Assembly (NCBI GenBank): GCA_963922205.1
Contig: CAWUHX010000041.1
Span: 806,001-870,000 of the forward strand
Reading direction: 5' to 3'
Length of the DNA: 64,000 nucleotides
Source: Romanomermis culicivorax
Taxonomy: Eukaryota > Nematoda > Enoplea > Mermithida > Mermithidae
Made by a program: the position numbers and the translations under genes. Shown here piece after piece: positions 1 to 64,000 of the stretch (position 1 is its first letter; every line of letters starts with the position of its first letter). The notes beneath the pieces are model-generated. The model did not search any database, was not told where the DNA came from, and was given only the letters and a program-made list of their open reading frames with translations.

Positions 1-375
1 GTCACATGATGTTGATAGAAATAGTCGTGGTTTTGGAATTGGTTTGATTGAAGCCACTACTTTGAGTGGCGTTTTGACATTTTGGATTTTGAGAAATTTT
101 TCTCTAAAGTTGAGAATGGCATTGACTTCGGGATGAGCGAGGAAGTTGGTGCCAATAATGAATTGATCTTTAACATCATCATCGAGAATGACACATTGAC
201 CCAATGTTCCCTGAATGGGGATCCCATTGTGAAGATAATGGGACCATGAGCAATGATGGTCGCACCATTGGGGACCTTTGATTTTCCACAGACAGGCAAG
301 CAAAGCATTTGTTTATTGAAAGTGTATTTCATGAGGCTGAAGGATAGGGTGGAACATTGAGCACTAGAGTTGATT
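1..375 (-). pseudogene. Retropepsin-like aspartic protease, decayed, Ty3-like element
   Basis: Minus-strand reading gives the second half of a retroviral-type protease, with the flap-to-tail signature FIIGTNFLAHPEVNAILNF. This matches the ILGTDFLAHPGVNTVIDF stretch of the larger element at 56.5 kb, so the two belong to related Ty3-like lineages. The catalytic loop reads LINSSAQC where D-S/T-G-A is expected: Asp has become Asn and Gly has become Ser, both explained by G-to-A changes, so the enzyme is dead. There is one frame change between the loop and the tail. Reverse transcriptase would lie beyond the left edge of the window. Confidence 0.75.
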
Positions 376-863
376 AAAGTCTTGGTTTTGACATTGCAAA
401 TTTTGACTCATATCATGAAGGCACTTGTTGCAGCATATTTTTAGATGAAGTTGCTTGTAGATGGGGTGGATTTGTTGATTTGGCATTAGCTGATTGAATG
501 ATCTACGGCGGATGGACAGGTTAAGCATAATTATCCCAGCTGATAATTCCGGGCTAGTCATCATCTTGGTGTTGATTGATTTGGAAAGAGTTGCAGTTGT
601 TGAAGGCTGAGCCATGATGGCAGCATCTGACACTTCAGCCATGTCAGGGGCTGCATTAGTCAGATGAGCCGGCAAAGCTGGCATTGAAGTTGGAGGCATC
701 AGCATATTTGGTGAATATGCTGTTTGAACGGAGGATTGCGCGTTGGTCAATTTCTCAATGTATCAGAAGCTCTAATATGGTTGCTGTAGCTGTGATGGTT
801 GGTGCTGAGATATTGGCTGTTGTAGAGCATCATGCGGTGATCGGGGTTTTGACGATACATCTT

Positions 864-2173
864 TAAAGTGTTGACTTATTTGAGCTAGAGACAATCTTTG
901 GTATTGTGAGTGTGTGAATTATGGGCATCACACCTGGGACCAGAAGATGGGGTCAGCTGAAAGCAGTTCAAATCGGGGTAGCAGATTGACAATTGTGATT
1001 CTGATACCTGTTGTGGCAATGCGATTTGTAGTGGTCTTGTTGTTCAAAGAAGTCATTTTCACTGGTTGAAGTTGCTCTTGATTGGCCGCTTTCTTTGCCT
1101 TCATACAAGTCGATTTATTGTTGAAACTGGACATTTGTCTCTTCAGACAGAGAGTCGTCACTGATATGGTTCCTACCAGAAGTGGCCGGCATCTCAGCTT
1201 GTCGGCAGTCCATGGGATGATCAGGGCTATGGGGATAGTTGAAATGTTTGTTTAAGGGCGGTGATGTTGACGATTGCTGTCACAGCTTCCAGAACAGCCT
1301 GATGGACAACAATCGGCTGTTCATTGGTGCCCATATCTGCTTTTATGGCCTTTAGTTTGCTAGGAACTCTTGCAACTGCATTGGATAGCTGATGTAGACT
1401 AGTGAATTTTTCTGCTTCTTCACTAATAGAAAGTTGATAGAAAATAGGCATTTTAGTCAGAAAAGTTTGAATAATTGTTTTGTGCCAAAAAATTTGATCT
1501 TCATCATGATAAAGAAGCTGTACATAGGTCATTACCCTACTTAGAAAGGTGGCAGGTTCTTCTCCAGTTTTGGGTGTAATTGTGGCGAATTCTCATTTAA
1601 GCATCATTTCATTGCAATCTGTTGCAAGTTGAAATATGAGCATATTCTTGGGTTCATTGTATTGTGTTATGTCTTAAATTGTAACACTGGGTGTATTGCA
1701 TGTGAGGCTGCGTAGAATACTCATTTTGATATAATTGGATTCCTCATGGCAGAATTCATCTTTGAGGCGTATGAAGAATCACAGCAGTTATTTGTCTTTG
1801 ATGGAAGCATCAACATGAAGTGGGTGCATATTTTCAACAATGACCTTTATTTGACCATCCTCCTCTTGAGATGTCAAACATTGGTTATTCATTGTTCGAA
1901 AATTTTCAGGTAGTAAGTCAGAGAAACCATGTTGTCTAGCAGATGCATGCAGTTTGGGAAATCACCACCTGCTAACACATCAGAATGACAATGATTTGAT
2001 GCATTTTGATTATTCCTTGAAGGCTGGTTGGATGCCGCAACTGGCAGCAGCAGACAATATTCCAGAATGAGCTCAGCAAGTGGTGGTCGTTGAGCAATCA
2101 GTAGGCCCTCACATGATGGCGATTTTGATTTGTTGGCAGTAGTTTTTTCCTTTTTCTCTACCAATGCGTTCAT
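864..2173 (-). pseudogene. Gag of Ty3-like element, decayed
   Basis: Several minus-strand open segments (about 2173-1889, 1532-1227, 1161-928) read as one broken Gag. The C-terminal end, near 905-864, carries a knuckle of the form C-x2-H-x4-H-x4-C (CDAHNSHTHNTKDC), the same variant seen in the Gag proteins at 43.0 and 57.4 kb. Gag sits upstream of the protease, as expected for a minus-strand element. I do not recognise the capsid part beyond a helical, Gln/Leu-rich character. Boundaries are approximate and no LTR was identified with confidence. Confidence 0.55.
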
Positions 2174-2544
2174 GATGATTATATGTCATTGTTCCATTTG
2201 TTCGAGCTGGCGGGCATATTTCTCCACAAGCCCCAAAAATCTTACCTCAACAAGAGAATTCAATGGGTTCGATCAATCTCTGTTGCTGCCCAGAACACTT
2301 GCCTGCGAACTACAAGGAGGCATCACTGCTGAAAATACTTGTCTAGCCCACGCACTCAGACTTGAAGCTGCGGGCAGAGTTGTCTACAGAGCTTGCATCA
2401 AAGATTCATTTAAAACAATACCAAAAGGCTGAGAAGAGGGCGCCAGAGAAGAATTTGAATTTATAAAAGGTGCTTTCACAGAATTTGAGTTTAGGAAGGG
2501 CACCATATTGGAATAAACACTCACTGGCTGTCGCACGTCACCTA

Positions 2545-3060
2545 TAGTACTTGGCTGGTAAGTGTTGGTTGCTGATGTTGCAGCCCCTTATGGAAAAGCA
2601 ATTTGATGGTTGGTACACCTTGCTGACATCACAGTGCCTCATGGAAAAGCATATTGATCATTGCTGCCCCTTGCTGATATCATGGTGCCTTGAAGAAAAG
2701 CATTTTGATAATTGCCGCCCTTTGCTGCCATCACGGCTCCTCATGGAAAAGCATATTGGTTGTCAGCGCCTCTTGCTGATGTCAATGCACCCTGCAGAAA
2801 ATCATTTTGATGGCCAGCATCTATTGTTGATGTCCACGGGCCTTGATAGAGAGTAGTTTGGAGATGAGCACCGCTTGTTGATGTCAATGCGCCTTCTTGA
2901 AGAACGATTTGGTGATGAGTGCTGAGTGCTGACATTGGCATGCCTTGCGGGAAATCATTTCTAAGATGAGCACCCATTTCCGACGTTGTGGCGCCTCTTT
3001 GGGGATTGTTGTGATGGGTGGCATCTCTTCCTAATGTCACAGAGTGGGCGGCAGAGGGGC
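2545..3060. repeat. Degenerate tandem repeat, about 60-bp unit
   Basis: About eight diverged copies of a unit near 60 bp follow each other. Each contains a version of 'ttgctgatgtca', then 'ggaaaagcatattgat', then 'tgccgccc'. Because the unit is close to a multiple of three, both strands are partly open, but the repeated peptide has no recognisable function. It lies just upstream (minus-strand sense) of the decayed gag and could be its 5' leader or an unrelated minisatellite. Confidence 0.7.
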
Positions 3061-3284
3061 GCACCTGCATAGGAAGATACGGGGTACCTGAAAAAGCATT
3101 AAAAATATGGCTGCACCAGATTGGGCTGAAAGTAATGAGGATTAAATGAGGTAGTCATTCCCACCGTCGACAATATTGGTGTTGCTGATGTTGGTGTCAT
3201 CATGACGTTGATTGTAGGTGATGGGGCAATCATTGGAGAAGGCACTGGTGAACACGGCTTCGAAAAATGTTGAAAATTGGCAGA

Positions 3285-3365
3285 GAAATAAAGAAAAAAT
3301 GGGCGAAATTTGGCAAAAAACGGGTGAAAATTGGATGAAAATGGGCGAGAAATGGACGAAAATCG
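3285..3365. repeat. Short tandem repeat, 11-12 bp GGGCGAAAAT-like unit
   Basis: A run of short units of the type 'gggcgaaattt/ggacgaaaat' repeats about seven times. It makes a simple open frame that I treat as a repeat artefact. Confidence 0.55.
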
Positions 3366-3529
3366 ATCCCAAAATCAAGCAGCGCATTCTAGGGTAGCAA
3401 CAGGTGAGGCAGATGGTTCACCAGTGTTATATTGGAAAAATAAATGGATGGCATTTGGGCGGTTCAGACCAATTTCTTGCTTCCTTGATCCATGGGGTCA
3501 GAGGAAGAAGGGTAAATGGGTAAGGTGAT

Positions 3530-3945
3530 TTGTTGTGCAGGAGAGATAGCCAGGAACCGACCTTAACCCCAGTGCTTCCCTGCACCTGCCTCAAAAGCTG
3601 GAATGACTCCTCACTCTGGGGCGAGAAGACAAGAACAGAATACTACCTGCTCAAGAAAAGCCTGACTAAAACTAGCCAGACTAGGTAATACACTTTAGAA
3701 CACAAATAAAACAATTTTCTAACTAAATATTTATTTATAATACTCACCTCTAAATCGCCCCTTCCAAAAAATCTGACGTCTCACCAATATAAAACAAGGC
3801 GAGTAAAGTACATTAATAAATATAATAATAAAAATTCATTGCTTGATTCACAAAATCCATCTTCTACAGTAACCATCATGCTGGGCTAGGTCAGGCATGG
3901 TTGACATTTTGCACCTGCGGGCATCTTTGAAAAATCGACAAACTA
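3530..3945. other. Stretch without recognised gene
   Basis: A/T-rich sequence between the repeats and the LINE fragment. It could include LTR-like or LINE 3' sequence, but I found no second copy in the window to define ends, and no convincing ORF. Confidence 0.4.
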
Positions 3946-5370
3946 TTAGAAAATCCTGAAAATTGGTGGAAACACACTACAACATATTTTACTAAACCAG
4001 ACTAAAGGTAACACATTCCATGTATCAATATATGTATTACAGAAATCTTTTTCAAGTAATTGCATACAAAGTTTTGATTTGTATAATTTATACTGGTTGT
4101 TAATGTGATAATTAAAAGTACTGTACACCAAAAAATTATTCGAGTCCAAAATGCCCTTAGGAATTATAGAATAAACATAGCATAAATCAGTTACAATTCT
4201 TCTAAATTCTAGAGAATGTAGACTGGGGGACCCCAATCTTTCTTGATAATTCCTAGATTTGAAGCCATATAATCCTTTTGTGAACTACTTCTGAACTCTC
4301 TAACCCTTTGTATTACACCTATTAGATAAGTATTTCAAATAGGACTACTGTATTCAAGGATTGGTAGGACATAAGTTTTAAATGCCCTGATTTTTAATTC
4401 ATTTATATTTGAGTTGAAACATTTAAAATTAGATTTGGTACCCTAGAAGCCTTATTGATCATGTAATCACAGTGAGGAGCAAAACTGTTTTTTATCAACA
4501 TAAACTCCAGGATCTTTCATTTCAGTGACAGCATCAAGATCACATTCACCAATTTTGTACTGATTGGATAGATTATTTTTCCACAAATGTAACACTGCAC
4601 ATTTAGGCAATGACATACTAAGTTTCCAATCCTCAGACCATTTATAGAAGCTGTTAAATCTTCCTGTATCAATACTGAATTGGTGCATCATTAAAAATTT
4701 TCCCATTATCCCCAAACAGATAGAGATCACTTTTAATTATATCACTCAGCCTTGAGGAACACCACTAATTATTGGAGTTGGAGCAGAAATGGCATCACTT
4801 AGTTTTACACATTGAGTTCTATTTGTTAGAAAGTTGCAAATCCAATTCATTGTGAATTTATCAATTTTGTATTCTTGTAGTTTTTGTAAGAGCTTTGAAT
4901 ATGATACAGCATCAAATGCTTTCTTAAAATCGATGTATGCAACATCAACAGGAATGTGATCATCCAACTTTTTAACCCACTTAGTTTTACATTTAAGAAG
5001 TTGTAAGACACATGATTTATTCTTTCTAAATCCAAACTGCTTATTACTGAATAAGGCATATCTATCAAGATGACCTACAATATCCTTTTAATTATTCCTT
5101 CCATGATTTTGCATGGTACATGACAAAGTGATATGGGCCGGTAGTTTTCAACTTTGCTATGGTCCCCTTTTTTGAAGATTCGAACAATGTATGATGTTTT
5201 CCATAAATGAGGTAGTGTGCCAGTCCTATAAGAAACTTCAGAGATAACACTAAGAGGTTCTGCAAGAACGAGGTGTAACTTTTTCAGAAAGTAAGTGCAC
5301 AGACCATCAGGCCAAAAGGAAAATGCACCAATTAATTTGATCTGCAAAACATTTTTTAAACAGATCAAAA
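3946..5370 (-). pseudogene. Jockey/CR1-like LINE reverse transcriptase fragment
   Basis: Minus-strand reading, interrupted by frameshifts, follows the RT of jockey/CR1-group non-LTR retrotransposons. In order it has WPDGLCTYFLKKL near 5330, a TLPHLWKTS and IFKKGD block, NYRPISL near 5150, AYIDFKKAFDAV near 4930 and SGVPQG near 4750. The catalytic FADD-type box is degraded to FGDN near 4725. A C-terminal RRIVTDL-VYSI segment near 4190 is typical of the end of these ORF2 proteins. The copy is 5'-truncated (no endonuclease domain) and dead. It abuts the capsid remnant that begins about 95 bp to the right. Confidence 0.85.
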
Positions 5371-5463
5371 TTTATCTAAATGGAAAATTAATATCTGATT
5401 TGTAAGTTTTATAATTAAATGTATGTTCACATGTTTTTTTAAATTTTAATACTTTAACATTTT

Positions 5464-6215
5464 AGTGGGGATAGATACGCTTACAAATCTTATTTGGAAA
5501 CGGAATTGAACTATGGTTGTGATGCTAAATCAACACATGTTACAGCTGCTGGTTATACTTTTGAAAATGACGATGTTCTTGATATAAAGAAAAACAAAGG
5601 TGCCTTCAAAAGAGTGTGAATGTTCAAAAACAGTACAATTGTTGAATTAATGGCCCCCATACATGCCGATCTATTTATGCAAGAATGCTTTCTATTGAAT
5701 CAATGTACCTTGAAAATTGATTTATACAGACATAGAGATGATTTTTGTTTGCAGAACTTTATATCTATTGACAATGAAGCTTATAAGATCGAAGTTAAAA
5801 GATTTATTAAAAAGGTTGAAGTTGTGGATAATATTAATCTAGCTATTGAATCTATGTTACAAAGCACTGCTGCAAAATACCCTATTTGATGCTGTCATGT
5901 TACAAGTCTATATGTAACAGCTAGTCATCACTCGGCTCCTCTAAACTCATTGTTCACGGGTCCCTTACCTCATCGTCTCATTGTGGCGCTGCTGCTAGGG
6001 GTGATTATTATCAAAGCCCCTTCAATTTCAAACATTTTGGATTAAATGATATTAAAATAACTAGAGGTACTACAACATTACCTACTACTCCTTATATGTT
6101 AAATTTTAAAGAAAACAAATATTTGCCTACTTTTATACAGTTATTTGAAGGTGTAGGGATTGGTACAGATAACAAGGGTAACAAAATTACTTATTTAATT
6201 ATTTTCATCACCATT
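5464..6215 (+). pseudogene. Major capsid-like protein (F54H12.2-like), Maverick/adintovirus-type remnant
   Basis: The reading frame opens with DRYAYKSYLETELNYG, continues with IHADLFMQECFLLN and TAAKYPI, then, after a frame change near 6000, PFNFKHFG and a tail rich in Thr/Tyr. This order (Y-x-Y-K-x-Y, LHADLF-Q-LLN, AKYPI, LF-G-LP-R, PFNF-HF) is what I recall from metazoan proteins annotated 'F54H12.2-like', which occur in Maverick/Polinton and adintovirus-like dsDNA elements and are thought to be double-jelly-roll capsid proteins. Two in-frame TGA codons (5617 and 5887) and one frameshift break it. No polymerase, integrase or protease of such an element is visible nearby, so this is an isolated fragment of roughly half a capsid gene. 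Family assignment is from memory of the motif pattern. Confidence 0.6.
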
Positions 6216-7294
6216 TAATATGAGATTGCACTTTTTGATCAAAAGTTCATCTATGCCCTACCATTTCTTCGGAAAATTTCCATCTGATAATGAGAATGGG
6301 ATATATTTCGTCTTTGCAATCGTTGTTGCTACATTACTGTCTACGCGAGCATATAAATATCGATTTTCTTGTAGCAAAAAGCTCGGCCTAACAGCAAGTT
6401 CATTTTTGAGCAAGCCGACCAAGCGTGGCTGAAACTTAATCATCGTTCGCTCGCCTCGCTCGTTGCATATTTAGCATTTTTCTTCTCTAGACAGTCCGAT
6501 CTGTAACGTATTTTTGAACTTAAAGTTCCTTTTTTAAGCGTGCAAATAGCATTCAAAACCTTGAGCTAACGAAACTTAACGGAAAGTCTAAAATTTTGGG
6601 AAAATGCGTAATATTTCAGTTGCGCGATCATCTCGTGCTCTTCTATGTCGGTTTTGCAAGCTTCTGCAGTGAATTACGTTAATCAGATGAACTGTCTGAA
6701 TTATAAGATGCATTACCATTTTGGAATTTACTTTGGTTGTTTTGCATTATAGATGACATTTATTCAGAAATTTCGAGTTATTTCGTGGCGACAATTTTGC
6801 AGCTTTTTTGGATCAAAAGAGGAATTTTCTATTTTCGTGCGAAAATAGACCGAAAATTCGACTTTCAAAAATATTTTCCTTCCGGAAATATTCGAATTCT
6901 AATTTTCAAATCACATTCGTACTTAATTTCTAGGGATACTCTAGACAATCTCTCATCCAATCCAGTAGAAACCGAATCTATCGTGTCTTTATTCCGTCAT
7001 AAGGTTAATTTATGTCTTAGTTCGCGCGACATATGACAAATTTTTTATAATTTCCAGGGAGTCATCGTCCGTGCCGTCATATATTAATAGTCGGACGACC
7101 ATTTCTAGTTACAACCACGGAAATTAGTAAAAATAATAGAAAGTGAGAAGAAGAATCCCAAAGAATCTGGCCATTCTTGCTATTTTATTACCAAATAAGC
7201 ACCAGTCGCTTATTAAATTTTGTATTTTTATGATGTTTAGGATGTCGAGGGCATCGATTTTTACATCACAATGCCTAAATAAAGGCGCCTATTA
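6216..7294 (+). other. Upstream region of the ELKS gene
   Basis: No gene recognised. This about 1.1-kb stretch precedes the ELKS start codon and probably contains its promoter and 5' untranslated region. An in-frame stop at 7280-7282, just before the ATG at 7295, supports that ATG as the coding start of this exon. Confidence 0.4.
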
Positions 7295-7923
7295 ATGGAC
7301 GAATTTTCTCCTTATAAAAGTCGCGTGAAGGCTAAAGGCGGCTTAGAAAAAGAAAGTAATAATAGCTCTCTATACCACCACCAGCACCCGACCCTTAGAG
7401 AAAGTGCCGTATTTCCATCATCGAGTATACTAGAACAGTCGAAAAGTGGTTTTCTTCCTTCTTCTCCTTACAACAGCAAACACGTGCCAGACTTATATGC
7501 AGATTTAAGCAATGCCAATTGCCAACGAAATTTACCCTTCGTACAGCAGCAGCAACAATCTAGCCTCGCATACGGTCAAAGGTATTATACTTCCGCGACG
7601 ACCGGTCGATTTTCGGATCAGTTACGTAGAAACATGACATCGTCGTCGAATATTATTACGTATTCGCCACCGGTATCCAGGCGACCACCCGTGGCGCCCC
7701 GCAGTGTTGGCGGAGGAAGATTGAGCCAACAACAACACAAACATTCGGTGTCATTGCCGTCGACGTCGCAAGATTTGATTTTTAGTACGAAATATGGGGG
7801 TGCGGCGGTTTCCGCGGGAATAAATGGCACTAACTTTTACCGATGCGGCTATGACGATATTTCTTTGCCGAATCAAGCGGCAGCCAATAAACGGCTCATG
7901 CTGAACAAAATGAGGCAACATAA
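7295..7923 (+). CDS. brp: ELKS exon 1 (residues 1-210)
   Basis: Begins at ATG 7295 after an in-frame stop. Encodes a Ser/Gln/Asn-rich, low-complexity N-terminus with short poly-Gln. Ends at the donor gttagt, leaving two bases of a Lys codon. No known domain; this region is variable in the family. Confidence 0.8.
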
Positions 7924-10900
7924 GTTAGTAATGTTTGTTGAGGTGCATAATGAGCGTTTGAATTTCACTTAATGTAATTATGGTATGCAGTTGAGAATAT
8001 TTCATTTTCCTTTGCTTTTTCCAAGCGCTTTAGGTCACTGTTTTTTATTTTTCAACATATGATTCAGAACACTGACATATTTCTAGTTTTTTTTTTCTTC
8101 CAGTGTTATTAGATTTTTCTCCCGAATGCTCACAGTTGAAAGTGTTCGGACATATGTGGAAGTTGACAGAAATTTTTTGACCACAGAAGAATCGATGCTG
8201 ATTTATTTTGGAAAACTTGACACGTTTAAATTTTTTGCTTTTCTTTGTTCAAAAAGTATTTTTCTTTTTTCATCAATTTTTATTCCAGACGTCTCTTGCG
8301 CATCATTTCCTCTTCATCTTTATGCTTAGGGTAAAAAGATTTGACTTTACTAAAATAATTGTTGTATATTGCGAAAATCTATTTCTTTCGCACAGAGTCG
8401 AGCAATTTTTCACGAGAGGCAACGTAGAACACAATTCCGGTAAAAGTAGAACGCTCATGAAAAATCAATATCTTACATTAGCGTTCGATCTAGATTTTTT
8501 CCCGGGTGTTCTAAATGCAGCTTTCAACTTAGACACGCCTCATTGTTCTTTTTGAAAAAATATGCAAAGTGAAAATATGTGTATTGTATTAGGCGTTAGT
8601 AAGTTCGAACAAACATTATCTTTTCGTCGCAACAATCAATAAATTTTGCACAACCTTTTTTGTTGCCCGGTGATAATGTTCCTTGTAGGATATTTGAAGA
8701 ACGAGTTTGTTTCCTCTTTTTTGCTTGAAAAAATACGATAACTGGATGAACATTTCTGTAGTACATCTTAGTTTACTATCTGGCTCGACAAATGCACCGC
8801 TGATTGATCAACATCTTTGACTATTTATGCTTTCGCTTTTTATATTTTTTCAATAATTTTAATTCCCGGATTCCGATTATTTATTGATGCATCACAATTT
8901 TTCTCATCTTGGAAGATATGCTCTTGGTTATGGAGCAAGTGGAAGGAAACCAATTCTCCAAAAACCTTGCATCACTTGAGATTTTGACCGTTTTTAATTT
9001 TGTGTATCAAAAAATATGTTTACACTTCGGAGTAAGTTCGGAAATTAAAATTGATCTTTTTCGCTTCATTCGAGGATCTCTGACTTACCATACCATCGTT
9101 ATTGTCAAAGGAGTTTCAGGTCACTTATTCGAGCGAGTGTACAGAATTTTCTGAAATCATGCTTGCTAGAATTTTTTCTATAAACTTAACACCGGTGCGG
9201 TAGAAGAAATCTAAAGCTTGCTCATTTTCACAGATCTTTAGAAGGTGATGCTCTGTCGTCGTCGCATTTAGAATTTTCGCTGCCTAATTTCAATCAATCA
9301 TTAGTTGGTGCAAGTGCCTACATAAACGATTGCAATAGCAGTGGCAGCGTTCCGCCCGCCGATCCGCATATTCGGCCATCGTCAGCCATTTACGGACAAG
9401 CGTCACCCAGGTTCGCGCAGAATTACCCATGTAAGTGAAAATTATTCATGGAACAAAATTAGAATAATTTTAATCGAGTCATTGTTTTACGCAAAAAATG
9501 AATTAATCATTTTCTTATTTCTATAACTTTTGTAAGACAGAAATGGTTACTTATCAGTGTTTTTTTGCACGAGCTGTTTTGCACAATGCAAAAAAATTAC
9601 GCCAAAAATTTTCTTGTTCTATAAACAAATATATCACTTTTTCCACAAATAAAGAGGTCAATTTTTTCCACACGTGGAAAATTTTTTGGGAAAAAATCTT
9701 AAAAATCAAATCTCAATTTTGTGTTCATAAATCTTAATTTCGGAAAATTTTAAAACCAATAATTTGTTCGTAGCCTTTTATAAATTTGGCCGAAAAGCTA
9801 TGAGTCAGAAGCGTAGAAATTTTCCAAAAAAACTTCCATGAAGCTTTTGGATTCAATTTACGTTAAGAAAGGAACAAACGCTTCAAAAAGGTTAGAAAGT
9901 TGACGTGTTGATCTTTATCAAAAAAGGTATGAAGGAAAAAATGTGAATCTCCATTAAATATAAAGATATAATATTGAAAATCGCCAGTTAAATATGAAAT
10001 AATACGTTTAAAACGATGGAAACTATTAAAAATTGGTGATAATTGAAGGTAGACATTCTAAAAGCCGCGCCTGAGCTCGATAAAAAATAACTAGTTTATT
10101 AGAAAATGCCCCGATGGGTCAGAAAAAAGAAGAATATACTTGCTTGAATAGTTGCCAAGCTAGAAAAAAGTGGACTAGATTTTTGAAAACTTGGGTTAAA
10201 GTTGGAAAAAATTCACTTTCGTTATATTAGATTTTCATTCTTTCTCAAAAAAATTTTCCATGTATGCGAAAAAATACATTCTGCAGCATCGTGCATTTTG
10301 TCCTTCTCCTGGCATCAACTACAGTGAAATTTTTCTGAATGAAATTTATATGCACATGACATCAAATGAAAAAATGGTAGACCAATAACATTCTAACTCC
10401 CGATCGATTCAAAACTTCTGCCTCTCACACTGGCTGAAAAATGATGATTGAGACATATTATAGTCATAATCTCGACATTAAGCTCGTTATAGTCCTGATG
10501 ACATTCAAATTATACCGAACTTGAGATCAAACCGAGTAGTCTTTTTGTTCGAGACTATCTTGTGCTCGAGCTTAGACCCCTTCAGTCCAACTGAGCCTTG
10601 GTTACTTACGGAGTGAATTCCATACGATATACTATATAAAATGAGTGTATTAAACATATCTTGCACAATCGATTTAGTTCTAAGAAGACTTTGTGCTGTA
10701 GCCTTTTCTAAAAAAACTGAGTGGGATTTCATGTGTCACTTTCCCAGAGTTGATTCCTGTTTTATTAACATTAAATTTAAAAAAGAGATCACGTAGTTAG
10801 AAGCACCCATGTTGAGAGAGGACATGGGCGGTACAAAGTACCCCAAGGGTTTTGAAACTGGAAGATTTGTTACGAAAAATAATTTTTTGCCCTCCACAAA

Positions 10901-13900
10901 ATTTCGGAGATGCACATGTTTGGTTGGAAAGTGTGTTGATGCACTTAGCTGCAGAATATACTTTTTCGCAGACGAGGAAAATTTTTTAGAGAAAGAATGA
11001 AAATCCAATATTACAGGAGTGAATTTTTTCCAACTTTAACCCAAGTTCTCAAAAATCTAGTCGACTTCTTTTTCTAGCTTGGCAACTATTCAAGCAAGTA
11101 TATTCTTCTTTTTTCTGCCCCATCGGGGCATTTTCTAATTAACTACTCCACCTCTTTCTTGTCGGCCTCAGCGCATGAAAACTTTCGTGGAAGCACATTG
11201 AAGTTTTAAATTTGGTCACCTTCACGTCGAATAATCAATAGAAAACAATCTTAAAGCTACGAATTCTCACTTTCGACAAATGTAAAAGATGTATAAAGTG
11301 CATACAGCTTAACACATTGTAAACATAGTGTAGAGTGACCATATCCATTGATTTCCCCAGGATCAGCAACCTGTCAACCCAAAAACTGCAGAAATACCTT
11401 TGTTTGCACACTGAACAATTTTTTGTGTGAAGTGACTGTCTCCGTTGAATTCCCCGTAGTAGAAACCTCTTCCTCTAAAAGCTGCAGAAGTACATTTGTA
11501 TACACTCAATATAATTTTGTGTGTAAAGTGATCGCATTCATTAAATTCCCCGTCGTCGGAAACCCCTTCCATTTTCGTGTAAAGTGACCGCATTCATTGA
11601 ATTCCCCTGTGGTCCAAAACTCCTTGCCCCACATTATCACGGAAATACGCTTGTTTACACTGGAGACAATTTTTCGTGTAGAACGACCGCGTCCATCGAA
11701 TTCCCGATGGTCAAAAACCCCTTCCTCCAAAAAGTCATGGGAGTACCTTCATTTAAATTAATGCTGATTTTTTGTGTAAAGTGATTCGTTTCGGTTGGAA
11801 ACCCCTTCCTCCAAAAAATCACGAAAATACGCTTCCTTACACCCAGGATAATTTTTTGTGTAAAGTGATCGCATTCGTTCAATTCCCAGTGGTCGAAAAC
11901 CCCTTCCTCAAAAGAGGTCACGAAAATGCGCTGGTTTACACCCGGAATACTTTTTCGTGTAAAGTGACTGGGTCCATCGAATTTGCTTCGGTCGAAAACC
12001 CTTAAACCAAAAATCACAAGAACCCTACTGGTTCAATTGAACATGCACCGTAGTGCATAATGTTGCAATTTTTTTTTGAAGCCGTAAGTTTATATAACAA
12101 AATTGTCAAATTTCGCGGTTTCCGGGACTTTAGACAAGCATATAATTGAATGGAGGCCATATTTTTGAAAAAATAAAAAATCGCATTTGAGATTGCATCC
12201 CCAAGATGCTTAGGCCGAAGTATGGAGGTTGGATATGGCACACCCATTGCTGGGCATGATGGAACTGCGGGGCCTTAAAAAGTGCGTTTTTTGCATGTTT
12301 TTGGGGCCCCACCGAGCACCACTTGCAGATAGATGCGAAATGACGAAAGGCACGCCATAGTTTGCCCCTATGCCCGAAATTATGAAAAAAATTCGAAGGT
12401 TCTAGCTCTTACCGTTTTGGCGCTAGGGTGGGGGAGGGGACATGAAATTTACGGGCCAAGTATATTATAGGTTGACGCTATCGCGCAACGTATGATAATG
12501 ATTATCAAAGTTTTCGGAGATTTCGAAATTTGGACCTACTAAAATGCACCAAAATGCATCTGTTGCCACCAAATTTTTTTCCACCTTTGATAAATATTTT
12601 TTGCACGGTTAAATAAATCTGAAAAAAAAGTTTTGCACACTGCAAAAAAATACTGTTACTTATAGTTCTACTCAGTGTGATATTGTATTATCAATCGAAA
12701 CAACCGTTCTGTTTTTCAGAAACTGAAAGGTTACTTCTGTTCAGTATACTATTACTATCGTTTCTGCCAATCTGTAGAAAATTTTTTCACCTGAGATTAA
12801 TTCTGATCGATTTAGGCTGAGCCTTCTTGAAAAACCCAACGTGATATGCCGTTGTGAATTTTTACAATAGTCAATTTTTTGACTTATAAGTGATTATCTT
12901 CTATATCATGTCAGGTTTCTTTTATCAGCATGTTCATCAGGGTGTCCAGCCACCTGGAAAAACTGGAAAACCTTGAAAGTCAGGGAATCTAGATTAGGAT
13001 TCTTATGAAGTGGTTGTTTTTATTGCAAGATACAATTATTGTCTGACAAGCCTAATTTCCTTTTTAGAAGTATAAAACATCGTTATTTTCCGGAGCTTCG
13101 CGCCCGTTTTAAGCATTAGTGTCCTAATTTATCTCGGCTTGGCTACCGTGCTGCTCATAGACCACTCTAGTACCACTACTAAATTTACGTTTGATTGTCT
13201 TAACGTATCTGAATTCTGAAATGTTTCATTTCGTCTGTAACTTGATATTTAATGATATTTGAAGAGTAAATCGGATTTCAACTTTTCTATTGATATTACT
13301 ATGTTTGTTAACTTGATGATTGTTATATTTTTATTTTTGATGGACATCAAGAAAAATTTTAAAGGCTTACTTTTCATTCGGATGTCCACCAGCAGAGATA
13401 GTAATGAGTGAGATTTACTGTTTCAATCAAAGAACAGCTAAAGCATAACATTGATGGTGTTAGTCTCAAATGTTGACTGTTCTATTCATAAAAGATAATC
13501 TTTTGGTATAACATTCTGTTTTGTGACCTGGTGGTCGACTGCATGGTGTTTCAGAAGTCATCCAACATCAAATTAGTTTTTTTCGGGACAGGGTTTTTTT
13601 GGATTTTTATCGACAGGCCATTTGGCTCCTCTGGTCAAAATTTTACAGGCCAATAGGAATTTCAACAAGCCAAAACTAAAAAGTTTGTAAATAAATGTGC
13701 TAGTAAAAAACAGTTTTTCCATCAAATTTAGTCAAAAACATTCTTCAAAATGACGGTAGAGGCCCACATAACAGATCAATCATTTTGAACACATTCGTTA
13801 TCACGCATAAAATAATAAGGCTCACAAATTAGGTCAATCATTATTCAAACCAATCAATGTTTTTTCGCACAAGCCAGGTTGATCTGTAACCTGGGGAAAA

Positions 13901-16900
13901 ATTTGGTTGCACATGTAAATTTTCAGTTGCTCAATCTAAAACTGATAAATTCGCCCAATGACCAGAAAATGATTAAAAGTTATATCCCTTGTATTTCATT
14001 CAGTTTGCGTCAGTTTCAGAATTTTAAAACTGAATTTTCAGAGTTTTGGAGAAAAAAATCAAAAGGCTGACTAGAGTAACTTGTTCGGAACTTTTGTGAT
14101 TTCTAGGCTTCTAAAATGCAGGAAAATTCATTTTTTCAGCACATTCTTCTGAATTTACCGATGATCGGTCATGATCTTTTCACCATTGGGTTGGCAAAAG
14201 AGGTTAAACATTTTTCCTCAATTTTCTATCTGATATATCTGGAGCCAGTAACCAATCATAATTATTTATCAAAAAGTTTTCAAATGATTTGAAGCTTAAA
14301 AAAGCTAGGTATTTTACTTCGACTTGAATATTGATAATTATTTCCGGCTCTTAGCACCAGAAGAAAATTTTAGGTTTTGATATTCTATAGCGTTGGAAAA
14401 TGAATATTTTAAATGTCTTTTCCCTGCGTGAAATGTGTCCAAGTTTTCAGCGAATTCAATGTGTTTTCAGTCTGGCAAACTAAAATTCAAAAATTAGGCT
14501 AGCAACAAAGAATCTGGATGGCTTTTTCGGATAGTAAGAAAATCTGCCATTTTTCCATGCCGATGATGCTTCAATCATTTTCCAAATGCAAAAAGTTTTG
14601 TTCATGGTAACCGAAATTCTAAAGCACTGCAAAACGATTTTGTGAAAACAATCTAGAAAAACATTGACTTTTGTCAAATACGCGAAAAAACAATACAAGG
14701 TCAAACATTCTCCCATAACACGCTGATTTTTAAAAGCTATAAGCATAAACTAGGCCGACTACTAGTCAAAAGGGTCATTAGGCTATAATTTTTGCTTGCC
14801 AATTTGGTTTGTGCCGCTAAATTTTTAGGAGCCAATCGGAATATTTAGGAGCCATGGCTCCTAATTGGCCTAAAAAAACCCTGTTTCGGGATATATTTTA
14901 CTTAAAATGACAATATTCTTTAGGACTCTCCTTTTCTTTCTTTCTACTTTCAGAATAGCAAGTCTTTCCGATAAAAATAATCCACAGAAATATTTTTTAC
15001 TCTTTCAACCGCCTTAATATCAACTAGTGAGTTGGATAATCATGCAGCTGCAGCTTATTCAAGTAAGTCTCACATAAACTTTACATGCTCTGTTAGTAGC
15101 AAAACATTGTTACTAACAAAACTTCTGAAAATGTGTTGATGTCTAAAATGGGTAGTGAACACTACTAGTGATATTTCATTAAATTTAAAATTTCCCGATT
15201 ACATGAGTCCCAAATCTTCGACAACTGTTCGATTTGAGCAGAATTTCATCACTAATCCTGTGTCCATATTTCGAATTGTTACTGTTAAAATTCAGTTGAT
15301 GACAGAAGCTGTCAAAGAGTTGAAACGTAATTACTTAAAATAGAATAGACAGTGACCATACATGCACATAGGGGGGGTAGAGCCCATGGATTATTCTCCG
15401 GGCTGGGCTTTAGGTCAGGGATTTACTGCCAGTCAATTTTGGCCAAACGGTCTTCAGCTGTAAAATCAGTGGTTGCATACATGCACTCGGTCAAAGGTCC
15501 CAGGGTATAGAAAATGACCAAAAGTAATTTTTTCCAGAAATCAGATATATGGTAATTTTTTTACTTTAAAATGAAATTTTATTGCCTTTTGTATCAATAA
15601 TAACTCAACAAAGTTGTTTGCTGACATTAGTCATAAACTGTGTTTTAAATTGATCTTTTTTTGGTAATCTAATCTTTTCAAAATGCTTGTTGCATTTTAC
15701 TTTGCCAAATTTTTGACCTATAATAAACTTTTGCCAAAGTTTTGGCCTATAGTAAACTTCTGCCAAATTTTTAGGGTAGAATAAATCCATACCCTGTGTG
15801 TTTGTATGAGCGGTTGCAAGTTTTTTGTGATTGTCTAATAAACAGGTTGTTGTTGACAAATAACAACCTGCTTATTAGACAACCACATTATTGGCAAATC
15901 GATATTCACACTGAACATTAGAAGTGCCATTCAGTAGAAATAACTGAACAGTTTATCCTAAATAAACTGTAACTTTTATAAAATTGGGAAAAAAATTTGC
16001 TACTCAACGATTTTAAGGTTTATCCCCGGCCTGGAACTGGTACCATGCACATGTGTGACAGTAACTGAAATGATGCGGCATCTAAAATTATTGTTGAAAG
16101 ATAGGAATGTAAAACTGAGGTAGATCCATTTTTATTAAAAAAATATTGTTGAGCTCACAAATGCAAAATCGAGAGAATGTAAAAATATTTTTGATGAAAT
16201 TTTTTATGATCATGTGCTTGTGCAATGATACAAGTTCTTTCCGGTCGAAGAATCTCTATTTTGGTTGGTTGTCTAATTTCTAAATTTTACTCTTTTTTCA
16301 GTCTGAAATTGATTTGATTTCTGCTGTTCGACCAAATTTATGATAAATGGTTGATTTCTAACTGATGTTTCTGGTTTTCTGCTTGGTTGGCGACTGGAGA
16401 CATCATCACATTGCCCAGGCCCCCTCTGGTACTCACATTTTTACCATATTGTGTAGAAATTATTGCTGATTTTTGCTCCTAAAAAACTAGAGAAATCTGG
16501 AAAAATGATCTGAGAAATTTGGATGCTGGACACTCTAGTTTATGGTTTGTTGAACATTGGCGAACAATCCTTTAAAATTTAGTGTTTCACTCTTTTAGCG
16601 TCTGCGAGTGCTTCTTACCGTAATGTAATTGATCGAGACTTCGGTTTCAATGCGCTGCTTGCAAATCGAAATCCTGAAATTCCAATGTACGACAATTACA
16701 ATTCTGCCCTTCAATCTATGCCCGGAAACATTACTGGACAATGTGGATTAATTAGGTAACAAGACTTCTTTCCCTCGTACAAGTTTTTGCGATGCTGTAT
16801 GATGCTTACTCTAAATAGCCAAATCTTAGTGTTCTTAGTTTTTTGGAATCGTTTCATGTTGTTGATTTTCATATTTATACACTACTCATTTGATACACTG

Positions 16901-19900
16901 ATTAACGAGGTTATCTGTATTGTTCTTCCAATAGACATTTCGCATTATTCATCTCGGAAGCCTGGTTAGAATGCTTGTTTAATTATCCAGTTCTTCAGAG
17001 ATCAAAATCTTTTGCCGACGTCTACGGCTAACACAAGCCAAAATTTGAGCATCAATCCGTTTGCACACGAAGGTCCCTCGTCTTATCCTATATCCCAACC
17101 TCTCTCCATTTCTACAAACGTAGCAATGGCTCCCTCGATGAGCAGCAACCCGCAGCTTTTGCAATCTTTGGAACAAACTTCGAATCCAGGTAACTTAATT
17201 GATATTGTAATTCTTTCTCTATCAGGCATCTGCATGGATACGCCACCACCGGATAATATGCAGATCCTTATCTACCATAATTGCTACTCAGTGATTGACT
17301 CCGTACTTACGATACTTTCTTAGAATAAAATTAAGAATTGTTTCGACTAGACCCGAAAACATTTTTTCTTATGTTTTTTTAATCAAATTCTTTTTCGACT
17401 ACGAACCACGATTTCTTAGCTCATCTACTTACACGCCTCTAAAAATTTTAACTTCCATTCTTTTGCAAATTCAATTTTTAGGCTTCAGTTATTGCAATTA
17501 TTTCGCTAACAGGGATCCTTACAACATGTCGTTACCCGTCCTTCAAAGGGAATTCGAATCTTTAAAACGGGAATATGAAAGCTCGTTACAAAAGTTGAGC
17601 TCCTGCATGAATAGTATCAAAACGTTTTGGAGCCCGGAATTGAAAAAGGAACGCTCGTTACGCAAAGAAGAAACATCCAAACTGACGTTGATGCAGGAGC
17701 AGCTAAAAATGGTTTCGCAAGAAGGACAAGTAAGTTGCAACTCTCTGGTGTAATATGCAACAATCAGGCATTATGACTTGAGCCATTCATGTAACGGGGC
17801 CCCCAGGTCTAGGGGTGGTTCGGACGACTTTTTTAGAGCCGAGGGTCACTAATTCCACAAAATTTTGGGCGATGAGTCTTTGAAGGGAAAAAATCGATGT
17901 TTTCGGCAAAAAAGTTCGGAAAGCGGTTTAAAAAAATTAATTTTTGTCTAAAAAAATCGCAAAAAATGTATCCTTGGCGCGCCAAGAAAATTGACGTTTT
18001 TGACCATTTTTCGTTCAAAAATCGACATTTTTCTGTGTTTTTCCGACCAAAAGTATGGGGGGTCTCTATGACTACCATATGGCTAGCCATATGTAGGATT
18101 CGAAAATCCTGGGGGGGTCGCCCAATGGCTAGCTGTATGGCCAACGATTTTTGGGGGATGGGAGTTCCCATAGCACTTCCCTCCCAATTACATGTATGAC
18201 TTGAGCTGCGCAAAAGTAGCCATACGTTCACATCTATGCGCACTTTTTCATGATTCATATCGTTCAAAAGCAAAACTTAGTGCTTAGTAAAGATCCACAT
18301 AATAGCAGGTACTTATTCAGTTTTATGAGCGAAACTGCCGGGAAGAGAAGGTCCCCCGTTACATAGCAATATGCCACTTCGTTTGGTAAAATCGGTTTAC
18401 CTAATCTTTAGTAGTGCACATGTTTAGCATCGGATTAGGTTTCTACTCATATCTATTGATTAATTCTTTGTATTTAAATAAAAACAAAAACATGTTATCA
18501 ATGTACTGCTACAAACATGGACAACTGATAAAAATATAGCATCGGTCGTGTAGTTGAAAACAAACCCTTATCATAATCGTCATTAACTTGTGCGACCTAC
18601 GTAACTATTTACCTACATGTGGGAAAAATAATCGATTAGCTCATCTGTCATTCTCTCACTTTATACAATCTTTTATCAATATACGAGGTAAGGCAGAAAA
18701 GTGTTGCGAACTAATATATAAATGACATCGTACCAGATGCTTTGATATCTACTTATCAAACCGCGATATACGTAGAAGTAGGTTGACATTAGTTGGTGCG
18801 AGTATGAGCAATAGTATAGTTAGAACCATTAAAACATATTAATAATATCCATAGTCACATCAGCACGGTAATCTGGTGTACAGATCCTCAGAAAAAAATT
18901 CCATTCAGCACTTTACCCTGGCCTTTTTGCTTGACGGCTCCAAATCACTGGTAGAGTACTTTGATGTAATTATAAACCTTTAATGAAGGTTCTTTTGATA
19001 GTATAATCAGTCGACATCAAGTATCTCCATCAAGAAAATCTTGTCAGCATTGTCTTTCCATTCAGCTGATCTTGCACATTGACAACCTTAGATGGATTGC
19101 ATCAATTCCTTGGGCAGCTACGCCGTTGATGGTATCTCCGATTGAGAGTCATATCAAACACACATACTTTAATACTTCTGACTTATCAATTACACAAACT
19201 TTCTTGATCATGATCTTATTCATGCATGAGTTTAGAATTCAAAGTTGCTCAAATCTCTCTATGTTCACGTGCCACACGTTCAGGCTCCCATTTGAACTCC
19301 ACGTACAGCAGTCCCAAGCCATCATTCAATATCAAAGCTTGTGATTGTTTATTAGTCCCTAGACCTCATAACTATGCATGGCCTTAGAGAAGTAAACTGG
19401 GATTTTGTTAAGGTAGTATTAACTGATTTTTTCCAAAAAACCCAAACTATCAAAATTGGTAGTCATTAGGCTCCTGTCAAAAACGTGCAAGTAGGGTAGT
19501 TTCTGGGCTGAAAAGACTGGTAGCAACTCACACATGGTTTCAAAACCCCAGGCAGTAAATGCGTATTTGCCCAAATCCAATTGTAGTAAATTAGCATTTG
19601 CCAGGCCTGGTAGGGTTAATACCATTACATGCGCAGCAATTCTGCTTGGGGCCAGCCAGAACTGGGGCAGGGGTATAATTTTTGTTATTTCTCGATAACA
19701 AAAAGAAAGGTCTTGTAGCATCCAAGCAGCATATTCTTCCATCTATATTAGTCAAATATTTAAAAGCATTTGCCTGGTCAGCACTTTTTAAAGTTTTGAT
19801 GTTACTGTCCTATCTCGAAAAACCATTCAACTAAAGCCTTATTTTTATTCTTATGACGTTTATTTCCTCTGTTTTCTCATATTCCTTCCTTCATCTTGTT

Positions 19901-22900
19901 AATCAATGCTGAAAGTTCGAATTTTCTGAGGATTGTAACGTACCTGCTAATGCAGTACTGTAAATATATAGCATACTGTATGTGATAGTCATTTATTAAA
20001 TATTATTTCATTATCATAATTTATCGTCTCAAGGGTGTCTGGGATTCACACCCAAAAATTCCTCTAAAATTACGTGAAGTACTTTATTTTGATCCTTCCA
20101 CACCCCGGTAGCCACTATTGACCCAATTAAGATGCCCCAATTAATTTGCACAAACACCAGCTGGTCCTCTAGAACCTACACTAAACTACACATTCCACGG
20201 CTACCGTAATTCCTCATAAAAATCGTAAACAACACCTGCACACAGTAAAAAGTAGAAGCCCTGCCAGACAGTAGTCTCAAGTGCAACGGTAGCAACTGTC
20301 CCACAAAACATGTGTACACAGAGGAAACAGATTCAGAAGCATGCACAGAAGAAAGAGGTGTGGCTAAGCCCACCGTAGGAAGCGAGCAAGACACGAAAAG
20401 CATGCCGTACTAGAAAAGCATTGAAGGGCGTGACTAAATTAGCAAGAATAGTAAAGCAGGAAGCGGTGATTGGCGGAAGAAGATGGACAGAAGCAAGACC
20501 TCCCGTGACGCCCAGGGAGTGGCCAAAAACGTCGTATTTAAAGAAAAGCAAAGCGTGATTTTATTAATTCTTAATTAGTAGTTCTCAGTTTTCCGTTTTT
20601 GCGATTGTTTAGTTTTATTTGTAAGCATCGTTTTCGTTTTGCGAGTGAGATTTTATTTTCCGAAGCAGTTAAGCCGTGTTGTAAATTACTCACATTGTAA
20701 TTCTTATCCTCCACGAATCAAGCGATCGTCGAACCCACCCGTAATTGTATTATTGAATCGTCCCTCCGTATTACCCGTTCCGTTGTACGTCGTTTTGACC
20801 GTCCATTCAGGATAAAGTAAAGTGCTTCTCAAAACTGGTCGTTACATATTTTGGTGACCGTACCCTACCGTTAACCACTGGAACTCCCTGCCCCAATTAG
20901 GTGTATTCTTATCCGGGCATCCCGAAGCAGTAGATAATACAGTAGTAATCATTTCCTACAGTAAGACAGATATTCGTAGAAAGCAAACTGGTAATCCCCT
21001 CCAAGGAAACATTGAGCGATACATTTGTACTTATACAGCGTGAAGCAAAAAATTGAAGCATTTAAGCAGAAATCCCACCCTAAACCAAGAATGACCCACC
21101 AAACGCAAGATCATTTAGGAGAAATCGTTAGAGAACAGATAAATAATTTATTTTCTGAACATTTTCGTACTCTGCGCACACAATTGAACCAGAATACAGT
21201 AAACCCTACCCTAATTGACGATCTGAGAACAGCAAACATTTGTAATAACATGGCAAATAATTTTTACGCGAAACCTACAGTATTCAGGGGCGGCGTGACC
21301 CAACATTTGGGTGAATGGAATAAATGATTAGAACAATTCATGACACTCCAAGCCATGAAAGATACAGACATACAGTTAGAGTTGGCATGTTTAGAGATTC
21401 ATTTAGGAGGAGCCGTGTTAGCAAAATTGGAAAGTTTAGCCAATTCCGAAAACCCTCCCAACACATACGAGCAGTATAGAATGGCATTGCAGGCCTTTTT
21501 CCCAAATAATCGAGATAATGAGCTACATCAACAATTTTTACACGAGAGAAAACAAAAATAATCAGAAACAGTAACTGAATTCTTGTTTGATCTAGAACAC
21601 CTCGCAACCCTCCCCTACCCTAACTTTAACACAGACGCACGAGAAATGATGATAAAACCCCTTTTTGTAGAAGGCATGCAAAACGAAATCAGGGAAGCAA
21701 TTAAGTATAGATGGTTCGCGACCCTAAAAGAAATGTCAGACGAAGCAGCTTACATTGAACAGCAAATCCTTAGAAATGAGCTAAAGTTCAACACCCTTCC
21801 ATTTATACCCCCAAAACCCGAACCCATCTTTTCCCTAACCAAAAATACAGACCAACAGGAGCTTTTGCATCAATTAGAACAACAAGTAAAAGATTTACAG
21901 TTGCAGATCAAACAAAAATTTCAACCCCCACAACAGAGTAACTACAACAGTTTCAGTAACAACACTTTCAGCAGGAATAATGCTTACAGGAACAATACTA
22001 CTCCTAGGCAACCCACATGCTTTCAGTGTGCACAACTTGGACACGTAGCTCGCAATTGTAAATCAGTAAGCACCCAAAAATCATGTGAAATTTGTTTCGG
22101 TAATAATCACACTACACGTGATTATAAAAGCTGATGCATCCACTGCTCCCAAACAAGACATAGATCTGATAACTGCCTTTCGAAACCCTACTCAAATTTT
22201 CAATGTTTTCAATGCAACCAGAGAGGTCATACAAGTAGGTACTGTCCAAATCAACAAAGTCGTAATATTCAAAATTGCATTGAGTACAGGCAACCCCAAC
22301 CCCTAATGTACATTGATGACCCTGCATTCTACTCAACCTTACCCGCCATAACTAACGGCCCTCTGACTACTTTAGGAACTATAATGCCAACCACCCATCC
22401 CCGCAGTCAGGAGGAATACGTCCTCGACCTGGACATACCCGATTGGTGCGCCATGTCACCACCCCCGACACCCGAAAGTGATAAAATTGTAAAATCGCCA
22501 CCCACCATCCCTGCAGACTACAAAATCCCTCAAAAACAGACCACCAATTCGCTACCAACCCTGAAACACCCTCGAAAACTGGCCCTAACCTCTTGTCCCT
22601 TTTACATGGCCTCACCCCCAAACCCTACAGATTCCGCCCCCACCAAACACTATTGCAGACCCCCACGAGTAAGCAAACCCAAACCCCATCCCATGACTCA
22701 ACTTCTAAAGTTTTACAGACTGTTCACATTACAAACCGGCCACCCCCTCAGCTCAAAACCCCAAAACGCCAGCAACAGGCACACCAAACTGACCAGAATG
22801 GAAAAACACAATGCCCCGCCGCCTCCAATAAAATATTATGTTGGTCATTGTTTTGTATCTTTTTCTGTATAATAATCCCCACATCCTGTAGTGCCCAATT

Positions 22901-25900
22901 CTAGATCTGTGGAACCTCATTGAGTGGTCACTCGGTCAGCATATCAAAACTTGTGTCATGTATGCCCCCTTCCACAGTAGACAAACCAGTACAGACATTC
23001 GGAAAAATCTATATCCCCTCCACTAAGCCTCACATAACAGATGCATACAAATGCAGTGTTCGCAAATGGAAAATTTGTACTAATACCATATTTTTTGGCT
23101 CAAAAGGTATTGTTTTCGACTAAACGGAAATGCAAAATCTAAACCCCCACATTTGTAAGACAATCATTATAGACAAAAAACACAACAGTCAAAAATTATA
23201 CGAAACTCAACCAGGATTTTGGTCAACAAACAACTCCCTAAGCCTAGAATACACATGGTGTTGTACAAATCACTGTACGTCAGTCACTAACCTCATCATA
23301 GAAATAGGACAAATAGCATCTTGGAATGGAAAATCTATGACAGGTACATTAGGTGACCTGGGGTCATGCAAATAGACATCAGGCCATTGTGTAACAGCGG
23401 ATGGATCCATTATCTGGAATGAAACAGCATTTGGAAAGTTATGCCCTTTCAAATACAAAAATATACATCCCATAAAACTGACGCAAACCCACATGATAAT
23501 GATAGAGCTACAAGGTGCAATCTCCATCAAAAATACACTCTTTTCGAACCCCAACTGCCCAGAAATCCAAGACAGTGTCCTAACCGAACAGGGCATTGTT
23601 TTACAATTAGATAAAAGCACCCCACATCGTAACGCCTTTTTAACCCCAAAAACCAATGAAACTCATACTACACTTTACGATTTTGAGGATTTTGAACCCA
23701 TTGACGCAAAACTAAACTATCTAGCAGATTAAGTCCAGGAATTCGAGATCCAAAATTTCAAAAACATGTGGAGTGAACTATGCAGACAGGCACAGCGTCA
23801 CCTTGATTTAATATGGCAAATTTTGCCCCTTGATGCAACTCTTCGGGCACGTGCATTCCTACAGCGAACCAGCATAATAGCAGAATTTACAGGAGATGCC
23901 CTCACAGTCTGGCCCTGTGAGCAGGTAAACACATCCAAAGTCTTTTACAACCATAAAATCAATAACACATGCTACAAACTTTTACCCATTCTCATAGGAA
24001 CGGAACTCATGTTTTCGAACCCAGGAGGAAAGGATTTGACCCCTGTCTCACAAACCGTCAACTGCCACCACATGCATGTAGCCTTTTACAAACAGAATAA
24101 TACATGGGTCAGCGAAACAGGATCTCCGCATGTCACAAATCTACCTCTAGAAATCGTCTGGAACCAAAACTTTTCCCTCTTTCACTTAAACACACCTGCA
24201 ATTTTTCATGATCAACTCGCAACCATTTCAACCAACTTACTCTTTTTGAAACAATACATTCACAAAACCCACACACTCGAAAATGTCATTAAAAAACTCA
24301 TTAATTACACGGCCCAAATGTCTCTTAACTCAGATACAGTTTACAAAATGATCTCAGGCAGTGGCCAAGCAATCGGAAATACCCTCTCTGGCACCAGTCA
24401 AGGCATAGAACATGTAATAACTAGTACTACCCATAGCCTCACAGACGGATTAAATAATTTACTCAACGGACCCCTGCAAATTATTATCAACGTAGCCATT
24501 ATTACTGTAGTCATTGCAGGCATCTTTTACTCCTTTCTCATTCTTTGAAAATATTTCCCTTCCCCAAAGCATCATGTTACTAATGAACATGCGTACAAAA
24601 TGCCATCACACAACAGACATTTACATGAGACCATTCCCCCGTCATTTGGCCATGCTCTCTTAGAATTAGCTAATTGTCGCGGGGCCCAAACGCAGCAGAA
24701 ATACATCCTTGTCGATATTGATACCCCCAGAACTCCTGCAATCAAACTCATTAATCAAATCCACCAATCTGGATCAAATAAGCCACCCCAGAATGTACCT
24801 GAGAAACATACCCCTCACATTCCAATAACACTTAACGGCAAGCTTATTACAAAAGGCATGATTGACACTGGTGCAGTATACTCACTCATTGATTCGTGAA
24901 TCGTTCAAATCCTACAGCTAGACATGAAACCCCCGCTAGTCCAAGCCAAAGCAGCAAATAACCTTCTGATTCACTTTGTAGGAACCACTTTTGTTACAGT
25001 AACAGCCCAAACTATCCAGGAAACAATAATGGTCCATGTCCAAAACGACTGCACAGCAGATGTCCTTCTAGGCAAAAACTTTCTCTGTCAATTTTTGGAG
25101 TACACTATCAACAATCAGAAGTCTCAGGTCAAATTTGGCAAGGTCGTACTACCTTGTTATGGCCTAGAATATAGCCCCCTTTCGACCCATAGTGGAACCT
25201 ACTTAGATGAAAAATTAGAATTACCACCCCCTACAGTAACCGAATTTACTGTCCCCTTGCCCAAATCGTACCTACAAGTTAAACAGCTTGAATTTACTCC
25301 CAAACCCAAACAGAATACCAAAATTCATTTCGCAGCTTGTGTTTCTGAAAACCAAAACAGTCGCATACGCATATCAGTCTTAAACAGACAAGACACAATC
25401 CAAACTCTTTACCCTGGAACATGCATCGGTACAGCCTCATGTTACATCCCAAAACAAGATGCACTCGCTAAAGTAACCCCCTCGATGCAAAACCAGCCAA
25501 ACCGTTTTGATACATTCACATGGTTAAAAGAAAACGTTAACTTAACCTCCACTGACCTCACAGAAACAGAAAAAACCCAACTCCTATGCGCCCTATCAAA
25601 GTATCCTACGTTATACCCTAAATCCAAAATTGATGTAGGCAGAACCACCCTTGTTTCACATACAATTGACACCAATGGCTCCCAACCCGTACATAGACAC
25701 CTTTTTCTGACTGCCCCAAAAGAAAAGCAAATCATACAAGCAGAAGTTGAGCAACTCGCAGCAGCTGGTTTTATCAGCCAGAGTGACTCTCCATGGTGCA
25801 CCAATACAGTTTTAGTCCCCAAAAAAGATGGAGGTCATCATTTATGCATTGATTATAGAAGCCTCAATAAAGTAACAAAAAAAGATACCTATCTCTTGCC

Positions 25901-28900
25901 CCGCATAGACAAAATTCTAGATACCCTGCGTGGAATGAAATATTTTACGTCCCTTGACCAATCAAATGTCTACTATTCCATTCCCATTGCAGAAGCAGAC
26001 AGAGAAAAAACCGCCTTTAATTGCTCAGCCGGGCAATACCAGTTTAACTACCTCCCCTTTGGCCTCACCAACGCTCCAGCCACATTCCAAAGGTTGATGG
26101 ATGTTATCCTTCCGGGATTGCAATGGAACACATGCCTTGTCTATCTCAACGATGTTTTAGTCTTTGCAGGCCCAAATGTTGAAATGGTTAGACACTATTC
26201 TTGCCTGTTTCTCCCAAGCAGGCCTTAAACTAAACATACAAAAATGCAAATTCTGTCAGCCCCAAGTCCAATACTTAGGCCACGTCATTTCTCAGCAAGG
26301 CATTTCACCAGACCTCAATAAGGTACAGTCCATTTATGACATCCCCACCCCCAAAAGCTCGAAAGAAGTCAAGTCATTCCTTGGCCTACTCTCCTATTAT
26401 CACAGATTCATCGGGAACTGCTCCCAAATTTCTAGCCCACTCACAGCGTTACTCAAGAAGAATTCGGAATTTTCATGGGGGCCTGAACAGCAAAACGCAT
26501 TCACTAAACTAAAAGAATTGCTCATTCATGCCCCAATACTGCAGCATCTGGATTTCACAAAACCATTCATTTTGCTAACCGACGCCTCCAAACTTGGCAT
26601 CGGAGCCATTCTCAGCCAACTAGACACTAAAGGTCAGGATCGCCCCATCGCTTTTGGGAGCCGCACATTCAAACCTGCAGAAGGCAACTACCCAATAACT
26701 GAGTTGGAAACCCTTGCAGTAATTCAGTTTATCAAGTATTCCCACCCATACCTCTTCCAGCAACATGTTATTGTCCACACTGACCATACTGCAGTTTAGG
26801 CAGTCTTGCAGAAAGAAAACCCATCCCCTCCCATGCGCATTGGAGATTAGCTCTCTCTGGTATTCAGCTAGACATTCGACCTAAGAAAGGTACTGCTAAC
26901 TGCAACGCAGATGCTATTTCTCATTTCCCTTCAGAGACAGCGAAGCAATCCTTTGATATTGAGCAACTAGAAACCCATCCTGAGATATCAACCATCAATT
27001 CTATTCTTGAAGCCGAAGCCACTGAACAAGAAGAGCATTAGAAAAATTTTGCTGAACTTCAACGCACTGATGCAACTGTCAAAAATATTTTAGCAAAAAA
27101 CGCCCCCTTACTATGATCAAATTCACAGTGCATCAAAACATCCTCTTTCGTATAGTCAACAATTAGGCAAAACTATACATCCCCAAGTCACAAATCCAGC
27201 ATCTCATTGCCTCACATCATGACAGCAAATTCACAGGTCATTTCGCTGCCCGGAAAACTCTACACTTGCTCCGGCAAAAATATTTTTGGCCCCAAATGAG
27301 CCGTGATATCAAACGTTATTGCAAAACTTGCCACCCATGCCAGACACAAAAAGCCCTCTGGCACAAAACACATGCGAATCTTGTACTTATTCAGCCGACT
27401 GGCCCATTTGATAGAGTCGGTGTTGATTGCATGGGGCCGTCACCCCTCACTGGAGACGGCAACCGATTCATTGTCATCTTCATCGATGATTTCATCAAGT
27501 ATGTGGAGGCCTTCACGACACCTGATATCACTGCAGCCACTATCACCAAATTATTTGTAATCAAAATTGTTTGCCGTCATGGCTCCCCAAAAATCATCCA
27601 TTGTGATCGTGGCTCCGATTTTGTATCTGATCTCTTTTTACGGATCACCAGTTTATGCAATACTCAAAAAATTCATACCACCCCCTACCATCCCATTGCC
27701 AATGGGGAAGTCGAGCGTTGTAACCAAACCCTAGCCACCCCTATCCGCATGTACATCAATTCAAATCACACTGATTGGGATACCTATCTACCCTATGCCC
27801 TTTTTTCGATTAACATTCATAACAATGATAGCACTTCATATCCCCCATTTGAATTGCACCACAGTAGACAGGCTAATCTTCCATCAGACGCCACCTTAAA
27901 TTTTTTCCTCACGTCCTACATGGTTGATTTAGAGGATTATGCCCTTCATGTAAAATCACACTTTACAGAAGCACTCTCAACCGTGCAGAAAAATTTGCAA
28001 AAAGCCCAAGATCATTCCTCCAGTGTAACAAGCATGCTCAGAACATCCATTACAAGGCGGGTGATCTCATTCTCTACAGAAATCATTCATGTAAACAAGG
28101 GCTGACTCCCAAATTCCTCCCTCGCCAAAACAGGCCCTATACAGTTACAAATTTCATGTACCCCAACATTACACTCAAACACCCCCATAAGATTACCACA
28201 TTTACAGCTCATGTAAACGAGACAACCGCTTTCTACCCTCGAGAAGCACCTATTGAAACTGCCCCCACCCCTCCTCGCCCTCGAAACCCTTGAATGAGGA
28301 CGTTCAACTCCGGAAGGAGGGAAATGTAACGTACCTGCTAACGCAGTACTGTAAATATATAGCATACTGTATGTGATAGTCATTTATTAAATATTATTTC
28401 ATTTTCATAATTTATCAATTCAAGGGTGTCTGGAATTCACACCCAAACATTCCTGTAAAATTACGTGAAGTACTTTATTTTGATCCTTCCACACCCCGGT
28501 AGCCGCTATTGACCCAATTAAGACGACCCAATTAATTTGCACAAACCGCAGCTGGTCCCCTAGAACCTACACTAAACTACACATTCCACAGCTACCCTAA
28601 TTCCTCATGAAAATCGTAAACAACACCTGCACACAGTAAAAAGTAGAAGCCCTGCCAGACAGTAGTCTCAAGTGCAACAGTAGCGACGGTCCCACAAAAC
28701 ATGTGTACACAGAGGAAACAGATACAGAAGCATGCACAGAAGCACAGTGGTGTGGCTAAGCCCACCGTAGGAAGCAAGCAAGACACAAAAAGCATGCCAT
28801 ACTAGAAAAGCATTGAAGGGCGTGACTAAATTAGCAAGAATAGTAAAGCAGGAAGCAGTGATTGGTGGAAGAAGATGGACAGAAGCAAGACCTCGTGCGA

Positions 28901-31900
28901 CAGCCAGGGAGTGGCCAAAAACGTCGTATTTAAAGAAAAGCAAAGCATGATTTTATTAATTCTTAATTAGTAGTTCTCAGTTTTCGGTTTTTGCGATCGT
29001 TTAGTTTTATTTGCAAGCGTCGTTTTGGTTTTGCGAGTGAGATTTTATTTTCGGAAGCAGTTAAGCAGTGTTGTAAATCGCTCACATTGTAATTCCTATC
29101 ATCGACGAATGAAGCGATCGTCGAACCCGCCGGTAATCGTATTATTGAATCGTCCCCCAGTATTACCCGTTCCATTGTACGTTATTTCGACCATCCATTC
29201 AGGATAAAGTAAAGTGCTTCTCAAAACTGGTCGTTACAGGATCAATCAAAATCTTCTGGGGGTCCAGACTAGCGATGGACCGATGCATTGGCATGGGCCA
29301 ATTGTTGCATTTTTCTGCCATCAGCCATCGGCCGATGTTTTGAATAATCGGCCGATGGCCGATTGTTTGGCAACTTTGTTACTATGAATGCATATGCTTA
29401 TGCTTAAAAACAGATTGTTCACATATATATTTTACAGTTTCTTTAGTAAATACATATTTGCCCTGTGTTGCCATTGATGAACTAAATAACAAGAATTTGA
29501 CAAGCTATGAATGGGATATTTTAGCTACGGCAGTAAGAATATACTTTAATACATGTATAATGTATCAACACCTTAGATAATTATGTTTTGGCAGCTTGTA
29601 AATTTGTTAAAATCTTTTGCAGGAACTGTAAAAATCTATGAATCTAAAAACGCCTGTATTTCGGAAGAAATAGCTGAAGAAAAGTAAGCTAGATTTTGTG
29701 CCTACATTTTTTTGAAAAACGTAAATTAAAGAATCGTAGATTAAGAATTTTACGACACTCAATCCATATTTCAACTTTCCTGGATTGGGTTCATTAAAGG
29801 AGGAATTGTCGGGAAAAATGAATCAATATTTTTGTAGAAATGATAATCGAGCCCACTTTAAACCCATTGAAGACAATAGACTTCATGCTTTGGCATCTTT
29901 ACTATATCCTCGATTTAAAAAGGATGGATTGAAATTTGAAATATAACACATATCAATCATACAAATCAAAATTAAATAATTTAGGCTTTCTGTGATCCTC
30001 GAGCAGAAGACAAAGCTGAACTGGCTTTGGTTGGAATGATTGTTGATCAAAAACAACAAATTCAAAGCTTTTCAGAAAATATGGTTCAAAATTTTGAATG
30101 AATCTTCAATCTCATTTTCAAACTTTCTCAGTAAGCCACAATTAATACTAATGTAAATAATTCAAGCATTTACACAAAACTGACCACTTTCAGGCACTAT
30201 TTGGCCATTGCAAGTTCATCTGAAGATGAGCTGTAGTCCGAAAAATATGCAATGTCAACATTTGAGCAAGCAAAAGCCATTGTTTTGGAATAGATTACTA
30301 GAATAATGGAAGAAAAGTGCTGCAACAAAACCAGAATTAGCTAATGTGAGTCACAATAGTGTGCAGTTGAAAATAAGTTTCATTATGGAAAAAAATTTCT
30401 TTAGCTTGCCATGAAATTTTTATCAGCTCCAAGTGGGTCAGTAGCTAGTGAATGATCATTTTAAAAAGCAAAAGATGCTAGAAGTGGAAAAAGATCCCGT
30501 TTATTGCTGAGATTGGATTCAACAGTGCAAACTGGAAAACAAGCTGAAGTTGAAGAAGCTTCTAGTGAACTCAGCAATCAAAGTGAAGGTAGTACAACAG
30601 ATGCCTTTGTTGATGACAAATTGGATGAATGAAATGTTGTTAATTATTGAATGTTGAAAATATCAGTAGAACTTGGTGAATAATTCATAATAATTTCAAT
30701 TTATTACAGTGTAGCAACTTCAGGTTGCATTTTGTACATGTTACAGCCGATGCATCGGGAATCGGCCATCGGCCGATGCCATCGGTGACCCTGGACCATG
30801 CATCGGCATCGGCCGATGGCAAATTTTTGGCCATCGGTCCATCACTAGTCCAGACTCCCCCAAATCTCCCATGCGCATGTAATGGGTCATACCTCTACCA
30901 TACCCTTAATGCACAGGTGTGCATGACCTTCTTCTTTTTCTTGAACCTAATCTAGCGGCCTGTTTTTTCTGTTATTTGAACCTTGATCTTGTTTGTGAAT
31001 TGTGAACTATTGCCAACCCGATGGGTCACCTTCCATGTTATGGTTGGTAGCTATAACTGAAATAGTCACCAGGCCTGTAGCCATGAATTTTTTTCCGGTG
31101 AGGGGCACACATTTTTTTTCATTCATTTACTGTGAAATTGGCATTTCTGACTTGACTTTTTCCTGAAGAAAAAAATCAAAGGTCCCAGATTTGCCTGTTT
31201 TAACACTTGAAACATTTGGAGGGGCATGGCCATGGCATGAAAAAATCGTCAAACACCCTCCCCCCCCTGAACTTTTTTGAAGACAGTATTTTTGATGGTT
31301 TTTGATGCATATTTCGTAGGAAAGACATGCTTTTGGAGCTGTTTTGTTTTTCTGCTCGCCCACCCCTCCACCTCTCGATAAAAAGTCCGAGGACCCTCCC
31401 CCTGGAAAATTCTTGCCGTGCATGTCTGATGTAGATGTTATCCCAAACTTACCCTGAATTGGATTCAATTCGATTTGCAATTTTGCCAGAGTTCACCAAA
31501 AGTTTGGCTATTGCCTATTAATAAAATTTTAGATTTTAAGTAAATTTTCCTAGTAGGGTGAATTTACCTAACATCATGATTGTACAATAATTATGAATGA
31601 ATGGACAAAGAACTACAATGCAGTGTTACAAGGCAGTGTAAATTTTAAACTACTGGTTTGCAAAACTTTTCTACCTCCCTCGTGCATACGAGTACTATCT
31701 TTCAGCAATAATGGAAGAGGTAAATATGTGTCGATCGGTTCCCTCATTGATTCTCCTGGAAAATTTCATTTTTTGCAGAAGCAATCGTCGCATATACGTC
31801 AGCTTCAAGATGAACTCCAGTGTCAATATGAATTATCGAGAACTATACGTGACGCCGAGATTCAGTCCGTTCCCAGGGAAGAATATGATGCCTTACGGTT

Positions 31901-34900
31901 GGAAAGAGACAGGTGAGGTCCGCGTTTATGAGGTCCCTAAAGCTTGACAAATTCTTATAATCGGTTCGCTTCTAAATAATAGAACTAGAAGAAACAAGTA
32001 TCGCGCTTCAAATAGAACTGTAAATTTTTCAGACTATTCAACAATGCCTGAGAACTATGTCAGACCTGCTGACTTTTCCCAAGCTCGTCTTTAATAAAAT
32101 TGGACATTTCTTGATAAAATCCCGTTCATCCTATTGAGTAAGTAATAATTTTGATCTAAGTTCCTGCTTAATAATTCTGTTCCAAAAAATATGAGCATCT
32201 GAAAAGATTTGTTGTCGAGGATAAGTAAATACTATGCTCATGAATTCAAAATGTACTACAAGCATTATATTCTGCTCTACTTCTTTGAAGATGTCCGATC
32301 TTCTAAAATGAATTGATCGAAATTTCTGAATGTGGCTTCTTTTTGATTCTGATAATCTGTATAATTTTGAAGGAAATGTTCGGAAAATCTAATTTATTAT
32401 TAAAATAAAACTTCTACAAATATACTCAAGGAGCTAAAAAAGGCGACCGGTGCTGACTCTCATTAGTGTTTTTTTAGCGGCACACCCACTAGCAGTGCCG
32501 CTGATGGCAGTTTGACTCCATTAGCGCAAAAAAATTTATTAGTGCACAGTAGTTTATTTCTTTTTACAATAGTGATCAAGTTATTAGCGATTGTATAAAG
32601 CATTATTGAGAAATGTGTTATTGTGAACTTATTTCTGGACAGTATTCTTTAAAATGTATATACCTACCTATATTCATCATATTAAATTCTGAAATAAAAT
32701 TTTTTCATTAGCGCGGTCCATGTTTTATTAGTGCCGCGCTAACAAAACATAGTGACTCTCATAGTTTTTGAATGGATGAAGCTTTCTAATGCCGATCGTT
32801 GCATTGGAATCCCCTACTACTTGTCTTTGTTGCAAGGGCTCCTAGCCTTCATGGTACTCACATAAACAGAAATTTCGTAGCAGTGGTCATTATTGAATCG
32901 TTCGAAAAACGATTAATATTAGTGGTGAAACAGAAAAGAGGACACAATGAAATGGCTCTCGTAGTTTTCAGCTGTTGTATGGTTCTTGTGATTGGATCAT
33001 TTTTACTTTTTGCTGCTATAAAACATGTTTATTTTTCCCAATTATTTTTATTTGCTTATAAATCGTCCTTTAGTATTTTGGATTCTAGTCAGTCAATATG
33101 TTGGCAATCTGGCTGAAAATCTGCAGTTTTTATGCCAGATGATCTGTCTATCCAGGGCAGTAAACCGCATTGAAAAAGCTTCATCCATTCGAAAGCTATA
33201 AAAGTCAGCACCGGTTGCCTTTTTTTGGCTCACCCTTTGTTAATATTATATGTTGAAGTACGCTCATAACCCATTGTTATGCGATTGAACTTCTGTTTTT
33301 TATCGAATAGATTGCATCGGGAACTTGTGTTATCGAAAGATACGATACGAGAATTTGAAGTTCAGATTGAAACACAGCGACAAACATTGGCTTCCAGAGA
33401 TGATTCAGTAAAGAAATTACTGGATATGCTGCAAAATAAAGGTTAGAATAATGGGTTAGGCTGCATAGGCTCAACGGTTTACTGGAACCGTAATCGATAT
33501 TAATCGGTGAAAATTCTAGAACCGAAATCGTAGCCAGAACCGAATAAGTCGAACTAGCAAAACCACAAGCGATGTTTTTCATTAAAATACCGGGTTTTAA
33601 GGTTCCTCCATTTGTTTCTTTTGGCTTTTGAAATTGATGAGGATGTTGATTATCCAGAATTTGACAAATTTTCAGTGCCTGCGGTTGAGTTGATGACAAT
33701 GACTCAATTTTCAGCTCTACTCACATTCATAGTTGTGGAATAACATTTCCATCTCTGATACTATTTCTAAATGTTGATTTTGGGCATCTTCTTGAAGCTA
33801 TAAATTTCTTCCACATTTTGAGCATCTAATGTATGGAAAACTGCAACTAATGACAGAAAAGATTTCCTTTTTAGTGTAACATTTTCTAGTTATTTCTGCA
33901 AAGTTGGATTGATGAATTCGTGCGAGAAAAATCTGTATTGAGAAGTAATTTTTGTGAAACCAAACGATATCGAAAACTTTATTTTCGTTGGAAAGTAACT
34001 TTTGAAAGAGATTCGTTTGTGGTTAGTACTTATAATTTTGATGTCAAAATTTTGTAAATACCGATTTACATAATGGACACTGGAAAAGAATGCAAAATTT
34101 TCATATATAGTGAGTTCTCCAATTTTCAATTCTGTTCTATTATCGCATCTTCTTAATAGTCAGCAGCTGGTCGGAAATCCTTCAACGTGACGATTTAATC
34201 AAGCAACACTTTGGGCTTCTGCATTTCTCTGAAAATTATGCTGAGGATATGTTATACAAATAGAAAAATCTATACTTTTTTGATATGCAGTCAAAATTTA
34301 CTACGAGCAGTTTAAGCGATATTGTTTTTGGCATAAGACGTCAATCTATAGAATTGTACAGGAAATATACCGAAATCGTATGGTTCCTGAATTTTTGGAT
34401 TGGAACTTGAATCAGTATTACAAACTGAGAACCCTGTCAATTATTTGCATTTAAATTTTCATTTTGATCTTTTATATTGGCGAGTCTGGCCGGTGTACTT
34501 TTCATGAAAATCAGGAACTTGAATTAATTTCTTACAAAAGCTTTGTCCGCCTATTTTGCAAATTAGTTGCCTATTACAGTAGGGCTAGTCAGTCCTGGAA
34601 ATTTTTCCTTCGGAATCGTATGTTTCTTATTGTCACTGCCTTCCTGCTCATTTTTTAGGCATGATTACATACAGTTCCGCTCAAGATCGCCTGGAAGTTG
34701 AACAAAGCCGATCAAGAATCATTGAACTGGAAAATCGCTGTCGTAGCATGGAAGGCATTATACTACAAAAAGACCACGATGTTATGGTGTTGCGAGAAGT
34801 GATAACTAATAATTTACCAAACATTTTTATTACTTCATCAGCAAAATTTTTCTAGGAATGCATGGCTGCTTCGCAAAAGATAAGACAATCACAACTTCAG

Positions 34901-37900
34901 TTTGACAGATATCAAAGAATACCCGTTGATGAAAGGGAAGTCGGAGCTCTTCAGGCTCTGCTAGACACAAAGGTGAATTATGGGACGTCTCTTCGGCATA
35001 ATTCTGATATTTTTGAGGACTTATAGCATTCCGTTTTTTGCTTCCTTTTTTCAACGAAAACATCGCAAACTGAGTTTATCGGGTTATTTTTTATCACACT
35101 TAATCTTCTTCAGTGTCATTTTTATCTTCTGTAGTCAATGCGTATCGAACAATTGGAGCAACGAATGGGCTTATATGAAGATGAAATTACCAAATTGCGT
35201 GATCAGCGGATGTCAATGCCAAGAAACTTCACTGATAAATCAGTTACAGATGCTGAATATCAAGAAATGAAGCTCAAAGTAAGGAAATTTATTGTTAATA
35301 TATTTCAACAAACACTGTTTTCTTACTCAATTAGATGGAAAAATTGCAATTGGAATTGAGCCAAAAGCAGAGCGAATCTTTCGGCTTGCAATCAAAATTA
35401 ACGACGTACGAAGAACAGACAGCCGAGGCCAAGAAACAGCTGGAGATATCCAAAGAATCTCTATTTTCGAAAGATAGGGAAATCGTTCAACTTCAATCTG
35501 ATGTACATATTGATGAGTTCGAAAGCATATTGCTACAACATTCTAATGATTTTTTTTCAAATTCTAGATTGAAGCGCTCCGAGCCAAATTAGAAACTCGA
35601 ACGGAAACGATAGAGCAGAAAACACAACAGCTGCAAAATTTGCAATTAGAAAAAAATCGTTTACAAAGTGATATTTTCGATTTGAACGAACAAATAAAGA
35701 TTCGTGACAGTAAAGTGGCTAGCTTGCAGAGGAAAGTATGTACAATTATGTAAATATCTAGGTCTATTGAAAAAATTTTTACCTGCTTCCGTCTGCTCTC
35801 GAAAGTGGCTCTAGATCGATCTTAAAAGTTCGGGAATAAAACTTTGAATTATGTATGTAGCGTAATTGCGCGATTTTTCTTCTACATTGATTAAGTGTTC
35901 GTTCACTGTATAACATTGTTTAGATAGAAAATAACGAAGAACTCCTGAAAGATAAAGACCACCAAATAGATATTGTCAAGCAACGACTGGCTTCATCACC
36001 TGCCATGGTGCAACAGAAACAATTTCAGGTTCGTATAAATAGATAATCGGCGTTATTTATCAATCTTATTCTTTCCGATTTTTCGTTCTTTAGGAGCAAT
36101 TGGAGGAAGTCATTCGTGAAAGGGATCGCCTCTTACAGCAACTCAGGGAACAAAGGGATCGCGTTGAAGCCGAACGTTTCGAAGAACTGGATTTACACAG
36201 AACGGAAGTTAGGAACTTGAGGACGTGTATCGAATCGTTACAGAAAGAAATGTCGGACAGACAGGCAAGTCCATAAATGTCTATAATAACTGCTGTTTAT
36301 GTAAACGCGAGCATTGCTGAAGTATTTTCATTTCTCATACATATCCTGTACGCATATTACGTGAAAATTTCTCAAAATGTGATTTTGTAGTATATTCCAA
36401 GTTTTTTCCAGTTCTGTATAAATGCTTTTGATAATCACTCGCATACGTTTATTTTGTCCAATTGCAAATTTTCCACAATACGATTTTGTTTTGCCACTTA
36501 TCCACATCCTTGTTTTTCAAGTTGGAAATCATGCACATAGAATACATTCTGACTTTGAAATTGACTTTTTTAGGTTCTCATTGAAAGTCAAAACGAGAAA
36601 ATCTCCGATCTCAACCGTGATTTGATTACCCTACGAGCCGAATGTAAACGATTGACCGAACGTGGTGCTGGAGGAGAAAACTTCTACGTCAAGGAAACCA
36701 ACCGATTAAACAAGGAACTACACGAGGCGCGATCTGAGGTTGACCGACTTTTGAAAATTGTGCAGGCGGCGGAGAAAGAGAAGGAACGTTTACAGACAGA
36801 ATTGAAAGATATGGAGAAGTATCAGCTTATACATTATTTAACTTTGGCTCCCAATCCTTCATTTCACCAATTGTTTTCTAGAATTTGCTCATGAATAGGT
36901 ATTTTTTTATTTTAGACGCTCAGATATAACGAAGTCGCAATCAGTCTTGACTTTGACATATCCTTCCGGAAGTTTAGACAGACGGAAAGGTGATATAATA
37001 GAAGATTATAACAAACGTGGCAGTGGTATGGATTTGCAGGTAATTTTTTTGTTAGATGAATCTTCGGTCATACTACATCCAAAAAAGTCAAAAAAAAAGA
37101 TTTTTGTCCTTGTCAGTCAGGTCGAAAATTCGAGTTGCATTTTCCGGATCGGTATAATTTGTCTACTGTGGTTTTAAATTCGCAAATTGGCTGAACTAAC
37201 TAACGATCTTGTTCTCTTGTCTACGATCATTCATGTATTTAATTATTAGCGACATTCTTCTAACAACATTTACAGTCTTTCGTTTTAAGGTTTCTATTGC
37301 TCGTTTATGTACTGTAACGGTTTTTATATAAACCGAAATATCAGTATCCTAACCGTTAATATCAGAATAGAATTTCCTGAAACGTAAACTTACTATGTAT
37401 ATGTTGGCGCAGACTATTTTATTGTGTCGTGTATTTCACTTCCTTTTCTCTTGTACCGAATCATGTATCTCCTTTTGAAACCCTCTCAACTGAATTTTTT
37501 ATTACTTTTCTTGAGAATGTTCTTTACCAACGAGAGCAAAGAGTAGAAGAACTGGAAGAAGCATTAAAAGAAAGCGTTAGTATAACAGCCGAACGTGAAA
37601 TAGCGATAGCTCAACAAAAACAAATGACGCAACAATTGGAATTACGCTTGAATCAATACAAAGATCAATTAAACAGGGTCCAGCATCAATACGACGACAT
37701 GAACAATAAATTGATCATGTTCAGCAGGGATAAACAAGAAAAAGATGCCTTAGTTAATACGATGAAACGTGAGCGCAAGAAACATATAGAAGAAGTTTTA
37801 CAATTAAAGTAAGGAGAACAATATAACACGCCAAGAAACGTGACATTTTTCACACTTTTTTTTCGTCAGGATTAACTAGTCTTAGCCCAAAAATTGACAT

Positions 37901-38907
37901 TTTTTATAAATTAAGGTCTCATAAGGGTGAGGTCCCATATGGCTACTCTGAATTTAGGTATCCTGCGGTCATTCTGAGGTCTACGCATAGCATGGTACAT
38001 GGCTGCTAACGAGCACACATGTTATGCAGCGTTTTTGGAGGTGAAGCCACTCTTTGTCAGTGGATTGCCTAAAATTTTAGATTCGGGGTTTGTGAGTGTA
38101 GAAAAATTCGAGTTTTCTGCCTAAAAAGTTCGAAAACAGAAACGGAAAAAACAGGCGAAGACACGGAAAAAATAACATATCTGACCATCCTTGGTTCAAA
38201 AATGACTGTTTTCTATCAAAAATTGGCATTTTAAAGCTTTTTTCCATCAAAAGGTCCACATTCCATATGATTGGCAAAACTTGAGCGTGTCGCCATATGG
38301 CTAGCCATATGGTGGAAGATTTCTGAGTGGTTCTTATCGCACCCCCACCAATTACATGTATGGCTTTGAGGGACGATAGCACTGCGTAACCTCCAATTAT
38401 ATGTATGACGTAGTACGTAATGTCTTCTACTTTTTTCAGAGAAGAAGCTCTTCTAGCTGCAATTAGTGAGAAAGATGCTCATATAGCGTTGTTAGAGAGC
38501 TCAGCACCTGGCAATAAAACGGGAGAAGAAATTGCCACTCTACGCAAACACAAGGACAAATTGATAAAAAAATTAAAAGAGGAAAATAATAAGCGAATGA
38601 AATTGGTCAACGAACTACAGCAACCTGAATCTTTAGGCGAATATTCGTACGCTGCTGAGTCGTCGAAGGTCATTAAGTCCTCACCTAATGAACAAGTAGT
38701 AAATTATTTTTCTCATCAAAAATCCGCATCCGGCTCAAAAAACATGATATGTATTTTCCAATTTTTTTCTTAAAGAGGCGATCTGGCATTCCCTAGAACT
38801 TTTTACTTGAACTGATGAGTTGTGAAGAATTTTTTTTTATCTGTTCGCACTATTGCTTTTGTATTTTTATTTTTTAGGAAGACGATGCCGAAGGAATATG
38901 GGCTTAA
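7295..38907 (+). CDS. brp: ELKS/ERC/CAST (Bruchpilot-like) active-zone scaffold, 19 coding exons, whole gene
   Basis: ELKS/ERC/CAST proteins are cytoplasmic scaffolds of presynaptic active zones and of exocytic docking sites. They bind RIM, liprin-alpha, Rab6 and calcium channels. Nineteen exons (listed separately) join with matching splice phases into 3648 nt, exactly 1216 codons, giving 1215 residues. Residues 1 to about 400 are Ser/Gln/Asn/Tyr-rich and probably disordered. Residues 436-449 carry [14 protein letters not shown], the family hallmark at the start of the coiled coils. Near-continuous coiled coil follows to about 1180. The last four residues are GIWA, the RIM PDZ ligand kept in vertebrate ERC proteins. 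Fly BRP is longer and, as I recall, has lost this tail. Length lies between vertebrate ERC (about 950-1120) and fly BRP (about 1740). Introns 2, 5, 6 and 17 hold mobile elements, yet the frame is intact. Further alternative exons may exist. Confidence 0.93.
9234..9430 (+). CDS. brp: ELKS exon 2 (residues 210-275)
   Basis: Acceptor tttcacag, donor gtaagt. Joins exon 1 in phase. Ser/Pro/Asn-rich disordered segment. Confidence 0.8.
10099..11138. mobile_element. Foldback-like element with about 185-bp inverted ends (ELKS intron 2)
   Basis: The sequence from about 10099 to 10285 returns as its reverse complement at about 10950-11138. Examples are 'agaaaatgccccgatgggtc', 'ttgcttgaatagttgccaag' and the 'ttcactt...attctttctc' block. 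The outer ends read ttagaaaatgccccgatgg and ccatcggggcattttctaa. No transposase is visible in the 665-bp core, so this is a non-autonomous foldback or MITE-like element. The flanking A/T-rich bases do not define a clear target duplication. Confidence 0.75.
11335..12027. repeat. Tandem array of about 98-bp units
   Basis: About eight diverged units, each starting near 'gtgaccgcattcattgaattcccc' and including 'aaaccccttcctc', 'cacgaaaatacgctt', 'tttacac' and 'ttttttgtgtaaa'. Units begin near 11335, 11432, 11528 (short), 11584, 11683, 11781, 11866 and 11965. One to two inverted units recur at 62.99-63.11 kb beside the same companion sequence. Confidence 0.8.
12028..12500. repeat. Dispersed repeat body, first copy
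   Basis: About 460 bp directly following the tandem array. It contains 'gtgcataatg', 'gcatccccaagatgcttagg', 'tttttggggccccaccgagc', 'acttgcagatagatgcgaaa' and 'ggcgctagggtgggggaggg'. The reverse complement of the same series is found at 62.47-62.98 kb. No ORF. Confidence 0.8.
13589..14883. mobile_element. hAT-type element, 1295 bp, 8-bp target duplication
   Basis: Ends are cagggtttttttgg and its inverted match cctaaaaaaaccctg. It is flanked on both sides by the identical 8-mer tttcggga (13581-13588 and 14884-14891). Ends beginning CAGGG and an 8-bp duplication are the hAT signature. 'ggagcc/ggctcc' and 'ccaat(t/c)gg' motifs recur near both ends as subterminal repeats. No transposase ORF is seen. 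Confidence 0.85.
15833..15880. repeat. Near-perfect hairpin, 19-bp arms
   Basis: Arms gtctaataaacaggttgtt and aacaacctgcttattagac pair with one mismatch around a 10-base loop. The preceding 120 bp contain a two-copy tandem of 'ttgccaaa(g/t)ttttggcctata'. Function unknown. Confidence 0.7.
16599..16755 (+). CDS. brp: ELKS exon 3 (residues 276-328)
   Basis: Acceptor cttttag, donor gtaaca. Follows the 7.2-kb intron 2, which is filled by repeats. Asn/Tyr-rich, no known domain, phases match both sides. Confidence 0.75.
16999..17189 (+). CDS. brp: ELKS exon 4 (residues 328-392)
   Basis: Acceptor ttcttcag. The alternative AG two bases downstream would cause an early stop, which fixes the junction. 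Donor gtaact. Ser/Pro/Gln-rich linker. Confidence 0.75.
17482..17729 (+). CDS. brp: ELKS exon 5 (residues 392-474), start of coiled coil
   Basis: Acceptor atttttag, donor gtaagt. Contains the diagnostic block [18 protein letters not shown] followed by [13 protein letters not shown], nearly identical to the corresponding block of fly BRP and vertebrate ERC. Its 3' junction is followed by a 14,049-bp intron. Confidence 0.95.
17784..18198. mobile_element. hAT-type MITE, 415 bp (copy 1 of 3)
   Basis: Ends cattcatgtaac and ttacatgtatg, with a perfect 8-bp duplication acttgagc on both sides (17776-17783, 18199-18206). It contains the palindromic core ccatatggctagccatatg at 18075. Related copies lie at 37.81-38.36 and 42.37-42.77 kb. 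No coding capacity. It sits just inside ELKS intron 5. Confidence 0.85.
18207..19933. other. Intron 5 sequence, nothing recognised
   Basis: A/T-rich intronic DNA between the MITE and the retrovirus-like element. A minus-strand open stretch of 107 codons near 19.4-19.7 kb has no recognisable domain and I do not call it a gene. Confidence 0.4.
19934..20846 (+). repeat. 5' LTR of the retrovirus-like element
   Basis: Begins TGTAAC, ends GTTACA, and is nearly identical to 28325-29238. A TATA-like tatttaaag lies at about 20535, a plausible U3 promoter. The U3 region overlaps no host exon. Confidence 0.92.
20852..20869 (+). other. Candidate primer-binding site
   Basis: The sequence tggtgaccgtaccctacc starts five bases after the LTR. 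A TGG start right after the LTR is typical of sites complementary to the CCA end of a tRNA. The exact tRNA was not determined. Confidence 0.5.
21091..22872 (+). pseudogene. gag: Gag of the retrovirus-like element, four zinc knuckles, three stops
   Basis: Structural polyprotein starting at ATG 21091, one frame to 22872, about 594 codons. It is broken by TGA 21325, TAA 21559 and TGA 22132, each explainable by one C-to-T change from CGA or CAA. The helical capsid-like part runs to about residue 260, followed by a Gln/Asn-rich linker. Then come knuckles [28 protein letters not shown] (last Cys displaced), [14 protein letters not shown] and [14 protein letters not shown]. Four in a row is more than the usual one or two. 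A Pro-rich tail overlaps the next frame by 388 nt. Gag packages RNA and forms the particle. It is upstream of env, not of protease. Confidence 0.88.
22485..24548 (+). pseudogene. env: Envelope glycoprotein-like gene located between gag and pol
   Basis: The frame opens at 22485 (after TAA 22482) and ends at TGA 24546. It has no ATG before the hydrophobic signal-like segment at about 22830-22900 ([20 protein letters not shown]). Four stops interrupt it (22902, 23121, 23373, 23730), each one transition away from a Gln codon. The ectodomain is Cys-rich with several N-x-S/T sites. A membrane-proximal Gly/Ser/Thr-rich helix region ([20 protein letters not shown]) precedes the transmembrane segment [21 protein letters not shown]. 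That arrangement reminds me of class III fusion proteins (herpesvirus gB, chuvirus glycoproteins), but this is a weak, memory-based resemblance. Role: probable membrane fusion or cell entry protein of the ancestral element. It lies in the same frame as pol. Confidence 0.75.
24549..25200 (+). pseudogene. pro: Retropepsin of the retrovirus-like element
   Basis: Directly follows the env stop in the same frame. The catalytic loop [14 protein letters not shown] (about 24855-24896) is an intact D-T-G-A motif. It is followed by a TGA at 24897, then VLLGKNFL near 25065, the usual second conserved block. It would cleave Gag, Env-linked and Pol precursors. The position after env, rather than after gag, is unusual. 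Confidence 0.85.
25540..26990 (+). pseudogene. pol: Reverse transcriptase and RNase H of the retrovirus-like element
   Basis: RT blocks run in order: [76 protein letters not shown] and [10 protein letters not shown]. The catalytic YxDD box is YLND, with the first Asp changed to Asn (one G-to-A). A frame change near 26165-26230 leads to the thumb ([17 protein letters not shown]) and RNase H ([30 protein letters not shown]), then a TAG at 26797 in place of Trp. Organisation is that of Ty3/gypsy-class Pol. Inactive copy. Confidence 0.93.
27150..28293 (+). pseudogene. pol: Integrase of the retrovirus-like element
   Basis: The HHCC zinc finger reads [15 protein letters not shown] followed by CKTCHPC near 27340. 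The DDE core is readable: VDCMGP (Asp), HCDRGSDF (Asp) and NGEVERCNQ (Glu). The main core frame is open from about 27266 to 28105, then shifts into a C-terminal GPY/F-type module ([17 protein letters not shown]) that ends at TGA 28291. Integrase joins the cDNA to host DNA. The GPY/F module is typical of Ty3/gypsy and many retroviral integrases. Confidence 0.92.
28312..28324 (+). other. Polypurine tract
   Basis: ggaaggagggaaa immediately abuts the 3' LTR, as expected for the plus-strand primer. Confidence 0.85.
28325..29238 (+). repeat. 3' LTR of the retrovirus-like element
   Basis: Nearly identical to 19934-20846, TGTAAC to GTTACA, followed by the GGAT target duplicate at 29239. Confidence 0.92.
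29280..30847. mobile_element. hAT transposon with transposase remnants, 1568 bp
   Basis: Ends tagcgatggaccgatg and catcggtccatcacta are inverted. An identical 8-bp target duplication gtccagac lies at 29272-29279 and 30848-30855. Palindromic 'catcggccgatg' motifs are clustered inside both ends, as subterminal transposase sites often are. Plus-strand remnants in broken frames include [15 protein letters not shown] near 29900, matching the LA-LLDPR-K block of hAT transposases. Inserted 41 bp downstream of the retrovirus-like element. Confidence 0.88.
30856..31778. other. End of ELKS intron 5, nothing recognised
   Basis: No gene, RNA or defined repeat could be supported here. Confidence 0.4.
31779..31912 (+). 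CDS. brp: ELKS exon 6 (residues 475-519)
   Basis: Acceptor ttttgcag, donor gtgagg. Reads [14 protein letters not shown], matching the KQ-x-RQLEEEL block that directly follows exon 5 sequence in fly BRP. No coding exon appears to be missing inside the long intron. Confidence 0.9.
32431..33231. mobile_element. Outer MITE with about 55-bp inverted ends (ELKS intron 6)
   Basis: The right end at about 33170-33231 is the inverse of the left end: gagctaaaaaaggcgaccgg against gagccaaaaaaaggcaaccgg, then gtgctgact, then gaatggatgaagcttt. The left arm is split by an inner element (32464-32752). No coding capacity. Confidence 0.75.
32464..32752. mobile_element. Inner MITE nested in the outer one
   Basis: 289-bp insertion bounded by the direct repeat tgactctcat (32454-32463 and 32753-32762). 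The uninterrupted right arm of the outer element shows the empty site. Ends tagtgtttttttagcggcac and gtgccgcgctaacaaaacata are inverted. Confidence 0.75.
33311..33441 (+). CDS. brp: ELKS exon 7 (residues 519-563)
   Basis: Acceptor gaatag, donor gttaga. Encodes the conserved [20 protein letters not shown] coiled-coil block. Confidence 0.92.
33442..34658. other. ELKS intron 7, nothing recognised
   Basis: A/T-rich intronic DNA without a supported feature. Confidence 0.4.
34659..34798 (+). CDS. brp: ELKS exon 8 (residues 563-609)
   Basis: Acceptor ttttttag, donor gtgata. Coiled coil ([20 protein letters not shown]). Confidence 0.85.
34856..34972 (+). CDS. brp: ELKS exon 9 (residues 610-648)
   Basis: Acceptor ttctag, donor gtgaat, separated from exon 8 by a 57-bp intron. 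Less conserved linker between coiled coils. Confidence 0.8.
35135..35278 (+). CDS. brp: ELKS exon 10 (residues 649-696)
   Basis: Acceptor ttctgtag, donor gtaagg. Coiled coil beginning [20 protein letters not shown]. Confidence 0.85.
35335..35502 (+). CDS. brp: ELKS exon 11 (residues 697-752)
   Basis: Acceptor caattag, donor gtacat. Contains [18 protein letters not shown], equivalent to the KESLCAKEEHYNMLQTDV block of the family. Confidence 0.9.
35568..35735 (+). CDS. brp: ELKS exon 12 (residues 753-808)
   Basis: Acceptor attctag, donor gtatgt. Contains [12 protein letters not shown], matching IKDRKISVLQRKIENLE of the family. Confidence 0.9.
35924..36028 (+). CDS. brp: ELKS exon 13 (residues 809-843)
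   Basis: Acceptor tgtttag, donor gttcgt. Encodes [19 protein letters not shown], the equivalent of LLKEKDNQVDMARARL. Confidence 0.9.
36094..36264 (+). CDS. brp: ELKS exon 14 (residues 844-900), GC donor
   Basis: Acceptor tctttag. The exon ends at cag followed by gcaagt, so the next intron is of the minor GC-AG kind. Coiled coil rich in [14 protein letters not shown]. Confidence 0.88.
36574..36818 (+). CDS. brp: ELKS exon 15 (residues 901-982)
   Basis: Acceptor tttttag, donor gtatca. Long helical block ending [14 protein letters not shown]. Confidence 0.85.
36916..37039 (+). CDS. brp: ELKS exon 16 (residues 982-1023)
   Basis: Acceptor atttttag, donor gtaatt. Non-coiled linker with a Ser/Thr-rich stretch, DRRKGD and YNKRGSG. 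Confidence 0.75.
37516..37808 (+). CDS. brp: ELKS exon 17 (residues 1024-1121)
   Basis: Donor gtaagg. The acceptor is an unusual GAG (ttcttgag), chosen because it keeps the frame and sits after a pyrimidine tract. Strong coiled coil ([20 protein letters not shown]). The acceptor is the least certain junction in the gene. Confidence 0.8.
37810..38362. mobile_element. Diverged hAT-type MITE (copy 2 of 3, ELKS intron 17)
   Basis: The right end ttacatgtatg and a perfect 20-bp palindrome ccatatggctagccatatgg at 38293-38312 match the copies at 17.8 and 42.4 kb. The left end is too diverged to place exactly. Confidence 0.55.
38440..38695 (+). CDS. brp: ELKS exon 18 (residues 1121-1206)
   Basis: Acceptor tttttcag, donor gtagta. 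Encodes [19 protein letters not shown], one of the most conserved blocks of the ELKS family, within the C-terminal coiled coil. Confidence 0.93.
38878..38907 (+). CDS. brp: ELKS exon 19, C-terminal GIWA and stop
   Basis: Acceptor ttttttag. Reads EDDAEGIWA and then TAA. The acidic stretch followed by GIWA is the RIM PDZ-binding tail of ERC/ELKS proteins. Confidence 0.92.
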   Translation, partial: EDDAEGIWA

Positions 38908-39440
38908 AACTTAATTATAGTCTGAGTTTGCCTTTGAGAACGCTTCGAATCTACCTGTCGCTAAATGGAAAATTTTCCTTGTTTTATTCGAATCGATAAT
39001 TAGATACATGTGCCAGTGATTTTGCTTTATCTTTCATTTCGTACCTTTCATAGACGTTAGAAATTTGAACAAAAATCACATCGAATAATGTAGTCGGTGC
39101 TGTTTATTTTCTGTGTCATCGAAGTTTTCGGAATTTGTCCTGTCGTTATATGCATTCCTGTTTAGTCCTTTCTTGAATTTCGTGATTTGATTCTAGTCAT
39201 TCAAAATTTCTTTCGTACTAGTTTTTTGTACATATTCTTTTTATGCAAATTTCCGCTAGATGTTGTGTCCGCGCTTCGTTTGTATAACTCCGATGTTGTA
39301 TTTAATCTTTGTGCGTGTTTTCATTTTGTTTTATTTATGTTATGTGTAAGGTTAAATTGCGCTGTGCGGTTTTTTGTTTTTTACCTTGTTTCCTTTTTAG
39401 TTTTGTGCATTTTAAACCTAACAATAAAATTTTATTCAGA
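38908..39440 (+). other. Probable ELKS 3' untranslated region
   Basis: T-rich sequence without a convincing ORF, running from the ELKS stop to the aataaa at 39423. Confidence 0.5.
39423..39428 (+). terminator. Candidate polyadenylation signal AATAAA of ELKS
   Basis: Canonical hexamer about 515 bp after the stop codon, followed by T/GT-rich sequence. It is a good candidate, but not the only possible poly(A) site. Confidence 0.5.
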
Positions 39441-39935
39441 CTTTAATTAATGTCGACAATTGTTCCCTGTAACCCAGTTTTTTAATTATTGGCTTGTGAT
39501 ATGAAATGCGAGTTTGGTGTCTGAAAGATTTTGACCTATGCCCCGAATGATGAATAAAATTCCCGTTTCCCCGAACTATGCATCAGTTTCCGTTTCCCGG
39601 AATATTAGGGATAGATCTGGATCTAGAAACCTGCAATCGTCGGATCAGATACGGATCCTAAAGGTTTCACCTCTGTTCAGCGACTCAAATAGCGAGACTA
39701 AAAACAGCAAAGTCTCTCAATAGCAATTCTCAAAACAGCTAAGTCTCAGAACAGATTCTCAAAATAGCAACTTCTAAAGAGGTTATCTTTAGAATGAAAA
39801 AATTGTGATTGGGCGGGCTAAACGTTTCGGCGCATGGCCCAATTGATCCTTCATTTTGATTTCGGTGGATGCTGGTTGTTCACACATTTTGGCATCAATT
39901 GCTAGAAGCCGGTTTCATCAAAGAAATTTAACCTC

Positions 39936-40048
39936 CTAAGCTGCAGCTTAAGCTGTAGCTTAACTCTATATGTTATACCATTGCCGTTGAGCTGTAGCTC
40001 AGCTGCCTTAATGAGTTAAGCTACAGCTTAACGACAATAGTACAACAT
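39936..40048. repeat. Complex palindrome built from AGCTGTAGCT/TTAAGCT motifs
   Basis: ttaagctgtagcttaac pairs with gttaagctacagcttaa. A second, longer pairing joins atatgttataccattgccgt with the inverse of acgacaatagtacaacatat. The structure ends at the start of the adjoining LTR at 40050. No coding content. Confidence 0.6.
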
Positions 40049-40049
40049 A

Positions 40050-40609
40050 TGTTGGGTATGGACACAGACTATCTCATGGTTGTGTAAATTAGCCAAAGTC
40101 GAAGCAAATGGTGTCCACACCGATCTTCATAGATGATGTGCATAAAAGGCCCGTGTGTCTATGTTTTTGGTCATTGTGTTTGTGTATTTTATTAAAAGAA
40201 AAAATCGGCGGCCAGAGCGGCCATTTTAAAATTATTATTGATTTTTTTATTTGTGGAGTTCGATCGCCCAAATACAATGTCGTTCGCCTCGACATTATTT
40301 GATATTCTCGCAGCAGAGAGAATGCAGGTTAGGACCTGTATTTCTGGATTACCACCCTGCGTGCAAGTCTACATTTACAACTCAATTCTTGGCCTTGCCC
40401 ATTGGTTGGAAGTTACCTGAGCTCAGAGAGTTATCAACACCACCTGCAGTTCTTTGCAACTAAAGCAGTTGATCATTTGTTGAGATTGGGATTGACCGAA
40501 CTGTTGCACACTATTTCTACCTACGGTTTTGGCCTGATTAGGTGAATTAGTGAGTAGCTGATCAGGTCCTTTCATTCTCTTTATTTCTAACATAAGTCCC
40601 ATTTCAACA
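40050..40609 (+). repeat. 5' LTR of copy A
   Basis: Begins TGTTGGG, ends TTTCAACA. It shares tatggacacagactatc, cgatc/gttcatagatg, tgcataaaaggc and the ggttttggcctgattaggtg block with the LTRs at 46.0-46.6 and 59.3-59.86 kb, which are inverted relative to it. A leader with tggtggcttctgac follows. Confidence 0.75.
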
Positions 40610-40636
40610 AGTGGTGGCTTCTGACAACTCAGAGTA

Positions 40637-43340
40637 ATGGAAAATCAGCAGCAAACTCGAGGAGTCAAAAAACTAAAAAGTTTTTATAGAGAATTAGGAG
40701 GACTAAAAATGAGTAAAGACAACCAGAGTGTCCATGATGTGGAAAAGCTTATTGTCCTGACATTGGCCGAAAGTTCAGCTGAAGAGGATAATGACTCAGA
40801 TCACATGCCTTTATCTGTGGAAAGTGAGGGCCAAATACCTATGACCTCGATGGCTGATGAGAGGGAAGTTGATGATGCAATATTATGGGCAAATCAAGAA
40901 TAATTACTTGAGAAACCATCATTGATTAACCTCCCGAAGAGAGATGGCTTAGTACAACCAACTATTATGGGACTGGTGCATCCTATCCCGAAGATGAACA
41001 TTCTAGTTATGAATCAACATCAGCACCAGCCAATGAATAAACCCCTGCAATTATTCCATACCTACCATTGATTATATTGGGATAATGAGCAGGAAGATCA
41101 CCAGGAAAATCCTTGTAAGAGCTTGATAGACGAAAAACTGGACCAGATAATGGGCAGGTTAGAGGTATATGATAGTATCTTTGCCAACATTGCTAATAAT
41201 GGTTCACAGAAAGCCAGTAGGGCAAATGAACCGAGGCAAAGCAATGCTGACTGTATGGAACAAAATGGCGCATTAAATTCTGAGCAATCTCAGGAAAGGT
41301 TGGTGTGGCAAAATGATGGTATCACTCTTCAGAATGACTTTAGGCAGAAAGACCAAAAGTCAAGTCTAGGTCCTAACGAGCAATATATGCCTCATTTTCC
41401 CACAAACTCAAAAGTGGAGCAGAGAGTGAGTAGTTGTGGTTTTGATGAAAGTGTAAAAACCCAAGTCTTATAAATCAAACTATGTAAGAACAAAGCAGTT
41501 GTATTAGGAAAGAGAACCCGAATGTCCAGTAGCAGGTTATGCCTACAATGATTCCGATTGACCGGGCTTTATGAGATAATCTGGTTCAAGTAAGCTCAAC
41601 TGTCTATGACATGGAAAGAGCTATCAAACCCAAATTACTGCAGTCAGATATGCCAAGTAGACAGGTTCTTGCTTCCCTAGTGCAGCTAGAAGATGAGTCT
41701 CGAAAGAATACTCCCAATGAAGTCAAACTAAAACCGTTAACCTGATTGTCAAGGGATTTGCCAAAAGAATTGGCTGAAGATTTAACAACATATAGAGAAG
41801 CCTGCAACAAAACTTTGAACTATTGTGCTCTAGATTGCAACTGGATATGCTCAAAAGCTGTATATCAAACAAGAACCAGATAAAACAGCAACCATATTTT
41901 AAAGAGAGTTAGAGAACATGTGAATCTTGTTTACCAGAGTGAATCAAAAGAGTTCAAGAATAAAGTGATCATTGAAACTTTTTTCTACAGAAGTTCTTTA
42001 ACTTATTTATTAGAATTGTAGAAAGACATTGCAAAATTCAAAAATTGGTATGATCTTTTGCAAGCAGTCTATGAGATAGAGTTAAAGTACAGAAATGCTA
42101 TTAGAACATTTGGGCCAAGAGAGCAGCCCATGATGATAAACAGTGCACAAGCAGAGACTGTTAAAGAGTAGGAAGCCGATGTGAATGTAATCCAAAGACC
42201 TTATGAAAGCACCCAAAGGCACAATAAGGACTTCAGAAGACCAAACACAGAAAGGCAAACTCCAATACAATCCTCACAAAATCAGTTGATGGATATAGCT
42301 GATGAGGAAGTACTTGAATTACCTCTGCAACAGGCCATAATGCCTCAGCAACAGCCTGTTGAGCACATACATGTAACAGAGCCCTGAGGTTGTGGGGGTC
42401 CGACGACTTTTCTGGGGTCACGGATCAGATATTCCCAAAATTTTTGGGGGAGGAGCCTCTCAAGGAAAAAAATCAATTTTTTTCATGAGTAAAGTCAAAA
42501 AATTTTTTCAAAAAATAGTAATTTTTTTGTAAAAAGACTGAAAAAATGTAATCATTCACATTTCAGACCATTTTTTGTTCAAAAATTGACATTTTTCATC
42601 AAAAAATTAATATTTTTCACTATTTTTCCAACCAAAAGTATGGTGGTTCTAGGGCTACCATATGGCTAGCCATAGGATTGGAAAATTCTGGGGTGGAGCA
42701 GTCACCCAATGCCTAGTCATGTGGTCAACAATTTCAGGGGGTTCCCATGGCACTTCCCCCCAATTACATGTATGGTTGAGGAGCCAAAAAAAGACTCACT
42801 CATGATAGCTTTATCTAAAGAGTTTATCGAGATGGCACAATGTTATGTAGAAATTAGGAACTCAGCAAAAGCCCAAGAAGCCATAACTGTTTTAACTCAG
42901 AAAGTTGATAAAGTGAAAACTTGAAGTCAAAAAGAGGTTCAGCAGTAAAAAAGGTGTGCTTACCATGAAAATAACATCTACAACATGACTGATTGTAGGA
43001 CCCTAAATTACTATAAGGGCCTGCAAAATCATAGAAGGGGTTCTGGGAGAGGAAATCCTAGAGAAAATTTTGGAAATTTCTGAGGTAATTTCAGAGGAAA
43101 TTATGGTGACAATATATGGTAATGAAGGCAAAAGGGGAGCTTATCAAGTTTCATATCCCAAGGATGAGGCAGAAAGTCTGCAAGAATATTTCAAATTCTA
43201 TGAATACTCTAGGTTGAACAAGCTCAGGGAGCAGATGATGTTGCTAGAAGCTTCCACCCAGCTGATGTTACCAGGACCTAATGTGATGGACCAAAAACCA
43301 ATAATCTCAAGTTCCAGTACTCCAATTATGCTGTAAAAGG
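40637..43340 (+). pseudogene. Gag of copy A, interrupted by a MITE
   Basis: Broken open segments (from MENQQQTRGVKK onward) match the copy B Gag: KLIVLTLAESSAEEDN, QNDGITLQNDFRQKDQKSSL and VNVIQRPYESTQRHNKDF. The knuckle near 42955-43000 reads CAYHENNIYNMTDC, the C-x2-H-x4-H-x4-C variant with the second His changed to Tyr. The RGG-type region is partly kept. Many stops. Confidence 0.75.
42366..42774. mobile_element. hAT-type MITE inserted in gag of copy A (copy 3 of 3)
   Basis: Ends catacatgtaa and ttacatgtatg. Flanks gttgagca (42358) and gttgagga (42775) form an 8-bp target duplication with one mismatch. The uninterrupted Gag of copy B near 57.64 kb is the matching empty site. The shortened core palindrome is ccatatggctagccat. 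Confidence 0.85.
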
Positions 43341-43555
43341 TAGTTAATCAGTCGCAAGCCTCAGGGCAGACTGATCAACTTTGGATTAGTGGTGTCAATA
43401 GTGTACAGAAAGAACTGATGGTGGAGATGAAACTTTGTCATCTACACAATTGTGCTATGGAAAAGGAGGAGAATGTGCCAGAGTTAGAATGCTGTGCTGA
43501 GTATGGCAGAAAAGTGACTTTAGAGGAACTGGAAATGTTAGCCTGATACCCTAGA

Positions 43556-44473
43556 ATGCAACCATTTCACATTAGGGTAACTGTGTGTTTCACAACTTCA
43601 AAGGTACCGATTGATATGGAAGCTCAGTGTTTGGTTATGTCAGAGTATTTCTTGAAAAAATCACTTGGACAGGTGTATACGGCATACCCTAAGATCCTGG
43701 AAGTCACTGTTGCCAATGGTAAAGTAGTGAGTGCACATGGTTACATTGAATTTCTAATGGATTTTGATTATGGACGTTTTCCAGTCAAGGTTATCATTAT
43801 ACCAGGGTTGGCAGGGGATTTGATTTTGGGAACAGACTTCCTAGGACATCTGGAAGTCAATACGGTAATAGATTTTGGAAAAGGTTTAATGACAATGATG
43901 GGTGTAAAGAAGAGTATTGATTTGTTAGCATCTGATCAGAAAGCTAGGATGCATAATCAGATGATAGCATTATCAAGTGAACAAAAACCTATGGAAGAGG
44001 ACAAAAGTTGGCCAATTCAGCAGCTGGAAGATGTAGTTCCTGTAGTAGTGTGTAATAGAATTTACATTCTACATGGAATGGATCAACTAGTGAAAGATAG
44101 ATTGTGGAATAAATCCTCAATTAATGGAATAAATGGAATCATCATTGAAGTGGATGATTCAGAAACAAGATTCATAATAGATGATACTATAGTTGATGGC
44201 TCAAAGGGAGACTTTATATTGATGATCTTGAATAATACAGGTGCAGGATGCCTGATAGAATCTAATCAAGATCTTGGCTACTATAACTCTGTATTTAGAC
44301 AAAAGTCAAGTGTGTCAGTTTTACAAGCGAAAAGCTATGGAGTAAATAGCCTCGAGGATGTTTTAGATGCCAATGAATCAAAATTCAGTGGGATTGTGTT
44401 TCTGGTAGCATTGTATAAAATGACCTCCAAAGCTACAATATCAGAGGAACAGAAAGAGATGGCAATATGTTAA
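43556..44473 (+). pseudogene. Retropepsin and linker of copy A
   Basis: 305 open codons. The protease loop VPIDMEAQCLVM keeps Asp but not the following T/S-G. LILGTDFLGHLEVNTVIDFG is the conserved second block. About 180 residues of linker to RT follow, matching copy B. Confidence 0.8.
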
Positions 44474-44550
44474 CTCATGATTGAAATATAGGTATGTATT
44501 TAGCCTACCTCATGATCTTCTGACAATAACTCGACATATAACTTTCAAAA

Positions 44551-45100
44551 TTGACACAGGTGATGCTAGTCCTGTGGGGAAGTATTACTACAGAGCTGCT
44601 ATTGAACATAGATAAGGGAGTCATAGAGCCATCCAGATTGCCTTGGGTGGCACCATTACTCCTAGTAGGGAAGAAAGATGGGTTGCTCAGGCCGGTTGTG
44701 GATTTTAGAGGCTTGAATGAGGTAATGAAAGACCATCAATATCCAATACCAAGAATGGATGATTCTCTGGACTGCCCTTTGAGAGCGAAGTTTTATATGA
44801 CTTTTGACCTCAAGTCTGGCTATGGGCAAGTGCCAATGGAAGGCAGTAAGAGAAGGACTGCTTTCTTATGCCAAGAAGAGTTGTTTCAGTTCAAAGTAAT
44901 GCCTTTTGGACTGAAAAATGCACCAACTGAGTTCGAGAGGATGATGGAAAGAATCCTATATCCTCATGTGTGGAAGATGTCGAGTATATATATATATGAT
45001 CTTATATTATTTTCAAATATGTTGGCGAAACATGTAAAGAGTCATAGATTCTCTGAGATAGGCCAAGCTTACACTTAAACCAGAAAAATGTGAGTTCCTT
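44551..45100 (+). pseudogene. Reverse transcriptase of copy A
   Basis: Blocks LPWVAPLLLVGKKDG, PVVDFRGLNEVM, IPRMDDSL, FDLKSGYGQVPM and MPFGLKNAPTEFERMM are present. The catalytic box is IYIYDLILF, where YIDD is expected, so it is inactive. Confidence 0.85.
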
Positions 45101-45329
45101 CCTAAGAAAGTTCATTTTCTTGGCATACTCTGGATATTCTTATGAAATTTCGCCCAATCTGAAAAAAGTGTAAACTATAAAGAAGTTTGAATTCCCAGAC
45201 TTGGTCGAGCATATGCAAAAATTTCTCAGAATGCTCTAAAGGTGTTAGAAATTTATACCAAATTTGGCAAAGCACACAGAACATTTGTATAAATTGACAG
45301 CCAAGAAAAAAAAAACAATGGCTCATCAC

Positions 45330-45560
45330 AGAGGATCACCACAAAGCATTTAATGCTTTGAAAGAAGCACTGGTATTGGTACCATTTCTTAGGTACTCAG
45401 TAATGGATGGCTAAGCCCAGTTCATTCTACAAACTGATGCCAGTGGAACAGCATTAGGGGCTGTTCTATATCAGGAGTCTAGAGATGATCTTTCTGTCAT
45501 AGCATATAATAGCAGAGTGCCAAAAGGGGATGAGAAAAAGTGGTGTGTTACTGAAAGGAC
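45330..45560 (+). pseudogene. RNase H fragment of copy A
   Basis: Reads HHKAFNALKEALVLVPFLRY, an Asp-containing TDASGTALGAVLYQES block and VPKGDEKKWC, then similarity to the element ends. Truncated relative to copy B. Confidence 0.75.
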
Positions 45561-46017
45561 ACAACAGCACAAATCACAGTCAGCTTCTGTTCAAAATATC
45601 TCTGATGGTTTAATTTCTGTCAAGTAATATTGCCTGATGCAAAGTAGTCAGAATGGTTAAAGATGCTAGTGGTGAGAAAATTCAATTTCATGATATACAT
45701 GTTATTGAGTTTGAATTTTTTGAATATCCTTACTCAAAGACTGAAAGCAAGTGAACATACAAGATCGTTGCTTCATGATGCGTGTCATCCCAGTAGGCCG
45801 ACCAATTATATAAGCATCATTTTTTAGACATAGAAAGTCTGTCGACTATCCCAGTAAGTTGACTGTCTCAGTAAGATGACTGTTCCACAAACATACTTGT
45901 TAGGTCCGACAAGTTGGGAGGGGGGGGGGTTAAACACGAAATTTTGATGGAGCGTAGAAAAAAGTCAAAAATTTTCCCAAAAAAGTCACTTTTTTCGTAA
46001 TTTTTCCAATTTGTTGG
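45561..46017. other. Stretch between copy A and the 13.8-kb element
   Basis: No recognised gene. It contains a G-run at about 45918-45930 and short 'cccagtaagttgactgt' repeats. A short plus-strand open segment near 45650-45750 looks protein-like but could not be assigned. Confidence 0.35.
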
Positions 46018-46021
46018 AGGT

Positions 46022-46604
46022 TATTGAAATGAGACTTTGGTTAGTTTGAGAAATATAATAAGAGATTGATATCAACATAGACCTAATCAGTCACTGGCTA
46101 ATTCACGTAATCAAGCCAAAACCTTAGGTAGAATAAGTCTGCAACAGTTCGTTCAGTCTCAAATTCAACAAAGATCACCTGCTTTTGTTCCAAAGAACTG
46201 CAGAAGATCAAATAACTCTCTGATCTCAAGTAACTTCAGATCAGGGACAAACCGAGATGGCAGGCCGAGAATTGAGTTGTAAATGTAGACTTGCATGCTG
46301 GGTGGCTCTCCAGAAATGCGGGGTCTAACCTGCGTTCCCTCCGCTGCAAGATGTCGATCAAATGCCTGGACAAGGGACGTTGTATTTTGGCAGAATACTC
46401 CACAAAATTATAATAATAAAATTACAATAAATGGCCGTTAGGCCGCCGATTTCTTTACTTTAATAAAAACAAAACACAAATGACCAAAAACATAAACAAT
46501 TGGCACTTTTATGCACGGTGCCTATGCAAATCGGTGTCAACACAAATTGAGTCTGCTTTGGCTATTTTTTCGCACCTGGAGATAGACTATGTCCATCCCC
46601 AACA
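46022..46604 (-). repeat. 3' LTR of the 13.8-kb element
   Basis: Minus-strand TGTTGGGG to TTTCAATA. About 560 bp of near-identity to 59293-59855, including tagacttgcatgctgggtgg and atgaccaaaaacataaacaa. A short purine-rich gaggctcgaggga lies just ahead of it, as a weak polypurine tract. Confidence 0.85.
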
Positions 46605-46779
46605 TCCCTCGAGCCTCAAAACTGACCAACTGGAGGTTAAAAAGATTCATAATATGTCGCAATGACAATTTCAGAACCTTTTCAGGACATAATATAATCA
46701 ATGCAGTTTTCTGATCCTTTTTGGTCATTCTTGCCCCCTTGCGGAAAGCTTTCCAAATGACCACCTTCTCACGTCAAGT

Positions 46780-49740
46780 CTTTTTACCAGGCATACCAGA
46801 ATGTTCACAAGGCCATCTGGGTGTGCTACCTCTTGGTCTGGACGCCAATGGATTGAACACTCTGCGTCGGCTTGACTTTGTTGGCCTACCACCGAATCCA
46901 ATTTGACCTGCACCCAGGGGTTTTTTTTCCGTACAGTACGGATTTTTTTCAGGTGGTACGGAAAAATTTTATAGGAATTTCCGTACAGTACGGAACTATT
47001 TTTTAACTAACTTAACTATTTTTGCGCCATACGGAAATAAGTTAGGCGGTACGGAAATTTTTTCACTGGATTTCCGTACGGTACGGATCGATCGGTACGG
47101 AAAAAAAAGCCCTGCCTGCACCAGGGCCAAGGGTCTTTGGTTGCCGACCTTCCCCTGACCTTTCATTTCGTGCCATTTGCTGCATGCCAGGGACAGAACA
47201 TATATATGTCTATCTCTTGCCGGTTGCGTGTTTTGCTGTAAAGTCTTGGCCAGCTTCCCAACGTTACCCTCGCTAAAATTTTCTACAAAAATCTAAATAA
47301 TTTACATATTATGTACATTAGTACGGATATCCCAAAAAAAATCAAATCACGGGCTTTGTTGATTGAGCAAAGAAAAAAAAGAACAAAAAAAGAAAAAATG
47401 AGATCAAGTGAAAAAATAATTTTTGTACATGCCCGTTTGGCTATGCGAGGTATGAAAAACAAATAAAAAATTTAAAGCACACAACATTTAATAAAATTTT
47501 TTTTGTATTTTTGTGGTTTTGTATTTTTTCTGTATTTTGTGTTTTTTATCCAAAATAAATGTGAAAACAATATTTTTTGGGCCAAAAACCCTGCGGCTAA
47601 ATTACTGTTGCAGCCCGCCGCCTCCTTGCGCCCCTCTGTGCGCTCCTCTACAACCTCCGTAAGGCCTCTATACCCACTGGCCCTGCTGGCCACCTCTACC
47701 TTGCACCTGGGGCGCAGCACCTCTGCCACGCACTACTCCACCACCACCCTGGTTGGGGTTGTGGAACTGAAATCAGCCTTGGCCGCAGTTACCAGTTGTT
47801 TGCACCTTTCCTTGCATGATGGGTGCTAATTCCTGGCTTCCTTGGCCTTGACCTTGACCTTGAGGTCCGCGAACCTTCAAAGTTTTGCCAGTTTTTCTGT
47901 CTTGAGCTTTACTGAATTTAACAGAGCTTTGCAAGTCTGAACTGGCACTCCTTTTGGCTCCCATCACTCCGACCTGGTGATTGCTACTGAGCATCATGGA
48001 TCGAAAGGTCGTTTTGAATTCCAAGGGGGTATCCTGGCTATTATACACCCTCAACAGTTGGTTATTTGCCGCCACCATCACCCTGGCATAAATGTTGCCA
48101 ATATGCATCGGGGACAGCAGGGCGCATTACAACGAGGAATAGCATCATAACCAGGTACCTAACTGAGAAAAATAGCTCAGGCGCTCTCTCTCCTTTGAGC
48201 CACCTGGTGAGAAAGTCATAAATGACTCTTTCCCAGAGTTCCTCTGGTAAATTGGTCTGATCATAGAGAAAGGCTCTAAACTGCTGTTCATAGTCCCGGT
48301 AGATTTCCCTAATGGCATCATTTACCATGAGAAACACTCTTTCGGACTTAAATTGCTCAAAAGCAAAATAATTGGCTACTGCACTCGTAAAAAATGATAT
48401 GGGTCCAGATTTTCTGGTTTTTGGTTGATAGACATCCCAAAAGTCCAAGAGACTGTCCTTGAATTTTTCCGCAGTACTTCCAGCATTTTACTTGCCTGAG
48501 CAGCCTGTGCCTGCTTAATTTTGCTAGGACCAGCCACTTGTACTTGACTAGCTGCCACTTCTGGTTTTTGGTCCTTGCTGGGTTTCGCCTGACCTTTCGG
48601 TGTCAGTTTCCCTATCGCAAGGCCTATTGCGCCTGAAGTTTGGCTAGTTTTTGATGTACTATCTTGAGTTGCAGTTGCCAATGAAGATGTAACCACTGAT
48701 GGTGTTCCACTTGAAGTTGAAGTAATTTGGGATGTGGGGGTTGCAGTGGAGGTAATCATGGAACTTGAAGTCGATATGACGGACGAAGTCGCTGTCTTAC
48801 TGTCTTCCTCTTTCTGTTCCACTTTTGCACCCTTGCCACCCTTCTTCCTTTTTTCCTTCTCCTTCAATCTCATTTTCTTTTTCCTTTCAGCCATAAACAA
48901 TATTCATTCATCATGCCAACCTTTCTCCCTCATACTTGAATGACATTGGCCGAATATAACCCTGGAACACCTCCATCAGTGGAAAAATCTATTACCTCCT
49001 TGCTCTCCATCATTTCCGATTCGGGCATTTTGGCTATAGTTTCGTCAATGATGAGCTTGTCAGTGGTAATATCATCGTTTACTTTCATCGGCAATGATGG
49101 CTCTAATTTCTTTTCGACTGCAAGCATTGCATCCTCATCTTTCTGGAGTCCAAATTCGACTGCCATTTGGCAAACTTTTTCGTTGTAAATCACCATATTT
49201 TTCTTTAGCTCTTCCTCCATTTGTTCTCGTTGGAGTTGAATTCTTTCCCTCGCTCCCTCTTCCATCTTCAGAATTTCTTCTAATCCACATTGGTTAGCGA
49301 GTTCGGACTGCGTCTGAGCAGTCTGAGCTTCCATCTGTTCCATTGCCAGAACCGATTGCTCTTCCTGCTGCTCTTCTTCCGACATTTAAGTCAAGTCCTC
49401 ATTTAGCCTCTCATCTCGCTAATCATCTTCAGCCCCCAGTCCCACTGCATCGCTGAAAATTTTGCTATCCGACGTTTGAACTTCTTGGCCTGAAAGTATC
49501 AGAACTTCAACTACACTTATTCGAGCTTGCTTTTTGTCCTCACCTTTCAGACTATCAGTCTTGGTAGGACTAATCTTGCCAGCCAGTTTGGTGATAGTAC
49601 CTTCACCAGTGCTTTAACTATATGTGTGCTGAATTCCCGGTAAATCAGAGGCCAAGGGTCTATAGTCAAAGATCTTTTTAGGAAAGGATATACTATACTC
49701 CCTATTCTCAGCCAGTGACCTATAGACATCCCCAACCTTG
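46780..49740 (-). pseudogene. Unrecognised ORF block: coiled-coil, Lys/Ser-rich, helical and Gly/Arg-rich segments
   Basis: Read on the minus strand, frames change several times but the pieces follow each other. They are: a segment with KVGDVYRSLAENREYS; an acidic Glu/Gln coiled coil (49385-48930); a Lys-rich start and Ser/Thr-rich middle (48900-48376); a helical part with FEQFKSERVFLMVNDAIREI and LWERVIYDFLTRW (48448-48062); a basic region (48108-47773); and a Gly/Arg/Gln-rich tail continuing past the inserted MITE to about 46780 (GPGAGQ, RRRVFNPLASRPRGST). The basic and GR-rich end suggests nucleic-acid binding, like a second Gag or nucleocapsid, but I recognise no family. It lies between the exonuclease and the 3' LTR. 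Confidence 0.5.
46915..47114. mobile_element. 200-bp hAT-type MITE rich in CCGTACGG motifs
   Basis: Ends caggggttttttttccgtac and gtacggaaaaaaaagccctg are inverted. A perfect 8-bp duplication cctgcacc lies at 46907-46914 and 47115-47122. The inside holds several ccgtac(a/g)gtacgg palindromes. Inserted into the Gly/Arg-rich tail of the preceding ORF block. Confidence 0.92.
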
Positions 49741-49947
49741 TCGATTTTCCTTTGTCAGGTCAGTCCATATCTTAATGAAGGCGTCCTTTGTGCTAGCTCA
49801 ATGTAATAGAATCTAACATAATATAAGGATTTAGCTATAGCTCTTACTGTCCGTAGTTATCATGTCAGGACTACCAGGGATCGGCGGGCACATATCTGCA
49901 TTCTTCGACAATCTTAACCGAATCGGCATAAATCTGAATTGATTCAT

Positions 49948-51615
49948 TTAAACATATATTCCAGCACCTTTTCGGGGTACCTCATACTCTATGCTTGGGG
50001 GAGTCTTAGCTAACAGAAGATATTTGGTCAACCTATCGTCTGACCACCAAGCCATCGCCTTTATTTTGCCCGGTAGCTCTGGGCTGAATGATGTAATGAA
50101 CCTGTAACTGAACATTTCGGCCATTACCAAATCCAGTTCCTCTCTGCTATGGGGCCAGATCATGTGGAAGGCCAGTGGGACTAAAGTACAAGTGGCTTGC
50201 CATTCCGAGAACCACTTTTCCTCAAATGCTTTAGCATACTCCGCTAGCTGAGGCTTCCAATGATCTTTATCAAAATACCCCATTCCCAGATCAATGTCAA
50301 TTGTCACATGAACCAGATGATTTTTTAGGGCATCCAGTAGTGCTTGCTTTTTACGATCCTGAGGTAGTTTGATAACCTTTCTAGCTGTATCTATGAATGA
50401 AACCAAGGATGCTGGCTGTATAAGCCCCTGATACTGCTTTCCTTGTGCCATCTCCTCCACCAACTCCAGGCACAATTTATCTTTGGCCAACAAGCACTGC
50501 TCAGGCCTAATCATTTTGTCCTCATGGGGGTCACTTGCTTCATCATAGGAATTGGGTTTTAATTTTTTACCTTGAGGGTAAGCACCTGGATAGATGCCCC
50601 GTCACGGCAAATTTTCCTTCCCTTTCCTAGGGTTGCAAATGTCCCGATGGCAACAAAATTTAGGCCCTATTTCTTGCACTTGTCTGGCCCATCTTGCGTA
50701 CATTTCCTGGGGCATCATGTGGTAGGTCGCTTCGGGCTGCCTAAGCACAATATCAGGTGTACCCACAAAGTTACGTAGTTTATAATCCATAACTATATAT
50801 GAGTAAAACTGATAGAATTTATATGAGAGTATTTCAATTTGAGCCGGATCGACTATATCGTGAGGAAAGTTAGCGACCGCCCCACATGATTCAATCATGT
50901 ACCCATTGTGAAATGCCACCATAAAAATTGCCAGAGAAAAGTATGCATCCATACCAGTGTACTGCAGTATCTCTTCAGGGACTTTTTCTTTTGCCACACT
51001 TATCCTATTACGTAAAAGACTGAAATCAGTCTGGTGAGGACTGATATCAGCCAAATACATTTTGGCAAAGAGACCTTTCAACTTTAATGTTTCTGGGCAG
51101 ATTCCTGCCTTTCTGGATTTGGTAATCTTGCTTCCCATGATCTGCTTTGCTGTGACGCTTAGATCATAGTATCTTCCCAGATTTCCATCGTTGATACTAC
51201 ATCTAATCGTGTCAGACAAACCGCGACCATCGGTGCTTTTTCGGCATCCTCGGACATTAACAATTGAAACTATGTCCTCCAAAATGGCATAACCAACTAA
51301 CAACGTCGCTGAGCATAAAAAGTGCAACAAAATGTTCCACTCTTGCTCTTGCAGCAACGTCACATGGAGTATGAACGTTTTACCATTTAGATGAGCAAAT
51401 GAAACTAATCTAGCAAACTGGTTGCCTTTTTTGTTATGGATCCCCCACCTAAATAGTTTTTTAGCATCCTCACAGTTCACTTTCTCTACATCGAAACCAA
51501 CAATGTTCATGTCTAGGAAAGTGCTGCTTTTGAGATGTTTTACCATCCTTTCCACACTTCCCATGGGAACGGTTATTGGCTCAATTGGATTGGTCTGCCA
51601 GAACTCAAAAACCAC
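49948..51615 (-). pseudogene. DEDDy 3'-5' exonuclease ORF in an LTR retrotransposon
   Basis: One minus-strand frame, 556 codons, interrupted only by TGA at 50602-50604 (CGA by one transition). Counting from 51615, GFDVE gives Asp42 and Glu44 (motif I), LLVGYAILED gives Asp114 (motif II) and LQYTGMDAYFSL gives Tyr219 and Asp223 (motif III, Y-x3-D). All five catalytic residues of the RNase D/WRN/Exd2-type DEDDy family are present at normal spacing. The first in-frame ATG is at about 51564. The C-terminal about 220 residues (EKWFSEWQATCTL, PLAFHMIWPHSREELDLVM) are unknown. Predicted to trim 3' ends of RNA or single-stranded DNA. Similar ORF3 exonucleases are known from bdelloid rotifer LTR and Penelope-like elements. 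Confidence 0.8.
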
Positions 51616-51659
51616 TTCTCTAACTCGGCTATCCGCATCGCCCGACAGATGTTATAGTC

Positions 51660-52827
51660 TAAAAATCTAGGAGAAATTTAGGTTTTTGCTCCAACACACT
51701 CTATTACTCTTTTATGTGCATTTTCGAGATCCTTTATCAATTCTTTGTGTAATTTTACCCACTAATACCCTTTATTTTCGGGGCACTCTGACACCCTTTG
51801 TGCAAAACACTGTAAAAATTTGAAACTTTTGATATTTTTTGGAGCGGGAACTTGATATTTAGCCTTCTTGGCCGTTGGGTGTCCCTTTATCGAAACCAAG
51901 ATTGATAAGCAAAAATGTGTGAAATTAGCTGTTTTTCACTCTAACCCAACACATCTTTGCTACTCAATCAGCACTAATCCATTACAACCCTGATCTCCAC
52001 GACTAATTTCTGCTAATCCCCTTCTTTGCCGCATTGCGGGAACCAGAGGGAGCCGGAATGACAAAAACCTCCCCTAATCGGGTCACCTAATTCGACCGAA
52101 GTCTTTTTCAGATCACCTAGATTCGGCCTTGGCACCCCCTTCTACCTAATTTTTTGTATCTTTTTCTCAACTCCCAGTTGGTAGCTCGTCCGAGAAAGGG
52201 CACAGAAATAGTCTTGCAAAACACCCCTGATGAGTGTAACCTCCACTCATTATTCTACTTAACTATTTACAAAATAAAAAATTGGTTTCTTACCATCGAC
52301 CAGAAAATAACGGTTGTTTTGCCGTGGGTGTGGCCTCCCAAATTGGACCTCATCATCCGTCGCATTATACATACGCGTGCACTTGTTGTGCATACCCATT
52401 TTCGAAATATTGGGCCCATATTCTTGCACCCAAATGTTTTTAAAAATTTAAACCAAATTTGCAGCTGTAAAAAGTAGACAGATGTATAAAACATTTACAG
52501 TCTATTCCCTTGTGGCTGCAAATTGCCTTATGGAAGGATTCTTCTGTACAAAATATTCTCGAAAAAATTTGAAAATTCAGAGGAGATGCTGAACATGACT
52601 TTTGAAAAGTTTTGAATGATTTTTAGTTGCTAACCAAGAATGTGTAAAATAAAAAAAAATTTACGAAAACGGATCACTCACTTTAAAAGCTTTTCGCCCG
52701 CTTCATTAAAACACAATCCTATACATCAAAAAATATTAAAACGGATTTTAACCATTAGGAAACACATTTAGAATAAATATTTATTAAATACAAAAAAAAA
52801 ATACATGCAGATCGGCAGATTTTGCCA
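51660..52827 (-). other. Spacer between integrase and exonuclease ORF
   Basis: No long ORF on either strand. It may hold a promoter or splice signals for the downstream ORFs. No repeat of the element LTR is visible inside it. Confidence 0.45.
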
Positions 52828-53990
52828 CTATGAAACTACCGATGGCGCCACTCCATTCTCCGCTGATTGCGAAGGTACAGTAAGACCATAGGATGGATTT
52901 TTTGCATAGTTCTGCCATCTTGTAGTCTCATAGCGAAAAATTTTCAGCCTACTTGCTGAAACCTTTTGCTGTAGTAAAAGATTATCATAACATGCGATTG
53001 TTATCCCGTTATCCTCCAATCTTGAAACATCAGTGATAATGAAGGGTCCTTCCCAAGTTAAGCCCAATTTCTTGAGCTTATCAACTTTAAGAAGCACCCA
53101 ATCATTTTCTTTAAAAACCGAGGTTTTGATTTTCTTGCCAAAATATCTTTTGCTAGCTTCCGCTGCTTTCTGGATATTTTCGGCAATAATACCATAAAGC
53201 ATGGTTAAATGGTCAGTTAGGATGAATTTATATGCCTCATAATTCATAGGCATTACTATTTTAAGAGCTTTTGTAAAATTCATCCCAAGCTTTGCCTCAT
53301 GGCCCCGTAACAATGCAAATGGTGATGCCTTCGTCACTGCATGTGGGGTTGCATTATAAGCAAAGACCACTGATTTGAGATATCTTGGCCAGCTATCCGG
53401 TTCACCGATAGCTACTTTTCCCAGCTGTTTTATTTGAGTTTGGTTGAACCTCTCTACCATACCATTACCCTGAGGGTGGTAAGCAGTAGTGAAGATCTTC
53501 TTACACTCTAATAAATCAGACTGATTTCATTAAGTCTGAAGTAAAACAAGATCCATTGTCACTTAGGAGTTTCCTCGGTGTTCCATGTCTAAATATTATA
53601 GCTTCTAAGGACACATTCGCAATTGAGTTTGTTGATTGATCTGGGATCATTTCAGCTTCAACCCATTTTGTAAAATAGTCCTGAAAAACTATAACATAAG
53701 GCATTTTTTCTCCCATTGGCGAAATTCCTACTATATCTACAGATACAATGTCGAATGGACCTTGTGGCACAATGGGTATCCATGGAGGAATGGATGGCTT
53801 TCCTGCAGTTGCCATTTGACAGACAACACAGTATTTTATCCATTCCCTGACATCTTTTTCCATGCCAGGCCACCAATAATGCCCTTCATGACACTCAGAG
53901 TTCTTTTGAAACCCTAATGTGTCATTATTACAGCGCCATGATGCTGATGCAGCACAGAGTCCCTGAGGTTTGCGGGTATGACCAATTGAT
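52828..53990 (-). pseudogene. Integrase of the 13.8-kb element
   Basis: Zinc finger LHQHHGAV followed by CVVCQ; the catalytic core has VDIVGISPMG (Asp), LLSDNGSCFTSD (Asp) and MVERFNQTQ (Glu). The C-terminal module LGLTWEGPFIITDV is of GPY/F type. There is one stop and a frame change near the zinc finger, and a second shift between the second Asp and Glu. A normal Ty3-class integrase apart from decay. Confidence 0.9.
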
Positions 53991-54075
53991 CTTCACTTTC
54001 TGCCTCAGTTTCCCTATACAATACACCATTTTCTTCATAGAACCCACTGTGATACTTTGTGGTGCTATTTGCACC

Positions 54076-55101
54076 TTATCTATTCCAGATTGACTTTAAG
54101 CTTTCATCTGCTTTTTGCAGTTTGCTCATCAAGTCATCTGGGATCAGGCCAATAGATATCTCTTTATCACTTGATGTTTCTGGTTTACCAAACTCTTCAT
54201 CTTTTCGAGGGTATAACCACTGCACATTGTCTTGTTCCTTAGGAATCGCAGATTTATCAGTTTCCTGATTTTCTTTCTGCACCTTTTCCGAAACACGAGC
54301 TTTGCTTTGGGTTACCACTGCTTCTACTCCTTTAGAATGCTCTTTTTTGTCCTTAGGACTAATTCGAGCATCCTCTCCTTCTTCTGCATCCTTGTGGGAT
54401 TTATTCTCCTTGGAGATGTTGTTCCTTTCAGCCACCAAGGAAATTCGTTGTTATTCTTGTTCTTTTATTCCTTTGACATCAGAGGAAACAACATCCGATT
54501 TGAACATACTCTCCCACTTTGGTGGTGATTTCACCACATCCTTTGGCTCATCCTTTCTGGAGAGAAAGTCAGCCATAGCATTCTGTCTACCTGGCACATA
54601 TTCTAACTTGTGGTTGTATTGATTAATGATCGCATACCACTGTTTCAATTTGTCATTTGTTGTGGTATTCACTTTCATTGACAACTGTGGTCTGTGATCT
54701 GTCTTAATCAATACTTTATGCCCCAATAAATAGTGCCCATAGATTTTGAGGCCGTAGATAATGGCGAGGCAATCCCTTTTGGTAGCGCACCACTTTTTCT
54801 CATCCTCCTTTGGCACTTTGCTATTATATGCTCTGACCCACCGATCATCTCCAGATTCTTGATATAGAACAGCCCCTAATGCTGTTCCACTGGCATCAAT
54901 TTGCAGAATGAATTGGGCTGAGCCATCCATTACTGGGTACCTAAGAAATGGAACCAATACCAGTGCTTCTTTCAAAGCATTGAATGCTTTGTGATGATCC
55001 CCTGTGATGAGCCATTTATTCCTTTTCTTGGCCGTCAGCTTATACAAAGGCTCTGCATGCTTTGCCAGATGTGGTATAAATTTTTTACACCACTGGAGCA
55101 T
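54076..55101 (-). pseudogene. RNase H and acidic/lysine-rich linker
   Basis: LQIDASGTALGAVLYQES, KRDCLAIIYGLKIYGHYLLG, IKTDHRPQL and MADFLSRKDEP mark RNase H and the tether. About 120 residues of Lys/Glu-rich linker (KSHKDAEEGEDARISPKDKK) follow before integrase. Confidence 0.9.
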
Positions 55102-55199
55102 TCCAAGAAACCTTTACATACGCTTGACCGAGTTTGGGAATTCAAATTCTTTTACAGCTTGCACTTTTTTGTATCGGGTGAAATTCCATTAGAATCCAA

Positions 55200-55957
55200 A
55201 ATGTGACCAAAAAAATGAACCTTCTTTGGTAGGAATTCACAATTTTCCGGTTTAAGTGTAAGCTGGGCTCATCTCAGAGCATCCAGGACCAAATTTAAAT
55301 TTTCTATGTGTTCTTCGAACATATTCAAGAACACTATGATACTATCTATGTATACTAGACATATCTTCCACACATGACGATGCAGGATTCTTTCCATCAT
55401 CCTCTGGCTGGTGCATTTTTCAGTCCATAGGGGATTACCTTGAACTGAAACAACCCTTCTTGACATAAGAAAGCAGTCTTTTCTTTTCTGCCTTCTTCCA
55501 TTGGCACTCGCCAATAACCGGACTGGAGGTCAAGCACCGTATAAAATTTTGCTCTCCTGAGGCAGTCCAGATAATAATCCATTCTGGGTATTGTATATCG
55601 ATCATCCTTCATAACCTCGTTCAAGCCTCTAAAATCCACAACCCACCTGGGCGACCCATCTTTCTTCCCTACTAGGAATAATGGTGCCACCAAAGGCGAT
55701 CTGGATGGCTCTATGACTCCCTTATCCAGCATTTCCTGCACATGTTGTCTGATATATGGTCGTCGTTCAATGGCAGCTCTGTAGTGATGCTTCGCCACAG
55801 GACTAGCATCACCTGTATCAATTTTACTAGTTAGATGGGGAGTAGTTGTCAGAGGATCATGAGGTAGGCTAAGTACATCCTGGTATTTCACGAGTTGCCG
55901 TATCCCCATCTCATTCGGTTCTTCTGACACTGTAGCTTTAGAGGTCATTTCATACAA
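55200..55957 (-). pseudogene. Reverse transcriptase of the 13.8-kb element
   Basis: SPLVAPLFLVGKKDGSPRW, VVDFRGLNEVM, YTIPRMDYYLDCL, LDLQSGYWRVPM and YGLKNAPA, then a frame change to the catalytic strand VYIDSIIVF, where YIDD is expected. The second Asp is lost, so this copy is inactive. Confidence 0.9.
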
Positions 55958-55960
55958 TGC

Positions 55961-57169
55961 TTAAAGAAACACAACTCCATCAAATTTTGATTCCTTGGCA
56001 TCTAAAATACCCTCTAGGCTATTTTCTCCACAATTTATAGCCTGTAGAATTGATATACTTGACTCTACCCTAAATACAGAGTTACAGTAGCCAAGAACTT
56101 GATTAGGTTCTATCAGGCAACCGGAACCCGTATTATTGGCGATCATCAATACAAAGTCTTCCCTTGAACCATCAACTATAGTATCTATTCTGAATCTCCT
56201 TTCTGAATCATCTCCTTCTATGATGATTCCATTTATCCTATTTGCTGAGGATTTGTTCCACAATTTTGCTTTTACTAGTCGATCTGTCCCATGTGGGATG
56301 TAAATTCTATTACATGCCACTACAGGAACTAGATCTTCCAGCTGCTGGATTGCCGAACTTTGATCTTCCTGAATAGGATTTTCATTTATTGATTCTGCTA
56401 TCATTGGATTATGTGTCTCAACTATTGGAATCGCTTTCTTATCAGATGTTAACAAATCAATACTCTTCTTTACACCCATCATTGTCATTGAACCTTTTCC
56501 AAAATCTATTACAGTGTTGACTCCCGGATGTGCTAGGAAGTCTGTTCCCAATATTGAATCTTCTGCGGACCCTGGTATTATGATAGCCTTAACCAGAAAA
56601 TGGCCATAATCGTATTCCATTTGAAACTGAACATAACCATGTGCACTCACTACTTTACCATTGGTGACAGTGACTTTTAGGATCTTAGGGTACGCCGTAT
56701 ACTCCAGTCCAAGTGATTTTTTCAAGAAATCACCCAACATAACGGAACACTGAGCTCCATTGTCAATCAGTGCCTTTGCAGTAGTGGAACACACAGTTAC
56801 TCTGATGTGAAGTGGCTTAGTTCTACGGTATCTAGCTAACATATCCACTTCCTCTGCAGTTTCCTTTCTACCATACTCCGCACAGCATTCAATCTGCGGC
56901 ACATTTCCCTCTTTTTCCATGGCACAGTTATGTAGGCCACACAACTTAATGTCCATCATTGGTTCTGGCTGTACACTATTAACACCACTAGTAGATGGTT
57001 GGTCTGTCTGCCCGGAGGCTTGTGACTGACTAACTACCTTCTGCGGAGTCAATAGGGTATTTGAACTCTGATTTGTGACTACTGGTTGTTGGTCCATTAG
57101 ATTTGGTCCTGGTAACATCAGCTGGGTGGTAGCCTGTAACAATCTCATCTGCTCCCTGAGCTTCTTCAA
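55961..57169 (-). pseudogene. Retropepsin and linker of the 13.8-kb element
   Basis: 402 codons open. The active-site loop is ALIDNGAQCSVM; Asn replaces the usual Thr/Ser after the catalytic Asp. The second block is SILGTDFLAHPGVNTVIDFG. An N-terminal Gln-rich region (MRLLQATTQLMLPGPN) follows Gag, and a Cys-containing segment (CGLHNCAMEKE) precedes the loop. A C-terminal linker of about 200 residues runs to RT. Confidence 0.85.
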
Positions 57170-57175
57170 CTTTAC

Positions 57176-59285
57176 CTATTCCTGGAATTCAACATATTCT
57201 TGCAAATTTTCTGCCTCATACCCAGGAAACAAAACTTGATAAGCTCCCCTTTCACCTTCGTTACCAAAACCTCCTCTATTTCCTCTGTAATTTCCTCTGA
57301 AATTACCTCTGAAATTTCCTCTACCCTGGAAATTTTCAAAACTTTCTCTAGGATTACCTCTTCCAAAACGTCTTCCACTATTTCCACCCCTTCCATGACT
57401 TTGTAGACCCTTATAAAAATTCAAAGTTCTACAATCAATCATGTTATGGGTGTTATTTTCATGGTAAATACACCATTTTCGCTGCTGAACCTCTTGTTGA
57501 TTTTTCATTTTCACTTTATCAACTTTCTGAGTTGAAGCAGTTATGGCTTCCTTTTGGGCTTTGGCAGAGTTCCTAATTTCTTCATAACATTATGCCATTT
57601 TAATAAATTCCTTAGATAAAGCCACCATGAGGGAGTCCTTTTTTGGCTCAACAGACTGTTGCAGAGGCATTATGGCCTGTTGTAGAGGTACTTCAAGTAC
57701 TTCATCATCTGGTATATCAATTAATTGATTTTGCGAAGATTGCATCAGAGTTTGCCTTTCTGTGTTTGGTCTACAAAAGTCCTTATTGCGTTTTTCGGCC
57801 CTTTTATAAGGCCTTTGGATTACATTCACATCGGCTTGCTGCTCCTCAGCAATTTCTGTCTGTGCCATATTTATCATCATAGGCTGTTCTCTTGGCCCAA
57901 ATGTTCAAATCGCGTTCCTGTACTTTAACTCTATCTCATAGACTGCTTGTGAAAGATCATACCAATTTTTGAGATTTGCTATGTCTTTCTGCAGTTCTAA
58001 TTGATAAGTTAAAGAACTTCTATAGAAAAAGGTTTCAATGATCACTTTATTTTTAAACTCCTTTGTTTGACTCTGGTAAATGAGATTCACATGTGCTCTA
58101 ACGCTTATCAAAAATTTGGTTGCTGCTTCATCTGGTTCCTGTTTAATATCTAACAGATCTCATTTGAGCATATCCAGGTTACAATCAGGAGCACAATAAT
58201 TCAAGATTTTGTCTCGGGCTTCCCTTATGTCGTTGACTCTTCGGCCAATTCTTTCGGCAAATCCCTTGACAATCAGGTTAATGCTTCTAGCTTCGCCTCA
58301 TCAGGAGTATTCTTTCAAAACTCACCTTCTAGCTCCACTAGAAAAGCAAGAATCTGTCTACTTGGCATATTGCATTGCAGCAATTTCGGTTTGATAGCAC
58401 TTTCAATGTCATAGACAGTTGGGCCTACCTGAGCGGGATTGACCCATAAAGCCAGATCAATCGGAATCATTGTAGGCATGACCTGCTGTCTGACATTTGG
58501 GTTTTCTCCCCTAATACAACTGCTTTGTTGTGACACAGTTGGATTTATCAGACTCAGGTTTTTACGCCTTCTTCAAAACCACAACTACTCACTTTTTGCT
58601 CTACTCTTGAGATAGTGGGCAAATGAGGCATATACTGCTCTCTAGGACCTAGACTTGACTTTTGGTCTTTCCGTCTACAGTCATTCTGAAGAGTGATACC
58701 ATCATTTTGCCACATCAACTCTTCTTGGGTCTGCTCAAACTTCAATGTACCACCTTGTTCCATACTGCCAGCATTGCTTTGCCTCGGTTCATGTGCCTTA
58801 CTGGCTTTCTGTGAACCATTATTAACAACGTGGGCGAATATGCTATCATAAACATCTAGCCTGTTCATGATTTGGTCCAGCTTATCCTCCAATGAGCTTT
58901 TAAGAGGATTTTCACGATGCTCCTCCTGCTCATTATCCCAATATAATCAATGGTAAGTATCGAATAACTGCGTGGGCTTATTCGTTGGCCGGCGCTGCTG
59001 TTGATCCACTACTGGAATGTTCATCTTCGGTATTGGATGCTCCAGTCCATTAATAGGGGATTGTAATAGATCGCCTCTCCTCGGGAGGTTTGTCGACGAT
59101 GGGATCTTAAATATTTGATCTTCGTTCGATTATAATATAGCGTTGTCATCCTCCCTTTCGACAGCTGATGAGGTCATAGGTCTGTTGCCTTCATTTTCCA
59201 CCAATAAAGGCCTGTGATCTGAGCAATTGTCCTCTTCAGCTGAAGTTTCTGCTGAAGTTTCAGCTGAAGTTAAGACAATTAGCTT
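57176..59285 (-). pseudogene. Gag of the 13.8-kb element, CHHC knuckle and RGG-like box
   Basis: Begins within gag directly at the LTR edge (EKLIVLTSAETSAETSAEED, a three-fold 12-bp repeat), so the true start is deleted. Capsid-like helical part to about 57.6 kb, with several frame breaks. The knuckle CIYHENNTHNMIDC has His in place of the second Cys (C-x2-H-x4-H-x4-C). An RGNF/RGNY-rich stretch of about 45 residues follows. The knuckle and RGG box suggest RNA binding. Only the last third shares one clean frame with the protease. Confidence 0.8.
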
Positions 59286-59292
59286 TTCCGAA

Positions 59293-59855
59293 TAGTTTGA
59301 GAAATATAATAAGAGATTGATATCAAAATAGACCTAATCAGTCACTGGCTAATTCACCTAATCAGGCCGAAACCTTAGGTAGAATAAGTCTGCAACAGTT
59401 CCGTCAGTCTCAAATTCAAGAAAGATCACCTGCTTTTGTTCCAAAGAACTGCAGAAAATCAAATAACTCTCTGATCTCAAGTAACTTCCAATCAGGGACA
59501 AACTGAGAAGGCAGGCTGAGAATTGAGTTGCAAATGTAGACTTGCATGCTGGGTGGCTCTCCAGAAATCCGGGGTCTAACCTGCATTCCTCCCCTGGGAG
59601 ATGTGGATCAAATGCCTGGATGAGGGATGTTGTATTTTGGCGGAATACTCCACAAAATAATAATAATAAAATTACAATAAATGGCCGTCAGGCCACCGAT
59701 TTCTCCACTTTAATAAAAACAAAACATGAATGACCAAAAACATAAACAACGAGCATTTTTATGCACGGTGTCTATGCAAATTGGTGTCGACACTAATTGC
59801 ATCGACTTTGGCTATTTCTTCGCAACCTGGAGATAGACTATGTCCATCCCCGACA
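59293..59855 (-). repeat. 5' LTR of the 13.8-kb element (inner edge deleted)
   Basis: Matches 46022-46604 except that the last about 20 bp next to gag are missing, together with the primer site. The AGGT target duplicate follows at 59856. Confidence 0.8.
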
Positions 59856-59884
59856 AGGTGTTGGGTATAGGATCGAGCAAGTTG

Positions 59885-59920
59885 GGCGCCCTAACCCCCC
59901 CCCCCTCCCCCCCCCCCCAT
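59885..59920. repeat. C-homopolymer run
   Basis: About 30 cytosines interrupted by one T and followed by attacagg. Likely unstable in assembly. Confidence 0.8.
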
Positions 59921-60121
59921 TACAGGTATTCCCACGAAGTTGGCTATACTGATAAGCCCAAAGCTCATGACAGTTTTATGATCCAAATTTGCAATGTCAG
60001 ATTGCTTTCAGGGCTTAGGCTTAGGCCTAGACTTATGTAAAAGAGATGTGCAGTCAACATTCTGGAATAAATGCCCTATTGAGATGGTCAACTAGATGGA
60101 ATGATCAATTAACTGGGACAG

Positions 60122-60316
60122 TCAACTCAGTTGCACATCATCATTCAAGTGGATTTGAAGTTGATGCAGAAGGCACCCAGTCATCCTATCAATGAAAAGG
60201 AAATCGAAGATTTGAAAAAACAATTGACCTTTAGTCCAAAAATATACCAAAGCCTCTATAAAGGTCTAATGGGTGGCGATGTTGATAGTGATAGCTACAG
60301 TAAAGAAGAATTTTAG
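60122..60316 (+). other. Short protein-like ORF, unrecognised
   Basis: About 64 codons reading SHPINEKEIEDLKKQLTFS and PKIYQSLYKGLMGGDVDSD, ending EEF then stop. Composition looks like real protein rather than random translation. It could be a last exon or a processed fragment. No clear splice acceptor or partner exon was found. Confidence 0.25.
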
Positions 60317-60649
60317 CTGTTCTGTTGGTTTTGAAATATATTTTAAATGCGTGATTACTTTGCCAGTTTTATGTGACCGAGTGAATTTTATAATCCAACA
60401 CAGTATTTTGTGCTATTAATTATGCAAATGAGGCAAACGTACTCCATCTGTCTGTCTGAAATGCTGATGATACATTGTCCATCTTATACTTTTACTGTAA
60501 CAGGAGATAGTGTCAAGACACATCAAACAGGGAAAAAGGGCACACTTCTGACTTCATTTGCTATTTACTCAAAATGCACTTTTTGTTGCATAATACCTTG
60601 TTGCCCCAAGGTATTCAATTTACAAAATGCAATCTAAAAATAGCCTTCG

Positions 60650-60810
60650 TCTATTTTCGGGGAAACGGGATTTGACAATTTCGGGGAATAGGGACTTTTA
60701 GAAAAAAGGGAATGTTTGATTTAAACCATTCTTCAGAGATACGGGACTTCCGGGGAATCGGGACATTTGGGGAAAAATGACATTCGGGGAATAGGGATAC
60801 ACTCTTTTCA
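60650..60810. repeat. Short imperfect repeats of cggggaatagggac type
   Basis: The motif (t)cggggaa(t/a)(a/c)ggga(c/t) occurs about six times at irregular spacing within 160 bp. No coding function is assigned. Confidence 0.5.
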
Positions 60811-61027
60811 AGAAAGCCTCGAGGAGTGAAGAAATCCGCGAGCAGTCCTACATCGTGTGGACATCTCCTTAAATTATTCTGATCGCTATGTCCGCTCATG
60901 CTTTGTTATTTGAGTGATCGTTTTTCTGTGTCCAGAGGCTGAGGTGAAAAAAGTGAAAAAAAGCGAACGCAGAGAGACTAGATTCGGCGGTCGCATCGCA
61001 ACGATCAGGGATTAGGATGTTATTGTG

Positions 61028-61141
61028 ATGCCTCTGGAACAAATCTTACAAAGCTTTTATCGCGAAGGAGAATATTCTCAAACACTGCCAGTTGCCAGTA
61101 GAGGTTACTACATCTATAATTTCAAGATCAATAGACTAGCT
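61028..61141 (+). other. Possible upstream exon (38 open codons) before glycerate kinase
   Basis: ATG 61028 opens MPLEQILQSFYREGEYSQ and reaches a strong donor-like gtgagt at 61142. The frame itself stays open to 61414. A good acceptor (ctcgtttcag) ends at 61624, just before the glycerate kinase start, so this may be its 5' leader exon, in a different frame from the enzyme. Alternatively it is a separate small gene of 128 codons. Not recognised. Confidence 0.3.
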
Positions 61142-61450
61142 GTGAGTGGTCTGTTCGTGAATGATTCTCGATTTATCGAATGCATAACGAAAATAAAAAT
61201 TACATCAGGTATTCAGTACCGATCACATTCTATGATTTTGAGAGCTTACAACCTGTCCACATTTGAGTTTTTCTCAAGGTCGCCGATCATCGTGTTGACC
61301 GCGAAAATTATTTCGAAGCTATATCTTGGTTTAAATCATCAGGTTAGCACGCCGTTTGTGAGTTATGGTTGCATTATCGTTGACTCTGTACTGTCTTTTA
61401 ATGTAAATGAATGAGGGCAACTTGTCTTTTTTATTAAAACTCGAGTGTAA

Positions 61451-61571
61451 AGGCCCATTTGTACTCCACGTCACGGTCACGGCGGGCTTGACCAATCATC
61501 TTTCGCCTTGAAAAATAGACGACACGTCTGATTGGTTGGGGCCTTACGCGACGTGGATTTAGAACGGGCCT
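61451..61571. mobile_element. 121-bp Harbinger-type MITE
   Basis: Ends aggcccatttgtactccacg and cgtggatttagaacgggcct are inverted. TAA lies on both sides (61448-61450, 61572-61574), the 3-bp duplication typical of PIF/Harbinger. Located just upstream of the glycerate kinase start. Confidence 0.7.
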
Positions 61572-61644
61572 TAAATTTCTGCATTGCATTAAAATTGTTC
61601 AATCCGTAAAATTTCTCGTTTCAGCTCACTAATTACTCAACATT

Positions 61645-61722
61645 ATGGATGGTATTTATGTCATTCGTTCGGCATTTGAGGCAGCGATTGCAGCTGTCAA
61701 ACCAAATGCGCTTGTAAAGCAG
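61645..61722 (+). CDS. GLYCTK: Glycerate kinase coding exon 1
   Basis: MDGIYVIRSAFEAAIAAVKP and six more residues, ending at cag before gtaata. Phase 0. Confidence 0.8.
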
Positions 61723-62175
61723 GTAATATAAGGATAGACTTTCCATTCCGGGGAAAAACCTGACTTTTTGAAATTCCATGTTAATAAATAGAAATTTTCG
61801 AAATTCTCAAAATACCTGTTCACTGAAAAATATTTTTCGATTATCCAAGGAATTTTTATTCTTGTCAATATCTGCTTTTAAATTCGCTAGAATTTGTTTC
61901 TTTTCATCTGTGTTTCCATAAATGAGCGACATGGCTAATATTCACCCTTCTATTATCTAGAACCTGTCGATCAACGAAAGACTGTGTTTGGAACTTAAAA
62001 CTGAAAATGGTCCGATCAGTTACAAGTTGGATAAGAATGTATATGTCGTCGGCTTCGGCAAAGCAGCCTACGGCATGGCGCTAGCCGTCGAGGAATTGCT
62101 CAAACCGCACATCCGTGAAGCTATAATCAGTATTCCCTTTGGAACTTTCGACCTCTTAAGGATGTCCGTTTCGGG
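61645..62175 (+). CDS. GLYCTK: Glycerate kinase, first two coding exons (gene continues beyond window)
   Basis: Animal glycerate kinase phosphorylates D-glycerate in serine and fructose breakdown. Exon 1 is 61645-61722 (26 codons); its ATG follows an in-frame TAA at 61630 and an acceptor at 61624, and its donor is gtaata. Exon 2 starts at 61961 (acceptor tattatctag) and keeps frame. Diagnostic matches to human GLYCTK are SAFEAAIAAVKP (human LFESAVGAVLP), then YVVGFGKAAYGMALAVEELL and REAIISIPFGTFD, the N-terminal Rossmann-like MOFRL-associated domain. The end at 62175 (donor gtatgt) is my choice; the open frame runs on to 62356 without similarity. The catalytic remainder must lie past 64000. 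No mitochondrial presequence seen. Confidence 0.85.
61961..62175 (+). CDS. GLYCTK: Glycerate kinase coding exon 2 (3' end approximate)
   Basis: Contains the VVGFGKAAYGMALAVEELL hallmark. The donor at 62176 is inferred from where similarity stops. Confidence 0.75.
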
Positions 62176-62449
62176 GTATGTTTCATACATATCTGGACAA
62201 ATACTGTCTGATCATCTGGTACCAGTCGATCCAGAAAGTGATTTGGTTTCCGAATCGCTTCCGTTGTTTCCATGCCAAGTAGGTGTAGAAAACAAGATGT
62301 ATCGTACAGACAGCCCCATGAGGAGGAGTATGAGAGGGGGTATTACCCCCACCTAAAGTCCTGAGAATTGATCAATGATTGCCTAATTTGAGACAAAATG
62401 AAGTGTCAAGTGAACATTTAGCTACATTATTGCCTGAAATTTTCAACTT

Positions 62450-63115
62450 TACCCCTGAAAAATCTGAAAAAATCTGGTACATCTGGTATCATAGGTACAA
62501 AATACTTGGCCCCTAAAATTCATGTCCTCCCACTCTAGAGCCAAAACGCTTAGAGCTAGAACCTTGGGCTTTTTCTCATAATTTCGGGTAAGGCAAACTA
62601 TGGGATGCCTGTTGTCATTTCGGCTCTATCTGCAAGTGGTGCTCGGTGGGGCCCCAAAAACATGCCAAAAAACGCGTTTTTTAAGGGCCCCCGGTCCCAC
62701 CATGCCCCACAATGGCTGTGCCATATCCAAGCTTCATATTTCGGCCTAAGCATCTTGGGGAGCAATCTCAAATGCTTTTTTTAATTTTTTTTTAAATATG
62801 GCCTCAATTCAATTCTACGGTGGTCCGAAGTCCCGCCGGGAACCGCGAAATTCTGAAATTTTGTTACATAATACTGATGGCTTCAAAAAAATATTTTTTG
62901 CAGCATAATGCACTACGGTGTCAGAATTTTTTGCAGTTTCAATTGAGCCAACAGCGTTATTGGGATTTGTAGGGAGTTAGGGCTTTCGATCATGGGAAAT
63001 TCAATGGACGCGGTCACTTTACATAAAAAATTATCCTGAGTGTAAGGAAACGTGTTTCCGCGATTTGTGGGGAGGGGTTTCTGACGATGGAGAATTCAAT
63101 AGACGCTATTACAGA
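62450..63115. repeat. Dispersed repeat, second copy (inverted), with one to two 98-bp-type units
   Basis: Reverse-complement counterpart of 11.9-12.5 kb. Shared blocks include gctcggtggggccccaaaaa, cctaagcatcttggggagca and ccgcgaaattctgaaatttt; gaattcaatagacgc-type tandem units follow at 62.99-63.11 kb. No ORF. Confidence 0.8.
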
Positions 63116-64000
63116 AATTGAAAGAGAAAATTCCTCTGCTAAATTACTAAATAGGGTGACGATATGACAGACGGCTGATTAAAATCCGTCGATGACTATG
63201 GTCGAATCGCCGCTTCATTAATCGGAGATCAAAGTCGAGCTGAGGGCAGAAAGGTAGCAAAAAATTAACTTTCAACTTAAAGCTGCCACTAAAATGTAGA
63301 AAAAATCGAAAAATGAAAGTAATTTTTCCCGGGGCTTCAGAGCTGTTTTAAATTTTGAAGCAGACCATGTTTCTTGGTCACGACTCCGGTAGAAATTTTA
63401 CAATTTTTCTGTAGAGATATTCCTTAATTTAAATAGGACCATTCTATGATTTTCTCCTGCGTTTCTTCACGAGGTTTCAATAGAATTTGTAGATCGATTG
63501 TTCTATGTTTGTGAAGAAGTAATTTTTGACAATAAATAGTTGTGTGAAAAATCCGCTGATTTCTTTACTATCATAGGTCTACAGTGATCCTTCAGCAATT
63601 TCAAAATGACCGAACAACAGTAATATCGATTTTTATTATCTCCTAGCTTCATGAAACTGAACCATGTTTCTTCGATATGGTGTTTCTTCTATGTAACCAC
63701 TGGGTTCTATTCTTGCCTTATTCATCGATTACTGTGGTTCATTGAAGTCATTTTGAAAGGAAGTGGTTTTTGAGACACTTTGCGCTTAGTATAATGGAAG
63801 AAGTCCAAATCCGGTGGAAAATCTTAATTAACAATCACGGAATTTGGCGAAGTGACCGATAGTACTTAAACATTTCCAAAAAATGCCAGTGCATGCAAGT
63901 ATCGTATTATGTATATGATGTTTGTGGTGAGGTCAAAAAGGCATGAATCATCCACTTAAAAGGGCGATATCTCAATTTCTGATCCACTCCAAACATAAAC
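63116..64000. other. Stretch with nothing recognised
   Basis: A/T-rich sequence, probably intron of glycerate kinase. No exon, RNA gene or repeat could be supported. Confidence 0.4.

What the first reader, a model, noticed from the sequence alone, without database searches (positions are those of the whole stretch)
21091..28293. Retrovirus-like element with envelope between gag and pol
Seen: within matched LTRs and a GGAT target duplication, a Cys-rich, signal-peptide- and TM-bearing ORF (22485-24548) lies between a four-knuckle Gag and an intact-order protease/RT/RNase H/integrase; only 31 bp separate the integrase stop from the 3' LTR. Known: retroviruses, errantiviruses and other env-bearing LTR elements place env after integrase; I know of no family with gag-env-pol. 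Inferred: env was captured at the gag-pol junction and is an ancestral trait rather than a local rearrangement, because flanking frames stay colinear.
Basis: partly seen in the sequence, partly recalled or inferred. Interest (0 to 1): 0.92.

Follow-up and report, generated by a model that had tools for sequence, protein, structure and literature searches.

The report
Nematode retroelement with envelope mid-polyprotein
A mosquito-parasitic roundworm carries hundreds of copies of a virus-like jumping gene whose cell-entry (envelope) protein sits in the middle of one giant protein, between the capsid and the copying enzymes, an unusual order reported before for a giant flatworm element.

Summary
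The gene order is real. The element is 19934-29238: 913/914-bp LTRs (93.8% identical), GGAT duplication, gag, class III-type fusion glycoprotein (GP; Pfam PF24664), protease, RT, RNase H, integrase. This copy is old and broken. The assembly's size and scaffold number match Romanomermis culicivorax v2. One family-A GP probe has 866 matches. Many copies are open from gag through GP into pol as ONE frame (59 of 142 scored GP hits lie in frames of at least 2400 aa). Eight of eight testable family-A copies have 4-bp duplications and LTRs 99.6-100% identical: recent activity. GP is under purifying selection (dN/dS 0.07-0.15). GP directly precedes protease in 46 of 46 loci read, in about 11 families by my grouping. 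GP and protease trees agree on the main clades, so the order is ancestral there. A distant protein (37% GP identity) has gag-GP-protease in one ORF; two more have GP-protease-RT. Likely mechanism (inferred): a polyprotein threaded through the ER, Gag and Pol cytosolic, fusion protein lumenal.

The parts
19930..19933 (.). target site duplication GGAT, left
19934..20846 (+). 5' LTR (913 bp, TGTAACG...CGTTACA)
20847..20865 (+). primer-binding-like stretch TATTTTGGTGACCGTACCC just after the LTR; TTTGGTGACCGTACC also follows the 5' LTR in the 8 copies whose LTR end was read; tRNA not identified
21091..22251 (+). gag (Retrotrans_gag above cut-off in family-A piece L064, four CCHC knuckles); broken in this copy
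22252..22832 (+). gag-to-GP linker, fast evolving (dN/dS 0.26-0.29 among L004, L006, L007, measured together with the last knuckle)
22833..22901 (+). hydrophobic signal or anchor segment before the GP ectodomain (placed by reading the translation)
22902..24470 (+). GP ectodomain, class III fusion type (PF24664 best stretch about 23757-24164); contains in-frame stops here
24471..24545 (+). C-terminal transmembrane segment of GP
24819..25091 (+). aspartic protease (mapped from piece L059; weak, E 0.15, in the window copy itself, which has a stop at 24897-24899)
25815..26297 (+). reverse transcriptase (frame-broken here)
26476..26867 (+). RNase H
27179..28293 (+). integrase: H2C2 zinc domain 27179-27355, rve core about 27446-27694, C-terminal part to stop 28291-28293 (frame-broken)
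28312..28324 (+). polypurine tract GGAAGGAGGGAAA
28325..29238 (+). 3' LTR (914 bp)
29239..29242 (.). target site duplication GGAT, right

Best explanation
The window holds an old, inactivated copy of a large and recently active clade of Ty3/Gypsy (Metaviridae-like) elements in Romanomermis culicivorax. [quoted passage not shown] Shown by sequence: one continuous frame Gag - hydrophobic signal/anchor - Cys-rich ectodomain - TM - protease - RT - RNase H - integrase in long-frame copies; recent insertions; purifying selection on GP; GP and protease trees that agree on the main clades across families. Inferred: the full-length RNA is translated into one Gag-Env-Pol polyprotein; the internal signal threads the ectodomain into the ER lumen, leaving Gag and Pol in the cytosol, much as flavivirus and alphavirus polyproteins alternate capsid and envelope (recalled comparison); signal peptidase frees the ectodomain's N-terminus; the viral protease frees Pol and Gag; particles assemble on the membrane and enter cells through GP. 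The order arose once before these families split, by capture of a GP gene at the gag-pol boundary.
Against: No RNA or protein data were available, so translation as one polyprotein, ER threading and cleavage are untested. No furin-type site or 2A motif was found, so separation would depend on signal peptidase and the viral protease. The hydrophobic segment before GP in family A stays below the threshold of 1.7 used. The structure model is of middling confidence (pLDDT 66.9, pTM 0.48). 83 of the 142 scored GP hits lie in frames under 2400 aa. The sampled pieces of families C and D have stops or frame changes, which may be decay or a different expression strategy. P0004's RT is no closer to family A (34%) than another Gypsy of the window is (36%), so one origin for the outside elements is not shown, and the two trees place P0004-P0006 differently. 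In the protease set the L070 row was cut too long (557 aa).
Confidence: 0.8

Rival explanations
1. Same architecture in DNA, but expression by splicing: GP is removed as an in-frame intron to make Gag-Pol, and/or GP is made from a spliced subgenomic RNA, so the long frame is only the unspliced genome.
For: Retroviruses make Env from spliced RNA, and nematode Cer1 uses a spliced mRNA for its third protein (PMC10309623, passages). A 1:1:1 Gag:Env:Pol ratio would be unusual.
Against: The frame stays open through the gag-GP linker in long-frame copies and in P0005. A spliced-out unit or a separately made Env would not need the upstream junction to stay in frame. Splicing was not tested.
Confidence: 0.25
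2. A rearranged or recombined single copy, or an assembly artefact, put env between gag and pol.
For: The window copy is broken in gag, GP and pol.
Against: 866 probe matches, 46 of 46 loci with GP before protease, 4-bp duplications in 8 of 8 testable copies, the same order in proteins of other sources.
Confidence: 0.01
3. Member of the planarian Burro lineage: one ancient clade of gag-env-pol Gypsy elements, of which Burro is a gigantic derivative.
For: Burro has gag with CCHC knuckles, env in frame between gag and protease, and env hits to arthropod and fish mononegavirus glycoproteins (PMC6431247, section 7 read).
Against: Burro is far larger (4873-aa ORF1), has extra domains (MATH, BIR, ankyrin, BCL2, dUTPase), and its env was also matched to gypsy Env; its sequence was not in hand, so homology was not tested.
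Confidence: 0.4
4. GP was captured at the same place several times independently, or swapped repeatedly between elements.
For: The outside proteins P0004-P0006 conflict between the GP and protease trees, and the D, L074, L075 trio differs in order. Class III glycoproteins are reported in other gypsy elements and in BEL/Pao (PMC13172572, passages).
Against: The main clades in R. culicivorax agree between GP and protease trees.
Confidence: 0.2

Closest known systems
Burro (planarian giant Gypsy-like LTR retrotransposons; Arkhipova and Yushenova 2019, PMC6431247, section 7 read)
   Same: Env in frame between gag and pol inside one polyprotein; Gypsy-like element; thousands of copies; env hits to mononegavirus glycoproteins.
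   Different: Over 30 kb with many host-like domains; this element is 9.3 kb with gag-GP-pol only; sequence relationship untested.
Gypsy elements with type III fusion glycoproteins in mosquitoes (PMC13172572, passages; Chary and Hayashi, eLife 108449, cited there and not held)
   Same: Ty3/Gypsy elements whose Env is of the class III type shared with RNA viruses and BEL/Pao.
   Different: [quoted passage not shown] none mentions env between gag and pol or one single frame.
Anakin (BEL/Pao with chuvirus glycoprotein in mosquitoes; PMC7642597, passages)
   Same: LTR element that captured a chuvirus-type class III glycoprotein.
   Different: BEL/Pao Pol, not Gypsy. The passages say other BEL/Pao envelopes lie downstream of the polyprotein; Anakin's own position was not stated in them. 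P0007 here (weak DUF5641 match, E 0.015, then GP) may be of the env-last kind.
Atlas virus (hookworm belpaovirus, PMC9094657, passages)
   Same: Nematode LTR virus with one single polyprotein including Env.
   Different: Order Gag-Pol-Env; BEL/Pao; phlebovirus-like class II Env.
Errantivirus (gypsy of Drosophila and relatives)
   Same: Env-bearing Ty3/Gypsy elements.
   Different: env is a separate ORF in gypsy-like elements other than Burro (PMC6431247); its place after pol is general knowledge; a likely baculovirus origin of its env is stated in PMC12440569 (parts 1-3 of 5 read).
Jingchuvirales GP-derived endogenous elements (PMC10084718, passages)
   Same: Chuvirus-type glycoproteins near LTR elements.
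   Different: That 2023 paper found no clear capture by Gypsy elements; here GP is inside a Gypsy reading frame.

Membership tests
Ty3/Gypsy (Metaviridae) | Pol order PR-RT-RH-IN | tested here: met
Ty3/Gypsy (Metaviridae) | Pol closest to Ty3 rather than to retroviruses or BEL/Pao | tested here: met
   Ty3-G best solved relative, E 3.2e-124, ahead of the other RTs shown; the PDB holds few retroelements, so this is no full tree
Ty3/Gypsy (Metaviridae) | LTRs with TG..CA ends and 4-6 bp target duplications | tested here: met
   window copy plus 8 of 8 testable family-A copies, 4 bp
Errantivirus | env as separate ORF downstream of pol | tested here: not met
   GP upstream of protease in 46 of 46 loci; 3' LTR 31 bp after the last stop in the window
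Errantivirus | baculovirus F-type Env (classical view; PMC13172572 passages challenge it as a general rule) | tested here: not met
   GP is class III type by Pfam and predicted fold
Monjiviricetes-type class III fusion glycoprotein | PF24664 match above cut-off | tested here: met
   46.7 bits from the window piece, 66.8 bits from L004, 46-64 bits in 8 of 8 other-family loci, cut-off 27
Monjiviricetes-type class III fusion glycoprotein | class III fold | tested here: met
   [not shown]
Monjiviricetes-type class III fusion glycoprotein | membrane fusion activity | not testable with these tools
   needs bench work
Anakin (BEL/Pao + chuvirus GP) | BEL/Pao Pol | tested here: not met
   Pol is Ty3/Gypsy type
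Burro | env in frame between gag and pol | tested here: met
Burro | giant size with accessory MATH/BIR/BCL2/ankyrin domains | tested here: not met
   9.3-kb element; Pfam on the natural gag and pol pieces of families A and B shows none
Burro | sequence homology of GP and Pol | not tested
   no Burro sequence in hand
Troyka | CG..CG termini and 3-bp duplications, no env | tested here: not met
   TG..CA, 4 bp, GP present; definition from PMC12440569

The most novel reading that the evidence does not exclude
A deep animal clade of Ty3/Gypsy-derived retroviruses expresses Env inside a Gag-Env-Pol polyprotein threaded through the ER, so that virion assembly is tied to membrane topology as in flavi- and alphaviruses. 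It includes these nematode families, the elements behind P0004-P0006 (hosts unknown), and possibly Burro, and has not been recognised as one group of env-in-the-middle retroviruses.
Probability: 0.4. Interest if true: 0.8.

Novelty: new variant of a known kind. Interest (0 to 1): 0.6.

Why it matters
Env-last order is usual for retrovirus-like elements. Here env-in-the-middle is an abundant, selected and recently active arrangement, with about 11 families (my grouping) in one genome and relatives in other sources. It gives a compact system for asking how a retroelement could balance Gag, Env and Pol without a separate env ORF, and how an envelope can be threaded through a membrane from inside a Gag-Pol reading frame.

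Tried and rejected
Rejected: local rearrangement or artefact. Rejected: Troyka (termini, duplication size). I suspected that families with shorter frames (C293, C169, C445, C72) lack env; their pieces carry GP in the usual place. Led nowhere: window GP piece against the protein collection (none of 477 candidates) and phage records; Pol piece, P0006 and alignment A2 against viral or prokaryote contigs (no relatives by tblastn); GP against PDB sequences (none; one chance-level row, E 0.68); 2A and furin motifs (none in the eight sequences scanned). Families other than gB are missing from the rows shown; that is no evidence against them. The tRNA primer was not identified. The host was not checked with a mitochondrial gene (unanswered, not repeated). 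Chary and Hayashi, eLife 108449, on envelope-carrying retrotransposons, is not held and may describe related elements. So I do not claim that the nematode clade is unreported; I only say that the listings of those ten searches did not show it.

Rows dropped or weak: the B_L031 comparisons are unreliable (that copy is broken and its frame offset was guessed); L034 is decayed. In one search C19 and C95 lacked a complete 3' LTR and were left out of the 8. Nineteen of 95 RT hits were not resolved. In one search a tblastn protease match (1e-5) was found in 5 of 8 loci; the other three (L071, L072, L077) were settled by Pfam, where 6 of 8 pass a curated cut-off for an aspartic protease model; L074 and L075 do not and rest on 54-60% identity to family D's protease region, itself weak in Pfam. 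L071 has a stop inside GP.
Full report
The element. Two LTRs, 19934-20846 and 28325-29238, agree at 856 of 913 aligned positions and are flanked by GGAT. A PBS-like stretch follows the 5' LTR and a polypurine tract precedes the 3' LTR. Between them, in order, are gag with zinc knuckles, a glycoprotein piece that scores on Pfam PF24664 (Monjiviricetes_fusion, E 1.6e-12), a weak protease piece, RT, RNase H and integrase.

Host. The assembly in which the window lies has 359,112,060 bases in 595 contigs. This equals the 359.1 Mb and 595 scaffolds given for Romanomermis culicivorax v2 (PMC10879605, passages). The identification rests on these numbers and on protein P0001, named R. culicivorax by its source (52% GP identity).

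Other copies. The GP piece finds 142 scored hits (3288 first-look candidates), 141 without stops inside; 59 of 142 lie in stop-to-stop frames of at least 2400 aa and 28 in frames of 2484-2486 aa. L004, L006 and L007 (frames of 2481, 2222 and 2394 aa) are open over the 3.8 kb read, from the last zinc knuckle through signal segment, ectodomain, TM and protease into RT. A 30-bp GP probe has 866 matches with up to 3 mismatches and none in the reversed control. Of ten copies read at both ends, eight have complete LTR pairs; all eight have 4-bp duplications and LTR identity of 99.56-100%. One copy each of families B and C also has a 4-bp duplication and LTR identity of 100% and 99.5%. The window copy is thus an old relic of a family that moved recently.

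Is the order general? GP-selected loci: protease region directly downstream in 38 of 38. RT-selected loci of family A: 55 of 95 have a GP hit at constant spacing, 21 of the other 40 lie in frames of at least 2000 aa, 19 are undetermined. RT-selected loci of other families, chosen to include those with short frames: GP before protease in 8 of 8; PF24664 is over its cut-off in 8 of 8, an aspartic protease model in 6 of 8, and the other two (L074, L075) rest on similarity to family D. L071 has a stop inside GP. By my grouping these make about 11 families (A, B, C, D, L070, L071/L077, L072, L073, L074, L075, L076). Upstream of GP, Retrotrans_gag and four zinc knuckles were found in A and B, and three or one knuckles in the C and D pieces; in the L070-L077 families gag was not fetched. 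Trees from the GP core and from the protease region (15 taxa) share eight splits, including {A,B}, {C,L070,L073,L076}, their union, {D,L074,L075} and {L071,L072,L077}; conflicts at 0.8 or more concern the D trio and the place of P0004-P0006.

Selection. Among L004, L006 and L007 GP has dN/dS 0.07-0.11, and 0.13-0.15 against the window copy. The gag linker has 0.26-0.29 and the protease region 0.03-0.15. GP is therefore a maintained part of the element.

Elsewhere. P0005 (1500 aa, 37% identity in GP) has Retrotrans_gag (E 0.0017, below cut-off), a CCHC-like knuckle seen by eye, a hydrophobic segment, GP, TM and protease (E 1.2e-05, just below cut-off) in one ORF; P0006 and P0004 have GP, protease and RT start in one ORF, over cut-off. 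P0007 has a weak match to DUF5641 (recalled as a BEL/Pao integrase-end domain) before GP, which would be the env-last order. P0002's and P0004's sources call their contigs bacterial MAGs, which I take for animal contamination (inference).

Known or not. The arrangement itself is known: Burro of planarians has env in frame between gag and pol (PMC6431247). A class III glycoprotein in a Gypsy element is not new either: a 2026 paper on insects says that gypsy elements, BEL/Pao and RNA viruses share type III fusion glycoproteins (PMC13172572, passages), although a 2023 survey found no clear chuvirus-type capture by Gypsy (PMC10084718, passages). What I did not see in the held library is the combination: a compact 9.3-kb form, its abundance and recent activity in a nematode, the family-level evidence that the order is ancestral, and a protein from another source with the same single-ORF order. 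The most relevant survey (eLife 108449) could not be read.

Mechanism. Shown: frame continuity, domain order, hydrophobic segments on both sides of the ectodomain, selection, recent mobility. Inferred: polyprotein translation, ER threading with Gag and Pol cytosolic, signal-peptidase and viral-protease cuts, GP-mediated cell entry. The main rival is splicing, which only RNA data can settle.

Going back over the calls I added (protease in the eight loci; class III Env in other gypsy elements).

Noticed in passing
G000 C180 (GP hits at 404, 8769, 17134), C2 (2953716, 2962117), C26 (1370707, 1379098), C293 (RT hits at 389601, 397058, 404511): Likely tandem proviral arrays: family-A-like copies repeat every 8365-8401 bp, close to one LTR plus one internal region (window: 8392), and another family every 7453-7457 bp, as if neighbours share an LTR.
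   Followed up: no
window 48376-57175 (-) and 43547-45078 (+): Two pieces of a different Gypsy-like element (protease, RT, integrase-like ORFs). The minus-strand one is followed by ORFs at 49948-51651 with no Pfam match; the one at 50602-51651 has no PDB sequence match either, and by eye resembles a 3'-5' exonuclease, an ORF type reported in rotifer LTR elements (PMC5408684, passages).
   Followed up: partly
G000 C6:1966875, C82:1114304, C85:1039133, C124:768764, C172:257516, C201:350013, C254:99187: Seven listed copies of one related family share a 3018-aa open frame and the same RT score, suggesting a very recent burst; the frame is about 500 aa longer than family A's and the extra part was not examined.
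   Followed up: partly
P0007: A protein with a weak BEL/Pao-integrase-end match followed by a related GP: the same glycoprotein family may sit in two gene orders in two element classes.
   Followed up: partly
L061, L066: Family C has a stop between the gag core and the zinc knuckles and a frame overlap between RNase H and integrase in the copies read; decay or recoding not distinguished.
   Followed up: no
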